Below are positions 1 to 35,929 of a stretch of DNA of 35,929 nt, piece by piece. The notes beneath the pieces are model-generated. The model saw nothing but the letters and a program-made list of their open reading frames with translations. It did no database searches and had not been told where the DNA came from. The stretch is from a virus. Both the position numbers and the translations under genes were made by a program. Where the stretch lies: the IMG/VR virus record IMGVR_UViG_3300030098_001019, positions 1-35,929 of that record. One strand, 5' to 3'. Numbering within the stretch: the stretch's first letter is position 1; every line of letters starts with the position of its first letter.

Positions 1-1
1 T

Positions 2-778
2 GCACTCGATTACAAGGCAAAGGATGGGTGCGAGTGCATTCACACCAGAACCACTGACAACTGCTTCTTGCCTCAAGACTACGTTGACTCATTGACGACG
101 CTCACGGGCGTTGCCTATAGGCGGTTCGTTGAAGGTCAGTGGTGTGCAAGCGATGGCATGGTGTACGACCGATGGGATCGAATGACTCACGTTGCCGAGC
201 GAGATGAAGATCAGCAGAGGTACATCGTGGGAGTCGATGCGGGGTATCGCAATCCTGCAGTGTTGTTGTTGGTTGGGGTAGACAGAGATGATCGGTTGCA
301 CGTTGAACGAGAGTGGTACAAGACCCAGCAACTTGAAGTCGCGGTCATTGAAAAGACAGTGGAGTGGCATGAACGATTCAAGCCAGATGTCTTCGTTGTC
401 GATCCTTCGGCGCTGTCGTTGATCGAAGGCATGCGTGCTGAAGGGTTGCATGTTGAGTCTGCCAAGAACGCAGTCTTCGATGGCATCCAAGCGGTGCAGC
501 AACGATTGCGAACAGAAGACGGTGTGGGTGCGTTGCTTACGGTTGACCCAAGGTGCGAGAATGCAATTCGTGAGTTCGAGTCGTATGAGTGGCAATCCGG
601 CAAACAGGCCTCTGCTGATAAACCTAGGAAAGAGAATGACCACGCAATGGATGCTTTGCGGTATAGTGTTGTGCATGTTGACGGGTTGGGTAGCGGTGTG
701 ACCTTGGACGTCTTCGACAGCAAGAGCGGTGAGTTCCTTCAAGAGTTGGACTTGGCGTTCGGTGGGGATGATGACTGA
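2..778 (+). CDS. terL: Terminase large subunit, C-terminal part (partial; 5' end beyond the window)
   Basis: This is the nuclease half of the packaging motor, which cuts concatemeric DNA at each headful. The reading frame is open from base 2 with no start, so the gene is truncated by the window edge. It opens with a stretch containing TTDNCFLP and EGQW, typical of the end of the ATPase domain of phage terminases. An RNase H-like nuclease domain follows: first acidic residue in VGVDAGY, a second in VVDPSA, and the C-terminal KENDHAMDALRY motif carrying the last metal-binding Asp. The missing N-terminal ATPase half is the gene running off the right end at 35423-35929. The stop overlaps the portal start (TGATG at 776-780), so the two are translationally coupled. 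Confidence 0.93.
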   Translation, partial: ALDYKAKDGCECIHTRTTDNCFLPQDYVDSLTTLTGVAYRRFVEGQWCASDGMVYDRWDRMTHVAERDEDQQRYIVGVDAGYRNPAVLLLVGVDRDDRLHVEREWYKTQQLEVAVIEKTVEWHERFKPDVFVVDPSALSLIEGMRAEGLHVESAKNAVFDGIQAVQQRLRTEDGVGALLTVDPRCENAIREFESYEWQSGKQASADKPRKENDHAMDALRYSVVHVDGLGSGVTLDVFDSKSGEFLQELDLAFGGDDD

Positions 779-3069
779 TGGGTGTCTTTGACTTGTTCAG
801 ACGTAAGGACGTTTCTTCGGAATCGTTGCAAGGGTTTCACGCAGCAAGTGTCAATGTGCCACAGACATCACCTTTGGGTCGGCGGCCGCACATGCGAGAC
901 CTTGCCGCCCGCTACGGCATGCTCGTTCACCGATGCGTTGCCATCAACGCACAGACAGCCGCAAGCATCACACCGCGTCTGTTCGCTATTGGCAACGCAA
1001 GCACACTGACTAAGGCAAAGGGACTGAACCCCAAACCTATCAGCGATGAAACTAAGGCTTACATGCGGGGGCAGATGTCTTGCTCGCCCAGTGCAAGTGT
1101 GCTTCGCAAGATCAAAGGCAACACCGAGAATGTTGTCGAACTAGAGTCGCACCCGTTCTTAGACTTGCTTGAAGATGTCAACGATCAAACCGAAGGCGTC
1201 GCATTCCGTGAGTCGTTCTACTCCGACTTGCAGATCTTTGGTCGCAACTTCACTTTGCTTGTGCGAGACAATTCAAAGCAGCCGACTTCAATGTGGCGAC
1301 TGTTGCCTCAGATAATGAACATCGTTCCCGGCAAGGAGCAGTTCATCAGTCATTATGAGTACGGCGATGGTGCAGATAAGATTCATTACTCCGCAGAAGA
1401 TGTCTTTTGGGTTCACCTGTATGACCCGTCAGATCCTTACGGAGGAGTCGGGCCGCTTGAGGCTTGGCTGCAAACTGTTGACTCGCAATTCGCCAATGCC
1501 GCATTCATTGACAACATGTACCGCAAGGGTGGAGCACCCGACTACGTTCTGATGGCAAAGGGCGGCATGTCAACTGAACAGAAACGATCTTTCCGCGCGG
1601 AGTTTCGCAGGCTGTTCGGTCGCATGGTCAATAGGCAAGACACGATTGCGATTATGTCGGGCGATGCAGACCTCAAGCCATTGCAGCGACCGCCGCGTGA
1701 ATTGCAGACTGTAGAGCAAGAGCAATACACCATCGAAGCGTTGGCAATGGCATTCGGTGTTCCGAAGTCGTTGCTTACCACTGATGATGTCAACCTTGCC
1801 AATGCTCGGGAAGGTTCAATCACGCACGCCCGCAACACCATCCTGCCTATGCTGCGAAGGTTTGAAGATGCAGTGAATCAACGACTGTTGCCGCTGTGGT
1901 CTGATCGACTCTTTCTCATGCACGACAACCCAGTGCGTGAAGATCGAGAAATCAGAATCCACGAGCGAGCAAGTCAGTTGGGTGCGGGGTACACGGTCAA
2001 CGAGATTCGACTTGCAGATGACATGGAACCGCTCGACGATCCGAGTGCAGACACTCCGATGATCGCAAGCAACCTCATCCCGTTGGGCGCACCACAGGTT
2101 GACGAGCAACAACAAGAAGTGCTTGACGAAGCCACCAAGACGTATAGTTGGAGTGATTACCACACTTCCGACTGCGGGTGCGGTGATTGCGAAACTAAAG
2201 ACTTCGAACCGACGGCGGGCGAAGATTACCGAACGTCATTCGCTAACGGCGTGCAAGGTGTCTTGGCACAGATGATCGACGAAGTGATCGAAGCATTGCC
2301 TGCAAGCAAGAGCGCAGTTGATCGTATGACTAAAGCGTCTGCGTCTTCTTTTGCAATGGCTGGCACGTTCACTGATGTCATCAACATCCCAATGGCACAG
2401 TCAGAACTAGAGGCTATCGGCTTGAAAGAAATTGGTGCGGCAATGGGAAAGGCTGGCAATGAGGCTGTTCGTGAGATACAGTCGTCCATTGAAGGTGTAC
2501 CCAAGTTCGACATCCAAGACGAGAACGTCCGAGACGTACTTCGCAAGTCAACACTGCGAATGGCAAAGGACGTTTCTGTAGTTGCTCAACGTGATATTCG
2601 AGAGCGGATTGCTAAAGAGATGGATCACAAGGATGGGTGGTCTATCGACTCGATTAGCGAGAAACTTACGAACATGCGCAAGAACCGTCCCGGAACATGG
2701 TCGGCCAATCGTGCGAAGTTGGTTGCACGAACGGAAACAGCAATCGCGCAGAATGAAGGATCGCTGCAAGGTTGGAAGCAGACCGGTGTGGTCAAAGGCA
2801 AGAAGTTCTTTGCGTCCTACGACGCTTGCGAGATCTGCAAGAAGGTAGCGAGAGAAGCAGCAGAGGTTCCTTTCCACGCACTCGACGCAAACTTTGCTGG
2901 GGATGAGATCAAGTACGAAGATGCGTCGGGGCAAGACAAGGTGTTCAAGAACACTTACCGTCCTCTGCAAACTCCACCCGTGCATCCGAACTGCACTTGC
3001 AGCATGAAGGCAGTAACCTACTCGATGAGTGAACTTGCTGATCGAGCGGCGGCGGCATACAGCGAATGA
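778..3069 (+). CDS. Portal protein fused to a MuF-type head morphogenesis domain
   Basis: The 763-residue product is far longer than a usual 400-450 residue portal. Residues about 1-440 are an HK97/SPP1-like portal, the dodecameric ring through which DNA enters; an EALAMAFGVP segment and an NAREGS segment are typical of the portal core. A linker follows at about 455-475 with a cysteine cluster (DCGCGDC). The C-terminus is a Mu gpF-like minor head domain, recognised by RTETAIAQNEG near residue 651, a CEIC pair near 684-687 and HPNCTC near 736-741. Elsewhere portal and MuF are usually separate adjacent genes; here they form one polypeptide. The start overlaps the terL stop, and the stop overlaps the next start (ATGA at 3066-3069). 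Portal identity is strong, and so is the fused MuF domain. Confidence 0.92.
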   Translation: MGVFDLFRRKDVSSESLQGFHAASVNVPQTSPLGRRPHMRDLAARYGMLVHRCVAINAQTAASITPRLFAIGNASTLTKAKGLNPKPISDETKAYMRGQMSCSPSASVLRKIKGNTENVVELESHPFLDLLEDVNDQTEGVAFRESFYSDLQIFGRNFTLLVRDNSKQPTSMWRLLPQIMNIVPGKEQFISHYEYGDGADKIHYSAEDVFWVHLYDPSDPYGGVGPLEAWLQTVDSQFANAAFIDNMYRKGGAPDYVLMAKGGMSTEQKRSFRAEFRRLFGRMVNRQDTIAIMSGDADLKPLQRPPRELQTVEQEQYTIEALAMAFGVPKSLLTTDDVNLANAREGSITHARNTILPMLRRFEDAVNQRLLPLWSDRLFLMHDNPVREDREIRIHERASQLGAGYTVNEIRLADDMEPLDDPSADTPMIASNLIPLGAPQVDEQQQEVLDEATKTYSWSDYHTSDCGCGDCETKDFEPTAGEDYRTSFANGVQGVLAQMIDEVIEALPASKSAVDRMTKASASSFAMAGTFTDVINIPMAQSELEAIGLKEIGAAMGKAGNEAVREIQSSIEGVPKFDIQDENVRDVLRKSTLRMAKDVSVVAQRDIRERIAKEMDHKDGWSIDSISEKLTNMRKNRPGTWSANRAKLVARTETAIAQNEGSLQGWKQTGVVKGKKFFASYDACEICKKVAREAAEVPFHALDANFAGDEIKYEDASGQDKVFKNTYRPLQTPPVHPNCTCSMKAVTYSMSELADRAAAAYSE

Positions 3070-3272
3070 AGTACGAAACCAAAGTGAGCGCGCCTTTCCA
3101 GTTCTTGTATGTCAAGTTGGTTCGCAATGGCAACGCGGTTGTGCATTGCAAGATCAACAAGAGCAACGCGCCTTCGCCTCAACAGCAAGTGGAGTTGCTC
3201 AAGCAACAGTTCGGTGAGTCCATCAAAGTTCGATGGACAGCCGAAGATCATGTGGACGTTGAATTGCTATGA
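3066..3272 (+). CDS. Small hypothetical protein between portal and protease
   Basis: This encodes 68 residues with no family I recognise. It is mixed basic and polar, without a membrane segment or signal peptide, and has a Gln-rich middle (PSPQQQVELLKQQ). It is read as real because its ATG overlaps the portal stop (ATGA) and its own stop overlaps the protease start at 3269-3272, the same coupling used through the head module. By position it could be a small head component or assembly factor, but nothing in the sequence shows which. Confidence 0.7.
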   Translation: MKYETKVSAPFQFLYVKLVRNGNAVVHCKINKSNAPSPQQQVELLKQQFGESIKVRWTAEDHVDVELL

Positions 3273-4354
3273 CTCTTGAAACCAAGACCGTGCCCGAAGT
3301 GCAAGACCTGCCCATCGTCGATGGAGCATGGGATGGCGATGCAGCAAGAGAGCGATTGCGTGACTGGGCAACAGATGGCGACACTGTTGACTGGAGCAAG
3401 TACGCATTGGGCTTTGCTTACTTCGATCAATCAAACCCGGAGGTCTTCGGGTCATACAAGTTGCCCCATCACGATGTCAAGGATGGGGAGTTGGTAACAA
3501 GCAAGCAAGGTGTCTTTGCTGCGATGGGTGCGCTCCTTGGAGCGAGAGGTGGAGTAGACATGCCAACAGATGAGAAGGTTGAAGCGTACAACCACTTGGC
3601 GGATCACTACGAGCAGATGGGCGACGAGGCTCCAGAGATGGACGGGTACGGCGACTATGACGATGACAAGAAAGAGGTGAAGGCGTACTCGACTACTGTT
3701 GAGATGAAAGCCGACGAACCTCGCACTGTCATCGCAAAGATCAGCACAACGTCAGTCGACCGAGATGGCGATGTCGTCTTGCCGAGTGGATTGAAGTTGC
3801 AGGAGTATCGCAAGAACCCCGTGGTGCTTCTCAATCACAACAACGGCTCACTGCCTATTGGCAAAGCATTGAAGGTCGAACGTACTAGCGATGCAGTTAT
3901 CGCTAAGGTGCAGTTTGCAGAACGACCAAAAGAACATCCTGTAACTGCAGAGTGGATACCGGACACTGTCTACTCATTGTTCAAGCAAGGCATACTGCGT
4001 GCCTTCTCGGTTGGTTTCGTCCCGCTCGATATGCGAGATGCCACCGACAAGGATCGCAAGAAGTACGGCGACTACGCTCGTCGTGTCATAACGCAATGGA
4101 ACCTGCTCGAGTTTAGCGTCGTGCCAGTACCGGCTAACCAAGACGCGCTCGTGACGCAGGTTGCTAAGTCGTCGAGTTTCTTGAGGGAGGCATGGTGCCT
4201 TCCAACAACCAAACAGAAATTGGTTGTAGCTCGACCGGCTGTATTCAAGATCGGTGACTCTACAACGACGCGAGACGTGCGGCCGCTTATCGTGGGCCGG
4301 CAAGAAGCAAGTACGTTCGGTTGCCACACTAACTCTGGAGGATCAGAGTCATGA
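3269..4354 (+). CDS. HK97-type prohead maturation protease with extra N-terminal domain
   Basis: This serine protease cleaves the capsid delta-domain or scaffold during head maturation. The herpesvirus-assemblin/HK97 fold (peptidase U35) spans roughly residues 140-300: STTSVDRDGDVV, then the catalytic His near residue 190 in LLNHN, the catalytic Ser near 247 in AFSVGF, and EFSVVPVPAN. Residues about 15-125 form an additional domain with YKLPHHDV and GARGGVD, which I have seen N-terminal to proteases of this type; its role is unknown to me. The C-terminus beyond about residue 300 is a low-complexity extension. The gene ends in an ATGA overlap with the major capsid gene, the classical portal-protease-capsid order. 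Confidence 0.9.
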   Translation: MTLETKTVPEVQDLPIVDGAWDGDAARERLRDWATDGDTVDWSKYALGFAYFDQSNPEVFGSYKLPHHDVKDGELVTSKQGVFAAMGALLGARGGVDMPTDEKVEAYNHLADHYEQMGDEAPEMDGYGDYDDDKKEVKAYSTTVEMKADEPRTVIAKISTTSVDRDGDVVLPSGLKLQEYRKNPVVLLNHNNGSLPIGKALKVERTSDAVIAKVQFAERPKEHPVTAEWIPDTVYSLFKQGILRAFSVGFVPLDMRDATDKDRKKYGDYARRVITQWNLLEFSVVPVPANQDALVTQVAKSSSFLREAWCLPTTKQKLVVARPAVFKIGDSTTTRDVRPLIVGRQEASTFGCHTNSGGSES

Positions 4355-5688
4355 CTTGGGAAACCCTTGTCAAGCATCTGCGTTCTGAAGGTTACGAAGG
4401 CGAAGAAACGCTCGAGGCTGTTGCAAAGCATCTCGACGATCAAGGCCTCGATACTGAGAACATCGCAGACGCAGAAGGCAACGAAGTTGCCATCAAGACG
4501 TTGTGGGACGGGCGTGCCCGTGACCGCATGGACATCGGCTCAACGCAGTTGGCTGAAGAAAACGCATCGCTTCGTGAGCAACTCGCTTCGAAGGAAGTAG
4601 AGGACGAACTCGTGGGACGCAAGACCGCAGTAGTCAAGAACGTGCGTGATCGTTCTGAGGACGACACGACCAACGGCTTTAGTGGCATTGGTGAGTTCGC
4701 AAAGGCAGTACGCAACGCTTCAATGCGCGGCGGCTCTGTCGATGACCGACTCAACAAGGCAACGCTCAGTTCTTATGCGAACGAAGGAGTCGGCACAGAC
4801 GGCGGCTACTTGGTTCCGCAAGAATACGCTGACAAGATCTACGAGAACGTCTGGGCGGAAGATGGTCTCTTGACCATGACCGACCAACTCACGATTGCTC
4901 GTAACTCAATGACCTTCGTCCGCGACGAAACTACTCCTTGGGGTAGTGCGGGTGTTCAGACGTATTGGACCGAAGAAGCGACTGCGATCACGCAAAGCAA
5001 GCCTCAACTCAAGTACGACACGATGCGTCTCAGCAAGTTGGCTGCGCTTGTGCCTTGCTCCGATGAGTTGCTTAGCGATGCCAATGCAGTCGAGTCGTTG
5101 ATTGCAAGCCGTGCTGGTGCAGCACTTCGGTACGAGATTGAAGACACGATTCTTCACGGTACTGGTGCGGGTCAGCCACTGGGCATTGTGAACGCGGGAT
5201 GCACGATTGAGCAGGCCAAGAAGTCTGGTCAGTCCGCAGACACCATCGTCATCGAGAACATTCTCAACATGTACTCTCGAATGATGCACCGCCCCGGCGG
5301 CGCGCCCGTGTGGATTACCAACGCAGATTGCCTGCCTCAGTTGTTCAACCTTTCGATGAACAACAACCCGGTGTACCTGCCCAACATGCAGTTGGCAGAT
5401 GCGCCTTACGGCACACTGTTCGGTCGTCCGCTCATCATCAGTCAGCACGCCAACACGCTTGGCGACAAGGGCGACTTCATGTTCGCAGACCTGTCTCAGT
5501 ACGTCACCGTGCTGAAGGCTGGCGGCGTGCAGGCTGCTCGTTCCATGCACCTGTGGTTCGACCAAGAGGTCGAGGCGTTCCGCTTCAGCATGCGCATCGC
5601 AGGTCAGCCTTGGATGGCATCTGCTGTCGATTCAGACAACAGTGCTGCTGACGTTTCACCATTCGTCGTGCTCGCAGAGCGCGCCTGA
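4351..5688 (+). CDS. Major capsid protein (HK97 fold)
   Basis: The 445-residue product builds the icosahedral shell. Residues about 1-135 are charged and partly coiled-coil (QLAEENASLREQLASKE), consistent with a delta/scaffolding domain removed by the protease encoded just upstream. The HK97 core begins near residue 140 at GTDGGYLVPQEYADKIYE. It continues through an E-loop-like segment rich in Thr and Trp, LVPCSDELLSD, the GTGAGQPLGI motif (spine helix/P-domain region) and a C-terminal A-domain ending FRFSMRIAGQPW. A strong Shine-Dalgarno (GGAGG at about 4336) precedes the ATG, which overlaps the protease stop. Confidence 0.95.
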   Translation: MTWETLVKHLRSEGYEGEETLEAVAKHLDDQGLDTENIADAEGNEVAIKTLWDGRARDRMDIGSTQLAEENASLREQLASKEVEDELVGRKTAVVKNVRDRSEDDTTNGFSGIGEFAKAVRNASMRGGSVDDRLNKATLSSYANEGVGTDGGYLVPQEYADKIYENVWAEDGLLTMTDQLTIARNSMTFVRDETTPWGSAGVQTYWTEEATAITQSKPQLKYDTMRLSKLAALVPCSDELLSDANAVESLIASRAGAALRYEIEDTILHGTGAGQPLGIVNAGCTIEQAKKSGQSADTIVIENILNMYSRMMHRPGGAPVWITNADCLPQLFNLSMNNNPVYLPNMQLADAPYGTLFGRPLIISQHANTLGDKGDFMFADLSQYVTVLKAGGVQAARSMHLWFDQEVEAFRFSMRIAGQPWMASAVDSDNSAADVSPFVVLAERA

Positions 5689-5706
5689 TAGTCAGGAGGA
5701 AAGCAG

Positions 5707-6159
5707 ATGACTACTTTGAACACACTTGCTTCTGAACGTGCTGCAGTTGTCGCAGTCGTGGACCCCGATGCCAACTCGGCAGCGGCGTACACTTCGGGCT
5801 ACGTCAGCATGTCCACTTTTCGTCAGGTCATGGCAGTTGTGCAAACCGGCATTCTCGGTTCTTCAGCAACTGTCGACTTCAAACTCGTGCAGGCGACTGA
5901 CTCGTCTGGCACAAGTTCGAAGGACATTACCGGCAAGGCCGTCACTCAGTTGGTGAAAGCATCCAACGACGATGACCAAGCCATCATCAACTGTAGCAGT
6001 GACGAACTCGATGTCGCCAACGGCTTCGACTACGTTGCGATGGTGATGACTGTCGGTACGGCAACAAGCGATTGCTCTGCGATCATGCTTGGATTGCAGC
6101 CGCGTTACGCTCCGGCGAACGACAATGATCTTGCCTCAGTGGTGGAGATCGTTTCCTGA
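5707..6159 (+). CDS. Capsid-associated protein, probable decoration or head-fiber-like
   Basis: The 150-residue product is preceded by a very strong ribosome site (AGGAGGAAAG), as expected for an abundant virion protein, and lies 18 bp after the capsid stop. A beta-rich pattern (TVDFKLVQATDSSGT, then DELDVANGFDYV, then LGLQPRYAPAND) resembles small proteins that many siphophages encode directly after the major capsid gene and that are usually annotated as hypothetical or head decoration. There is no signal peptide or membrane segment. A stable GC-rich hairpin follows. The structural assignment rests on position, expression signal and pattern, not on a catalytic motif. Confidence 0.65.
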   Translation: MTTLNTLASERAAVVAVVDPDANSAAAYTSGYVSMSTFRQVMAVVQTGILGSSATVDFKLVQATDSSGTSSKDITGKAVTQLVKASNDDDQAIINCSSDELDVANGFDYVAMVMTVGTATSDCSAIMLGLQPRYAPANDNDLASVVEIVS

Positions 6160-6176
6160 TCGGTGGTTCGGTTTGG

Positions 6177-6226
6177 CTTCGGGGGTAAGGGGCGGGTCTG
6201 TCTTTGACGGCCCGCCCCGACCCCGA
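6177..6226 (+). terminator. Strong GC hairpin after the capsid block (attenuator or terminator-like, no U-tract)
   Basis: The inverted repeat GGGGCGGG (6189-6196) / CCCGCCCC (6211-6218) is flanked by an outer TCGGGG (6179-6184) / CCCCGA (6221-6226) pairing. It fills the 81-bp gap between the capsid-associated gene and the connector gene. No run of T follows, so it is not a standard intrinsic terminator. It may protect the abundant capsid mRNA from 3' decay or reduce read-through into the neck genes. Confidence 0.6.
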
Positions 6227-6240
6227 GCGTGGGGATACAG

Positions 6241-7398
6241 ATGGCACTTACAAGTTCGCAACTTTCAGACTTGGTCGCAAAGACGAAGCAGTACCTGCGA
6301 GTAACAGATGACGATGCTTCGTTGCTGTCTGACGCATTCACTGTCTACCACGATGAAAGCGACAGTGGCACTGCAGCAACTGTTGGAGTATCCGGGTCAA
6401 CACTCACTTTGATTGTTACCGGTGGAGCCAATGCGGGAACGTACACCGTTGACTTGTCCGCTGCTGCTTATGACACCATGACTGAAGTGGTTGATCGCAT
6501 CAACGCTTTGGACAAGGGGTTCGTTGCAGACTTGGTTGGCGAAGCAGATGCGTTGAGCGCAACACTGCGGCCAATGAACACCGTGTCTTGCTTTGGGTTC
6601 GGCAACATGCAGACCGCCACTCACACGGACAACTCGACTATTGAGTTGATCGTGCAAGAATGCTTCGATGCAGTCGAGAACGCTTGCGGTCGTCAGTTCT
6701 TTTCCGCGACTTATGACGAGCGGATCTTCACCAACGGTCAGCGAACCCTCATGCTTGACCAACCGGACGTTCAGCGAGTCACGTTTCTTGGGCTGGACAC
6801 CTACGATGCCTTTCGACTTTCGTACTCCGGTTCCGCATCGACTGCGACTGTTGAAGTAACGGACACGATGCTTAGGCTTGTCGAACGTACAGGCAACACT
6901 GACACCGATACCACCTACACCTTTAGCAGTTCTGACTTCGACACCAATGGCGAATTGGTTACAACGATTGACGCGCTGTCTGGTTGGTCCGCGACGTTGC
7001 TCAAAGATGGCCCCAGCAAGTTCTTGATTCGTCGGCCTGCGATGGCAGTCAAGACCGTCTTGGGCACTCAAGACTTTACTTGCGAAGCATGGGAGCAAAC
7101 CGACCAAGACTACGATCTCGACTATGAGGCCGGCGTGGTGAGTTTGACTTGCAAGGCCCCTTATGGGATTGCCCGTGTGATCTATGTTGCGGGGCTTGAC
7201 ACTTTGCCAACTCCGGTTGAACGCGAAGTGCTGCGACTTACCAAAGCATCCTACGAGATGCTGTCAATGAACACCACGCTCTCAAGGATGAAGTTGGGGG
7301 ACTACGAGATCGGGATGACTAGCATTAGCGTTCGCAATGCGTTGGACGCTTTTGAAGTTGCACAGCGATTGACTAGGTACATGCGTTTCTTGCCATGA
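6241..7398 (+). CDS. Head-tail connector (gp6-like adaptor) with a large N-terminal insertion
   Basis: The 385-residue product would form the ring under the portal. The recognisable part starts near residue 135: IVQECFDAVENACGRQF, YDERIF, then LMLDQPDVQRVTFLG, the usual helix-beta pattern of gp6/gp15-type connectors, and it ends with helices containing EREVLRLTKASYEML. Connectors of this family are commonly 100-200 residues. Here a Thr/Ser/Gly-rich beta stretch (residues about 30-110) and another within 190-290 are inserted. ATG 6241 is chosen over the in-frame GTG at 6229 because GGGGAT sits at the right distance upstream. It overlaps head closure by ATGA (7395-7398). Confidence 0.75.
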   Translation: MALTSSQLSDLVAKTKQYLRVTDDDASLLSDAFTVYHDESDSGTAATVGVSGSTLTLIVTGGANAGTYTVDLSAAAYDTMTEVVDRINALDKGFVADLVGEADALSATLRPMNTVSCFGFGNMQTATHTDNSTIELIVQECFDAVENACGRQFFSATYDERIFTNGQRTLMLDQPDVQRVTFLGLDTYDAFRLSYSGSASTATVEVTDTMLRLVERTGNTDTDTTYTFSSSDFDTNGELVTTIDALSGWSATLLKDGPSKFLIRRPAMAVKTVLGTQDFTCEAWEQTDQDYDLDYEAGVVSLTCKAPYGIARVIYVAGLDTLPTPVEREVLRLTKASYEMLSMNTTLSRMKLGDYEIGMTSISVRNALDAFEVAQRLTRYMRFLP

Positions 7399-7718
7399 GT
7401 GTTGAGTCGTTGTTCAATTCGCGGGCTACGCTGAAAAGCCGAACTCAGACCTTCGATGCCTTTGGGGGCATCAAAGAATCGTTCCCGGATGGGGGGGTGC
7501 AGTTCAACTGTCGCATTCAACCAAGCAATGCAGACGAGAAGAACCTGTACGACCGTGAAGGTGTAACTATCACTGCAAAGGCATACGTTTCTCCGCGTCT
7601 CGATGCGACGATAACTGACCGCGTTTCCTTTGGGAGTCGCACTTTCATCGTGCGTGGTGTTGTCAACGTAGACGAAGCAGATGTCTACAAGATCCTTTAC
7701 CTCGAGGAGCAAAAGTAA
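7395..7718 (+). CDS. Head closure / head-tail joining protein
   Basis: The 107-residue product is an all-beta protein matching the phage head-tail joining family: an N-terminal RATLKSRTQTFDAFGG strand, a charged middle, and the terminal pattern DRVSFGSRTFIVRGV with a closing strand VYKILYLEE. Family members sit between the connector ring and the tail and keep DNA inside the head. The length is typical. The start overlaps the connector stop, and the stop overlaps the next start (TAATG at 7716-7720). The synteny connector-closure-gp10-terminator supports the call. Confidence 0.8.
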   Translation: MSVESLFNSRATLKSRTQTFDAFGGIKESFPDGGVQFNCRIQPSNADEKNLYDREGVTITAKAYVSPRLDATITDRVSFGSRTFIVRGVVNVDEADVYKILYLEEQK

Positions 7719-8317
7719 TGCCAGCACCGGTAGCAGGAATCATGACTGCAGCGGCGAGGTTTGGCGGGAGAATGCTCGGCTTGAGTGCGAAGGCTGCAAC
7801 TCAACGAGATGCGAAAGGCCGGTTCGTAAAAGGTCCGGTCAAGGCAAAGGTCAGAACGACGTTGCACGCCAAAGCCTTCGTGAAGTTCATGTCTGAAGGC
7901 ATGGAACTTGCACTCGACAAGATCGGCACTGACATGGCCGAAGACATCAAAGAGAGTATTGAGATTCGTGCGCCTCGACCCCGCGATGCGGGAGGCAGGT
8001 TCGTGGCAAAGAAGTACGGTCGTGGATCAATCCCACCGGCTCCTCCGCATTACCGAGAAGGCACGTTGTTCAGGTCGATCAAGCACCAAGTGGTTTACCA
8101 GCAAGGCGGCACGACTGACAACTTGGTTCTTCGCGTTGGTTCGGATAACGTCAAGTATTCACTGCCCTTGGAGAAAGGCACCAAAGGCGGGTCGCTAAAG
8201 GCTCGACCTTACATCCAACCTGTGCTGAATGAATGGGCGCAGTCTGGTAGAATCCTCAAAGAAATGAAGACGTTCTACAAGGAATGGATGAACAAAGTGC
8301 CTCCGGCGTTGAAGTAA
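7718..8317 (+). CDS. Neck/tail completion protein, HK97 gp10-like
   Basis: The 199-residue product is basic at its N-terminus (RDAKGRFVKGPVKAK), with a helix containing MAEDIKESIEIRAPRP, then PPAPPHYREGTLFRSIKH and a C-terminal KYSLPLEKGTKGGSLKARPY. That late segment (small residues, E-x-GT, then ARP) is a hallmark of HK97 gp10/minor tail Z-like proteins at the head-tail interface. Position between head closure and tail terminator agrees. It overlaps both neighbours by one base (TAATG). Confidence 0.8.
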   Translation: MPAPVAGIMTAAARFGGRMLGLSAKAATQRDAKGRFVKGPVKAKVRTTLHAKAFVKFMSEGMELALDKIGTDMAEDIKESIEIRAPRPRDAGGRFVAKKYGRGSIPPAPPHYREGTLFRSIKHQVVYQQGGTTDNLVLRVGSDNVKYSLPLEKGTKGGSLKARPYIQPVLNEWAQSGRILKEMKTFYKEWMNKVPPALK

Positions 8318-8748
8318 TGGCAATATCTCTCGTTCCAGTTATCGAAGGCCTCTATAGCCACCTTACCGGAGACAGCACGTTCAACTCCGCGATTGGTGGT
8401 AGTGCAAGCAGTGCAGGCAAACTGTACTACGGCCTTGCCCCCAAAGACACTTCTTTCCCGTTCGTTGCTTACACCGTGACTCGTAACCGCGATGAGATGC
8501 CCGTACTTTCAGAAGCCTCGTATGCGGTAACGGTTCAGTTCGTTATAGTAGAGTCTCGTGAGGCTGGCCCGCGTGCCTGCATGGACATCAACGATAAACT
8601 CAGACTTCGACTCGACAGGCAGACGTTCGCCATAACGGGTCTAACTATGTTGGCCGCCGCGCTAGAGGTAGAGCGCGGTCCTGTCGATGACGACGAGGCC
8701 TACGTTCAAACTGTTGACTACCTCATTCGCGGCTTTGCCGCATCTTGA
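8317..8748 (+). CDS. Tail terminator protein
   Basis: The 143-residue product resembles DUF3168/gpU-like tail terminators, which cap the tail tube and set its end. The pattern is a helix at the N-terminus (VIEGLYSHLTGDSTF), then LYYGLAPKDTSFPFVAYTV, a strand AVTVQFVIVES, a helix with CMDINDKLRLRLD and a final strand pair. ATG 8317 is used because it overlaps the previous stop (TAATG); the frame is open further upstream but that part lies inside the gp10-like gene. It is followed by GGAGGG and the major tail gene. Confidence 0.75.
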   Translation: MAISLVPVIEGLYSHLTGDSTFNSAIGGSASSAGKLYYGLAPKDTSFPFVAYTVTRNRDEMPVLSEASYAVTVQFVIVESREAGPRACMDINDKLRLRLDRQTFAITGLTMLAAALEVERGPVDDDEAYVQTVDYLIRGFAAS

Positions 8749-8762
8749 AGGAGGGCTGACCT

Positions 8763-9158
8763 ATGGCAGTCATTTCCGGTATTGGCGGCGGCGTGACCTA
8801 CGCTAGTGGTTACGTTGCGAATGTTCGTAGTTGGAACATCAGTCTGACTGCTGACAGTCTTGAGACAACTAAACTTGATGCAACCAATAGTTGGCGTACT
8901 CGCATCCAAGGCCTCAAGTCTTGGTCTGGCTCGTACTCTTGCTACGTTGACGGCACGGCGGTTGCAACTCTTGACGATGGAGTCGGCAATGCGCCAGCAT
9001 CTGCACTGTTCCGCTTCAATGAGTCTGGTGGTAGTGCAAAGCGACTTGAAGGCACAATTATTGTGACTGATATGTCGATCACGAACACGACAGACAGTGC
9101 AACAGAAGTCGAGTACACGTTCGAAGGCTCGGGCGAACTTTCAATCGCTACCTCTTGA
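8763..9158 (+). CDS. Major tail (tube) protein
   Basis: The 131-residue product stacks to form the tail tube. It is all-beta, with an N-terminal GIGGGVTYASGYVANVRSWN, then LTADSLETTKLDATNSWRT, the TT-x-LDAT segment being typical of small siphophage tube proteins, and a final strand EYTFEGSGELSI. Good ribosome site GGAGGG at about 8751. At 131 residues it is at the short end for tube proteins. Position between tail terminator and chaperones supports the assignment. Confidence 0.8.
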   Translation: MAVISGIGGGVTYASGYVANVRSWNISLTADSLETTKLDATNSWRTRIQGLKSWSGSYSCYVDGTAVATLDDGVGNAPASALFRFNESGGSAKRLEGTIIVTDMSITNTTDSATEVEYTFEGSGELSIATS

Positions 9159-9182
9159 TCTATCTAGTAAGGAGTCGGCCTG

Positions 9183-9500
9183 ATGGCAGACAACAAGGCA
9201 CGCAAGGTCAAGGCTTCTTTGGGAGAGGCCCGCGAATCGGAAACGGCTAGCGGGACTTCTTCCAAAGAAACCATTGTGATGGTGAGATACACTCGCACTT
9301 CACAAACCAACAAGGATGGTGGTTGGGTACTTGAGGTATCAGGTACTGCGACTGTCAATGGCAAAGATCGTGAGTTGAAGTTGAGCAAGATGTCTCACGA
9401 CAACTACGAATCACTTACTCAATCTGTCTACGCTTGGGTGAAGACAGAAAACCTACAGTCACCTATCAAGGTGTCTTTCAAAAAGTCAGTCGCTGGCTAG
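9183..9500 (+). CDS. Hypothetical tail-module protein
   Basis: The 105-residue product has a Shine-Dalgarno (AAGGAG) upstream. The N-terminus is charged and Ala/Lys/Glu-rich (residues 1-30), followed by beta-rich stretches (ETIVMVRYTRTSQ, GGWVLEVSGTATVNG). No membrane segment. I do not recognise the family. Between the tube protein and the chaperones it could be a tube-associated or assembly protein. Confidence 0.65.
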   Translation: MADNKARKVKASLGEARESETASGTSSKETIVMVRYTRTSQTNKDGGWVLEVSGTATVNGKDRELKLSKMSHDNYESLTQSVYAWVKTENLQSPIKVSFKKSVAG

Positions 9501-9515
9501 GAAGGTGATCCCCCG

Positions 9516-9929
9516 ATGTCACTCCATAAAGCAATCGCTCCACCTATCGAAGTAAAGATTGGCAATGAAACGAGACTTCGGTTTCGTCGCATTGGCTTAG
9601 ACGTATGGGCTGAGTTTTGCGACCACGTTGTAACTCGAAGGACTGCGAGCATTCACAACTTGTCCGTTGGCGACAGAGAAAAGGCGACCCTCTACCAGCA
9701 ACTTGTTGGCAAAGGCGTGGACATGGATGACATGCTCACGGAAGCCTCAACGATGGATGGGATGACTTGGTTGTTGTGCAGATGTTGCATCGACAAGGAC
9801 ATGGATGACGCGACGCTCATGCAAGTGATTCCTTTGCGAGACATCGCTGGTATCTTTGGGCAGATTGCTGATATGTCCGAGTCTGATGTTGAAGGCGCAG
9901 GCGAAGGAGATGGTTCGGGAAACCAATGA
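9516..9929 (+). CDS. Tail assembly chaperone, gpG-like (upstream frame)
   Basis: The 137-residue product is predicted to coat the tape measure during tail assembly, as lambda gpG does. It has a short beta start (PPIEVKIGNETRLRFRRI), a helical middle and an acidic, Gly-rich end (SDVEGAGEGDGSGNQ). Two features identify it: it sits directly before a second small ORF and the tape measure gene, and it carries a -1 slippery heptamer GGGAAAC two codons before its stop, in the correct phase. Most ribosomes would stop at 9929; a minority would shift and make the longer fusion. Confidence 0.85.
   Translation: MSLHKAIAPPIEVKIGNETRLRFRRIGLDVWAEFCDHVVTRRTASIHNLSVGDREKATLYQQLVGKGVDMDDMLTEASTMDGMTWLLCRCCIDKDMDDATLMQVIPLRDIAGIFGQIADMSESDVEGAGEGDGSGNQ
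9917..9923 (+). other. Programmed -1 ribosomal frameshift site (GGGAAAC)
   Basis: The heptamer is read in zero frame as G GGA AAC, exactly the X XXY YYZ arrangement. Slipping back one base re-pairs both tRNAs on GGG AAA, and reading continues as CCA ATG AAG in the frame of the next ORF. The product would be 136 residues from the first frame plus 76 from the second, 212 in all. Lambda uses the close relative GGGAAAG for G-GT. Confidence 0.88.
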
Positions 9930-10153
9930 AGCGTGCAGAGGACTGGTGCCAACTGATCGGTGCTATGTGCGCAGTGTTCGGGTTCACTTACCAAGAGGTA
10001 GTTGGCATGACGCTTGGTCAAGTAATGAGGTACGGGAAAGTGTTGCCTGACATACTGCCTTTGCGCAATCCAATGGCAGCAGGTGATGACACCGACAAGA
10101 AACTTACGGGTGACGCAGCAATTGCTGCAGTAAGAATGTGGCAAGGTAAGTAA
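9926..10153 (+). CDS. Tail assembly chaperone T-domain, expressed mainly as a frameshift extension
   Basis: The 75-codon ORF lies in the -1 frame relative to the upstream chaperone and overlaps its end. It encodes a helical domain (EDWCQLIGAMCAVFGFTYQEVVGMTLGQ) followed by a charged tail. In other siphophages the analogous T part recruits the tape measure protein. It has an ATG of its own (ATGA overlap), so independent translation is possible, but the slippery site makes the fused form the likely product. Its stop overlaps the tape measure start (TAATG). Confidence 0.8.
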   Translation: MKRAEDWCQLIGAMCAVFGFTYQEVVGMTLGQVMRYGKVLPDILPLRNPMAAGDDTDKKLTGDAAIAAVRMWQGK

Positions 10154-12618
10154 TGGCTCAAGGACCGAAGATTGCTGAAGCGCATGTTGACATCTCCGCA
10201 GACCTCACCCAACTGCGTGAAGATGTAAAGCAGATCAACGCAGAACTGCAGAAGATCAAGCCAGCAGGCATTGGCAAGATCGCTGCAGGTGCTGCCCTTG
10301 CCGGTGGCGCGCTGATGCTGCTCAAAGGCATCTTCGGCATTATCACCGGTGCCATTCGCATGTTCGTGAAGTTGGTCAAGACAGTCTTGGTCACTGCGTT
10401 CAAGATTCTTGCTGCGATTGTGAAAGGTGTCTTCAAGGCAATAACCGCAGTTGTCAAAGGCGTGATAGCGCTTATCAAGAAGACAGTCACTTTCATTCAA
10501 AGTTCTATTCGGGTCTCTGCCGACTTCGGCCAGTCAATGGCTCGGGTTGCAGCCTTGACAGGCACTAAAGGCACTGAGGCCTTTGAAGGGTTGCGGAAGA
10601 CTGCACTCCAGTTGGGTCGAACAACTGAGTTCACTGCAACTCAAGCAGCAGATGCAATGGGTAACTTTGCTATGGCCGGTTTCAAAACCGACCAGATCCT
10701 GCAAGCCATTGGTCCCACTCTTGACTTTGCATCGGCCAACATGCTTGACCTTGGCACTGCCTCAGACATTGCCGCTCGCGTCATGGGAGCAATGCAACTC
10801 AGTGCATCTGAAACTCGTCGTGTGATGGACGCGCTGACTGTCGGTGCGACCAAGACGAACCAGAATGTGATTGATCTTGGCGAAGCGTTCAAGAACGCAG
10901 GCTCTGCTGCGGGTTCAGCGAATGCTTCCTTCGAGATGACAACTGCTGCACTGATGGCAATGGCCGATCAAGGCCAGCGAGGTTCTGAGGCCGGCTCTGC
11001 ACTCAAGCAGGTGTTCCTCAAACTTGGCACCAAGAATGTCAGTAGGTTGTTCAATCAACTCAACATTCCTCTTGCTGACGCTACTGGCAACTTCAGACAA
11101 CTGCCCGATCTCATTGACGACATGAACGTGGCATTCCAGAGTACGGATGAGATCACGAAACTCACCATGCTCATTGAGGCATTCGGTACTCGGGCTGGTC
11201 CGGGCATGGTCAAGTTGCTGAACGCAGGCGGAAACGCATTGCGTGACTACTTGGGTCTCATCAAGAAGAACACCGGTGCTGCAGCCGACATTGCTGCAAT
11301 TCAACGAGACACGGTCGCCACAAGTTTCAAGTTGGTGCAGTCTGCTGTTGAAGGTCTAAGGATCGCAGTGGGTGACGTCTTCGGGCCATTCATCATGGCA
11401 AGAAACAAGCGGGTCGCAAAGTTCCTCGAAGGAGTGACTAAGGCAGTCGTTTCTTGGACACCGGTAATTCAAGAGAAGATCAAAGAACTATTCGATTGGG
11501 TTCGAAACGAGTCAAGGCAGTGGATCACTGACCTTATTGCAGAGTTCCTTATCTTCAAGGCAGACTTCTTGGCGACATGGGGTGCCATCAAGCAAACCTT
11601 GTCATCGCTATTCGCTGGAGGAGGCGACTTCTTCAAAGACGTAATCGGTCTTGACTTCATGGACGGCAAGAACAAGATGCGTGACTTTGGGGTCTTTGTG
11701 ATCTCTGTCCTTACTGAGATTGAAGGTGTGATTGACCGCATCGTCATTCTCATTGCCTCCTTGTTCGCTACTGTTGCTGACAATGCTGCGATGATTGCAA
11801 ACTTCTTGGGTTCTGTCGCGGACGTAATGAACCCCTTTGCTGGCAGGCACAAGAAGCAAAGAGCGCAAGACAACATCGAGAACTTCATCAAGAACACGCT
11901 GCCCAATATGGGTGCAAGTTTCATGCAGAATGTGTCGGGCGGGTTTGCACGACTCGGCCAAACCAACATCAATCCTTCTACTGGACGAGTCGATGAGTTG
12001 CCCGGCCAAGGTCCGTTAGGCTTCACTCCCGGCTCGATATTGCAGCGAAAGACAGACCGTATCGCTGCGCTAGATGCCTTGCGCAAAGAAGCAATGGAAG
12101 CCTCTGGAGTCACTCAAGAGTCCGCAGATAAAGATGCAGCAGATACAGTTGCCGACTGGATGAATCTCTTTGGACAAGCAACGGCCTTGCGAGCGCCTCA
12201 GACCCTTGGCGAACTGGGGGATATGTTCAAAGGAGCATTGGGAGAACTCAAGGCCGGTGCGCTTGGTATGACTGACCAATTCCTTGGTGAAGGTAAAACC
12301 GAAGAACTTGGGAAGGCGATTGCCAAAGGTGTGCAAGAAATAATGTTCGGTCCGAGTATTGAAGATCGAATCGAAGAAGCAAGGGCAAGGTTGGAGAAAA
12401 GGAAAGAACAGCAAACCGGACTTCCCATGCCCACTATGGGTAGTATTGCGACTGTCTTTGGCGCAATGAAGATGGGAGTTACGCCCGAGCAACGATTGCT
12501 GCAAACAATCGCAACTGCTGCAACTGCGACTGCAGAGAATACCAAGAAGACCGAAAAGAACACTGCTGAAGTGAAGAACCAAACCGTCGGCGGCCACACT
12601 CATAACTACCTAACCTAA
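10153..12618 (+). CDS. Tail tape measure protein
   Basis: The 821-residue product sets tail length and is ejected ahead of the DNA. Residues about 1-40 are helical and coiled-coil-like (ADLTQLREDVKQINAELQK). A long hydrophobic region at about 45-120 follows. The conserved tape measure core starts near residue 125 with SADFGQSMARVAALTG, then ATQAADAMGNFAMAG and TTAALMAMADQGQRG, typical of the TP901-1/TIGR01760 family. A second hydrophobic patch lies near 515-560. The C-terminus is charged and ends GGHTHNYLT. At about 1 angstrom-scale rise per helical residue, 821 residues suggest a tail of the order of 120 nm, an inference only. Confidence 0.93.
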   Translation: MAQGPKIAEAHVDISADLTQLREDVKQINAELQKIKPAGIGKIAAGAALAGGALMLLKGIFGIITGAIRMFVKLVKTVLVTAFKILAAIVKGVFKAITAVVKGVIALIKKTVTFIQSSIRVSADFGQSMARVAALTGTKGTEAFEGLRKTALQLGRTTEFTATQAADAMGNFAMAGFKTDQILQAIGPTLDFASANMLDLGTASDIAARVMGAMQLSASETRRVMDALTVGATKTNQNVIDLGEAFKNAGSAAGSANASFEMTTAALMAMADQGQRGSEAGSALKQVFLKLGTKNVSRLFNQLNIPLADATGNFRQLPDLIDDMNVAFQSTDEITKLTMLIEAFGTRAGPGMVKLLNAGGNALRDYLGLIKKNTGAAADIAAIQRDTVATSFKLVQSAVEGLRIAVGDVFGPFIMARNKRVAKFLEGVTKAVVSWTPVIQEKIKELFDWVRNESRQWITDLIAEFLIFKADFLATWGAIKQTLSSLFAGGGDFFKDVIGLDFMDGKNKMRDFGVFVISVLTEIEGVIDRIVILIASLFATVADNAAMIANFLGSVADVMNPFAGRHKKQRAQDNIENFIKNTLPNMGASFMQNVSGGFARLGQTNINPSTGRVDELPGQGPLGFTPGSILQRKTDRIAALDALRKEAMEASGVTQESADKDAADTVADWMNLFGQATALRAPQTLGELGDMFKGALGELKAGALGMTDQFLGEGKTEELGKAIAKGVQEIMFGPSIEDRIEEARARLEKRKEQQTGLPMPTMGSIATVFGAMKMGVTPEQRLLQTIATAATATAENTKKTEKNTAEVKNQTVGGHTHNYLT

Positions 12619-12627
12619 GAGGCAAAG

Positions 12628-13554
12628 ATGGCAGAGGTACTACAAGAACTTATCGGGGGGCAACAATTCTCCTACGGGTGCAACACTTCAACCGGCAGCC
12701 GCAGGTTTCTTCTCTACGAAGATGACACTTCAGTATCTTTCCCATTGGGTAGGGCACTCAACTACCTCAAGCAAAACCTAGACATTGGGATGGGTTGGGA
12801 AGGTGTCCCCGGCTGGACAGTTACTGACGTTACCGTTCAGTCCAGTTCTGAAAGATCAGAGGCATACGAGATCACGGCCAACTATCGGTTTGGTGTTGCT
12901 TGCGACACCGCGCCTTGGATGATTGGGTGCGTCTCAACCAATGTGTCTGCAAGAACCGAGATGCTCGACATGTACCGAGCAAACCCAAAGACCATTGCAC
13001 AAGTTGCTCCAAGGGAAGATGGCAACGAAGGCACAGACATCGGGGGCAACTCAATGGACGTAGGCGGAGAGGCCGCGTCATACTTGCTCCCGTTGCTTGA
13101 CTTGCAAGTTGTCGAGAACGCAACCTCGCCTCCAAACCACATTGTCTTGGCTTCCTACATTGGATGCCGCAACAAGTTCCAATGGGGCAACGGTGCGCCT
13201 CCCGGATCGCTCGTATATCGCGGCACTTCAAGCAACCTCAATGGCGGCATCTACACGTTGACGCACAACTTCACTCTTGACTTGGATCTGCATCATGCAA
13301 GACAAGTCGCAGTCAACAATGCAGACGGGGAAGCAATGGTTGCGTCAGCCAACATCGCAACTCAAACCGGTGATGGCAAGAATGCAATCATCGCAAAAGG
13401 ATGCTCCGAACATGTAGTGTGGGTGCAGCCATTCGATTGCTTGCTTGACTTTGACTTGATTCCTTTCTCAGACTGCTGGCCGACTTCGCCATACTCCAAC
13501 TTGGATCACATGTGGCCGAACGGTATGTCTACACCGGCCTCTATCTACGGATGA
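12628..13554 (+). CDS. Tail protein after the tape measure (distal-tail candidate)
   Basis: The 308-residue product has a GAGG ribosome site 9 bp upstream. I do not recognise a family. It is beta-rich with scattered cysteines, and includes LLYEDDTSVSFPLGRALNYL, a NGGIYTLTHNFTLDLDLHHAR strand region and a Trp/Cys-containing end. In siphophages the gene after the tape measure normally encodes the distal tail protein or a tip component, which is the only basis for the suggested role. No signal peptide. Confidence 0.6.
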   Translation: MAEVLQELIGGQQFSYGCNTSTGSRRFLLYEDDTSVSFPLGRALNYLKQNLDIGMGWEGVPGWTVTDVTVQSSSERSEAYEITANYRFGVACDTAPWMIGCVSTNVSARTEMLDMYRANPKTIAQVAPREDGNEGTDIGGNSMDVGGEAASYLLPLLDLQVVENATSPPNHIVLASYIGCRNKFQWGNGAPPGSLVYRGTSSNLNGGIYTLTHNFTLDLDLHHARQVAVNNADGEAMVASANIATQTGDGKNAIIAKGCSEHVVWVQPFDCLLDFDLIPFSDCWPTSPYSNLDHMWPNGMSTPASIYG

Positions 13555-13557
13555 CCA

Positions 13558-15099
13558 ATGGCTAACTACCCACAGATCTCTGAAGGACTGGGCAAACTCA
13601 CTCCTGCCTTGTGGGCGCGCCTAATGAAAGGCCTGAAGGACTTTGAAGACTTCACGGCCAACAATAACGCGATGCGAGTTCGGGACCGCAAAGGTCGCAG
13701 GGGCAAGCGAGGCGGTGTTTCCGCATCGAACTTGGTGCGAGTAAAGAACACGGGCAGCAATCAGATTCTCCAGTACGAAGCGTGCGTGGTTCAGACGAAC
13801 TACATCACTCTCGACGATCAACTCGATGCTTGTGAAAGTTGCAGTGGGTCTACGGTTTGCGACTTTGGCGAATGCGGAGTGTGGCCCGGAGGCGGCGATG
13901 AAGGCAAAGGCTACTCGGATGTCTATGACATGCTGCGGTCGTCACCAGACCTTACTGTCGAAGTCAAAGACGCACGCTCAACAAGCACGCTCAAACCCAA
14001 GCCCGGCGCACTGCTAGACGTTCTTGTTGCAGCGGGTGACATTGGTGCTGGTGAAGAAGGCTTCTGCTACTTGTCTGGCTTGCACTACGCTTGGATATGG
14101 GACCCAAGAGGAATCACCAACTGCCCTATCTCTCCCACGACGAACGGCTCACTTCGGCAACATGAGTTTCTCTACGCCGACCTGCCCGATATCCCGATGG
14201 GGTACAAGGATGGCTACGGCCCTGACCAATGGACAGACAGTGCAAGCATCTACACGGGAGTGCCGGAAGATCCGTTTCTCACTGGCGGCGGATTGGTGCC
14301 GTATGACTACACGTTTGACGGGGATGGTTCAGCAGGAAGTTATATCACGGGCAATGGAGTCAGCGGGTATGACGTGTACTTGCCCTTGATCGCAAGGCCG
14401 CAAGGCAGGTACCGCATTCACTGGATCGACACGACCGACAAGGTGTATCAGAACACTTCAGACGGAGCGGCCGGAACGCAGAAGGATTGGTGGTTGGCTG
14501 ACTGGGCTTGCAACATCACAGGTGCAGGCGAGCATGGCGAGCCAGAAGGACACGCAACAGGATACGATTCTAGGATTCGCATGGCGCTCGTTGAACGACT
14601 CCCGCATTGGGAAACCCCTACCGTGATGGCACAAGTCACAAGGCACACACAAGCACTCAAGAGCGGCCAATATCAAGACCTTCAGTATTGGTACCAGTGG
14701 CGATACCTTGTCAGCGGAACTTGGAACGATGAGTCTGCCAACTACTTCAACTACTGGCAACTTGCTGAGTATGGGTATGGGATCAACATGCCCGAACTTC
14801 ACAACTGCCTCTGCACCAATTCCACTTGCAGCAACTGCGGGATAGACCCAGACGATCCGCCTGCGTCAGATGACTTCAATGACTTCGCTGGCGGCATCAA
14901 CATCAGCAAGTTGAACGACTGCTTTGGCATTGGTGGTTGGGAGTTGGTTCCTGCAGCGGGGTATAACGACCAAAGCAATGGCATCGGCAAGATGTCTTTC
15001 GTCAATATGCGGCTCGGCATGGATGAGAATGGAAACCAGATGCCGTCGTTCTCGATTCAGAACGGTGTGCAAAGTATCTGCGTCGTGAGTCCCGGCTAG
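13558..15099 (+). CDS. Cysteine-rich distal tail / tail-tip protein
   Basis: The 513-residue product has no family I can name. The basic N-terminus (RVRDRKGRRGKRGG, about 40-53) is followed by beta-rich sequence and two cysteine clusters: CESCSGSTVCDFGECG near residues 90-105 and CLCTNSTCSNCG near 420-430, spaced as in metal-binding knuckles or disulfide knots. Many Trp, Tyr and Gly residues are typical of adhesin surfaces. Position after the tape measure and before adhesin-like genes suggests a baseplate or tip component. Only three bases separate it from the previous stop. Confidence 0.6.
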   Translation: MANYPQISEGLGKLTPALWARLMKGLKDFEDFTANNNAMRVRDRKGRRGKRGGVSASNLVRVKNTGSNQILQYEACVVQTNYITLDDQLDACESCSGSTVCDFGECGVWPGGGDEGKGYSDVYDMLRSSPDLTVEVKDARSTSTLKPKPGALLDVLVAAGDIGAGEEGFCYLSGLHYAWIWDPRGITNCPISPTTNGSLRQHEFLYADLPDIPMGYKDGYGPDQWTDSASIYTGVPEDPFLTGGGLVPYDYTFDGDGSAGSYITGNGVSGYDVYLPLIARPQGRYRIHWIDTTDKVYQNTSDGAAGTQKDWWLADWACNITGAGEHGEPEGHATGYDSRIRMALVERLPHWETPTVMAQVTRHTQALKSGQYQDLQYWYQWRYLVSGTWNDESANYFNYWQLAEYGYGINMPELHNCLCTNSTCSNCGIDPDDPPASDDFNDFAGGINISKLNDCFGIGGWELVPAAGYNDQSNGIGKMSFVNMRLGMDENGNQMPSFSIQNGVQSICVVSPG

Positions 15100-15101
15100 T
15101 C

Positions 15102-16601
15102 ATGTACCCTTACAAGTGCTGCTGCTGCGGTGGATGCAATTGCTGGTCATTGGACGATGGTTCTCCCGGTACTGGATTCGGTGACAACTCGACATGCAAC
15201 AGGTGTCTCCGCAATGACGGCACTCGCTGCGGTACTGAGAACAACTACGCGGGTGACGACTGTGCCACTGATGAATGCGGGCCATCGGTGCCTACGGTTA
15301 TTCCATTCTCTGCAAGCACGCACTGGGCATGGGGCTGGTCGCGTCGAGAGTTTGCTCTATCTTGCATGGGAGCGAGTTCGCCTGAAGCATCTGCAACGCT
15401 GACCAACTCGGGGTGGGGATGCGGGGGAGATCAAACCGGTGTCTCAATGTGGAGCACTTGGAACGCAGCAGATCAGACAGGTGGAGTCTTTTGGGTTCCT
15501 GCTGGCAACATCAGTATGTCTCTCCGTCTTGACAACGAGCAGGCTTACAACTTGGGCGAATGGACAGACGGCACTTCGACTCCCGGAGGTTGGGTAGATG
15601 GCCACCCTCCCGGTTGCTGCGCCAAGTACTACTACGGCAAGTGTGATCTTGCTGGCCCTGCCACTCCAAGCATTAGCACGAACCCTTGGGGATACGACGC
15701 AGCCGACTTCGGCGGAACGGGTGAAGCCACGACAACTGCACCAACGTCTTTGGAAGCATGGGGCAGGCTTGAGTTGTTGACCGGAGGTTGGGCATTCAAC
15801 TATGGCGACCTCAAGCCTCACCTCGTGATGCGTGCAACACTTCAGATTTGGGTCGCGATCAAAGACTGGTTCAGCAACATCAGCGAAGTCATCAACGGCA
15901 ATGCCTCATACCGCAGGCAGATGATGGCGTTGGTGACTTACTCCTATGTTGAGGTGGGCGGTTGTTCTTGCAATCACGGTGCGGAACTTATTGAAGGCAT
16001 CGACTGGTCGAACATATCGTCTGGCTTTTGGAACTACCGATGGCCGTACCCAAGTTCTGGCTCAGCGGATGTTTCAGATACTGCCAACTACACGACAACG
16101 CCGGGGGTGGGATCAGGTGGAACCTACCACTGCGGCGACTGCGGGAGAGGTACTCCATGCCCATGTACCGCAGAAACATTCACGCTCAAAGGATTCGAAG
16201 GTTGCGGTGAACCGTTCTGCACACCTACTGACTGTTCAGCCCCGTGGTTCTGGAGAACTAACGTGCCTGCCAACACGAGCAACAAGAATCCTGCGAATCT
16301 GGTTTGGACATACGCCGCGACAAGAGGCGGTGGGCATGCAGCAGGAATGAAGAACGATAGTGGTGCGGCTTGGGGAAGTGGTGCGGCGGTGTACAACCAA
16401 GGCGGAACGGCTGACGGTCACGGATGGAAGGCCTACAACTACATGAGAGATAACGGGTGTATCGCTCTTGGCGGCGGCTCCTTCAATACGAACCGAATGA
16501 TCGGTGGCTTCGTCGGTGGGGGTTGGAACACGGGAACAACAATGCCCGCTTGTGGATTGACAGATGTATCTATCGGGGTGGGTGGAGGTCAGTTGTCTTG
16601 A
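15102..16601 (+). CDS. Very cysteine/glycine/tryptophan-rich tail protein
   Basis: The 499-residue product starts with an extraordinary cluster, KCCCCGGCNCW at residues 5-15, followed by CNRCLRNDGTRCG, then internal GCCAKYYYGKC, GGCSCNHG, CGDCGRGTPCPC and CGEPFCTPTDC. The body is Gly, Trp and Asn rich, as in extracellular beta structures. There is no signal peptide, so the cysteines would be reduced in the host cytoplasm unless they bind metal, and could form disulfides only in the finished virion. Probably a tail-tip or fiber component by position. Start ATG 15102 lies just after the preceding stop. Confidence 0.6.
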   Translation: MYPYKCCCCGGCNCWSLDDGSPGTGFGDNSTCNRCLRNDGTRCGTENNYAGDDCATDECGPSVPTVIPFSASTHWAWGWSRREFALSCMGASSPEASATLTNSGWGCGGDQTGVSMWSTWNAADQTGGVFWVPAGNISMSLRLDNEQAYNLGEWTDGTSTPGGWVDGHPPGCCAKYYYGKCDLAGPATPSISTNPWGYDAADFGGTGEATTTAPTSLEAWGRLELLTGGWAFNYGDLKPHLVMRATLQIWVAIKDWFSNISEVINGNASYRRQMMALVTYSYVEVGGCSCNHGAELIEGIDWSNISSGFWNYRWPYPSSGSADVSDTANYTTTPGVGSGGTYHCGDCGRGTPCPCTAETFTLKGFEGCGEPFCTPTDCSAPWFWRTNVPANTSNKNPANLVWTYAATRGGGHAAGMKNDSGAAWGSGAAVYNQGGTADGHGWKAYNYMRDNGCIALGGGSFNTNRMIGGFVGGGWNTGTTMPACGLTDVSIGVGGGQLS

Positions 16602-16603
16602 GC

Positions 16604-16900
16604 ATGGAAACGAAGCACATGGGTTGCAGGCATTGGGTGTCTAGCCGTGACTTCTGCGTGAAGTTGCACGTCATGGCTCCGCGAACGAAGTGCGTTGGTT
16701 GTGAGTTCTACGAAGGCGGCGATCCCGGCTTGGGCGATGCGGTAGAAAAACTCATTGATATCGGGACATTAGGCCAAGGGAAGAAGATTGCAAAGGTGGT
16801 TGCCAAAGCAACAGGCAAGAAAGATTGTGGCTGCGGGAAACGTCGCGCCGCGTTGAACAGGCTTGGTGATAAACTGTCACCGAAGAAAGGCGGGGACTGA
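16604..16900 (+). CDS. Small cysteine-rich protein with CxxC and CGC motifs
   Basis: The 98-residue product has two cysteine regions: C8, C18, C30 and C33 in an arrangement like a four-cysteine metal site, and a C-terminal DCGCGKRRAALNRL. The middle is Gly/Lys rich and could be flexible. The frame is open upstream to 16457, but that part overlaps the preceding gene out of frame; ATG 16604, two bases after that gene's stop, is the sensible start. It overlaps the next gene by one base (TGATG). It may be a metal-binding tail-tip cofactor or an assembly chaperone for the cysteine-rich proteins encoded just upstream; this is inference. Confidence 0.6.
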   Translation: METKHMGCRHWVSSRDFCVKLHVMAPRTKCVGCEFYEGGDPGLGDAVEKLIDIGTLGQGKKIAKVVAKATGKKDCGCGKRRAALNRLGDKLSPKKGGD

Positions 16901-17784
16901 TGGCTACGAGATATTGGACGAACGGTGCTGGCACAGGTGTCATCAGCACTGCAAGCAACTGGACACCATCGGGTGCGCCATCTGCGGGCGACACCTTGAT
17001 CTTTGCCGCTGCGCCAACAGGTGCAACGTCAACCGCAGTCGTTGGGGGAAACTACCTCTCGCTTGGCGACATGGCTGAAGTGCGAATTGGCACAGGGTTC
17101 AATGCGGCCTTTGGATCGAGTTCTGCCTATGTCGTAATCGAAGCATCGTCAGTCATTCTTGAAAGTGGAGCGGATGTCTTCTTGGACGTAGAGTGCGCAG
17201 GCGCATCGGACAAGGTTGTCGTAGGCAGTACGCCTTTCGGTGCAGACGCACTGCACATTCGAGGCGACATCAATGAACTGCGAATCCTAGATGCAATCGG
17301 TGACGTCTCAGTTGAGTCAACGACTACCTGCACAACGTCGAGCGGCAATACCGAAGTAGACACAATGTATGTCTTCAGTCGGTCGGAGCCAACTGTCACT
17401 ATTGAAACTGCGGTCGCAAGCATGGACGAACTGAACGTCGAGGGCGGCAGCGTTGAATGCAGTGCGCCGGTGACAACCGTGAACCTGTACGCAGGCAAGC
17501 ACAAGCAAACTTCGACTGGTGCAATCACGACGCTCAATGTCTACAACAACTCCTATGCAACGCTCGAAGGCAGCGGCACGGTAACGAACCTCAACATGTA
17601 CGGCGGCAACGTCAAGTTCAGAAACAACGCCTCGGACGGCATCACCGTCACGAACTGCACGCTGAACTCCGGCACGCTTGACTTGCAGTCATCGCTTCGC
17701 AATGTCACCTTTACGAACGACATTCTCAACAAGGGTGGAGTGTTGAGGCCGCCACTGGCTTCAACGGTCGCTCTGTCTTACTGA
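16900..17784 (+). CDS. Beta-rich adhesin-like tail protein (paralog A)
   Basis: The 294-residue product opens with a motif W-x5-G-x8-ASNW-x2-SG-x-PSAGDTLIF, as in passenger-domain repeats of bacterial autotransporter-like surface proteins (NW-x-GG-x-P-x-GD). The rest is Thr/Ser/Val/Asn-rich with repeated short strands (TTVNLYAGK, TTLNVYNNS, TNLNMYGGN) every 20 or so residues, consistent with a right-handed beta-helix. Such folds serve as receptor-binding fibers or depolymerases; no catalytic motif is visible. It is homologous to the next gene and joined to it by TGATG. Confidence 0.65.
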   Translation: MATRYWTNGAGTGVISTASNWTPSGAPSAGDTLIFAAAPTGATSTAVVGGNYLSLGDMAEVRIGTGFNAAFGSSSAYVVIEASSVILESGADVFLDVECAGASDKVVVGSTPFGADALHIRGDINELRILDAIGDVSVESTTTCTTSSGNTEVDTMYVFSRSEPTVTIETAVASMDELNVEGGSVECSAPVTTVNLYAGKHKQTSTGAITTLNVYNNSYATLEGSGTVTNLNMYGGNVKFRNNASDGITVTNCTLNSGTLDLQSSLRNVTFTNDILNKGGVLRPPLASTVALSY

Positions 17785-18746
17785 TGGCAACGAAGCGTTG
17801 GATCGGATCATCGTCTACCGCAGTGGCTACTGCAGCCAACTGGTCGGGTGGTGTCGCGCCGACCAATGGAGACAAGGTTATCTTTGACGGCAGTGCGCAG
17901 AACAACTGCGTTGGAGTATTCGGCAGCAACGTCGCAACCAATATCAACATCGGGCCTGACTTCAAGTATGACATTGGCACAGAGTCAACTGCCGCATCTA
18001 TTCAGATGCGGTTTCAAAACCAAGTCACAACAATCGACATGCGAAAAGGCTTCGCAAACCTTGACTTGCTTTGCACCGATTGCGTTATCAACTCCGCACC
18101 AGCAGGCGACAACCTCTACATCACTGGAGACATTACGACCTGCATCGTTTCAGGCCCCGGCGGCAACATCACCTTCGGTTCAACTGGGTCGCTTGACTGC
18201 ACCACTTTGATTGTTGCGCCGAACACTGCCCTCGGCCCCGACCCCGCAGTGAGTGTTACCGTTGCGGGTGGCACTGTCGGCACACTGATTGCGAGTGGGC
18301 CATGCGAGATCGAGTGGACAGGAACCGGAGCAACGACCGCTGTGCTTGTCGGCCCCAAACTTCGCGCCCGATTGCACAACGATCTCGGCACGACTAAGTT
18401 GACTCTGGTGAATGCAGATGTTGAGCAAGACGAACTTGTACCAATCGCGGGGGGGTCGGGCGGCCTACTGATGTCGAACAGCAAGTTGAAGTTCAAGCAA
18501 GTTCAGCAAGCGTCAGTTGCAGCGAGTGGAGCAATCGACATCTACAAGGACGCTTGCTTGGACATGACTGAAGTTGATACTCTCTCGGCCATTGGAACAA
18601 TCACTAACTACGGCGGCCTAGTATTGCCTCGAGGACCGGTTACTATGGCAGTGCCTTCGGACACGAAGTTGAGCAGCACTTCGGCTCGGTCCCTAAACTT
18701 CTCAGTTGCTGCGAATAGCGGACACGTTCCTACTGTCCTTTGGTGA
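17784..18746 (+). CDS. Beta-rich adhesin-like tail protein (paralog B)
   Basis: The 320-residue product shares its N-terminal plan with the preceding gene: MATKRWIGSSSTAVATAANW versus MATRYWTNG, both followed by G-x-P-x-GD and a VIF/LIF strand. The two are therefore a tandem duplication. The body again has evenly spaced short strands (NLYITGD, TTLIVAPNT, GTLIASGPCEIEW) that suggest a beta-solenoid. Divergence after residue 60 suggests the two copies bind different surface structures or form a heteromeric fiber. No signal peptide. Confidence 0.65.
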   Translation: MATKRWIGSSSTAVATAANWSGGVAPTNGDKVIFDGSAQNNCVGVFGSNVATNINIGPDFKYDIGTESTAASIQMRFQNQVTTIDMRKGFANLDLLCTDCVINSAPAGDNLYITGDITTCIVSGPGGNITFGSTGSLDCTTLIVAPNTALGPDPAVSVTVAGGTVGTLIASGPCEIEWTGTGATTAVLVGPKLRARLHNDLGTTKLTLVNADVEQDELVPIAGGSGGLLMSNSKLKFKQVQQASVAASGAIDIYKDACLDMTEVDTLSAIGTITNYGGLVLPRGPVTMAVPSDTKLSSTSARSLNFSVAANSGHVPTVLW

Positions 18747-18754
18747 GGTAAGAC

Positions 18755-19396
18755 ATGACGAACTTCTCAGTTCAAGATGCGAGTGGCTCCACGAAGGAGT
18801 TCAAAGCAACAAGCGGTGATGGCTCTGGCGGCAGTCCTTTTGTCAGTGAGGTTGGCCTTGCTGACGTTGGTGAGACTGTTGACATCGGACGAGTCAACTT
18901 GATTGGCACGGCTACGGGCAACGGTGCAGTGCGGGCTGAAGGTTCAACGCCTCCCGACTACTGCGTTGCTGCTGGCTTCAACGACGGCACGAACATGAAG
19001 ATCCCGCGAACCAATGCATCGGGGCATGTGCAGGTCGTGCTTCAGACAACGAGCAATGCGATTGGTAAACTCGCTGCAAACTCTGGCGTGGACATTGGCG
19101 ATGTCGATGTTACCTCGATGCCGTTGGCGACTGCGATCTACAACGGTCAGAAGACTGTCTCGACTGCTGGCACACAGGTCGCCTTGGCATCTAGCCAAGC
19201 CATCACTCACTCAGTGAAGATCAAGGCACTGCACGGCAACAGTGGCTGGATCTACGTCGGCAACTCATCGGTGTCATCGAGCAACGGCTACGTCTTGGAT
19301 GCTGGAGAAACTGTAGAAATTCAGGTTGCTAACTTGGCGACTGTCTACGTTGACTCATCGGTCAACGGCGAAGGCGTTTCTTACGTCGCAACGTAG
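18755..19396 (+). CDS. Probable virion (fiber or baseplate) protein
   Basis: The 213-residue product has a GAGGTAAG ribosome site. It is rich in Ser, Thr, Gly, Val and Asn, with regular strand-like segments (VDIGRVNLIGTATGNG, TVEIQVANLATVYVDSS) and a closing Ser-rich domain of the kind found at tips of phage fibers or in small carbohydrate-binding modules. No identified family. It is the last gene of the structural run before the membrane protein. Confidence 0.6.
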   Translation: MTNFSVQDASGSTKEFKATSGDGSGGSPFVSEVGLADVGETVDIGRVNLIGTATGNGAVRAEGSTPPDYCVAAGFNDGTNMKIPRTNASGHVQVVLQTTSNAIGKLAANSGVDIGDVDVTSMPLATAIYNGQKTVSTAGTQVALASSQAITHSVKIKALHGNSGWIYVGNSSVSSSNGYVLDAGETVEIQVANLATVYVDSSVNGEGVSYVAT

Positions 19397-19400
19397 AGCC

Positions 19401-19742
19401 ATGACTGACCAGACATCTGAATCAGACACTTGCCCGATCTGTCAGATCAAAGAATTGGCACAGACGAAGCACGAACTGAACGAGTGCAAGAAACGTGGTC
19501 AATCCAAGGATCGAACAATCAAGCAACTGAACAAGCGAGTGTTCATCCTTACCGCGGTCGCTGTGGGCATCGGTGCGATCTTTGGCAAAGAGGCACTTGA
19601 CTCAATCACTGAATGGCTTGGGTCAGTCAAAGCATTCAAGTCTAGTGTTCAGGATCTCAGTGGAGTTGTTGTGCCTGCACCGGGAACACTGGCGATGCTC
19701 GCACTTCTGCCACTCATCGGCGGGTCAAGAAAGAGGCATTGA
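19401..19742 (+). CDS. Small membrane protein with a PEP-CTERM-like sorting tail
   Basis: The 113-residue product has four parts. Residues 11-14 form a CPIC pair. Residues about 15-46 are charged and coiled-coil-like. Residues 47-62 (VFILTAVAVGIGAIFG) form a transmembrane helix. The C-terminus (90-113) has the three-part pattern of a PEP-CTERM signal: VPAPG, a hydrophobic stretch of about 14 residues, and a basic end SRKRH. In bacteria such tails are recognised by exosortase. A phage carrying one would tie the protein to the host's sorting machinery. Alternatively it is simply a two-helix membrane protein, for example a holin or spanin-like factor at the end of the late operon. Start ATG 19401 follows the previous stop directly. 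Confidence 0.65.
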   Translation: MTDQTSESDTCPICQIKELAQTKHELNECKKRGQSKDRTIKQLNKRVFILTAVAVGIGAIFGKEALDSITEWLGSVKAFKSSVQDLSGVVVPAPGTLAMLALLPLIGGSRKRH

Positions 19743-19757
19743 AGTGGTGATCCTTTT

Positions 19758-19777
19758 GCACATGTGCGAAGCCGCAC
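19758..19777. promoter_or_regulatory. Overlapping palindromes, possible operator
   Basis: GCACATGTGC (19758-19767) is a perfect 10-bp palindrome, and GTGCG-AAGC-CGCAC (19764-19777) is a second inverted repeat overlapping it. GTGCGA recurs at 19857-19862 and 19889-19894. They lie at the start of the 339-bp gap between the late genes and the recombination genes, a natural place for a regulator binding site. Confidence 0.4.
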
Positions 19778-19780
19778 CGT

Positions 19781-19820
19781 AACGATGCGCAACGATGCGC
19801 AACGATGCGCAACGCTCCGC
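19781..19820. repeat. Four tandem 10-bp iterons (AACGATGCGC)
   Basis: Three exact copies of AACGATGCGC (19781-19810) are followed by a fourth with two changes (AACGCTCCGC, 19811-19820). The 10-bp period is about one helical turn, so bound proteins would line up on one face of the DNA. They could be regulator sites or replication iterons. The 339-bp stretch 19743-20081 around them has no convincing gene. Confidence 0.6.
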
Positions 19821-19917
19821 ACAACTGCGTGCAGTCACAACTGCCTATCGGCACAAGTGCGAGCATTAGAGTTTGACTTTCGGCAAGTGTGCGAAGTCAT
19901 CGTGGGCCTTGCTCCAA

Positions 19918-19923
19918 TAGAAT
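19918..19923 (+). promoter_or_regulatory. Possible -10 box (TAGAAT) for the recombination/replication genes
   Basis: TAGAAT sits about 160 bp upstream of the nuclease gene in the only long gap before it. No good -35 hexamer is found at 16-18 bp spacing; a TTGACT (19873) is too far upstream. Weak evidence, recorded because a promoter is expected here. Confidence 0.2.
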
Positions 19924-19989
19924 GCGGAGCATGCAGGGACCGCATACAGACTTTCTGAAGTGCTATGGGTTGGTACTTCTTCTTGTGCA

Positions 19990-20056
19990 AGAAGGACGGC
20001 GGTTGGCGGTACGTTTCAGGCGAACTTTCACGCTACACCGTCACCGCCGTCCTTCT
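19990..20056. repeat. 14-bp perfect inverted repeat with 39-nt loop in the leader of the nuclease gene
   Basis: AGAAGGACGGCGGT (19990-20003) is exactly complementary to ACCGCCGTCCTTCT (20043-20056). The repeat lies 26 bp before the preferred start of the nuclease gene, so it would form a strong hairpin in the mRNA leader or a cruciform in DNA. It could be a translation control element, an origin-associated structure or a regulator site. Confidence 0.65.
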
Positions 20057-20081
20057 CTCTGCATTGCTCAAGGACGAAGCA

Positions 20082-20510
20082 ATGCGATTCAAGCAACACG
20101 AAACTCAGCAAGACCTCAGTAACGAGTCAGGCGTAGCCGCAGTCATTGAACGTGCGTGGCAATGCGGCATGCGCAAACTCCCCAAGTCATATCGACTCGA
20201 CTTCATGGCAGTGCGCGGTGATGATGCCTGCGCCTTCGTCGAAGTCAAGTGCAGGCGACATCAATCAGACACCTACCCGACTGTGATGCTCAGTCTGTCG
20301 AAGGTGCTGCAATCCAACGCACTAACCAAAGCAACTGGCTGCCCGTGTTTCTTCGTGGCTCGATTCACTGATGGCGTGTACTACTACGACCTGAGTGGGA
20401 AAGACTACAAGACGCAGTGGGGCGGACGTACCAAGTCAACTCGTGATGCTCGAGACATCGAGCCTATTGTTCTAATCCCAATCGCTTCAATGCAAAGGAT
20501 CCCCGAATGA
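20082..20510 (+). CDS. PD-(D/E)XK-type nuclease (VRR-NUC/restriction-endonuclease-like)
   Basis: The 142-residue product shows the core of a PD-(D/E)XK nuclease: an N-terminal helix with a Glu (NESGVAAVIERAW), Asp in SYRLDFMAV, and VEVKCR supplying the E-x-K pair. Aromatic strands FFVARF and VYYYDLSG follow. The frame is open back to ATG 19965, but ATG 20082 is preferred because AAGGA lies at proper spacing and the upstream part would span the 14-bp inverted repeat and read as unstructured sequence. It precedes the RecE-like and Erf genes and overlaps the former (ATGA at 20507-20510), suggesting a role in processing recombination or replication intermediates. Confidence 0.65.
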   Translation: MRFKQHETQQDLSNESGVAAVIERAWQCGMRKLPKSYRLDFMAVRGDDACAFVEVKCRRHQSDTYPTVMLSLSKVLQSNALTKATGCPCFFVARFTDGVYYYDLSGKDYKTQWGGRTKSTRDARDIEPIVLIPIASMQRIPE

Positions 20511-21367
20511 ATGCGTGCTACCCCACCGGGTCATACGACTCGACTGAACTAAGTGACAGCGAATACCGGCAACTGCCGTACATCAATGCCTCGCTCATCA
20601 AGCAAGCAATTGCTAGTACCAAGTACCTAGAAGCCTACCTCAGCAAAGACAGCGACGAGTCGCCTGCGTTGGTGCTCGGCAGTGCCTTTCACATGACCAT
20701 GCTAGAACCGCACTTGTTCGACGAGACGTTCGTGCTTGGTCCCAAAGTTGATCGGCGCACCAAGGTCGGCAAGGCTGCTTGGGCGGAGTTCATTGAACAC
20801 CACGGCAACAAGAAAGTGTTGACCGGAGCAGACATGCTTCGCATTGAAGGCATGAAGCAAGCGATTGCCAGCCATGATGAAGCAACCGACTTGCTGTACC
20901 CGAAGCATCAAGCCGCCTACGAGAAAGTAATGATCTACAATCCTGACGAAGCATTGACTACAGATGGCCTCACCACCTCTGCAATGAAAGGCAAGTTGGA
21001 CGTTGTAGACTTTGGCCGAGGATTCGTGGTCGACATCAAGACGACTCAAGATGCTTCGCCTGATTCGGTCGGTCGCACCATCGAACGGTTCGGCTATGAC
21101 ATTCAAGCAGCGTTCTATTCGAACCTGTACCGTGAAGTGGTTGGTGAGAATCCAACCTTCTGGTTCGTCTTCGTTGAGAAAGAACCGCCTCATGGTGTCT
21201 TGGTATGTCGCCTCGACGATGACTGGCTTGAGTATGGTGCGGCTCGCATGAAGCGAGGCATCAACGCAGTCGATGACTACCGAATGTTCGGAACACGAGA
21301 CTACAACAACAGCAAGGGGCTAGTTCTTGAATGCCCCGCATACATCTCAGCACGAAAGAAAGGATGA
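20507..21367 (+). CDS. RecE-like PD-(D/E)XK exonuclease
   Basis: The 286-residue product resembles the catalytic domain of exodeoxyribonuclease VIII (RecE/DUF3799 type), which resects duplex ends to give 3' single strands. Visible motifs are LVLGSAFHMTMLEP (the G-x-x-x-H element) near residue 57, KGKLDVVD with the catalytic Asp, VVDIKTTQDASP with the D-x-K core, and FGYDIQAAFY, the Q-x-x-x-Y motif typical of RecE/RecB-family exonucleases. It is followed at once by an Erf annealing protein and an SSB-like protein, a complete recombination cassette. Confidence 0.88.
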   Translation: MNACYPTGSYDSTELSDSEYRQLPYINASLIKQAIASTKYLEAYLSKDSDESPALVLGSAFHMTMLEPHLFDETFVLGPKVDRRTKVGKAAWAEFIEHHGNKKVLTGADMLRIEGMKQAIASHDEATDLLYPKHQAAYEKVMIYNPDEALTTDGLTTSAMKGKLDVVDFGRGFVVDIKTTQDASPDSVGRTIERFGYDIQAAFYSNLYREVVGENPTFWFVFVEKEPPHGVLVCRLDDDWLEYGAARMKRGINAVDDYRMFGTRDYNNSKGLVLECPAYISARKKG

Positions 21368-21370
21368 CCC

Positions 21371-22009
21371 GTGCCTACTGAAACCGTTCCTTATATCGAA
21401 GACAGTGCAGCAACCATAGACGTGATTGGTACTCGCCTAATGAAAGCGCAAGAGGCGTTGCCGTTCATCATCAAAGATGCACAGAACAGCCATGCGGGTT
21501 ACAAGTACCCAAAGGCCGACTCGTACATTGCGTCCTGTCGTTCTGCATTGCTTGACTCAGGCTTGGTGATGCGTCGAACCTTTTGGTTCAATCGTGAAGA
21601 CATGACTGTCAACATTCACTTCGCAATCATCGCGCCCGACTGCGGCGTATCACAGGATGACGGGCCTATCGTGTGCCCTGTTGTTGCACGCAAAGGCATG
21701 CCCGAAGACAAGGCGATGTTCGCTGCGTTGACATCATCAACGAGTTACTACCTTCAAGGTCTGTTCATGTTGCCGCGACTTGACAGTGCCCCTGAGGTGG
21801 ATCAGATCAACGACACTGAGTTCGTGCCGACCGAAGAAGACGAGCGCGACCTATGGGTTGCCATCAAAGAACTCGCGGAACTCGTAGGGATGGACACCGA
21901 TAAGGTGACATCAATGGTAACCACTCGTGCGAACGAGACAGGTGAACGAATCACTGCCGCATTCGTGCGGTCACTTATTGACACTGCAAAAGCAAAGAAA
22001 GGTAACTGA
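21371..22009 (+). CDS. erf: Erf-family single-strand annealing protein
   Basis: The 212-residue product is predicted to coat and anneal the single strands made by the exonuclease upstream. The Erf pattern is visible at residues about 25-140: a helix ending in PFIIKDAQNS, YKYPKADSYIASCRSALLDSG, a beta region, then KAMFAALTSSTSYYLQGLFMLP, where P22-like Erf proteins carry a helix ending in a Leu/Phe-rich turn. The C-terminus is charged. It starts with GTG at 21371, three bases after the preceding stop. Annealing proteins of this type often also serve genome circularisation after infection. Confidence 0.85.
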   Translation: MPTETVPYIEDSAATIDVIGTRLMKAQEALPFIIKDAQNSHAGYKYPKADSYIASCRSALLDSGLVMRRTFWFNREDMTVNIHFAIIAPDCGVSQDDGPIVCPVVARKGMPEDKAMFAALTSSTSYYLQGLFMLPRLDSAPEVDQINDTEFVPTEEDERDLWVAIKELAELVGMDTDKVTSMVTTRANETGERITAAFVRSLIDTAKAKKGN

Positions 22010-22011
22010 CG

Positions 22012-22407
22012 ATGCAGTTTGACATGACCAAAGCAAAGACGACCGACTTCGAACCATTGCCCGAAGGTGACTACCTCGTGAAGATCGAGGCTGTTACTGA
22101 GAAGAAGACCGATGGAGGGACCATGTTCTTGGAACTCACCTTGCGGTGTGAGAATCGTCGCATCGTGTGGGACCGTCTGTACGCTGACAATCCCAACAAG
22201 GCTTTCTTCGTTGCTCGCGCTTGCGGCATCAACTTCAATGATGCTCTTGAGTGCGACGACCTTATGGGCAAGACGGTGTCGGTGCATGTTGTTGTCGATA
22301 CCGAAGGCGACACCCCTCGCAATCGCGTGTCTGCTTACCAACGCCCGAACGATGTCGCCGACGCGATGACCTCCGCGCCGGTGGCTGATGCGGACGTCCC
22401 GTTCTGA
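22012..22407 (+). CDS. Single-stranded DNA-binding protein (DUF669-like)
   Basis: The 131-residue product shows an OB-like beta pattern (EGDYLVKIEAVTEKK, TMFLELTLRCENRRIVWDRLY) and a FFVARACGINF helix, as in the phage DUF669 family. It ends in a short acidic tail DADVPF, closely matching the D-D-x-P-F tip of bacterial SSBs that recruits replication and repair partners. Immediately downstream of erf and upstream of the replication protein, it most likely protects single strands for both processes. Confidence 0.8.
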   Translation: MQFDMTKAKTTDFEPLPEGDYLVKIEAVTEKKTDGGTMFLELTLRCENRRIVWDRLYADNPNKAFFVARACGINFNDALECDDLMGKTVSVHVVVDTEGDTPRNRVSAYQRPNDVADAMTSAPVADADVPF

Positions 22408-22422
22408 CTGTTCCCTGCAAGT

Positions 22423-22464
22423 CAACTCGGCGGGGTTCTGCATGGTGCAGGCCCCGCTGAGTTG
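22423..22464 (+). terminator. Long hairpin between the SSB-like and replication genes (no U-tract)
   Basis: CAACTCGGCGGGG (22423-22435) pairs with CCCCGCTGAGTTG (22452-22464) over 13 positions with one G-T wobble, and an inner CTGCA/TGCAG stem (22438-22442 / 22446-22450) extends it. It fills most of the 78-bp gap. Lacking a T run, it is more likely an attenuator or mRNA processing/stability element than a simple terminator. Confidence 0.6.
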
Positions 22465-22485
22465 GCGAACCCTGAAAGACAACCC

Positions 22486-23235
22486 ATGTATCAGATCATC
22501 AACTTCGACAAGCATTACCTCACGAGTGATCTTCGCCGTGGCAAGATCAAGCGTCCGTCTTGGTTCAAGTGCCCTGTCGATTCACCTGAAGTAGTGACAC
22601 TCATTCACGGACACCCCGAAGGCCTTAGCCACCTTGGAGTGTGGGAACGGATGCAGGCTTGGGCGGTGAAGAATCACGACACCAAAGGATCGTTCGTACT
22701 CAAGGGCGGTCCGATGTCGTTGCTCGACATCAAGATCCACTGCACGCTCCCGCACCACGCACCCATCGAAGAAGCCGTAGACAGACTCATGCAACTCGGT
22801 TGGATCGCAGATGTGCCTGACCAAGACTACGACTCCGTAGTTACGGTGGAGGAACTCGCGACAACCTCCAGCCCACATGACATGACAAGACAGAACACGA
22901 CAGGAGAGAACAAGACAGGAGAGAACAATACGACCCCACAGTGGTCGAGTGCAGATGGGTTCACTTGCATTGACCAAGACCTGATTCAATCGTGGGAGGT
23001 CGCGTACCCCGCAGTAGACATCGACCAAGAGATGGGCAAGATGCACGCATGGCTCATAGCCAACCCTGCGAAGGCCAAGCGGAAACTGTGGGCGAGGTTC
23101 ATCAACAACTGGCTTGGTCGCTGTCAGGAGTCCGGAGGCAACAAGCCAAGCAACAGGGTCAACTTCAAGGACGCGGCTGACAGGCCGCAGCAGAGCAACG
23201 CATGGGCGAAGGAGGCCGGCCGTCGCGTCGGGTAG
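22486..23235 (+). CDS. Phage replication initiator-like protein (lambda O-type)
   Basis: The 249-residue product has an N-terminal winged-helix-like domain (residues about 1-115: a DSPEVVTLIHGHPEGLSHLG loop, then PIEEAVDRLMQLGWIADV), a hydrophilic linker at about 125-150 rich in Thr, Asn, Glu and Gly, and a C-terminal helical domain ending KLWARFINNWLGRCQ, a pattern common at the end of phage replication proteins of the lambda O/DnaD-like kind. The linker is encoded by three tandem 15-bp repeats, as origins lie inside lambda O. ATG 22486 is used; the frame opens slightly earlier but inside the hairpin. Assignment rests on architecture and position, not a diagnostic motif. Confidence 0.6.
   Translation: MYQIINFDKHYLTSDLRRGKIKRPSWFKCPVDSPEVVTLIHGHPEGLSHLGVWERMQAWAVKNHDTKGSFVLKGGPMSLLDIKIHCTLPHHAPIEEAVDRLMQLGWIADVPDQDYDSVVTVEELATTSSPHDMTRQNTTGENKTGENNTTPQWSSADGFTCIDQDLIQSWEVAYPAVDIDQEMGKMHAWLIANPAKAKRKLWARFINNWLGRCQESGGNKPSNRVNFKDAADRPQQSNAWAKEAGRRVG
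22884..22928. repeat. Three tandem 15-bp iterons inside the replication gene (candidate ori)
   Basis: GACAGGAGAGAACAA occurs exactly twice in a row (22899-22913, 22914-22928) and is preceded by a 12/15 match (22884-22898). Being in frame, they encode degenerate pentapeptides in the linker. Iterons within the initiator gene are the lambda/P22 plan for a replication origin. They could instead be a repeat-encoded linker with no role in DNA binding. Confidence 0.6.
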
Positions 23236-23312
23236 CAACTCCAATGAACAGTCCTAGAAAAAACAGCGGATTTCTGTCACTTTATTCAGGCCGCCTCAGA
23301 CCCACTCAGTGC

Positions 23313-23389
23313 CACTCTGACGGCTCACAAGCCGCTCAATGCGACGACATGCGGGCTATCGTCGGAAGCCGTCACGAGCCGTCTGAGTG
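23313..23389. ncRNA. Candidate structured element I in the 323-bp gap after the replication gene
   Basis: CACTC-T-GACGGCTC (23313-23326) pairs with GAGCCGTC-T-GAGTG (23376-23389): 13 pairs around one T-T mismatch. An inner CGACGA (23342-23347) / TCGTCG (23359-23364) stem lies within. The gap 23236-23558 has no credible gene and also holds an A-rich run (AAAAAA near 23265). It may be an origin structure, a small RNA or a leader; the strand is undetermined. Confidence 0.5.
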
Positions 23390-23413
23390 CGTCACAAGTG
23401 AGGCTGCTGAATC

Positions 23414-23481
23414 CCTCCGCATTGACGCACGCACGCACACGGCTCCACACGCCGCCGACGACGGGGGCCGCGATGCGGAGG
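23414..23481. ncRNA. Candidate structured element II in the same gap
   Basis: CCTCCGCAT (23414-23422) is perfectly complementary to ATGCGGAGG (23473-23481), and inside it CGGCTCC (23440-23446) pairs with GGGGCCG (23464-23470) with one wobble. It ends about 75 bp before the start of the small HExxH gene. Together with element I it makes a compact, doubly folded region. Nature unknown. Confidence 0.45.
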
Positions 23482-23546
23482 CCGCCGGAGGATGCGAGCC
23501 AGTACGAGCAGCGTCAGTGGGCGACGATGAGCAGGGCGGGGCGAGG

Positions 23547-23552
23547 TATAGT
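23547..23552 (+). promoter_or_regulatory. Possible -10 box (TATAGT) just before the HExxH gene
   Basis: TATAGT lies 7 bp upstream of the ATG at 23559, so a transcript from it would be nearly leaderless. No clear -35 element. GAGG (23543-23546) and GGGGG (23553-23557) in the same place could instead be ribosome-binding sequence on a longer message. Confidence 0.25.
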
Positions 23553-23558
23553 GGGGGC

Positions 23559-23828
23559 ATGCAAGTCACCGTCCGGGGTCACCGATGGCGACTGGTCTTC
23601 ATGGATCGGTTGCCCTCTGGTGCTGCTGGTGAGTGCGACCAGATCGGCGTGCCTGATAAAGCCATCTGGGTAGCGACTCAGCAGCGGCCCGTTGACGTAC
23701 TGGACACACTGATCCACGAGTTGCTGCACGCAGCACTCCCGGACCTTTGCGAAGAAGCCGTAGAAGAAACAGCCACGGACATTGCCCGTGTACTAAACCG
23801 ACTTGGAGTAACTGTAGACGATGAGTAA
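23559..23828 (+). CDS. Small zinc-metallopeptidase-like (HExxH) protein
   Basis: The 89-residue product has HELLH at residues 53-57, the zinc-binding helix of zincin metallopeptidases, followed by an acidic helix (EEAVEETATDIARVL) that could supply the third ligand. It is much shorter than most peptidases, resembling the minimal SprT/ImmA-like folds that phages often carry. ATG 23559 is chosen because the open frame upstream runs through the structured gap and encodes low-complexity sequence. It could cleave a host repressor or act in DNA-protein crosslink repair. It overlaps the next gene by eight bases. Confidence 0.65.
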   Translation: MQVTVRGHRWRLVFMDRLPSGAAGECDQIGVPDKAIWVATQQRPVDVLDTLIHELLHAALPDLCEEAVEETATDIARVLNRLGVTVDDE

Positions 23829-24303
23829 TATCGCCCAACAATTCAACTGGCACAAGATTGCAGACATCATCAGCAAGCGTTGGCCTTCATGGGAACCTAC
23901 CGATCATGAGTTAGAGGATTGGAAGCGCGTGCTGTGCAACCTCGACCTTGCAATCATGGACGAGGCTTTGCTTGAAGTGAAGATGTGCTATGCGTCAGAC
24001 GTTCCGAAACTGAAGTGGGTACGAGACAAGTACTACGGCATCGTCGAGTCAAGGCGCGTGGCTCGTCAACGTGAGCAAGCATCGACTTGTGCAAGCAGTC
24101 AAGAGGACGAGCAGATCATGGCAGAGGTCGAACGAGACAAGCGCAACTGCCTGCAGGCATTGCGAGCGATGGCAGTCGATGAGATCGAACGACGGAAAGA
24201 AATTGTTCGCAGTCGATGGCGCATGGTGACGATGCCTTCGGGCAGCAACGTCGAGGAGTGGAGTTGGATGTCGAGGTACGCGGTGCTCTTGGCGACTGAG
24301 TAA
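23821..24303 (+). CDS. Replication-module protein, possible helicase loader/organiser
   Basis: The 160-residue product has an N-terminal helical domain (IADIISKRWPSWEPTDHELEDWKRVLCNLD, then MDEALLEVKM) similar in style to phage helicase loaders and inhibitors such as SPP1 gp39-like proteins, then a charged helical segment (residues 75-140, EVERDKRNCLQALRAM) that could be coiled coil. No P-loop, so it is not a helicase. Position after the replication gene and immediately before a strong terminator suggests it closes the replication operon. The functional suggestion is inference. Confidence 0.5.
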   Translation: MSNIAQQFNWHKIADIISKRWPSWEPTDHELEDWKRVLCNLDLAIMDEALLEVKMCYASDVPKLKWVRDKYYGIVESRRVARQREQASTCASSQEDEQIMAEVERDKRNCLQALRAMAVDEIERRKEIVRSRWRMVTMPSGSNVEEWSWMSRYAVLLATE

Positions 24304-24311
24304 GCGAGCCT

Positions 24312-24360
24312 AAAAAAAAAGCAGGCCGCCCGACTCGTGCCGGGTGGCCTGCTTTCTTTC
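24312..24360. terminator. Bidirectional intrinsic terminator between convergent operons
   Basis: GCAGGCCGCCCG (24321-24332) pairs with CGGGTGGCCTGC (24341-24352) with one wobble and an 8-nt loop. An A9 run precedes it and a T-rich run (GCTTTCTTTC) follows, so it works as a rho-independent terminator in both directions. The rightward replication operon and the leftward accessory operon both end here. Confidence 0.92.
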
Positions 24361-24373
24361 AATCATTTCTTGT

Positions 24374-24802
24374 TCAGTAGCCTTTCGTCTGCGACTCGTA
24401 AGTCATCGGATCGTCGTCTGCAGGTTCATCTGGCATAGGTGGTTCGTATGCTGGATGCTTGGCACCTAGATGCTCAGGTTGAATTGCACTTACCTGCACT
24501 TGCCTCAGCCCCGTAGAGAATCTTTCTTCGACACCTTGCAGGAATGAAAGCAAGCAGTTGTAGTAGTCCCAACGCATCGGCACATGCTCAAGTCGCATGT
24601 CGCCATCAACGCTAATGATAACTGCAGGTCCGTGAATCAAGAACAGTTGCCTTTTGCTAGGAGGCGTGTTGTAAGGATCGGGTGTGTCGGGAGGATAGAT
24701 TTCTTCGTGCTCAATGCAGTAGTACTGCACATGGGCGAAGTCGCCGGGTTGCATCTCAATGGGTTTGGGAGATTGGCGGCTGAATCGGTCATGTAAGTTC
24801 AT
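24374..24802 (-). CDS. Hypothetical protein, last gene of the leftward operon
   Basis: The 142-residue product has no known family. The first half has beta/aromatic character (FAHVQYYCIEHEEIYPP, RQLFLIHGPAVIISVDG); the C-terminus (from about residue 110) is Pro, Asp and Glu rich and probably disordered. ATG at 24802 is preferred, with GGAGAG upstream; the longer open frame runs through an inverted repeat. It ends 14 bp before the shared terminator. Confidence 0.6.
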   Translation of the reverse strand: MNLHDRFSRQSPKPIEMQPGDFAHVQYYCIEHEEIYPPDTPDPYNTPPSKRQLFLIHGPAVIISVDGDMRLEHVPMRWDYYNCLLSFLQGVEERFSTGLRQVQVSAIQPEHLGAKHPAYEPPMPDEPADDDPMTYESQTKGY

Positions 24803-24818
24803 TGGTGTCTCTCCGGGT

Positions 24819-24862
24819 AAGGGCCGTGAGCATTCGCAACGAGCGAGATGCCCACGGCCCTT
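24819..24862 (-). other. Intergenic hairpin in the leftward operon
   Basis: AAGGGCCGTG (24819-24828) is perfectly complementary to CACGGCCCTT (24853-24862), and a second imperfect stem GCATTCGC / GCGAGATGC lies inside. It occupies the 76-bp spacer between the XRE regulator gene and the last gene of the leftward operon and reads the same from either strand. No T run follows on the minus strand. Confidence 0.65.
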
Positions 24863-24878
24863 TGCGCGGATCTTGGAG

Positions 24879-25094
24879 TCAAGTCGCTTGTTGCGTCTCG
24901 ACAAGTGTTGATAGGTACTGATGCATCTTGGATGCGTTCAGTGTTCCAGTGTCGTGAGATTGAAGAACCAAGTAACGGCGAACGGTGTCATACCCAACGC
25001 CGCTACCTTGAGCCAAGGCGTAAGTCGTGATGCCTGACTCTTGGAACATTCTGAGTATCTCGGCTTTGATCTCGTTGGCTTGTTGTTCAGTCAT
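24879..25094 (-). CDS. XRE-family helix-turn-helix regulator
   Basis: The 71-residue product has a single HTH: a helix IKAEILRMFQES, then GITTYALAQGSGVGYDTVRR, the two-helix recognition unit of Cro/CI-like proteins, and a final helix (NASKMHQYLSTL). It consists of the DNA-binding domain alone. ATG 25094 overlaps the stop of the upstream small membrane gene (TGATG on the minus strand) and no separate ribosome site is seen, so it depends on translation of that gene. It could act on the palindromes at 19758, 28178 or 28200. Confidence 0.7.
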   Translation of the reverse strand: MTEQQANEIKAEILRMFQESGITTYALAQGSGVGYDTVRRYLVLQSHDTGTLNASKMHQYLSTLVETQQAT

Positions 25095-25210
25095 CAGTCT
25101 GAACGTCGCCAACCGGGATGCTTCTTGTCCATGTGATCTTCCATCAAAGGAAGGATCGCACCAAAGAAACCGAACAGTAACAAGAAGCCAAGGATGAAGT
25201 AACCAATCAT
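25094..25210 (-). CDS. 38-residue single-pass membrane protein
   Basis: This ORF reads MIGYFILGFLLLFGFFGA, then a short ILPLMED and a charged end KKHPGWRRSD. Residues 3-21 are a clear transmembrane helix with a basic C-terminal tail. AAAGG lies at good spacing before the ATG, and the stop overlaps the start of the XRE regulator gene, so translation of the two is coupled. Its function is unknown; such peptides in early operons may alter host membranes or act as small regulators or superinfection factors. Confidence 0.65.
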   Translation of the reverse strand: MIGYFILGFLLLFGFFGAILPLMEDHMDKKHPGWRRSD

Positions 25211-25232
25211 GGGGTTGCCTTTCGTCTGACAA

Positions 25233-26264
25233 TCAGACAAGTGCGAGTGCAGCCTTGGTGACTGCGCCCTTCAGGTTGTTGGATGTACCGAACAGGTTGG
25301 AGTGCCCGCGGGCTTCGTTTGCATTGCGATGGGACGAAGTGTTGCGAGCCGTTCGGGTGTGGTCAGACCACTCGGTGATTGCGTTGAGTGCCGCCCAAGC
25401 AGAACCTTCGCAGCCGTTGTTAGTGCAGGTGGGGCTTTCAAAGTTCTCAAGCCATGCGCCAACAGTTGTGAGTGCCTTGCGTCGTCGCTTGATAGCGGCT
25501 TTGCTTTCATCGTGGGCACTTGGGATGGGTTCAAACTCCGACTGGTAAACGTCAACGAAGAACTCTTGCAGTTCTGCAGTCGTCAACTTTTTCTTGTAGA
25601 GCGCGTCCGCAGCCTCGACGAACTTTTCACGTTGACCAGACACTGCCTTGAACAAGTCACGGATCTTGTCGATCTGTTCTTGAATGCTAGGCGTGTGCCG
25701 GAACCTGAACAAGCGACCGTTGCGGCTTGCTTGGAATTGAGCCATCCGCTGAGTGTTAGCACACTCAATGCGGTAGAGGTGTCCCAATGCTTCAAGGCTT
25801 TGGAAACCATCGTGACCGTTCACAAGCGAGAAGAACGTATCGACCGGGTCCTTGCCGCCGACCATCATGGTGTCTGTGCGGCAGCAAAGGAAAGTCGTAC
25901 GCCCATTGCGGAACGAACCTGCTGACTCAACTCGCGGCATTGCTCCATCGTCCGCAGCGGCGTAAGCAAGTTCTGCCAACTGCGAGTTCTGGACGATGCT
26001 ATAGGAGTCGCTCACAATCCCAAGGACTTCCTTGGTGTCACTGCGGACGTTCGCAATGTGACTCTCTGCAGGCACTCGCATCGGGGGCATGCCTTTCGGT
26101 TCGATCACCGCATACAGGGGAGCGGGAATGACTTCCCAGTCGAGTCCTGCAATCTGCATTGCACCTTCGATGGTCGGTGCTTGCTCAACTACTGTCCCAA
26201 GGCTATGCCAAGCCTTGCGACCTGTGACCATGAGGTTGTCGTGTTCGTGAATCTCGTGTGCCAT
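25233..26264 (-). CDS. DUF932 / phage-plasmid-like protein
   Basis: The 343-residue product resembles the DUF932 (TIGR03299) family found on phages and plasmids. Diagnostic parts are the N-terminal AWHSLGTVVEQAPT, EVLGIVSDSYSIVQNSQL, and NGHDGFQSLEA with IECANTQRMA. The family function is not established; members are often early-expressed and abundant. ATG 26264 has AAAGGAAT upstream. Length matches the family. A perfect 10-bp hairpin lies in the spacer before it. Confidence 0.85.
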   Translation of the reverse strand: MAHEIHEHDNLMVTGRKAWHSLGTVVEQAPTIEGAMQIAGLDWEVIPAPLYAVIEPKGMPPMRVPAESHIANVRSDTKEVLGIVSDSYSIVQNSQLAELAYAAADDGAMPRVESAGSFRNGRTTFLCCRTDTMMVGGKDPVDTFFSLVNGHDGFQSLEALGHLYRIECANTQRMAQFQASRNGRLFRFRHTPSIQEQIDKIRDLFKAVSGQREKFVEAADALYKKKLTTAELQEFFVDVYQSEFEPIPSAHDESKAAIKRRRKALTTVGAWLENFESPTCTNNGCEGSAWAALNAITEWSDHTRTARNTSSHRNANEARGHSNLFGTSNNLKGAVTKAALALV

Positions 26265-26299
26265 TGGTGTTGATTCCTTTTGGGCACTGCGCAAAGACA

Positions 26300-26324
26300 C
26301 GGCTCGGCGAACACCGCCGAGCCG
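26300..26324 (-). other. Perfect 10-bp hairpin in the leftward operon
   Basis: CGGCTCGGCG (26300-26309), loop AACAC, CGCCGAGCCG (26315-26324). It lies in the 84-bp spacer between the nonapeptide-repeat gene and the DUF932 gene, 35 bp upstream of the latter's start. No U-tract on the minus strand, so processing or attenuation is likelier than strict termination. Confidence 0.7.
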
Positions 26325-26348
26325 CATCCTTGCTGGGTTGTATTGGTA

Positions 26349-27116
26349 TCAGCCGTTGTTGGCTTCGGGTGTGGGTGCTGCGTCATCGACGACAAGGTCT
26401 GTCTTCTTCAGTTTCGCCTCGGCAGTGTTCAATGCGGCCTTCAGAAAATCGATCTCGTGGATCAGTCGATCCTTGTCGTTCTCGTGGACGCGGCGAAGTT
26501 CACGGATCTCGTCACGCAAAGTGTTGCGTTCTGAGAATGCGTCCATCATTGCACCGAGCAGGCCGTCACCGAGTTCGCTTGCATTGTTCTCAGTGATCGT
26601 GTTGGCAAGTTCGATCATGTTGATGTTGTCGGCAACATCTTCAAGGTCAATCTCATCAGCAATGCTGCAGGTATCGAACTCGCTGGCGAGGTCGTGGTTG
26701 TCAATGCACTGCGCCAGAGAGTAGAAGTCGATGTTCTCCGATGCTCGCTCGATAATGTGGTCCGTGTCCATGTAGTCGGCAAGCGTAGACATGTCGATGT
26801 TGTTGGCTACTTCTCCGCAGCAGATGTTCTCTGCGACTTCGCAAACGTCCATGTAGTCTGCAACGTCCGAGACGCAGACATGCTCGGCAACATCTTCGGC
26901 CTTGACATCCTTGGCAACTTCCTTCGCCATGCAACTGATATCGCCCACTGCATCCATCGCTGCCTGTTGTGCTGCTGCGATCATCTGCGGGCATTCGGAG
27001 TCGTGCGCCTTCTCGATCTTGCCAATGCGCTGCTCGTGATTCTCCAGCACTGCCTGTGCAGTGTTGAAGGTATCGCTGATGACGTTGACGGGAACGGTGT
27101 TGGTGTTGGGTTCCAT
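26349..27116 (-). CDS. Nonapeptide-repeat protein with C-terminal coiled coil
   Basis: The 255-residue product is acidic and repetitive. Residues about 75-178 are ten to eleven degenerate nine-residue units of the form (D/E/S)-(V/L/I)-A-x-x-(I/M/F)-D-x-x, for example DVADYMDVC, EVANNIDMS, DLASEFDTC, SIADEIDLE, DVADNINMI, with a single four-residue slip near 120-132. Nine-residue periodicity with small/hydrophobic positions suggests a regular solenoid or helical ladder. Residues about 190-245 (ERNTLRDEIRELRRVHEND and on) form a coiled coil. A very strong ribosome site (AGGAGG) precedes ATG 27116, so it is probably made in quantity. I do not recognise the family. Confidence 0.65.
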   Translation of the reverse strand: MEPNTNTVPVNVISDTFNTAQAVLENHEQRIGKIEKAHDSECPQMIAAAQQAAMDAVGDISCMAKEVAKDVKAEDVAEHVCVSDVADYMDVCEVAENICCGEVANNIDMSTLADYMDTDHIIERASENIDFYSLAQCIDNHDLASEFDTCSIADEIDLEDVADNINMIELANTITENNASELGDGLLGAMMDAFSERNTLRDEIRELRRVHENDKDRLIHEIDFLKAALNTAEAKLKKTDLVVDDAAPTPEANNG

Positions 27117-27243
27117 CTGGAACCTCCTATGGGTTGTGCCGCTGTGCGGCAGTTGGGTTGTGATGGCTTGTGCCATCGTGATTGAGATGCCCGCCGACCA
27201 CCTTTCAGTGGCCGACGAGTGTGGAACCTTCCCGGTTCGTTGT
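27117..27243 (-). other. 127-bp spacer with several small hairpins
   Basis: No gene. Short inverted repeats follow each other: GCCGC-TGT-GCGGC (27138-27150), GATGGC-TTGT-GCCATC (27162-27177), CCAC/GTGG (27198-27211) and GAACC-TTCCC-GGTTC (27224-27238). Individually weak, but the density matches the other spacers of this operon. The strong ribosome site of the repeat-protein gene lies at its left edge. Confidence 0.45.
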
Positions 27244-27537
27244 TCAGTACAGGACCGCTCCGATCTTCAGTGACGAGTTCTTCTTGTGCTTTGCGAGCCG
27301 GTTGTCTTGAATCAAGATCGGACGCTGCTTGGAATGTTCCCAAGTGATTCCCATCTCGTGTCCCCATGCAGCGGTGGGCAGGTCTTCATCGTCGGCCCAC
27401 ATGTAGACGCAGCAATGCTTGTTGCCAGAGGCTTCCTTGTAGTTCGCCATCGCCTCGTCATAGGTCGCTGCTGATCCCCACGCGCCGAGGCCGTAGCAGA
27501 TGAACTTGATCTTGTCGGTCTTGGTTTCTTCAGTCAT
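27244..27537 (-). CDS. Small hypothetical protein
   Basis: The 97-residue product has an N-terminal strand KIKFICYGLGAWG, a helix with TYDEAMANYKEASG, CCVYMWADDEDLP, and a basic end. No membrane segment and no family I recognise. The alternating strand-helix-strand pattern suggests a compact alpha/beta fold of about 80 residues. Its upstream region carries one of two near-identical 37-bp leader repeats. Confidence 0.6.
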   Translation of the reverse strand: MTEETKTDKIKFICYGLGAWGSAATYDEAMANYKEASGNKHCCVYMWADDEDLPTAAWGHEMGITWEHSKQRPILIQDNRLAKHKKNSSLKIGAVLY

Positions 27538-27547
27538 TGGGTTGCTT

Positions 27548-27584
27548 CTTTCTGTGGTTGTTGTTGCAGGCCACCCTGCTGTTG
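27548..27584 (-). repeat. 37-bp leader repeat, copy A (with hairpin)
   Basis: Copy A matches copy B (27858-27894) at 33 of 37 positions. It contains GCAGG-CCAC-CCTGC (27566-27579). It lies in the spacer upstream of the 97-residue gene. Confidence 0.65.
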
Positions 27585-27593
27585 GAATTGGTG

Positions 27594-27848
27594 TCAGGCG
27601 AGAGTCAGGTTCGTGCTGCGAACTTCGTCCACCAAGTCTTGTGCTTCTTTGGACACGGCTTTGATGAATCGGTTCCCGTCGAAGTTCGGGTTCTCGTCCT
27701 TGAGAAGGACAAGCAAGTGTTCAGTCAGGCTTGTGATTGCCCAAGAGGCGTGGCCGTCTTCGTCGATCATGGCGTGCTGGTTGATCTCTGCGGCACCTTG
27801 TGCCTGTCCGATGATCTTGGCGAGTTCGATGTAGTGCTTGCGAGTCAT
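27594..27848 (-). CDS. Small hypothetical protein
   Basis: The 84-residue, mainly helical, acidic product has no known family: TRKHYIELAKIIGQAQG, then a helix with TSLTEHLLVLLKDENPNFDGNRF. The pattern IGQAQG and F-x-x-x-V resembles uncharacterised small proteins of actinophages and other siphophages. ATG 27848 is chosen because the longer frame upstream runs through leader repeat B. It is followed by leader repeat A and the next small gene. Confidence 0.6.
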   Translation of the reverse strand: MTRKHYIELAKIIGQAQGAAEINQHAMIDEDGHASWAITSLTEHLLVLLKDENPNFDGNRFIKAVSKEAQDLVDEVRSTNLTLA

Positions 27849-27857
27849 AGGTCTCTG

Positions 27858-27894
27858 CTTTCTGTGGTTGGTGTTGCGGCCCACCCCGCTGTTG
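27858..27894 (-). repeat. 37-bp leader repeat, copy B (with hairpin)
   Basis: Copy B of the leader repeat. Its stem GCGG (27876-27879) / CCGC (27886-27889) keeps pairing while differing from copy A by one compensatory A-T to G-C change. It lies immediately upstream of the 84-residue gene. Confidence 0.65.
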
Positions 27895-27898
27895 TTGT

Positions 27899-28129
27899 TC
27901 AGTCGTTCCATTCAACGATGTTGAAGAAGCCTCGGGGTCCGAGGTTGTTGTCGATGTACCGATTGCAAGATGCCTTCGAGCTGTAGGTCACGACCTTCTC
28001 GCCGCAGTCGAGATGATTCAGTTCTTTCTCAGTGACCCAATCAAGGAAGATGAAAGCGCGGCCTCGGGTCTGCTCGACTCGAGTAGTGGTGTGGTATCGG
28101 CCTTGCTCGTTGGTGATTGCGTACTTCAT
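27899..28129 (-). CDS. Small hypothetical protein, first gene of the leftward operon
   Basis: The 76-residue product contains MKYAITNEQGRYH, then RAFIFLDWVTEKELNHLD and a final GFFNIVEWND; a small alpha/beta protein without known family. ATG 28129 has an excellent AAAGGAG site upstream. The frame extends further but that part lies in the structured gap. As the first gene after the long non-coding stretch it is likely the promoter-proximal gene of the leftward operon. Confidence 0.6.
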   Translation of the reverse strand: MKYAITNEQGRYHTTTRVEQTRGRAFIFLDWVTEKELNHLDCGEKVVTYSSKASCNRYIDNNLGPRGFFNIVEWND

Positions 28130-28177
28130 GGGAATGCTCCTTTCAAGAGCGTTGGGTTGGTTGGCTTGCTCATCAGT

Positions 28178-28197
28178 GCATGGCCGCCACGCCATGC
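28178..28197. promoter_or_regulatory. Inverted repeat upstream of the leftward operon (1)
   Basis: GCATGGC-CGCCAC-GCCATGC: 7-bp perfect stem with a 6-nt loop, two bases from the next inverted repeat. The tandem placement about 50 bp before the first leftward start suggests paired regulator sites or consecutive hairpins in the leader. Confidence 0.5.
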
Positions 28198-28199
28198 AG

Positions 28200-28219
28200 A
28201 CCCTTGAGTGCTCAAGGGT
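28200..28219. promoter_or_regulatory. Inverted repeat upstream of the leftward operon (2)
   Basis: ACCCTTGAG-TG-CTCAAGGGT: 9-bp perfect dyad with only two bases in the centre. As RNA the loop would be formed by opening the inner pairs; as DNA it looks like an operator for a dimeric repressor. The XRE regulator encoded at 24879 or the winged-helix protein at 29100 are candidate binders. Confidence 0.5.
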
Positions 28220-28377
28220 TTCGCTATTGCGATGTCGACTCGTTCCGCAGGCTGTGCTATGGGTACGCGGTGGCTTCGGGTCTTGTGACTCAGTTGCTGT
28301 CTACATGCCGTACCGGTCTTGTGCGGTTTGCGTGGACCCGTCTAGGTCTCACGGCTATGGCGTGCTTCTTGCATTCC

Positions 28378-28627
28378 GAATACCCAACTCGCCATGTCGA
28401 TCTCTCAGACCGGCAATCCGATCCTGCGGGTGCGACGTTGCGCTGGACTATGTCACTGGCTGTCGCGTTCGCTCACGATCATGTCTCGACTTTCTTTCTC
28501 GTGGGTCCTCGCCTTGCGGCCTTGGATGTTGCTGTCGCATCGCAACGTCTTCCTCCCACGGTACTGGCTACTGCCTCCGTGCCGAGAGCCCGGCCGACCT
28601 GTCGGCCGAGCAACGTGTTGGGTATTC
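28378..28627. ncRNA. Candidate large structured RNA (core) in the 650-bp divergent gap
   Basis: The gap 28130-28779 has no convincing gene but dense nested complementarity. An 11-bp outer helix pairs GAATACCCAAC (28378-28388) with GTTGGGTATTC (28617-28627). Inside, 28434-28442 pairs with 28541-28549 (9 bp), enclosing 28472-28478 with 28499-28505. Hairpins at 28557-28581 and 28591-28608 follow before the outer helix closes. Minus-strand loops are purine-rich and include a GCC-GCAA-GGC tetraloop (28511-28520), favouring leftward transcription as the leader of the leftward operon. Further nested helices flank it: GGATTCC (28664-28670) / GGAATCC (28724-28730) enclosing AGCGGC (28672-28677) / GCCGCT (28699-28704). 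Confidence 0.5.
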
Positions 28628-28779
28628 ACTTGTCAACGTCCGAATCATCGCACATCTGCGAATGGATTCCTAGCGGCTGCGTCAAAGCGTCGATATACGC
28701 CGCTGAGGGGCTGTGGATATCGCGGAATCCGCTCCGGCCGGCTCCGCATCGGACGCGGGGGTGGAGTAGGGTGGAGGGC

Positions 28780-29154
28780 ATGTCGATCAACTCACGACAG
28801 AAAGGCAAGCGCGCAGAACGCGAGGCAGCAGGTGTGCTAACCGACTTGCTTGGTGCGCACTTCAGACGCGCGCAACAGTACGCAGGTGGTGTGGAGTCAG
28901 CAGACATACTTGGTGGCCCACCAGAGTTGCATTGGGAAGTCAAGCATCAGGAACGGATGCAACTCTACAAGTGGCTCGACCAAGCAATCGCTGATGCAGT
29001 AGACAACTTGCCTTTGGTGTTGCATCGGCAGAACGGAAAAGAGTGGTTGCTGTCGTTGCGAGTAAGCGACATGCTTAGGTTGTGCAGTATCATCAGTGAG
29101 TGGAGTGCGACGAAGAACAACACGAACGACTCTGGCGAGCGTGGCGACTGCTAG
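28780..29154 (+). CDS. Holliday-junction-resolvase-like / RecB-type nuclease
   Basis: The 124-residue product carries the archaeal-resolvase-like PD-(D/E)XK signature: SRQKGKRAEREAAGVL with the first Glu, SADILGG with the Asp, and HWEVKHQ with the E-x-K pair, followed by a helix QLYKWLDQAIADA. Length fits the family. It would resolve branched DNA before packaging or trim recombination intermediates. ATG 28780 has GGAGGG upstream. The frame is open for 660 bp upstream, but that sequence lies in the structured gap and is not protein-like. It overlaps the winged-helix gene by 55 bp. Confidence 0.78.
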   Translation: MSINSRQKGKRAEREAAGVLTDLLGAHFRRAQQYAGGVESADILGGPPELHWEVKHQERMQLYKWLDQAIADAVDNLPLVLHRQNGKEWLLSLRVSDMLRLCSIISEWSATKNNTNDSGERGDC

Positions 29155-29321
29155 CATTCGTCAACAAGCGACCGCCTTCCATGAAGTTGTTGGCACACGC
29201 ATCGGGTTTGAAGTATGGTGTCACTCAACGGTTGCTAGTGAACTTACGGTCAAGAGGGTTGGCCGACTGGCAAACTGGTAGGGTGGGCATTACCAACATA
29301 CTGAGGCCAATGAATGACTGA
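29100..29321 (+). CDS. Winged-helix DNA-binding protein
   Basis: The 73-residue product has a helix ERLWRAWRLLAFVNKRPP, a recognition unit SMKLLAHASGLKYGVTQRLLVNL, and a wing-like GLADWQTGRVGITNILRP, matching the layout of LexA N-terminal and MarR-like domains. No other domain, so it would act as a small repressor or activator. GTG start inside the preceding gene; translation is probably coupled. Possible targets are the dyads at 28178-28219. Confidence 0.65.
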   Translation: MECDEEQHERLWRAWRLLAFVNKRPPSMKLLAHASGLKYGVTQRLLVNLRSRGLADWQTGRVGITNILRPMND

Positions 29322-29529
29322 CACCAATGGTTGGTCTGAGTATCAGCAACTGGTACTGCATCGCCTCGACACTGCAGACGACAGGTTGCAGTTGATCGAG
29401 TCGCGTCTTCGATCTATTGAGAACCGAGTTGAGCGCATTACCGAACGGCTGTCCATTACTGCTGCGGCCTTTGGGTTCATGGCGGGGGCTGTGCCGAGCA
29501 TCGTCATTGCGCTCACGGGGGGTAACTGA
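29314..29529 (+). CDS. Small coiled-coil/transmembrane protein (holin- or XhlA-like)
   Basis: The 71-residue product has an N-terminal amphipathic coiled coil (LDTADDRLQLIESRLRSIENRVERI split over residues 18-43) followed by one transmembrane helix at about 46-66 (ITAAAFGFMAGAVPSIVIAL). This is the plan of XhlA-type haemolysin/holin accessory proteins encoded beside phage lysis genes. The two genes that follow also encode membrane proteins, so this is most likely the lysis cassette. It starts eight bases before the previous stop. Confidence 0.6.
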   Translation: MTDTNGWSEYQQLVLHRLDTADDRLQLIESRLRSIENRVERITERLSITAAAFGFMAGAVPSIVIALTGGN

Positions 29530-29904
29530 ATGAAGTATCTGACTGGGGTTGCCGCGACATTGCTCGCGGCTGGTTGTTCTACACCTAAGATTCTGACTGC
29601 GCCTTCGGGCATGTCGATCACCGAGGTTGCTCATGTAGCCACCTCCGGTCCCGACCCCATGCTGTCTTGGATAGGTGGGCTGTCAACCATTGCTGGCATA
29701 GTCGCACTTGTGCTGACTAGAGGGTCGATGGGGTTGCGGGCTGTAGTTATCGGAATCGGCATGGTCATGCTCAACCAAGCAATTGCTCGGTATGGAGACT
29801 GGTTGTTCTTGCCTACGCTTGCAGCGACTGGTGCATTGTCGGTAGCCTATGCCTACATAACGATTCGCCGCATGGTGCGGCATCGTCAGGAGAGAGCGAC
29901 ATGA
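29530..29904 (+). CDS. Phage lipoprotein with transmembrane segments (spanin- or holin-like)
   Basis: The 124-residue product starts with a lipoprotein signal peptide: MKYLTG, hydrophobic VAATLLAAG, then Cys at residue 18 in a lipobox LAAGC, predicting lipid attachment after signal peptidase II cleavage. The mature part has three hydrophobic segments (about 50-66, 68-86 and 95-112) and ends very basic (RRMVRHRQERAT). A lipoprotein next to holin-like genes is reminiscent of outer-membrane spanins, but spanin lipoproteins lack multiple membrane spans, so this is atypical. It begins directly after the preceding stop. Confidence 0.6.
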   Translation: MKYLTGVAATLLAAGCSTPKILTAPSGMSITEVAHVATSGPDPMLSWIGGLSTIAGIVALVLTRGSMGLRAVVIGIGMVMLNQAIARYGDWLFLPTLAATGALSVAYAYITIRRMVRHRQERAT

Positions 29905-30017
29905 TGGTTGCAAGCATTGCTTCAGTGTTGGGTTCGGTTTGGTTTGGTGTTGCGATGGGCCTTGCTGGTCTCATTGCTGGTTACATGTTCTGCTGCAAGA
30001 AGAAGTGCGGTAAATGA
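29901..30017 (+). CDS. 38-residue membrane peptide
   Basis: The peptide has one long hydrophobic helix (residues 2-30: VASIASVLGSVW, then VAMGLAGLIAGYMF) followed by CCKKKCGK, a cysteine and lysine-rich end that could be acylated or bind metal. ATG overlaps the previous stop (ATGA at 29901-29904), and its stop overlaps the ParB-like start (ATGA at 30014-30017), so it is embedded in the operon and very probably translated. Possibly a pinholin or lysis regulator, by size and position. Confidence 0.6.
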   Translation: MMVASIASVLGSVWFGVAMGLAGLIAGYMFCCKKKCGK

Positions 30018-30598
30018 ACTCAGACGACTTTGAGGTAAGGCAACTCCCACTTGCTGACTTAGTCGATGACCCGAACAACGCTCGCACTCATTCGCAACAG
30101 AATGTCGATGCGGTTGCACGCTCGCTCAAGAAGTTTGGGCAGCAGAAAAACATTGTGGTCATAAAGGAAGGCGAGCAGTACCGCGTAGTTGCAGGCCATG
30201 CGACTACTGCGGCTGCTCGTCAACTTGGTTGGAAGTCGATCAGTTCTCACGTTACTGATCTCCCCGAAGCACAAGCCGCCGCCTATGGCATTGCAGACAA
30301 CAGAACTGCAGAGTTAGGGCAATGGGAAGTCGATGCACTGAAGAAGGTGGTCGATGAACTCGCAGACGACTTGACTATTGCAGACATTGGTTTCACTCAA
30401 GATCAGTTGGAAGCCGTGGTGCCATTGCCCGAGTTTGATCCGGTAATGCCCGACCCCGTGCTTGCAGATGATCGAGCGGAAACCATTGTGGTAGTCATTG
30501 CAGACGACCGACTCGTTGAAGATGTCCGCGAAGCAATCGAAGAAACGATTGAGTGCAGCACTTGGGGAGACAGCGTATTTCTTCGTAGTAAGAAGTAG
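30014..30598 (+). CDS. ParB-like nuclease-domain protein
   Basis: The 194-residue product has a ParB/Sulfiredoxin-type N-terminal domain at residues about 8-100: VRQLPLADLVDDPNNARTH, VARSLKKFGQQKNIVV, and VVAGHATTAAARQLGW, the phage-type variant of the ParB box. The C-terminal 90 residues are acidic and lack the HTH of chromosomal ParB. In phages such domains typically neighbour or fuse to DNA-modifying enzymes. Here it precedes the DpdA-like gene by two bases, so it may recognise or prepare DNA for base exchange, or couple modification to NTP binding. It is likely the first gene of the modification block. Confidence 0.8.
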   Translation: MNSDDFEVRQLPLADLVDDPNNARTHSQQNVDAVARSLKKFGQQKNIVVIKEGEQYRVVAGHATTAAARQLGWKSISSHVTDLPEAQAAAYGIADNRTAELGQWEVDALKKVVDELADDLTIADIGFTQDQLEAVVPLPEFDPVMPDPVLADDRAETIVVVIADDRLVEDVREAIEETIECSTWGDSVFLRSKK

Positions 30599-30600
30599 CC

Positions 30601-31713
30601 GTGCTCAACCCCGTACTGATCTCATACCACTACCTGCGCAAAAGCAAACCGCTCTGCTGCGTGTTCGATGAGATGCGCAAAAGGAACGTGACTGAACTCA
30701 TGGTTGATTCAGGTGCGTTCTCTGCAAAGCACATTGGAGCGGAGATAGATCTCAACACCTACAACGACTTTGCTCAAAGGTGTGAAGATACTGGGCCGGT
30801 GTGGAATTGGGTAATGCTCGATGTCATCGGAGACTCAGATCAGACACTCAAGAACTTAGACATCACAGTTAGCAGAGGCCTTCAACCAATGCCTGTGCTG
30901 ACTGCTGACATGAGTTTGGACAGAGCAAAGGACTTGTGCGACATCAATCGAAGCATGTGCGTTGCTGGAGGCACTGACAGGTATCCCGGTTGGAAGCCAA
31001 CGCTCATGCGAAGATACTGGGATGCTTACGAAGCAACCGATAGAAAAGGTCTGTTGCATGGCCTTGGGTTCGTCAACTACCCGGAGTCGTTTCAGTGCCC
31101 ATTGACATCGTGCGACTCGACTGCCTTCATCAACGGCCAGCGGTTTGGTTCGGTTCACACCTACAACGCTAGTCGTGGGTGGGGCAGCGCGTATCAGTGG
31201 TCCGAGGTTGTAAAGAAAGGCAGTGCCGGGTTGCCAATCGAACTTGCTGAGTTCGTCAAGCGATGCGGAGTTCGTGACTTCTCGGACAGGCAATACATCA
31301 TGGCTCCGGGCAAAGACAAGGGCGGGTCAGGTGGTGCGTTCAATACTCTGTCTTGCACTTGGGCGTACATGATGACTGCCCAAGCCGCTCGGCGGCACGG
31401 CTTGCTGATATTCTTGGCCGCTTCCAATGCGGTGCCTTTGGTGTCGATGGCTGTGCTGAGTAAGTTAGGTGCGACCGATGGTTCGTTCTTCCCGTATGAG
31501 GAATGCCAAAAGGAAGTCGCAAGGTTGAGTTCTGCTTTGAAGCGCGACGCAAAGTCGGGCGCGGTTGCACTCGTTGATTGTATGGAGGAAGGTTGTGCGC
31601 GCATTAGTAATCGTCACCTTGCAAGTAGAGGGGTTCCACCAGTGGCCACAAGCCTGCGACCCAGTCGAGTTCTTGGCTACCAACCACAGGCATCTGTTCC
31701 ACATTCGCGGTGA
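30601..31713 (+). CDS. dpdA: DpdA-like DNA deazaguanine transglycosylase (TGT superfamily)
   Basis: The 370-residue product belongs to the tRNA-guanine transglycosylase superfamily and resembles phage DpdA, which exchanges guanine in DNA for a 7-deazaguanine. Motifs are VDSGAF with Asp36 (equivalent to the substrate-binding Asp of Tgt), VMLDVIGD with Asp74, LHGLGF near 152-157 and SCDSTAF with Asp172, which aligns by position with the Tgt nucleophile. It lacks the tRNA-binding PUA domain. GTG start two bases after the ParB-like stop. Downstream queD, queE and folE supply the base, which distinguishes it from a tRNA enzyme. Its last 119 bp overlap the next gene. Confidence 0.85.
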   Translation: MLNPVLISYHYLRKSKPLCCVFDEMRKRNVTELMVDSGAFSAKHIGAEIDLNTYNDFAQRCEDTGPVWNWVMLDVIGDSDQTLKNLDITVSRGLQPMPVLTADMSLDRAKDLCDINRSMCVAGGTDRYPGWKPTLMRRYWDAYEATDRKGLLHGLGFVNYPESFQCPLTSCDSTAFINGQRFGSVHTYNASRGWGSAYQWSEVVKKGSAGLPIELAEFVKRCGVRDFSDRQYIMAPGKDKGGSGGAFNTLSCTWAYMMTAQAARRHGLLIFLAASNAVPLVSMAVLSKLGATDGSFFPYEECQKEVARLSSALKRDAKSGAVALVDCMEEGCARISNRHLASRGVPPVATSLRPSRVLGYQPQASVPHSR

Positions 31714-31924
31714 GTTTCCAGTCACGCATGGAGACAGAGAACTTGAGATCATTCAAGTGAAGCGTTGGGTAGTTGAAACCATATCGCACTACTTCGGAAC
31801 GCCTGCAAGGTTTGATTCGATGTCTTGCGAACATATCTGCGAGTGGCTACTGGAGAAGTTCCCGGCAGCGTCTGCATTCGAAGTATTAGAGGACGGGGAG
31901 AATGGTGGTCGAGTTGAGCGTTGA
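31595..31924 (+). CDS. Small conserved-looking protein of the deazaguanine operon
   Basis: The 109-residue product contains LQVEGFHQWPQA, HRHLFHIRGEFPVTHGDRELE and a closing EVLEDGENGG. His, Asp and Glu are concentrated in the central strand pair. It looks like a compact conserved family often annotated as hypothetical in phages; I believe similar proteins accompany queuosine-type genes in actinophages, but cannot confirm that here. GTG 31595 has AGGAAGG six bases upstream. It overlaps dpdA by 119 bp in a different frame, unusually long for this genome. Confidence 0.65.
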   Translation: MRALVIVTLQVEGFHQWPQACDPVEFLATNHRHLFHIRGEFPVTHGDRELEIIQVKRWVVETISHYFGTPARFDSMSCEHICEWLLEKFPAASAFEVLEDGENGGRVER

Positions 31925-32363
31925 ACATCCCGCAGGCCTAACTAGAGCCGTCGCCTTTACCGGAGTTGAGTGCGAAGGTGAAGTGATGTTCGGTAAGCAG
32001 ACGTTGTTTCTTCGTGGCGAACCCGACCTGTGCGACTTGGTACTCGACGGCATTGAGCAAGTGTTCTTGACTGAGGCATTCAACGATTGGGAGTGGTTCA
32101 GTCGAGTTCTTGTGAAGGAGTGTCGAGATCGGACCATCCCGATCACAGTGGGCAGGCATTCCGAAGACGCGGCAGAGTTCTTGAAGTCACCACATGCAGG
32201 CCATGCGAGGATGATCGTTCGGTTCTTTGATTGCGACTGGCATTCGTTGTTGCGACCAATGGATGAAGTAAGCGTGGGCGTTGTCTATGACATGCGAACA
32301 TGGAAGGTGGCTGATGGAGTGGTGACGTTGCCGGAACAGTATGTAGGAGATAGGCAGGCGTGA
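31902..32363 (+). CDS. Unknown protein of the deazaguanine operon
   Basis: The 153-residue alpha/beta product has no family I recognise: VVELSVEHPAGLTRAVAFTG, FGKQTLFLRGEPDLCDLVLDG, VGRHSEDAAEFLKSPHAGH, then FDCDWHSLLRPMDEV. Conserved-looking His and Asp residues in GRHSED and CDWHS might bind metal. It overlaps its upstream neighbour by 22 bp and the glycosyltransferase by GTGA, so it is part of the modification operon. It could be a further base-tailoring enzyme or an adaptor for DpdA; nothing in the sequence decides. Confidence 0.6.
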   Translation: MVVELSVEHPAGLTRAVAFTGVECEGEVMFGKQTLFLRGEPDLCDLVLDGIEQVFLTEAFNDWEWFSRVLVKECRDRTIPITVGRHSEDAAEFLKSPHAGHARMIVRFFDCDWHSLLRPMDEVSVGVVYDMRTWKVADGVVTLPEQYVGDRQA

Positions 32364-33436
32364 CCATTCACTACCTCCCGCTTGAGCCATTGGCTCAACG
32401 CTACACCGCTCAGATGTATGACCGAGTCGTGTACGCCTTGCAAGAAACAGGTCGCAACTACAGTGTGATCGAAGGCGGCAAGTCGTATGAGACGATCAGG
32501 CATGGCGAATGGCTTGATACTGTCGGCACTTGTCATTGGCGGCTTGCTCAACTGCAGGCCACCTTGTCTCAACTCGGCAGCACGATTCTCGAAGGCGACA
32601 CCTTGTTGCTTGGTGACGTATGGTTCCCCGGCATTGAAGCAATCAAGCAAGTTGCAGAGTTGCGAGGCATGACTCTCAACATTGCCGGTTGGCACTATGC
32701 GGGTTGCTTTGATACTCATGACTTGTTATCCAAGCGGCTGTCGTCTTGGGGGCCGAAGTGGGAACAGGCGTTAGTCGAAGGCATCCTTGACGGCATCGCC
32801 TTTGGTAGTTCGTACCACCAAGCGTTCGTGAACAGGCATTGCTGTCTGCCTTATGTCTCTGGGGCTTATGGCCTTGTCTGGTTCCACGATGCACTGACTC
32901 CTCATCGTACTAACGAGCGAGCAGACCGAACGTCTGTAGTGTTCAATCATCGGTGGGCATCTGAAAAGCGATGGCAAGAGTTCAGATACTTGTCTCTTGC
33001 TCATCAAGACAAGGCAGACTTCTACTACAGCACGAATGGGGAAGTGCCGAGGATGGTTGCAGAGCAATGCGTTACTGCAGGCATTCAGATCAAAAAGCAT
33101 ACGTCTAAGGAACGGTACTACGATTGGCTTGCTCGGCAACACGTTGTCTGGTCCGGTGCAGACCAAGAGACGTTCGGCTATGCGTTCATGGAAGCCATCG
33201 CTCTTGGGTTACAAGTCGTTGCTCCCAACCGTGTTGCCTACCCGTGCCACTTTGAAAGGCTCGACATTGATCCCGCAGCGTACCTGTACGGTGCAGACGA
33301 TCCTTGCGGTGAGCGTATGTTGGTGCAAGCAATTACTGATGGCATACCGATTATCCCTGAAGAAGTCGCATCGCAGTACCATGACTCGGTAGACCGTTTC
33401 TTGGATGACGTGCTGATGTGGGAGGACATAGGATGA
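32360..33436 (+). CDS. GT-B-fold glycosyltransferase (retaining, GT4-like) in the deazaguanine operon
   Basis: The 358-residue product has two Rossmann-like halves. The first (residues about 1-180) contains LEGDTLLLGDVWFPG and MTLNIAGWHYAG. The second has SVVFNHRWASEKRW near 192-205, a strand ADFYYSTNG and, near 265-282, SGADQETFGYAFMEAIALG with Glu270 and Glu278, the E-x7-E signature that binds the sugar nucleotide in GT4-like enzymes. It starts with GTG overlapping the previous stop, has AGGAGA upstream, and ends in an ATGA overlap with queD. Embedded between dpdA and the biosynthesis genes, it probably adds a sugar to the modified base or its precursor. Some other phage or host glycan target cannot be excluded. 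Confidence 0.75.
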   Translation: MTIHYLPLEPLAQRYTAQMYDRVVYALQETGRNYSVIEGGKSYETIRHGEWLDTVGTCHWRLAQLQATLSQLGSTILEGDTLLLGDVWFPGIEAIKQVAELRGMTLNIAGWHYAGCFDTHDLLSKRLSSWGPKWEQALVEGILDGIAFGSSYHQAFVNRHCCLPYVSGAYGLVWFHDALTPHRTNERADRTSVVFNHRWASEKRWQEFRYLSLAHQDKADFYYSTNGEVPRMVAEQCVTAGIQIKKHTSKERYYDWLARQHVVWSGADQETFGYAFMEAIALGLQVVAPNRVAYPCHFERLDIDPAAYLYGADDPCGERMLVQAITDGIPIIPEEVASQYHDSVDRFLDDVLMWEDIG

Positions 33437-33864
33437 AGATCGAAAAGAAGTACCACTTCTACGCTGCTCACAGAAATCAGAACTTGACTGGTAAGTGCAG
33501 CAGCCTGCACGGGCACCGATACGGAGTTACCGTAGTCATCGAGGCTCCAAGGACTCGTGCGGGTGTCACCATGTTGTTCGCAGACATCGACATCAAGGCA
33601 GGTTCAGTGTTGCAGGCGTATGACCACGCGGCGATCATCGACAGAAGGGACGAGGTGTGGTCAGTGATAATGAAGCAGACTGACCATGAAGGCATGCCAA
33701 TGCGATGCGTGGTACTCGATTGTGAGTCATCGGCGGAGAACTTGGCAGGCGTGTTGTTCGATGAGATGCTGGAGGCGGGCTTGCCAATAGTGGAGTTGCG
33801 ATTGCAAGAAACCGACTCTGCAACAGTGATCTACACCTTGGAGGATCGCAATGAGCAAGAGTGA
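33433..33864 (+). CDS. queD: 6-carboxy-5,6,7,8-tetrahydropterin synthase QueD
   Basis: The 143-residue product converts 7,8-dihydroneopterin triphosphate (made by FolE) to 6-carboxytetrahydropterin. The zinc ligands are His13, His26 and His28 (AAHRN and CSSLHGH), the catalytic Cys is Cys22, and the Asp-His pair is Asp64-His65 in AYDHAAII. Glu126 in LQETDSA fits the substrate-anchoring Glu. All key residues of the T-fold enzyme are present. ATG 33433 overlaps the glycosyltransferase stop (ATGA); an ATG 15 bases earlier is in frame but less likely. It overlaps queE by 14 bp. Confidence 0.92.
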   Translation: MKIEKKYHFYAAHRNQNLTGKCSSLHGHRYGVTVVIEAPRTRAGVTMLFADIDIKAGSVLQAYDHAAIIDRRDEVWSVIMKQTDHEGMPMRCVVLDCESSAENLAGVLFDEMLEAGLPIVELRLQETDSATVIYTLEDRNEQE

Positions 33865-34528
33865 TAAGAACTACACCGTGAATGAAGTGTTCTACTCGAT
33901 GCAAGGTGAAGGCGTTCGTGCAGGAACGATGAACGTCTTTCTCCGATTCACTGGTTGCAACTTGCAGTGTTCTGAAGAAGCAGGCCCCAAGAGCCCCGGC
34001 GGGTTTGATTGCGACACCGAGTTCACTTCGGGTAGACGCATGAGTGCGGCACAGGTGATTGACTTCTGCGACGAGACAATGGTTGCAGGTGGGTTCAAAG
34101 AATCGAAGCACGGCAACCAAAAGTCAGTGATCTTCACCGGAGGCGAGCCGGCACTGCAACTTGACCCATCGTTAGTGCAGGCGTTCAAGGATCGTGGTTA
34201 CTACACCTGCATTGAAACGAATGGCAGTAAGGACGTATCGGGGTTGGGGCTTGATTGGATTACCGTCTCGCCCAAAGTGGCAGAACATGCAGTGAGGCAG
34301 ATGGAAGCCGATGAAGTCAAGTACGTTCGCGGGTATGGGCAAGCGTTGCCTAAACCAACATGCAAGGCAGACCATCAACTGATCTCGCCTGCATTCGATG
34401 GGGTGACATTGCGAGTCGATGGAGTAGACCAAGATCAGAGGTCGCTTGAATGGTGCGTGGGCCTCATTCGTGAAGATCCTCGGTGGAGGTTGTCAGTGCA
34501 GTTGCACAAGGTGTGGAAAGTAAGATGA
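33851..34528 (+). CDS. queE: 7-carboxy-7-deazaguanine synthase QueE (radical SAM)
   Basis: The 225-residue product rearranges 6-carboxytetrahydropterin to 7-carboxy-7-deazaguanine. The N-terminal VNEVFYSMQGEGVRAGT is the QueE substrate-binding start. The cluster ligands are Cys36, Cys40 and Cys54, a CX3CX13C spacing instead of the radical-SAM CX3CX2C; insertions there are known among QueE enzymes. FTGGEPAL at 95-102 is the SAM-binding GGE motif, and ETNG and SPK follow as in QueE. It ends in an ATGA overlap with folE. No queC follows, so CDG may be the pathway end product in this phage. Confidence 0.92.
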   Translation: MSKSDKNYTVNEVFYSMQGEGVRAGTMNVFLRFTGCNLQCSEEAGPKSPGGFDCDTEFTSGRRMSAAQVIDFCDETMVAGGFKESKHGNQKSVIFTGGEPALQLDPSLVQAFKDRGYYTCIETNGSKDVSGLGLDWITVSPKVAEHAVRQMEADEVKYVRGYGQALPKPTCKADHQLISPAFDGVTLRVDGVDQDQRSLEWCVGLIREDPRWRLSVQLHKVWKVR

Positions 34529-35076
34529 GTGGCGAAGCAGGCATTCGTGAGTTGTTGATCGAGTTGGGGCAAGACCCCGACCGTGAAGGATTGATTGATA
34601 CGCCCAAGCGTGTAGTCAAAGCCATGAAGGAGATGACCTCTGGCTATGACATGGACCCGGCAGAGATACTGTGCAGGCAGTTCGAAGGCGATGGGTACGA
34701 GGACTTGGTCATTGTTCGTGGCATTCGGTTTTCTTCAATGTGCGAGCATCACCTGCTTCCGTTCATTGGAACTGCATCGGTTGCCTATCTCCCCAAGAAA
34801 CGTGTAGTAGGGTTGTCTAAACTCCCGCGACTCGTAGAATGCTATGCGAGGCGATTGCAACTCCAAGAACGCATGACCAATCAGATTGGCATGGCAGTGT
34901 GGAACCACCTAGACCCTCAAGGTGCTGGTGTTCATGTTCAAGCAACTCATCAGTGCATGGCTTGTCGAGGCGTTCGACAGCCCGATGCCGACATGGTGAC
35001 GACTATGGTTATTGGGGCAATGAAGGATGACCCCAGCCTCAAGTCGGAGTTCATCTCTGCGGTGCAGAACTATTGA
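34525..35076 (+). CDS. folE: GTP cyclohydrolase I FolE
   Basis: The 183-residue product converts GTP to 7,8-dihydroneopterin triphosphate, the first step to 7-deazaguanine. Family landmarks are IDTPKRVVKAMKEMTSGY, then RGIRFSSMCEHHLLPF with zinc ligands Cys73 and His76, VVGLSKLPRLVE, and THQCMACRGVRQPDADMVT carrying the third zinc Cys. Length is typical of the catalytic core. ATG 34525 overlaps the queE stop and is preferred over an in-frame ATG at 34483 that lies inside queE. Having its own FolE would push GTP into the pathway during infection. Confidence 0.94.
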   Translation: MSGEAGIRELLIELGQDPDREGLIDTPKRVVKAMKEMTSGYDMDPAEILCRQFEGDGYEDLVIVRGIRFSSMCEHHLLPFIGTASVAYLPKKRVVGLSKLPRLVECYARRLQLQERMTNQIGMAVWNHLDPQGAGVHVQATHQCMACRGVRQPDADMVTTMVIGAMKDDPSLKSEFISAVQNY

Positions 35077-35090
35077 ACAGCCCGTGCTGA

Positions 35091-35111
35091 GGAACAGTAT
35101 TGGAACAGTAT
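35091..35111. repeat. Tandem 10-bp repeats at the terS start (candidate packaging or regulatory site)
   Basis: GGAACAGTAT occurs at 35091-35100 and again at 35102-35111, an 11-bp period, with a further GAACAG at 35075-35080. The second copy runs into the terS ATG at 35110. Repeats at helical spacing beside terS resemble small-terminase binding sites (pac/cos) or an autoregulatory operator. Confidence 0.45.
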
Positions 35112-35457
35112 GACTGACGATGGCAAAGACAAGGCACCTTGGCTGGAGCAATACCGGTTCAAGAAAGGGCAGTCGGGCAATCCCGGCGGTCGCCCAAAGG
35201 GCATGTCCATCGAAGCAGAAATGAGAAAGCGATTGTCCGATGGCGAGTCGGGCGAACGCATCGTGGAATCACTCATCAATGTCGCATTGACTCAAGCACT
35301 CAGTGGCGACTTCAGATTCTGGAACTCAATCATCGAGCGCATGGACGGCAAGGTTGCTGATCGCATCGCTGGGCCAGATGGTGGAGGTTTGACTGTCGTG
35401 CTTGAGAAGTTCGGGGCAAAGGATGACGACGACGGTAAAGCACCAACTGCTACCTAA
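35110..35457 (+). CDS. terS: Terminase small subunit candidate (DUF5681-like)
   Basis: The 115-residue product has an N-terminal FKKGQSGNPGGRPKG motif, the signature of DUF5681, a basic DNA-binding-like patch often found in proteins encoded just upstream of terL. Helices follow (IEAEMRKRLSDGESGERIVE, LTQALSGDFRFWNSIIERM) and an acidic C-terminus. Role inferred: recognise the packaging site and load the large subunit. It overlaps terL by 35 bp. Confidence 0.75.
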   Translation: MTDDGKDKAPWLEQYRFKKGQSGNPGGRPKGMSIEAEMRKRLSDGESGERIVESLINVALTQALSGDFRFWNSIIERMDGKVADRIAGPDGGGLTVVLEKFGAKDDDDGKAPTAT

Positions 35458-35929
35458 GCAGTACGACTTCGTGTGCTCGTCAGCACGCGAGGTACTCTAC
35501 TCTGGAGCATACGCTGCGGGCAAGACGAGAGCATTGTGCTATCGACTGGTCGCCCGCGCTCAAGTCCCCGGCTCTCGTGAAGGCCTTTGCCGTAAGCATC
35601 TGGTGACGTTGAAGGCATCAACACTTCGCAGTCTGCTCGAGCCAGACGGCAACGCACCGCCCGTGCTGCCTCCGGGTACTTACGATCACAACAAGTCAGA
35701 GAAGTGCATTCGCATCAAAGGCGGTGGCGAGATCGTTTACTTCGGCTTGGACGATCCGCAGAAGATCGGTTCCTACAACCTCACAGGATGCGCAATAGAC
35801 GAGGCAGTCGAACTGACGCTCGACGACTGGCAGATGCTCATGGGCCGCATTCGCTTGGACGTAGGCGTTCCCAACTCGCTGTACGGTGTCTGCAACCCCG
35901 GCCAGCCGTCGCATTGGCTTGCGGAACGG
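35423..35929 (+). CDS. terL: Terminase large subunit, N-terminal part (partial; 3' end beyond the window)
   Basis: The 169 codons seen encode the ATPase half of the packaging motor. LYSGAYAAGKTRAL near residues 25-38 is the Walker A, GEIVYFGLDDPQKIGSYN follows, CAIDEAVELT near 129-138 holds the Walker B Asp-Glu, and CNPGQPSHWLAER at the window edge is the coupling motif region before the nuclease domain. The rest of the gene is the C-terminal fragment at 2-778. ATG 35423 lies inside terS in another frame. Confidence 0.93.
   Translation, partial: MTTTVKHQLLPKQYDFVCSSAREVLYSGAYAAGKTRALCYRLVARAQVPGSREGLCRKHLVTLKASTLRSLLEPDGNAPPVLPPGTYDHNKSEKCIRIKGGGEIVYFGLDDPQKIGSYNLTGCAIDEAVELTLDDWQMLMGRIRLDVGVPNSLYGVCNPGQPSHWLAER

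Follow-up and report, generated by a model that had tools for sequence, protein, structure and literature searches.

The window, that is, the whole stretch of DNA analysed (35,929 nucleotides), is the record of a tailed phage, in which a terminase, a portal, a protease, an HK97-type capsid protein and a protein of the tail tape-measure type are encoded. The gene under study lies between unannotated tail-region genes and recombination genes (a PDDEXK endonuclease and an exonuclease VIII downstream), and its start is placed four bases past the end of an unannotated tail-region gene (18755–19396) for which a family search gave no significant match. It codes for a protein of 113 residues (MTDQ...SRKRH), the parts of which are collected in Table 1.

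Table 1. Positions of the gene, of the parts of its product and of other genes discussed in the text (window coordinates unless a locus is named)
Feature	Position	Strand	Basis and remarks
Whole gene, 113 aa: two-helix membrane protein with PEP-CTERM-like tail	19401..19742	+	ORF and relatives; start ATG at 19401, stop codon 19740–19742; coordinates exact
N-terminal domain, residues 1–46	19401..19538	+	Alignment, charges; predicted cytoplasmic
First hydrophobic helix, residues 47–66	19539..19598	+	Alignment, hydropathy
Linker, residues 67–90	19599..19670	+	Alignment; predicted periplasmic; short
PEP-CTERM-like tail, residues 91–113	19671..19739	+	VPAPG, hydrophobic stretch, SRKRH
71 aa protein, coiled coil and C-terminal helix	First gene of 29314–30017		
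124 aa lipoprotein, about three helices	29530–29904		Relatives in L028, L018, L011 and L404
38 aa protein, helix and CCKKKC end	Third gene of 29314–30017		
PEP-CTERM-type gene on a viral contig	L261, 5081–5704		Signal-peptide-like start (by eye), soluble domain
PEP-CTERM-type gene on a viral contig	L271, 218 aa frame	reverse	

The N-terminal domain is a charged, coiled-coil-like helix in which residues 30–46 carry a net charge of +7. Cys11, Cys14 and Cys29 are invariant across the 29 aligned family sequences, with the CPIC motif at residues 11–14 and a CxC spacing in L017 and L024. The strongest Kyte-Doolittle window begins at residue 47, at the first hydrophobic helix, which is conserved in the family and in which Ala59 and the Gly-Lys-Glu triplet at 62–64 do not vary. 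Thus, the second hydrophobic helix and the CPIC pair that an initial sequence-only reading had placed ahead of the tail are both present. This helix is preceded by 46 residues, many of them charged, and inspection by eye, by which the presence of a signal peptide was judged, showed no canonical signal-peptidase site in the window protein. Trp72 is invariant in the linker and the remaining columns are mostly variable. The tail (VPAPGTLAMLALLPLIGGSRKRH) opens with VPAPG at residue 91. An AlphaFold model places helices at residues 12–60, 63–86 and 94–106 with low confidence (mean pLDDT 64.4, pTM 0.28), and comparison with the PDB gave no useful match by fold (one, E 6.2) or by sequence (best E 0.13). 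Under the positive-inside rule, which is well established, the N-terminal part and the basic end would be cytoplasmic and the linker periplasmic, and P-x-P would therefore be exposed on the outer surface of the inner membrane.

Several other features could be seen in the window. Directly past the gene, CGATGCGCAA is present in three tandem copies (19783–19812). Two adjacent tail-region proteins (16900–18746) start with W...NW....P..GD.VIF, which we take to resemble repeats of bacterial surface proteins; neither gave a Pfam match better than E 0.27. Three small membrane genes stand in a row at 29314–30017 and look like a lysis or exclusion cassette. The region 30601–35076 holds genes of queuosine type (a tRNA-ribosyltransferase-like protein, a PTPS of the QueD-like kind, a QueE-like radical SAM protein and GTP cyclohydrolase I), probably for modification of DNA or tRNA. 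Matches to the large terminase are found at both ends of the record (1–778 and 35402–35929), as would be expected if a circularly permuted genome had been opened within this gene.

The family is spread over very different phages, among them the HK97-capsid phage of the window, T7-like contigs in which a terminase adjoins the family gene or an RNA polymerase gene lies near it (L021 and L008 tested), and records of 136–157 kb carrying genes that resemble cyanophage and pelagiphage ones (L005 tested). In L021, L024 and L026 the immediately neighbouring gene belongs to the large terminase cluster (L021 tested). A small protein with a transmembrane helix and a coiled coil (c1) is encoded at most three genes away in 10 of 30 loci (L002–L007, L018–L020 and L028), a count obtained with neighbouring genes called greedily by length and including the c1 gene of L002, found only by a separate comparison. 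It is present elsewhere in 3 further records, and no c1 relative was found in the window. The four c1 proteins tested gave weak matches to lysis families (best spanin E 0.005, best holin E 0.013), and a lipoprotein that has additional helices is encoded between c1 and the family gene in L018 and L028. These neighbourhoods suggest a late membrane module, which may serve in lysis.

Conservation of the C-terminal tail

Relatives were sought by whole-protein patterns and then by alignment-derived patterns limited to the first-helix region. They were found on 31 viral contigs, giving 32 proteins with that of the window, two pairs of which are almost identical, L011/L013 at 103 of 106 residues and L426/L429 at 110 of 111. 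P-x-P is kept in all 32 members, including those found by first-helix patterns only, and its middle residue is Ala, Ser, Gly or His, never Glu. Relatives that retain the helices and have lost P-x-P, the observation named beforehand as speaking against a sorting tail, number none among the 32. A basic end follows the hydrophobic stretch in every member; the last nine residues contain at least four Lys or Arg in 31 of 31 relatives and three in the window protein (SRKRH). In the alignment, which covers 29 sequences (of the 30 proteins known at that stage L027 was dropped, and L426 and L429 were found later), all four Pro codons are used at Pro92 and Pro94 and most flanking columns vary, which points to selection on the protein, rather than recent copying, as what has kept the motif.

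Against the NCBIfam PEP-CTERM model (TIGR02595) the window protein scored 11.3 bits alone and 14.3 bits in a search of 30 phage records, in both cases below the curated cut-off of 16 bits. In the same records the model gave matches at E ≤ 10 in 11, all 11 lying inside this gene by their coordinates, and one of them (G002, 19.8 bits; 1 of the 30 records) above the cut-off. The profile search that had been proposed as a check thus fell short for the window protein itself, yet in every record matched it singled out this gene. The phage tails are more distant from the model than the tails of the bacterial PAPG group described below, 7 of 29 phage members matching at E ≤ 1 as against 71 of 74 bacterial tails.

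Bacterial PAPG tails and the probable host

A DNA pattern for PAPG[AST]-L-A-L-L, run over 84,980 species genomes, returned at least 120 stretches, of which 80 loci were counted. By title, 65 of the 80 listed loci are Phycisphaer- (49) or Plancto- (16), 2 belong to planctomycete genera, 8 carry no group in the title and 5 come from other bacteria. Of 90 PAPG matches in these loci, 89 have a basic pair and a stop codon no more than 45 residues on. A profile built from the tails of 74 of the 80 loci (6 failed a frame, length or edge filter) was searched against 3590 six-frame ORFs of 30 phage stretches, L027 being omitted because of an unread base. Ranks 1–23 were all taken by this phage family, so that 23 of the 29 members searched stand above every other ORF; the window protein was placed at rank 5 (E 1.5e-4) and the first ORF outside the family had an E of 4.3. 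The remaining members fell lower (L021 at rank 29, L012 at rank 42, L006 at rank 67) or gave no match at E ≤ 100 (L018, L028 and L029), and several with P-G-P fit this profile poorly (L006, L018, L028 and L029).

In the opposite direction, the phage profile was taken to 298 genomes of the class of G031 (titled Phycisphaeraceae), where at most 15 first-look candidates per genome were scored among the matches listed. It hit 10 places in 9 genomes, each of them in the C-terminal tail of a PEP-CTERM-type protein encoded by the cell. The class of G038 (titled Paraglaciecola polaris), with 272 genomes searched, gave no hit, an empty result that is uninformative alone; PEP-CTERM tails do occur in this class, in 9 of 36 genomes. 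The use of PAPG as a clean class marker was rejected because P-E-P tails predominate among 30 TIGR02595 hits from the class of G031, these hits being the top-scoring ones and so biased to P-E-P.

A chance resemblance to a PEP-CTERM tail is ruled out by the conservation together with the profile matches in both directions, and it is on these two grounds that the assignment of the tail as PEP-CTERM-like is supported. The three-part signal first read from the window protein therefore stands as regards motif, helix, SRKRH end, conserved P-x-P and two-way matches, and not as regards the curated score.

Since 67 of the 80 PAPG loci listed are planctomycete, a host in the Phycisphaerae or another planctomycete group is likely. 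Two contigs from the class of G031 encode relatives of the window capsid protein (46 and 50% identity over about 340 residues), as compared with 38% identity to the best-listed named phage. Capsid matches at E ≤ 1e-20 occur in 14 of 294 genomes of the phylum of G031 and are absent from the 272 genomes searched in the class of G038, the latter again uninformative alone. By a simple pattern, no ORF with such a tail was found in the two capsid-bearing contigs. An exosortase is present in all 9 tested genomes with PAPG tails, and the 30 phage records searched, of which many are fragments, yielded none.

No CRISPR spacer was evident for positions 1–20000 of the window in 397 genomes of the class of G031, where the best hits were to capsid DNA, or for 16001–35929 in 337 genomes of that class, where most hits fell in queE and the GTP cyclohydrolase gene, both of them shared with cells; at the one 28-base match inspected there was no CRISPR array. 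Copies of the gene in bacteria were not confirmed among 55 candidates from genome contigs. The named phages contained no match to the window protein or to its relative in L020, and the plasmids none to the latter.

Other virus-borne tails

Classical PEP-CTERM-type genes are also carried by viral contigs, some perhaps in the host flanks of proviruses. A tail pattern matched 130 times on viral contigs (129 loci), 111 of these matches ending as basic tails and 92 of the 111 lying in open frames of more than 200 residues. The P-E-P tail pattern is seen in 119 viral-contig stretches (L272–L390), which may be phage genes or host flanks. Two further proteins, from L261 and L271, are 58% identical and form a second virus-borne PEP-CTERM-type family. 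Together with that of L262 they likewise bear a PAPG or PSPG tail, but unlike the present family they have a signal-peptide-like start and a soluble domain. In BLAST against the phage family, among the first ten matches listed, those of the L261 protein lie mostly within its last 22–51 residues, and none is of the L262 or L271 protein. A gene read as gp25-like adjoins that of L261. The same contig encodes a secreted-looking protein ending in a DLNEDGIVGFQDLL repeat, presumably dockerin-like.

In the titles and abstract openings of the literature on PEP-CTERM or exosortase and phages or viruses, no account of phage-encoded PEP-CTERM proteins was found, nor a description of viral clients or inhibitors of exosortase. 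The relevant passages of one paper concern host genes (PMC12642866). In passages of another, proteins of family TIGR03118, which have a putative exosortase interaction domain, are counted among the cellular-origin genes of hot-spring viruses (PMC11003980), and virus-borne tails have therefore been met before. The suggestion that phage-encoded PEP-CTERM proteins are hardly described accordingly fits the portions of the literature searched and is weakened by the classical genes on viral contigs. What is new here is a conserved phage family with an architecture unlike that of classical PEP-CTERM proteins.

Proposed function and comparison with known systems

It is quite probable that the phage protein engages exosortase. 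The fuller reading, to which about an even chance is given, is that of a two-helix inner-membrane protein engaging the host exosortase as part of a late membrane module that prepares lysis. The first helix would act as an uncleaved signal anchor with the N-terminus inside, leaving the Cys/coiled-coil domain in the cytoplasm, and the C-terminal helix would form a recognition signal of PEP-CTERM type, in a dialect that is frequent among the probable planctomycete hosts. P-x-P would most likely be bound, on the periplasmic side of the inner membrane, by the exosortase of the host itself. Were it to cut there, the N-terminal part would be held in the membrane by the first helix, in contrast to ordinary host substrates. 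With the small membrane proteins often encoded alongside, such a module could ready the envelope for lysis. More tentatively, and somewhat short of an even chance, the family may turn the host exosortase to viral use either as a cleavage switch (for example, one arming lysis) or as a block of the enzyme that stops host surface sorting, in a way that matters for infection.

The second of these possibilities can be set out by itself: a membrane-anchored tail would act as a decoy, occupying exosortase and stopping the surface display of host PEP-CTERM proteins, for example so that other phages are excluded or the matrix is loosened. The retention of the tail in every member, the failure to find an exosortase in the phage records and the occurrence of the protein in very different phages agree with this, and the first helix would keep the product at the enzyme while the conserved cytoplasmic domain could cluster copies. 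TIGR02595-type tails, however, number 6–81 matches per genome in 12 of 13 likely-host genomes, and with so many host substrates a decoy would have to be made in large amounts; this reading is considered unlikely.

It is rather improbable that the product is a plain two-helix, holin-like protein whose tail, acquired at some time from a host gene, is only a membrane helix with a basic end, with exosortase uninvolved. Its two helices, predicted with both termini inside, the terminase adjoining in some phages, the weak matches to PHROG holin profiles (E 0.22, at chance level) and the greater distance of phage than of host tails from the PEP-CTERM model would suit it, but a strict P-x-P amid free variation and the two-way profile matches with host tails are not expected of a mere helix. 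Some other sorting tail read by a different enzyme, such as MYXO-CTERM, is very improbable: each of two such models finds 5 of the 29 members at E ≤ 1 (best 0.0017, against 0.007 for PEP-CTERM), but the two models also match 61 and 46 of the 74 host PAPG tails, and MYXO-CTERM requires a Cys before its C-terminal helix, whereas no conserved Cys is seen in the tail columns of the 29-sequence alignment.

If exosortase does handle the protein, viruses would be seen to exploit a Gram-negative sorting system for which there are few experimental handles. The tail dialect would then be a clue to the hosts of uncultured phages, pointing to the Phycisphaerae, for which, to our knowledge, few phages are known. 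Exosortase is still poorly understood, and a protein this small and conserved, with its tail well defined, could serve as a compact test substrate or inhibitor.

The window protein is not a classical PEP-CTERM protein. With the PEP-CTERM domain (TIGR02595, PF07589), the partner of exosortase EpsH (PF09721), it shares P-x-P, about 14 hydrophobic residues and a basic cluster at the very C-terminus, and the nearest form of that signal is the PAPG variant. P-E-P is nearly invariant in the classical domain, whereas the phage family has P-x-P without Glu; the bacterial PAPG tails likewise lack Glu and yet mostly match the model. Unlike classical PEP-CTERM proteins, the phage protein has no recognisable signal peptide, an extra internal helix (unless residues 47–66 are the signal peptide itself) and a conserved Cys/coiled-coil domain. 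According to passages of a study of these proteins, 97% have an N-terminal cleavable signal peptide by re-analysis, no transmembrane helix lies between signal peptide and tail except in one three-member group, and the presumed site of exosortase action is the outer side of the inner membrane (PMC1569441). By this comparison, the phage protein would be a client that stays in the membrane, or a decoy.

Like the holins and spanins of the PHROG lysis families, it is a small membrane protein encoded beside terminase or small membrane genes in several phages; a Pfam search of the window protein gave no match below E 0.01. We know of no holin with an exosortase signal, and no paper joining exosortase and holin was found in the literature searched. 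Finally, the LPXTG-type sorting tails of Gram-positive bacteria have a different motif, and the same passages describe sortase and EpsH as not homologous (PMC1569441), but the three-part design is the same, and the logic is probably the same as well.

Follow-up and report, generated by a model that had tools for sequence, protein, structure and literature searches.

A type II hammerhead ribozyme ahead of a leftward phage operon and its likely role in mRNA processing

The region at 28130-28779 raises the question of whether 650 bp between a leftward operon and a divergent gene serve as a leader, as a free RNA or as a coding sequence. It lies in a window (the whole stretch of DNA analysed, IMG/VR record IMGVR_UViG_3300030098_001019, 35,929 bases) that is a tailed phage, as judged from tape measure, portal and capsid matches, and whose portal and DUF932 matches take in many phages of actinobacteria. 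The following features bound the region:

28780..29154, plus strand: divergent PDDEXK / RusA-like resolvase gene (PF24608, 3.1e-10; phrog_244, 4.7e-20)
28137..28143 (borders approximate), minus strand: ribosome-binding site AAAGGAG of the first leftward gene, read from the sequence
27899..28129, minus strand: first leftward gene, 76 aa, without known family, codon score 0.419
24374..28129, minus strand: leftward gene block 3′ of the ribozyme described below, with small genes without known family and a DUF932 gene at 25233-26327

In the ORF list, the 76-aa gene starts at 28195, within the ribozyme; because of the AAAGGAG ribosome site, the start at 28129 was preferred. The leftward block is presumably a single transcript. 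Elsewhere in the window, plus-strand genes at 30601-31713 and 33851-34528 resemble a queuine tRNA-ribosyltransferase and QueE, respectively. Genes of this type occur in phages that modify their own DNA with deazaguanines.

We found that the left end of the region almost certainly holds a type II hammerhead ribozyme, which is the only Rfam match above cut-off in the whole window; no second ribozyme was found there. Its parts are as follows:

28160..28226, minus strand: type II hammerhead ribozyme (RF02276; cmscan 60.2 bits, gathering score 37, E 3.2e-10, whole model 1-66 of 66)
28200..28219, minus strand: helix III, 8 bp with a loop of 4, which would terminate the upstream cleavage product (RF02276 alignment)
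28198..28199, minus strand: predicted cut, 3′ of the C in the GUC triplet, between 28199 and 28198 (alignment and known family chemistry)
28177..28198, minus strand: helix I hairpin, 8 bp, which would become the mature mRNA 5′ end (helix count)

The alignment to RF02276 shows an intact core (CUGAUGA, GAAA and the cleavage triplet GUC). Helices I and III are closed, and helix II (2 bp) is open-ended, as type II requires. The UGGC of loop I could base-pair with a GCCA downstream of helix II, as read from the sequence, and a loop I pseudoknot of this kind is known for type II hammerheads from Perreault et al. 2011 (PMC3088659). The RNA is predicted to cleave itself between 28199 and 28198, and this predicted cut lies 69 nt upstream of the AUG at 28129. 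The preliminary description had noted two dyads at the left end of the region; their pairing holds, as helices III and I, while reading them as plain dyads missed the hammerhead. It had also favoured the minus strand, with a leader or a free RNA of the leftward operon as its candidate readings, and the hammerhead now sets this strand, in accord with a U-poor minus strand; the reading as a leader is supported.

We then examined where type II hammerheads lie relative to genes. Searching viral contigs for the ribozyme pattern gave at least 120 stretches, and a structural check kept at least 186 ribozymes in 111 sources, some of which may be related rather than independent; the window is counted twice, as itself and as its own copy L001, which was dropped from the count of downstream ORFs. 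Among the matches listed, 178 ribozymes have enough sequence downstream, and for 145 of them a same-strand ORF begins within 60 nt (median 22), an ORF here being defined by a Shine-Dalgarno sequence (SD) with ATG or GTG and a length of at least 40 aa, compared to 8/173 in the divergent direction and 115/925 at random positions. By the same measure, the window ribozyme lies 35 nt from its own ATG. On the upstream side, a first gene caller was discarded, as 76 of 185 ribozymes fell inside its ORFs; with a second, home-made caller, 17 of 186 did so and 161 were usable. Among the matches listed, a same-strand gene stops a median of 4 nt upstream of 129 of these 161 ribozymes, as is expected of a 5′-UTR processing element, and 13 of the 161 occupy divergent operon heads, where the gaps range from -23 to 606 nt. 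Hence, the usual place of the ribozyme is between two genes of one operon, and the window ribozyme occupies the rarer operon head. The tight spacing, with the ribozyme right before a ribosome site and usually right after the preceding stop, points to a role in trimming or insulating the 5′-UTR. Ribozymes flanking single genes in prophages were reported in 2011 (PMC3088659); to this, the present analysis adds the count and the spacing of the ribozymes with respect to genes.

In several viral contigs (L018, L027, L032, L055, L082 and L089), 5-10 hammerheads share a strand over a few kilobases. Among the matches listed, a DUF932-like ORF (E <= 1e-4) was present in 12 loci, one of which has no ribozyme passing the structural check. 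In all of the other 11 (L023, L031, L034, L036, L040, L056, L071, L079, L106, L108 and L129; six with E below 1e-80), the ORF and the ribozyme are on one strand, which is a lead towards a possible link between hammerheads and DUF932. Some of these ORFs have ribozymes on both sides.

Arrays also occur in 11 R4-related records of Streptomyces phages (L133, L198-L207), which carry 9-13 type II hammerhead matches per genome on one strand and in one arm, counted at E <= 0.001, with some of the matches under the cut-off. They share with the window the RF02276 family and, mostly, a position right before a gene of a one-strand operon, small genes being the usual neighbours. They differ from it in copy number, the window phage having one ribozyme, and show no sequence similarity to the window outside the ribozyme. 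In Diane, the annotated genes agree with this placement in part. The ribozyme at 3615-3677 is flanked by an annotated stop at 3598 and a start at 3696, and that at 4422-4483 by a stop at 4418 and a start at 4501, while others, for example 1388-1452 and 6557-6626, run into annotated genes or starts. An alignment of L133:2502-2709 with its relatives revealed a conserved unannotated ORF of about 35 aa between two hammerheads, with an ATGAAG start in most.

Taken together, we consider it probable that 28130-28779 comprises the 5′ leader of the leftward operon and a divergent promoter region, and that the hammerhead at the 3′ end of the leader cuts the leader off. On minus-strand transcription, the ribozyme would fold where the leader ends and cleave the RNA between 28199 and 28198, leaving an mRNA that begins with a 5′-OH and the helix I hairpin ahead of the first AUG. 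The ribosome site would be exposed and freed from the long leader, and the translation and decay of the operon would be uncoupled from the upstream sequence, while the upstream piece, with the helix III hairpin at its end, would be a by-product or a regulatory leader. A 5′-OH and a 5′ hairpin slow decay that is initiated at 5′ monophosphates. RiboJ, a synthetic insulator engineered from another hammerhead, uses such a layout, with the 5′ UTR trimmed and a hairpin left ahead of the ribosome site; the proposed likeness is one of function and not of kinship.

A role of the ribozyme in mRNA processing is likely; transcription, cleavage in cells and an effect on translation or stability are inferred. 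The full-length RF02276 match well above the cut-off, the intact core and the 8-bp helices I and III argue for leader removal. Against it, a consensus scan for promoters found none, and in longer RNA contexts forming the helices of the ribozyme takes 6.4-7.3 kcal/mol compared with the free ensemble, in a model without tertiary contacts. The rule of placement drawn from the ribozyme arrays covers a ribozyme at an operon head only in part. Like the type II hammerheads described in PMC3088659, that of the window has a full-length match to the family, an intact core, a phage host and a position directly before a gene; unlike them, it occurs once, at the head of an operon and preceded by a long leader free of genes, and is not part of an intergenic array. 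The same source places a ribozyme 13 nt before the helicase start in the haloviruses HF1/HF2.

The part of the region upstream of the cut contains the following features:

28227..28640, minus strand: presumed long leader, 5′ of the ribozyme and poor in U (composition)
28378..28627, minus strand: folded domain closed by an 11-bp helix (sequence, minus-strand minimum-free-energy (MFE) fold and shuffles)
28448..28540 (28540-28448), minus strand: candidate 30-aa leader ORF with a good ribosome site, GGGAGGAAG, which may be chance

These roughly 430-550 nt look non-coding. The region had been described as gene-free, and this was borne out as far as codon use and Pfam/PHROG searches of four ORFs go: gene-like codon use is absent from all frames of 28200-28780, and the four ORFs crossing the region have no Pfam or PHROG match. 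What remains is the 30-aa ORF and a run of 216 open codons on the plus strand; the home-made caller also placed small minus-strand ORFs in the leader, and for the window the gap was hand-set at 557 nt. It is very improbable that the plus strand encodes a protein here, be it as an extra N-terminal part of the resolvase or as a gene of its own. A run of open codons as long occurs in 9 of 1000 shuffles and the codon score is faintly positive at 28350-28574, but this score is just 0.08-0.12 compared to about 0.3 in most genes, stops are few on this strand because A is scarce there, and the resolvase domain begins at the ATG of its gene, which has its own ribosome site. With phage tblastn also giving no match, a hidden protein on either strand was dropped.

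A second alternative takes the leader upstream of the cut as a functional large non-coding RNA, with the 11-bp-closed domain as its core and a 3′ end defined by the hammerhead (helix III hairpin and 2′,3′-cyclic phosphate). The preliminary description had reported nested long-range pairings, and these hold: 28378-28388 (GAATACCCAAC) with 28617-28627 (GTTGGGTATTC), of 11 bp, and 28434-28442 (GACGTTGCG) with 28541-28549 (CGCAACGTC), of 9 bp, are both perfect reverse complements, and the two helices are nested in the minus-strand MFE fold of 28370-28640. The excess of the leader pairings over chance is modest, as 4 of 60 dinucleotide-shuffled versions of the region also contain perfect inverted repeats of at least 11 bp. 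The excess of stability over shuffled sequence that the earlier proposal calls for varies with the choice of borders: z is -4.16 on the minus strand and -5.16 on the plus strand at 28375-28630, whose borders were hand-picked from the 11-bp helix under test, and the excess is modest for the whole 650 nt (z -1.85 minus, -2.88 plus; 20 shuffles each). The minus-strand fold of 28370-28640 has a z of -3.09, with 1 of 200 shuffles equally good, and that of 28228-28779 a z of -1.34, with 9 of 100 equally good; 150-nt windows across the region do not stand out on this strand. In a background of 140 unselected 256-nt windows (mean z -0.8, sd 1.44), three reach -4.16 or below. The strongest fold among these samples is at 9217-9472 on the plus strand (z -6.3), within an ORF at 9183-9500. 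As the opposite strand of the region folds more strongly, stability gives the minus strand no preference. The lack of a coding signal and the strong depletion of U on the minus strand of 28227-28779 (A 142, U 77, U 13.9%; z 4.4 for A vs U) also favour a large RNA, but the leftward genes are U-poor too (18.7% as a whole, 14.2% in one gene), and there is no significant step in base skew near 28640 that might mark a transcript start (79 of 500 permutations as strong).

Searches for relatives of the leader likewise speak against this alternative. Blastn of the leader against the phage collection found no relative, and against 197 loci it gave, besides the window's own copy, no match past the ribozyme end of the region. 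Searching via the 76-aa gene, a 275-aa gene and, in genome contigs, DUF932 yielded no relative of the leader; a capsid search found one 64% relative (L134, a 10,323-bp contig), which has no hammerhead match, and eleven loci of resolvase relatives have no Rfam match. Ahead of four other ribozymes at operon heads (L040, L083, L027 and L100), the long gaps without genes fold with z of -2.3, -1.36, +1.45 and -2.69, respectively, and have no blastn match to the window leader. The gap before a ribozyme in Diane, hand-set at 282, at first seemed to hold a similar RNA and was rejected, since the alignment is that of a conserved small ORF between two ribozymes. The suggested resemblance to GOLLD or ROOL extends to the size range and the gene-free phage setting only: these and other Rfam families were rejected for the leader, with no covariance-model match at the gathering score in the window or at E <= 5 in 27890-28900, which returned the hammerhead and two weak matches at chance level. 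In summary, the leader may be a functional RNA, yet we regard a large non-coding RNA upstream of the cut as unlikely, and it is equally doubtful that the region is a structured phage RNA of about 450-580 nt, freed from a shared operon transcript by a built-in hammerhead that makes its 3′ end. If this were true, one promoter would yield both a free RNA ended by the ribozyme and an mRNA trimmed by it. Less probable again is a regulated switch, in which the structure of the leader or the short leader peptide (28540-28448) governs the folding and cutting of the ribozyme. Control by the leader is possible because the ribozyme fold is costly in longer contexts, where flanking sequence competes with its helices, and the leader offers an ORF with a good ribosome site; but competition of that size is within reach of chance, as is the ORF, and most phage type II ribozymes among the matches listed are intergenic, without room for a leader.

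Hence, we favour removal of the leader by the hammerhead as the role of this locus. What hammerheads do in prokaryotes and phages is an open question according to a 2017 review (PMC6155905), and we found no account of a hammerhead-before-operon arrangement in the open-access literature searched. Should the long leader have a function as well, a single ribozyme would shape an mRNA and a free RNA at once. The R4-like phages, with 9-13 copies each and annotated hosts (S. coelicolor A3(2) in the case of R4), make the role of phage hammerheads testable.

Follow-up and report, generated by a model that had tools for sequence, protein, structure and literature searches.

A glycosyltransferase-containing cassette in the place of QueC in putative 7-deazaguanine DNA-modification operons of phages

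To our knowledge, the glycosylation of DNA is known only on hydroxymethylated pyrimidines (T4-type bases and base J). In T4-type systems a phage glycosyltransferase (GT) acts on DNA bases, as would be expected for the locus described here, but its acceptor is a hydroxymethylated pyrimidine made at the nucleotide level and not a deazaguanine inserted by a transglycosylase. A GT that acts on a 7-deazaguanine nucleoside does exist, namely QTMAN, which mannosylates queuosine in tRNA; it resembles the enzyme that we propose, but our proposal concerns DNA and has no cyclopentenediol to carry the sugar. Phages with dCDG or dDG in their DNA were reportedly described in 2023 by Cui et al., together with a predicted CDG decarboxylase, DpdL. 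These phages are said to have FolE, QueD and QueE without QueC, as does our window (the whole 35,929-base stretch of viral DNA that was analysed), to which a GT is added; the cassette described below often adds a further protein, X.

The modified bases dPreQ0, dPreQ1, dADG, dG+ and dCDG have already been described in the DNA literature. The FolE/QueD/QueE pathway leads to 7-carboxy-7-deazaguanine (CDG), which QueC converts to preQ0 (PMC13329287, PMC6884629). Phages of the preQ0 type (Mycobacterium phages Rosebush and CRB2; Escherichia coli phage CAjan) have FolE/QueD/QueE and insertion by DpdA in common with the window (PMC6884629); they encode QueC, whereas in the window QueC is absent and phrog_17812, X and a GT are found instead. 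The dG+ system of phage 9g, with Gat-QueC and DpdA, likewise depends on a 7-deazaguanine that FolE/QueD/QueE produce and that DpdA places in DNA (PMC6884629), but it adds an amidine, whereas the window has no PF06508 protein and the added group would be a sugar. A search of the open-licence literature turned up no description of glycosylated 7-deazaguanine as a DNA base; preprints and most subscription papers lay outside this search, and the novelty of such a base is probable, not certain.

The window is an entire virus record with genes of siphovirus type (portal, capsid, tape measure). Its eight-gene operon lies on the plus strand directly 5' of the terminase genes, at 30014-35076, in the order ParB, DpdA, phrog_17812, X, GT, QueD, QueE, FolE (Table 1). 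An initial annotation had placed eight genes here, and all eight are present at the stated coordinates. It had also described them as joined by overlaps or two-base gaps, which needs one correction. The ParB-like and DpdA genes are separated by 2 bp; GTGA or ATGA overlaps join X to GT, GT to QueD (ATG at 33433) and QueE to FolE (ATG at 34525); and short overlaps are present between QueD and QueE (14 bp) and between phrog_17812 and X (23 bp). The exception is DpdA and phrog_17812, whose frames share 119 bp (31595-31713) because that of DpdA extends about 40 residues past its relatives. These last residues have no counterpart there, as if a stop codon had been lost.

Table 1. Genes of the operon, with the matches on which each assignment rests
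Feature	Position	Strand	Evidence
ParB-like protein, operon gene 1	30014..30598	+	ParB_N (Pfam) 1.4e-7; phrog_620 3.9e-37
DpdA-like DNA-guanine transglycosylase	30601..31713	+	phrog_887 ('queuine tRNA-ribosyltransferase') 4.3e-22; tblastn; invariant motifs
phrog_17812, QueD-fold protein	31595..31924	+	phrog_17812 8.7e-28; AlphaFold; hhalign
X, 153 aa, uncharacterised family	31902..32363	+	alignment A7; L102 profile match
GT-B/GT4-type glycosyltransferase, EX7E	32360..33436	+	AlphaFold; family profile
QueD (6-carboxytetrahydropterin synthase)	33433..33864	+	PTPS 2.6e-19; alignment A10
QueE (7-carboxy-7-deazaguanine synthase, Cx14CxxC type)	33851..34528	+	TIGR04508 5.6e-42; phrog_2076 1.2e-32
FolE (GTP cyclohydrolase I)	34525..35076	+	GTP_cyclohydroI 1.8e-69; NF006825 over cutoff

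No match to the QueC or Gat-QueC family (PF06508) was found across the whole record, which may be a fragment because its ends split TerL. The C-terminal part of TerL lies at 2-778 and the N-terminal part within 35402-35929, and this layout probably reflects a near-complete genome, circular or permuted, that was opened within this gene; a direct join of the two parts is one base out of frame. The record also carries a recombination set, consisting of a DUF932 protein (25233-26327, minus strand) and a PDDEXK nuclease, an exonuclease VIII-like protein and an ERF recombinase (19965-20510, 20507-21367 and 21371-22009).

FolE, QueD and QueE are clear from family profiles. Residues were checked singly for QueD only, which retains the catalytic Cys22, Asp64-His65 and Glu126, and the TIGR04508 match of QueE falls under the curated cutoff of that model (143.9 of 240 bits). 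The DpdA of the window found no relatives as a single-sequence query, and alignments served as queries instead. Its tblastn matches to phage DpdAs cover residues 2-187, and the Asp motifs DSGAF (D36) and CDS (D172) show no variation across 11 relatives. Against solved transglycosylases, the DpdA profile gives only a weak match (7ui4, a DNA-guanine transglycosylase, E of 0.097); it matches the long DpdA group at 4e-5 by hhalign. Judged by the DpdA motifs and by FolE/QueD/QueE, the window would qualify as a DpdA-type 7-deazaguanine system; that the base is present in virion DNA is an inference. The ParB-like gene holds the same position in many relatives (gene order of L001, L008 and L102) and in mycobacteriophage CRB2.

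Between DpdA and the GT, the initial annotation had left two unknown proteins, of which one proves to be a QueD-fold protein and the other a member of an undescribed family that recurs with the GT. The AlphaFold model of the first, phrog_17812 (pLDDT 93), has E. coli QueD as its best PDB match (4ntk; Foldseek 9.1e-7; VIA Z 13.0, rmsd 2.2 over 106 residues), and its family profile matches QueD at 5.3e-10 by hhalign. Residues H15, H31 and H33, the expected zinc ligands, are invariant, as are E99, H45, R48, E51 and a Ser-Cys-Glu triplet, but the catalytic Cys and Asp-His of QueD (C22 and D64-H65) are missing from the family, as judged on 49 aligned sequences. Because the histidines are kept and the catalytic residues are missing, we infer that the ligand of phrog_17812 should resemble a pterin or a deazaguanine and that the protein should catalyse a reaction other than that of QueD. 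Possibly phrog_17812 and DpdL are one and the same protein. If so, we infer that the sugar would be accepted by 7-deazaguanine, perhaps on a carbon; if not, the 7-carboxylate would be the likely handle.

For the family of the second protein, X, neither PHROG nor the PDB gave a noteworthy match, and the window protein has no Pfam match above cutoff. Alignment A7 (22 sequences) has G21, E23, E25, T34, F36 and D150 invariant, and the resulting motifs (G-x-E-x-E, T-x-F and a terminal Y..D) are common to two sets of proteins that adjoin phrog_17812 and the GT in dozens of loci. The identity of the window X to these sets is just 15-22%, and its putative membership of the family rests on the shared motifs, on the slot and on a profile match (6e-12) to the protein in the same slot of L102, a locus with the same gene order as the window. 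In two other loci, the slot holds a radical SAM protein (L001, 4855-5889; L103, 8336-9283), that of L103 with a SPASM domain. In 20 loci (cluster c8; e.g., L076, L046 and L059), a further conserved protein, about 78 aa long and without a PHROG match, lies between phrog_17812 and the GT.

The GT of the window matches known families weakly as a single sequence (Glycos_transf_1, 0.02), and Glycos_transf_1 is matched in 29 of the 57 members of its family, at best with 7.6e-12. Its AlphaFold model (pLDDT 92) has a GT-B fold in which the EX7E motif (E270-x7-E278) and R198/K203 are kept; the closest structures are retaining enzymes of GT4 (sucrose-phosphate synthase, BshA and MshA; Z 24-27). Rows from annotated records were left out of the predicted-structure alignments. 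Neither the donor nor the acceptor is readable from the modelled fold. A profile match to a lipopolysaccharide or teichoic acid enzyme, which the initial annotation would have taken as a refutation, did not appear, as no specific assignment reaches the cutoff. The Pfam QTMAN domain was not among the families matched by the 57 members at E <= 0.01, and hence no link of the GT to QTMAN was found. A seven-sequence GT alignment (A1) was too diverse to serve as a query for the collection scan and other alignments were used; in the GT tree, three QueC-associated transferases lay on long branches, so their position was not used.

Viral contigs were scanned from three starting points, phrog_17812, DpdA and the GT, and phrog_17812 and the GT each matched at least hundreds of contigs among the matches listed. 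Among GT-selected loci flanked by 4 kb or more at either side, DpdA was present in 79/79; phrog_17812 was found in 77 of these 79 loci, FolE/QueD/QueE in 76 and QueC in none. Loci of the large-phage type all carried DpdA, phrog_17812 and FolE/QueD/QueE (39/39), and those of the window type, a set reaching down to 28% identity, did so in 40/40, 38/40 and 37/40 cases, respectively. Since the GT queries derive from loci that were already identified, the GT-selected sets are not wholly independent. When GTs were placed in groups sharing <50% identity, phrog_17812 was found in 9 of the 10 window-type groups. These counts support the proposed link: this GT subfamily occurs almost only with DpdA, phrog_17812 and FolE/QueD/QueE. 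In relatives, the GT is often joined to phrog_17812 by 4-bp overlaps.

Selection by DpdA (n=78) revealed phrog_17812 in 0/28 loci with QueC versus 42/50 loci without it (p = 2e-14). Because many contigs are close copies, the counts were redone with near-identical loci collapsed, and both linkage and exclusion held; when each DpdA group at 60% identity was represented by a single locus, phrog_17812 was present in 0/21 versus 11/12 (p = 6e-8). The GT was found in 32 of the 42 DpdA-selected loci with phrog_17812 versus 2 of the 36 others, and in 64/80 viral loci selected by phrog_17812.

A tblastn search of phage isolates with the window GT, which is free of this query bias, detected relatives in Acidovorax phage ACP17, Sinorhizobium phage Phosso, the PA5oct group and Xanthomonas phage X1, and the Phosso protein as query found another in Synechococcus phage BUCT-ZZ01. 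All of these relatives adjoin FolE or QueE, while those of the PhiXhv group adjoin Gat-QueC. The four phages ACP17, Phosso, PAC2 and X1 all carry DpdA and the GT; no QueC was found in the whole records of the first three, and X1 has a sub-cutoff match only. PA5oct had been noted as carrying a deazaguanine system, with no GT linked to it (PMC7824862). Culturable phages are thus among the carriers of the cassette (ACP17, PA5oct/PAC2, Phosso, X1 and BUCT-ZZ01).

The arrangement of the window is that of CRB2 (ParB-DpdA-QueC-QueD-QueE-FolE-TerS-TerL), with phrog_17812-X-GT in the slot of QueC. Three states can be distinguished: QueC (preQ0 type), phrog_17812 without the GT, and phrog_17812 with the GT. 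The second state is found in phiST (L182), RHph_I1_18 and Ahp1, often with another DpdA-like gene. Loci with phrog_17812 and no GT include L043, L047, L055, L074, L085, L091, L181, L182 and L183, most of which have a different downstream gene with an 'NSAFE' motif, which may be another type of DpdA. By these counts and gene orders, a cassette of phrog_17812 and the GT, often with X, replaces QueC in many unrelated phages.

We consider it probable that the product of the operon is a glycosylated 7-deazaguanine within the DNA of the phage itself, a chemistry that we infer from gene content, folds and linkage. The gene content and order, the folds, the linkage and the exclusion of QueC are direct observations. 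FolE, QueD and QueE would convert GTP to CDG by the known pathway, and CDG would not be converted to preQ0 because QueC is absent. In place of QueC, phrog_17812 is inferred to process CDG, possibly by decarboxylation to 7-deazaguanine, and DpdA, by homology, would exchange guanine in DNA for the processed base, possibly assisted by the ParB-like protein as a binder of DNA. The GT would then transfer a sugar from a host NDP-sugar to the base, most likely in DNA, and the resulting bulk in the major groove would block restriction enzymes. X, or the radical SAM/SPASM protein that takes its slot in some relatives, may add a step, which would be optional because many loci carry neither. The substrate, the order of the steps, the sugar and the linkage atom are all inferred. 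Since CDG has no hydroxyl, the sugar would have to be esterified to the carboxylate, be joined as a C-glycoside once CDG has been decarboxylated, or be attached through a linker that we do not see. The sugar is not required for the remaining pathway, as phrog_17812 occurs without the GT. No sugar-nucleotide genes were recognised among the window proteins scanned, and a host NDP-sugar is therefore expected. Large relatives often have such genes near the GT (DegT aminotransferase, epimerase, UDP-sugar dehydrogenase, cytidylyltransferase and a sulfotransferase-like gene); this variety indicates that sugar donors may differ among relatives. The proposal of the initial annotation, a sugar on a 7-deazaguanine, hence has strong comparative support in the GT linkage and in the replacement of QueC by phrog_17812, with the product unproven.

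It is also possible, if rather unlikely, that the GT acts on a small molecule. In that case CDG, the free 7-deazaguanine or a pterin intermediate would receive its sugar in solution, and DpdA would then insert the sugar-bearing base or the product would serve as a signal or pigment. The GT model is structurally close to, among others, the tetrahydrobiopterin glucosyltransferases BGluT (9v0l, 5zes; Z 22-23, identity 13-14%) and GT4 folds serve many acceptors, so a soluble acceptor cannot be dismissed, and phrog_17812 itself has the PTPS/QueD fold. However, BGluT is equalled in score by many GT4 enzymes that use other acceptors, and the presence of DpdA in every GT locus with room for it indicates a pathway that ends at DNA. 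Indeed, a sugar added before insertion would still yield a glycosylated base in DNA. Less likely again is a sugar-free base in DNA (dCDG, or 7-deazaguanine if phrog_17812 is DpdL) alongside a GT that modifies a protein or the host surface: phrog_17812 and FolE/QueD/QueE do exist without the GT (e.g., in L043 and phiST), and GT genes of jumbo cyanophages are thought to target surface polysaccharide (PMC7824862), but the GT subfamily hardly ever occurs outside DpdA loci and often overlaps phrog_17812 by 4 bp, and surface enzymes would not track the absence of QueC. That the GT is a chance neighbour without functional link, for which only its weak single-sequence matches speak, is scarcely credible and in practice excluded by the GT-first counts (DpdA in 79/79), by linkage across GT groups less than 50% identical and by the conserved catalytic residues.

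Returning to a glycosylated base in phage DNA, a GT and a remodelled QueD in the place of QueC across unrelated phages point to a widespread DNA decoration. A bolder version, to which we give somewhat less than even credence, is that a large unrecognised class of phages has glycosylated 7-deazaguanine DNA through a QueC-free branch. There, CDG would be the substrate of an enzyme derived from QueD, and a GT4 enzyme devoted to this step would attach the sugar to the base without a linker. The bond might be C-glycosidic, at C7, or a glycosyl ester with the 7-carboxylate. We know of no other DNA base with either linkage. A sugar on a transglycosylase-inserted purine would unite the two large strategies of phage DNA disguise, would explain widespread 'hypothetical' genes, would give phrog_17812 and X a function, and would predict type IV restriction systems that target such bases.

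Sugars may also occur beside QueC-type enzymes. Xanthomonas phage PhiXhv-15 (L007, 6813-10047) encodes, in order, a Gat-QueC annotated as glucosamine-fructose-6-phosphate aminotransferase, a PIG-L type deacetylase and a relative of the GT, which suggests that GlcNAc is added and then deacetylated; a glucosamine-bearing deazaguanine is possible. Two rare loci (L135, 2460-7193; L158, 2123-8549) combine QueC with a distant relative of the GT, without phrog_17812, and perhaps make glycosylated bases of the preQ0 type.
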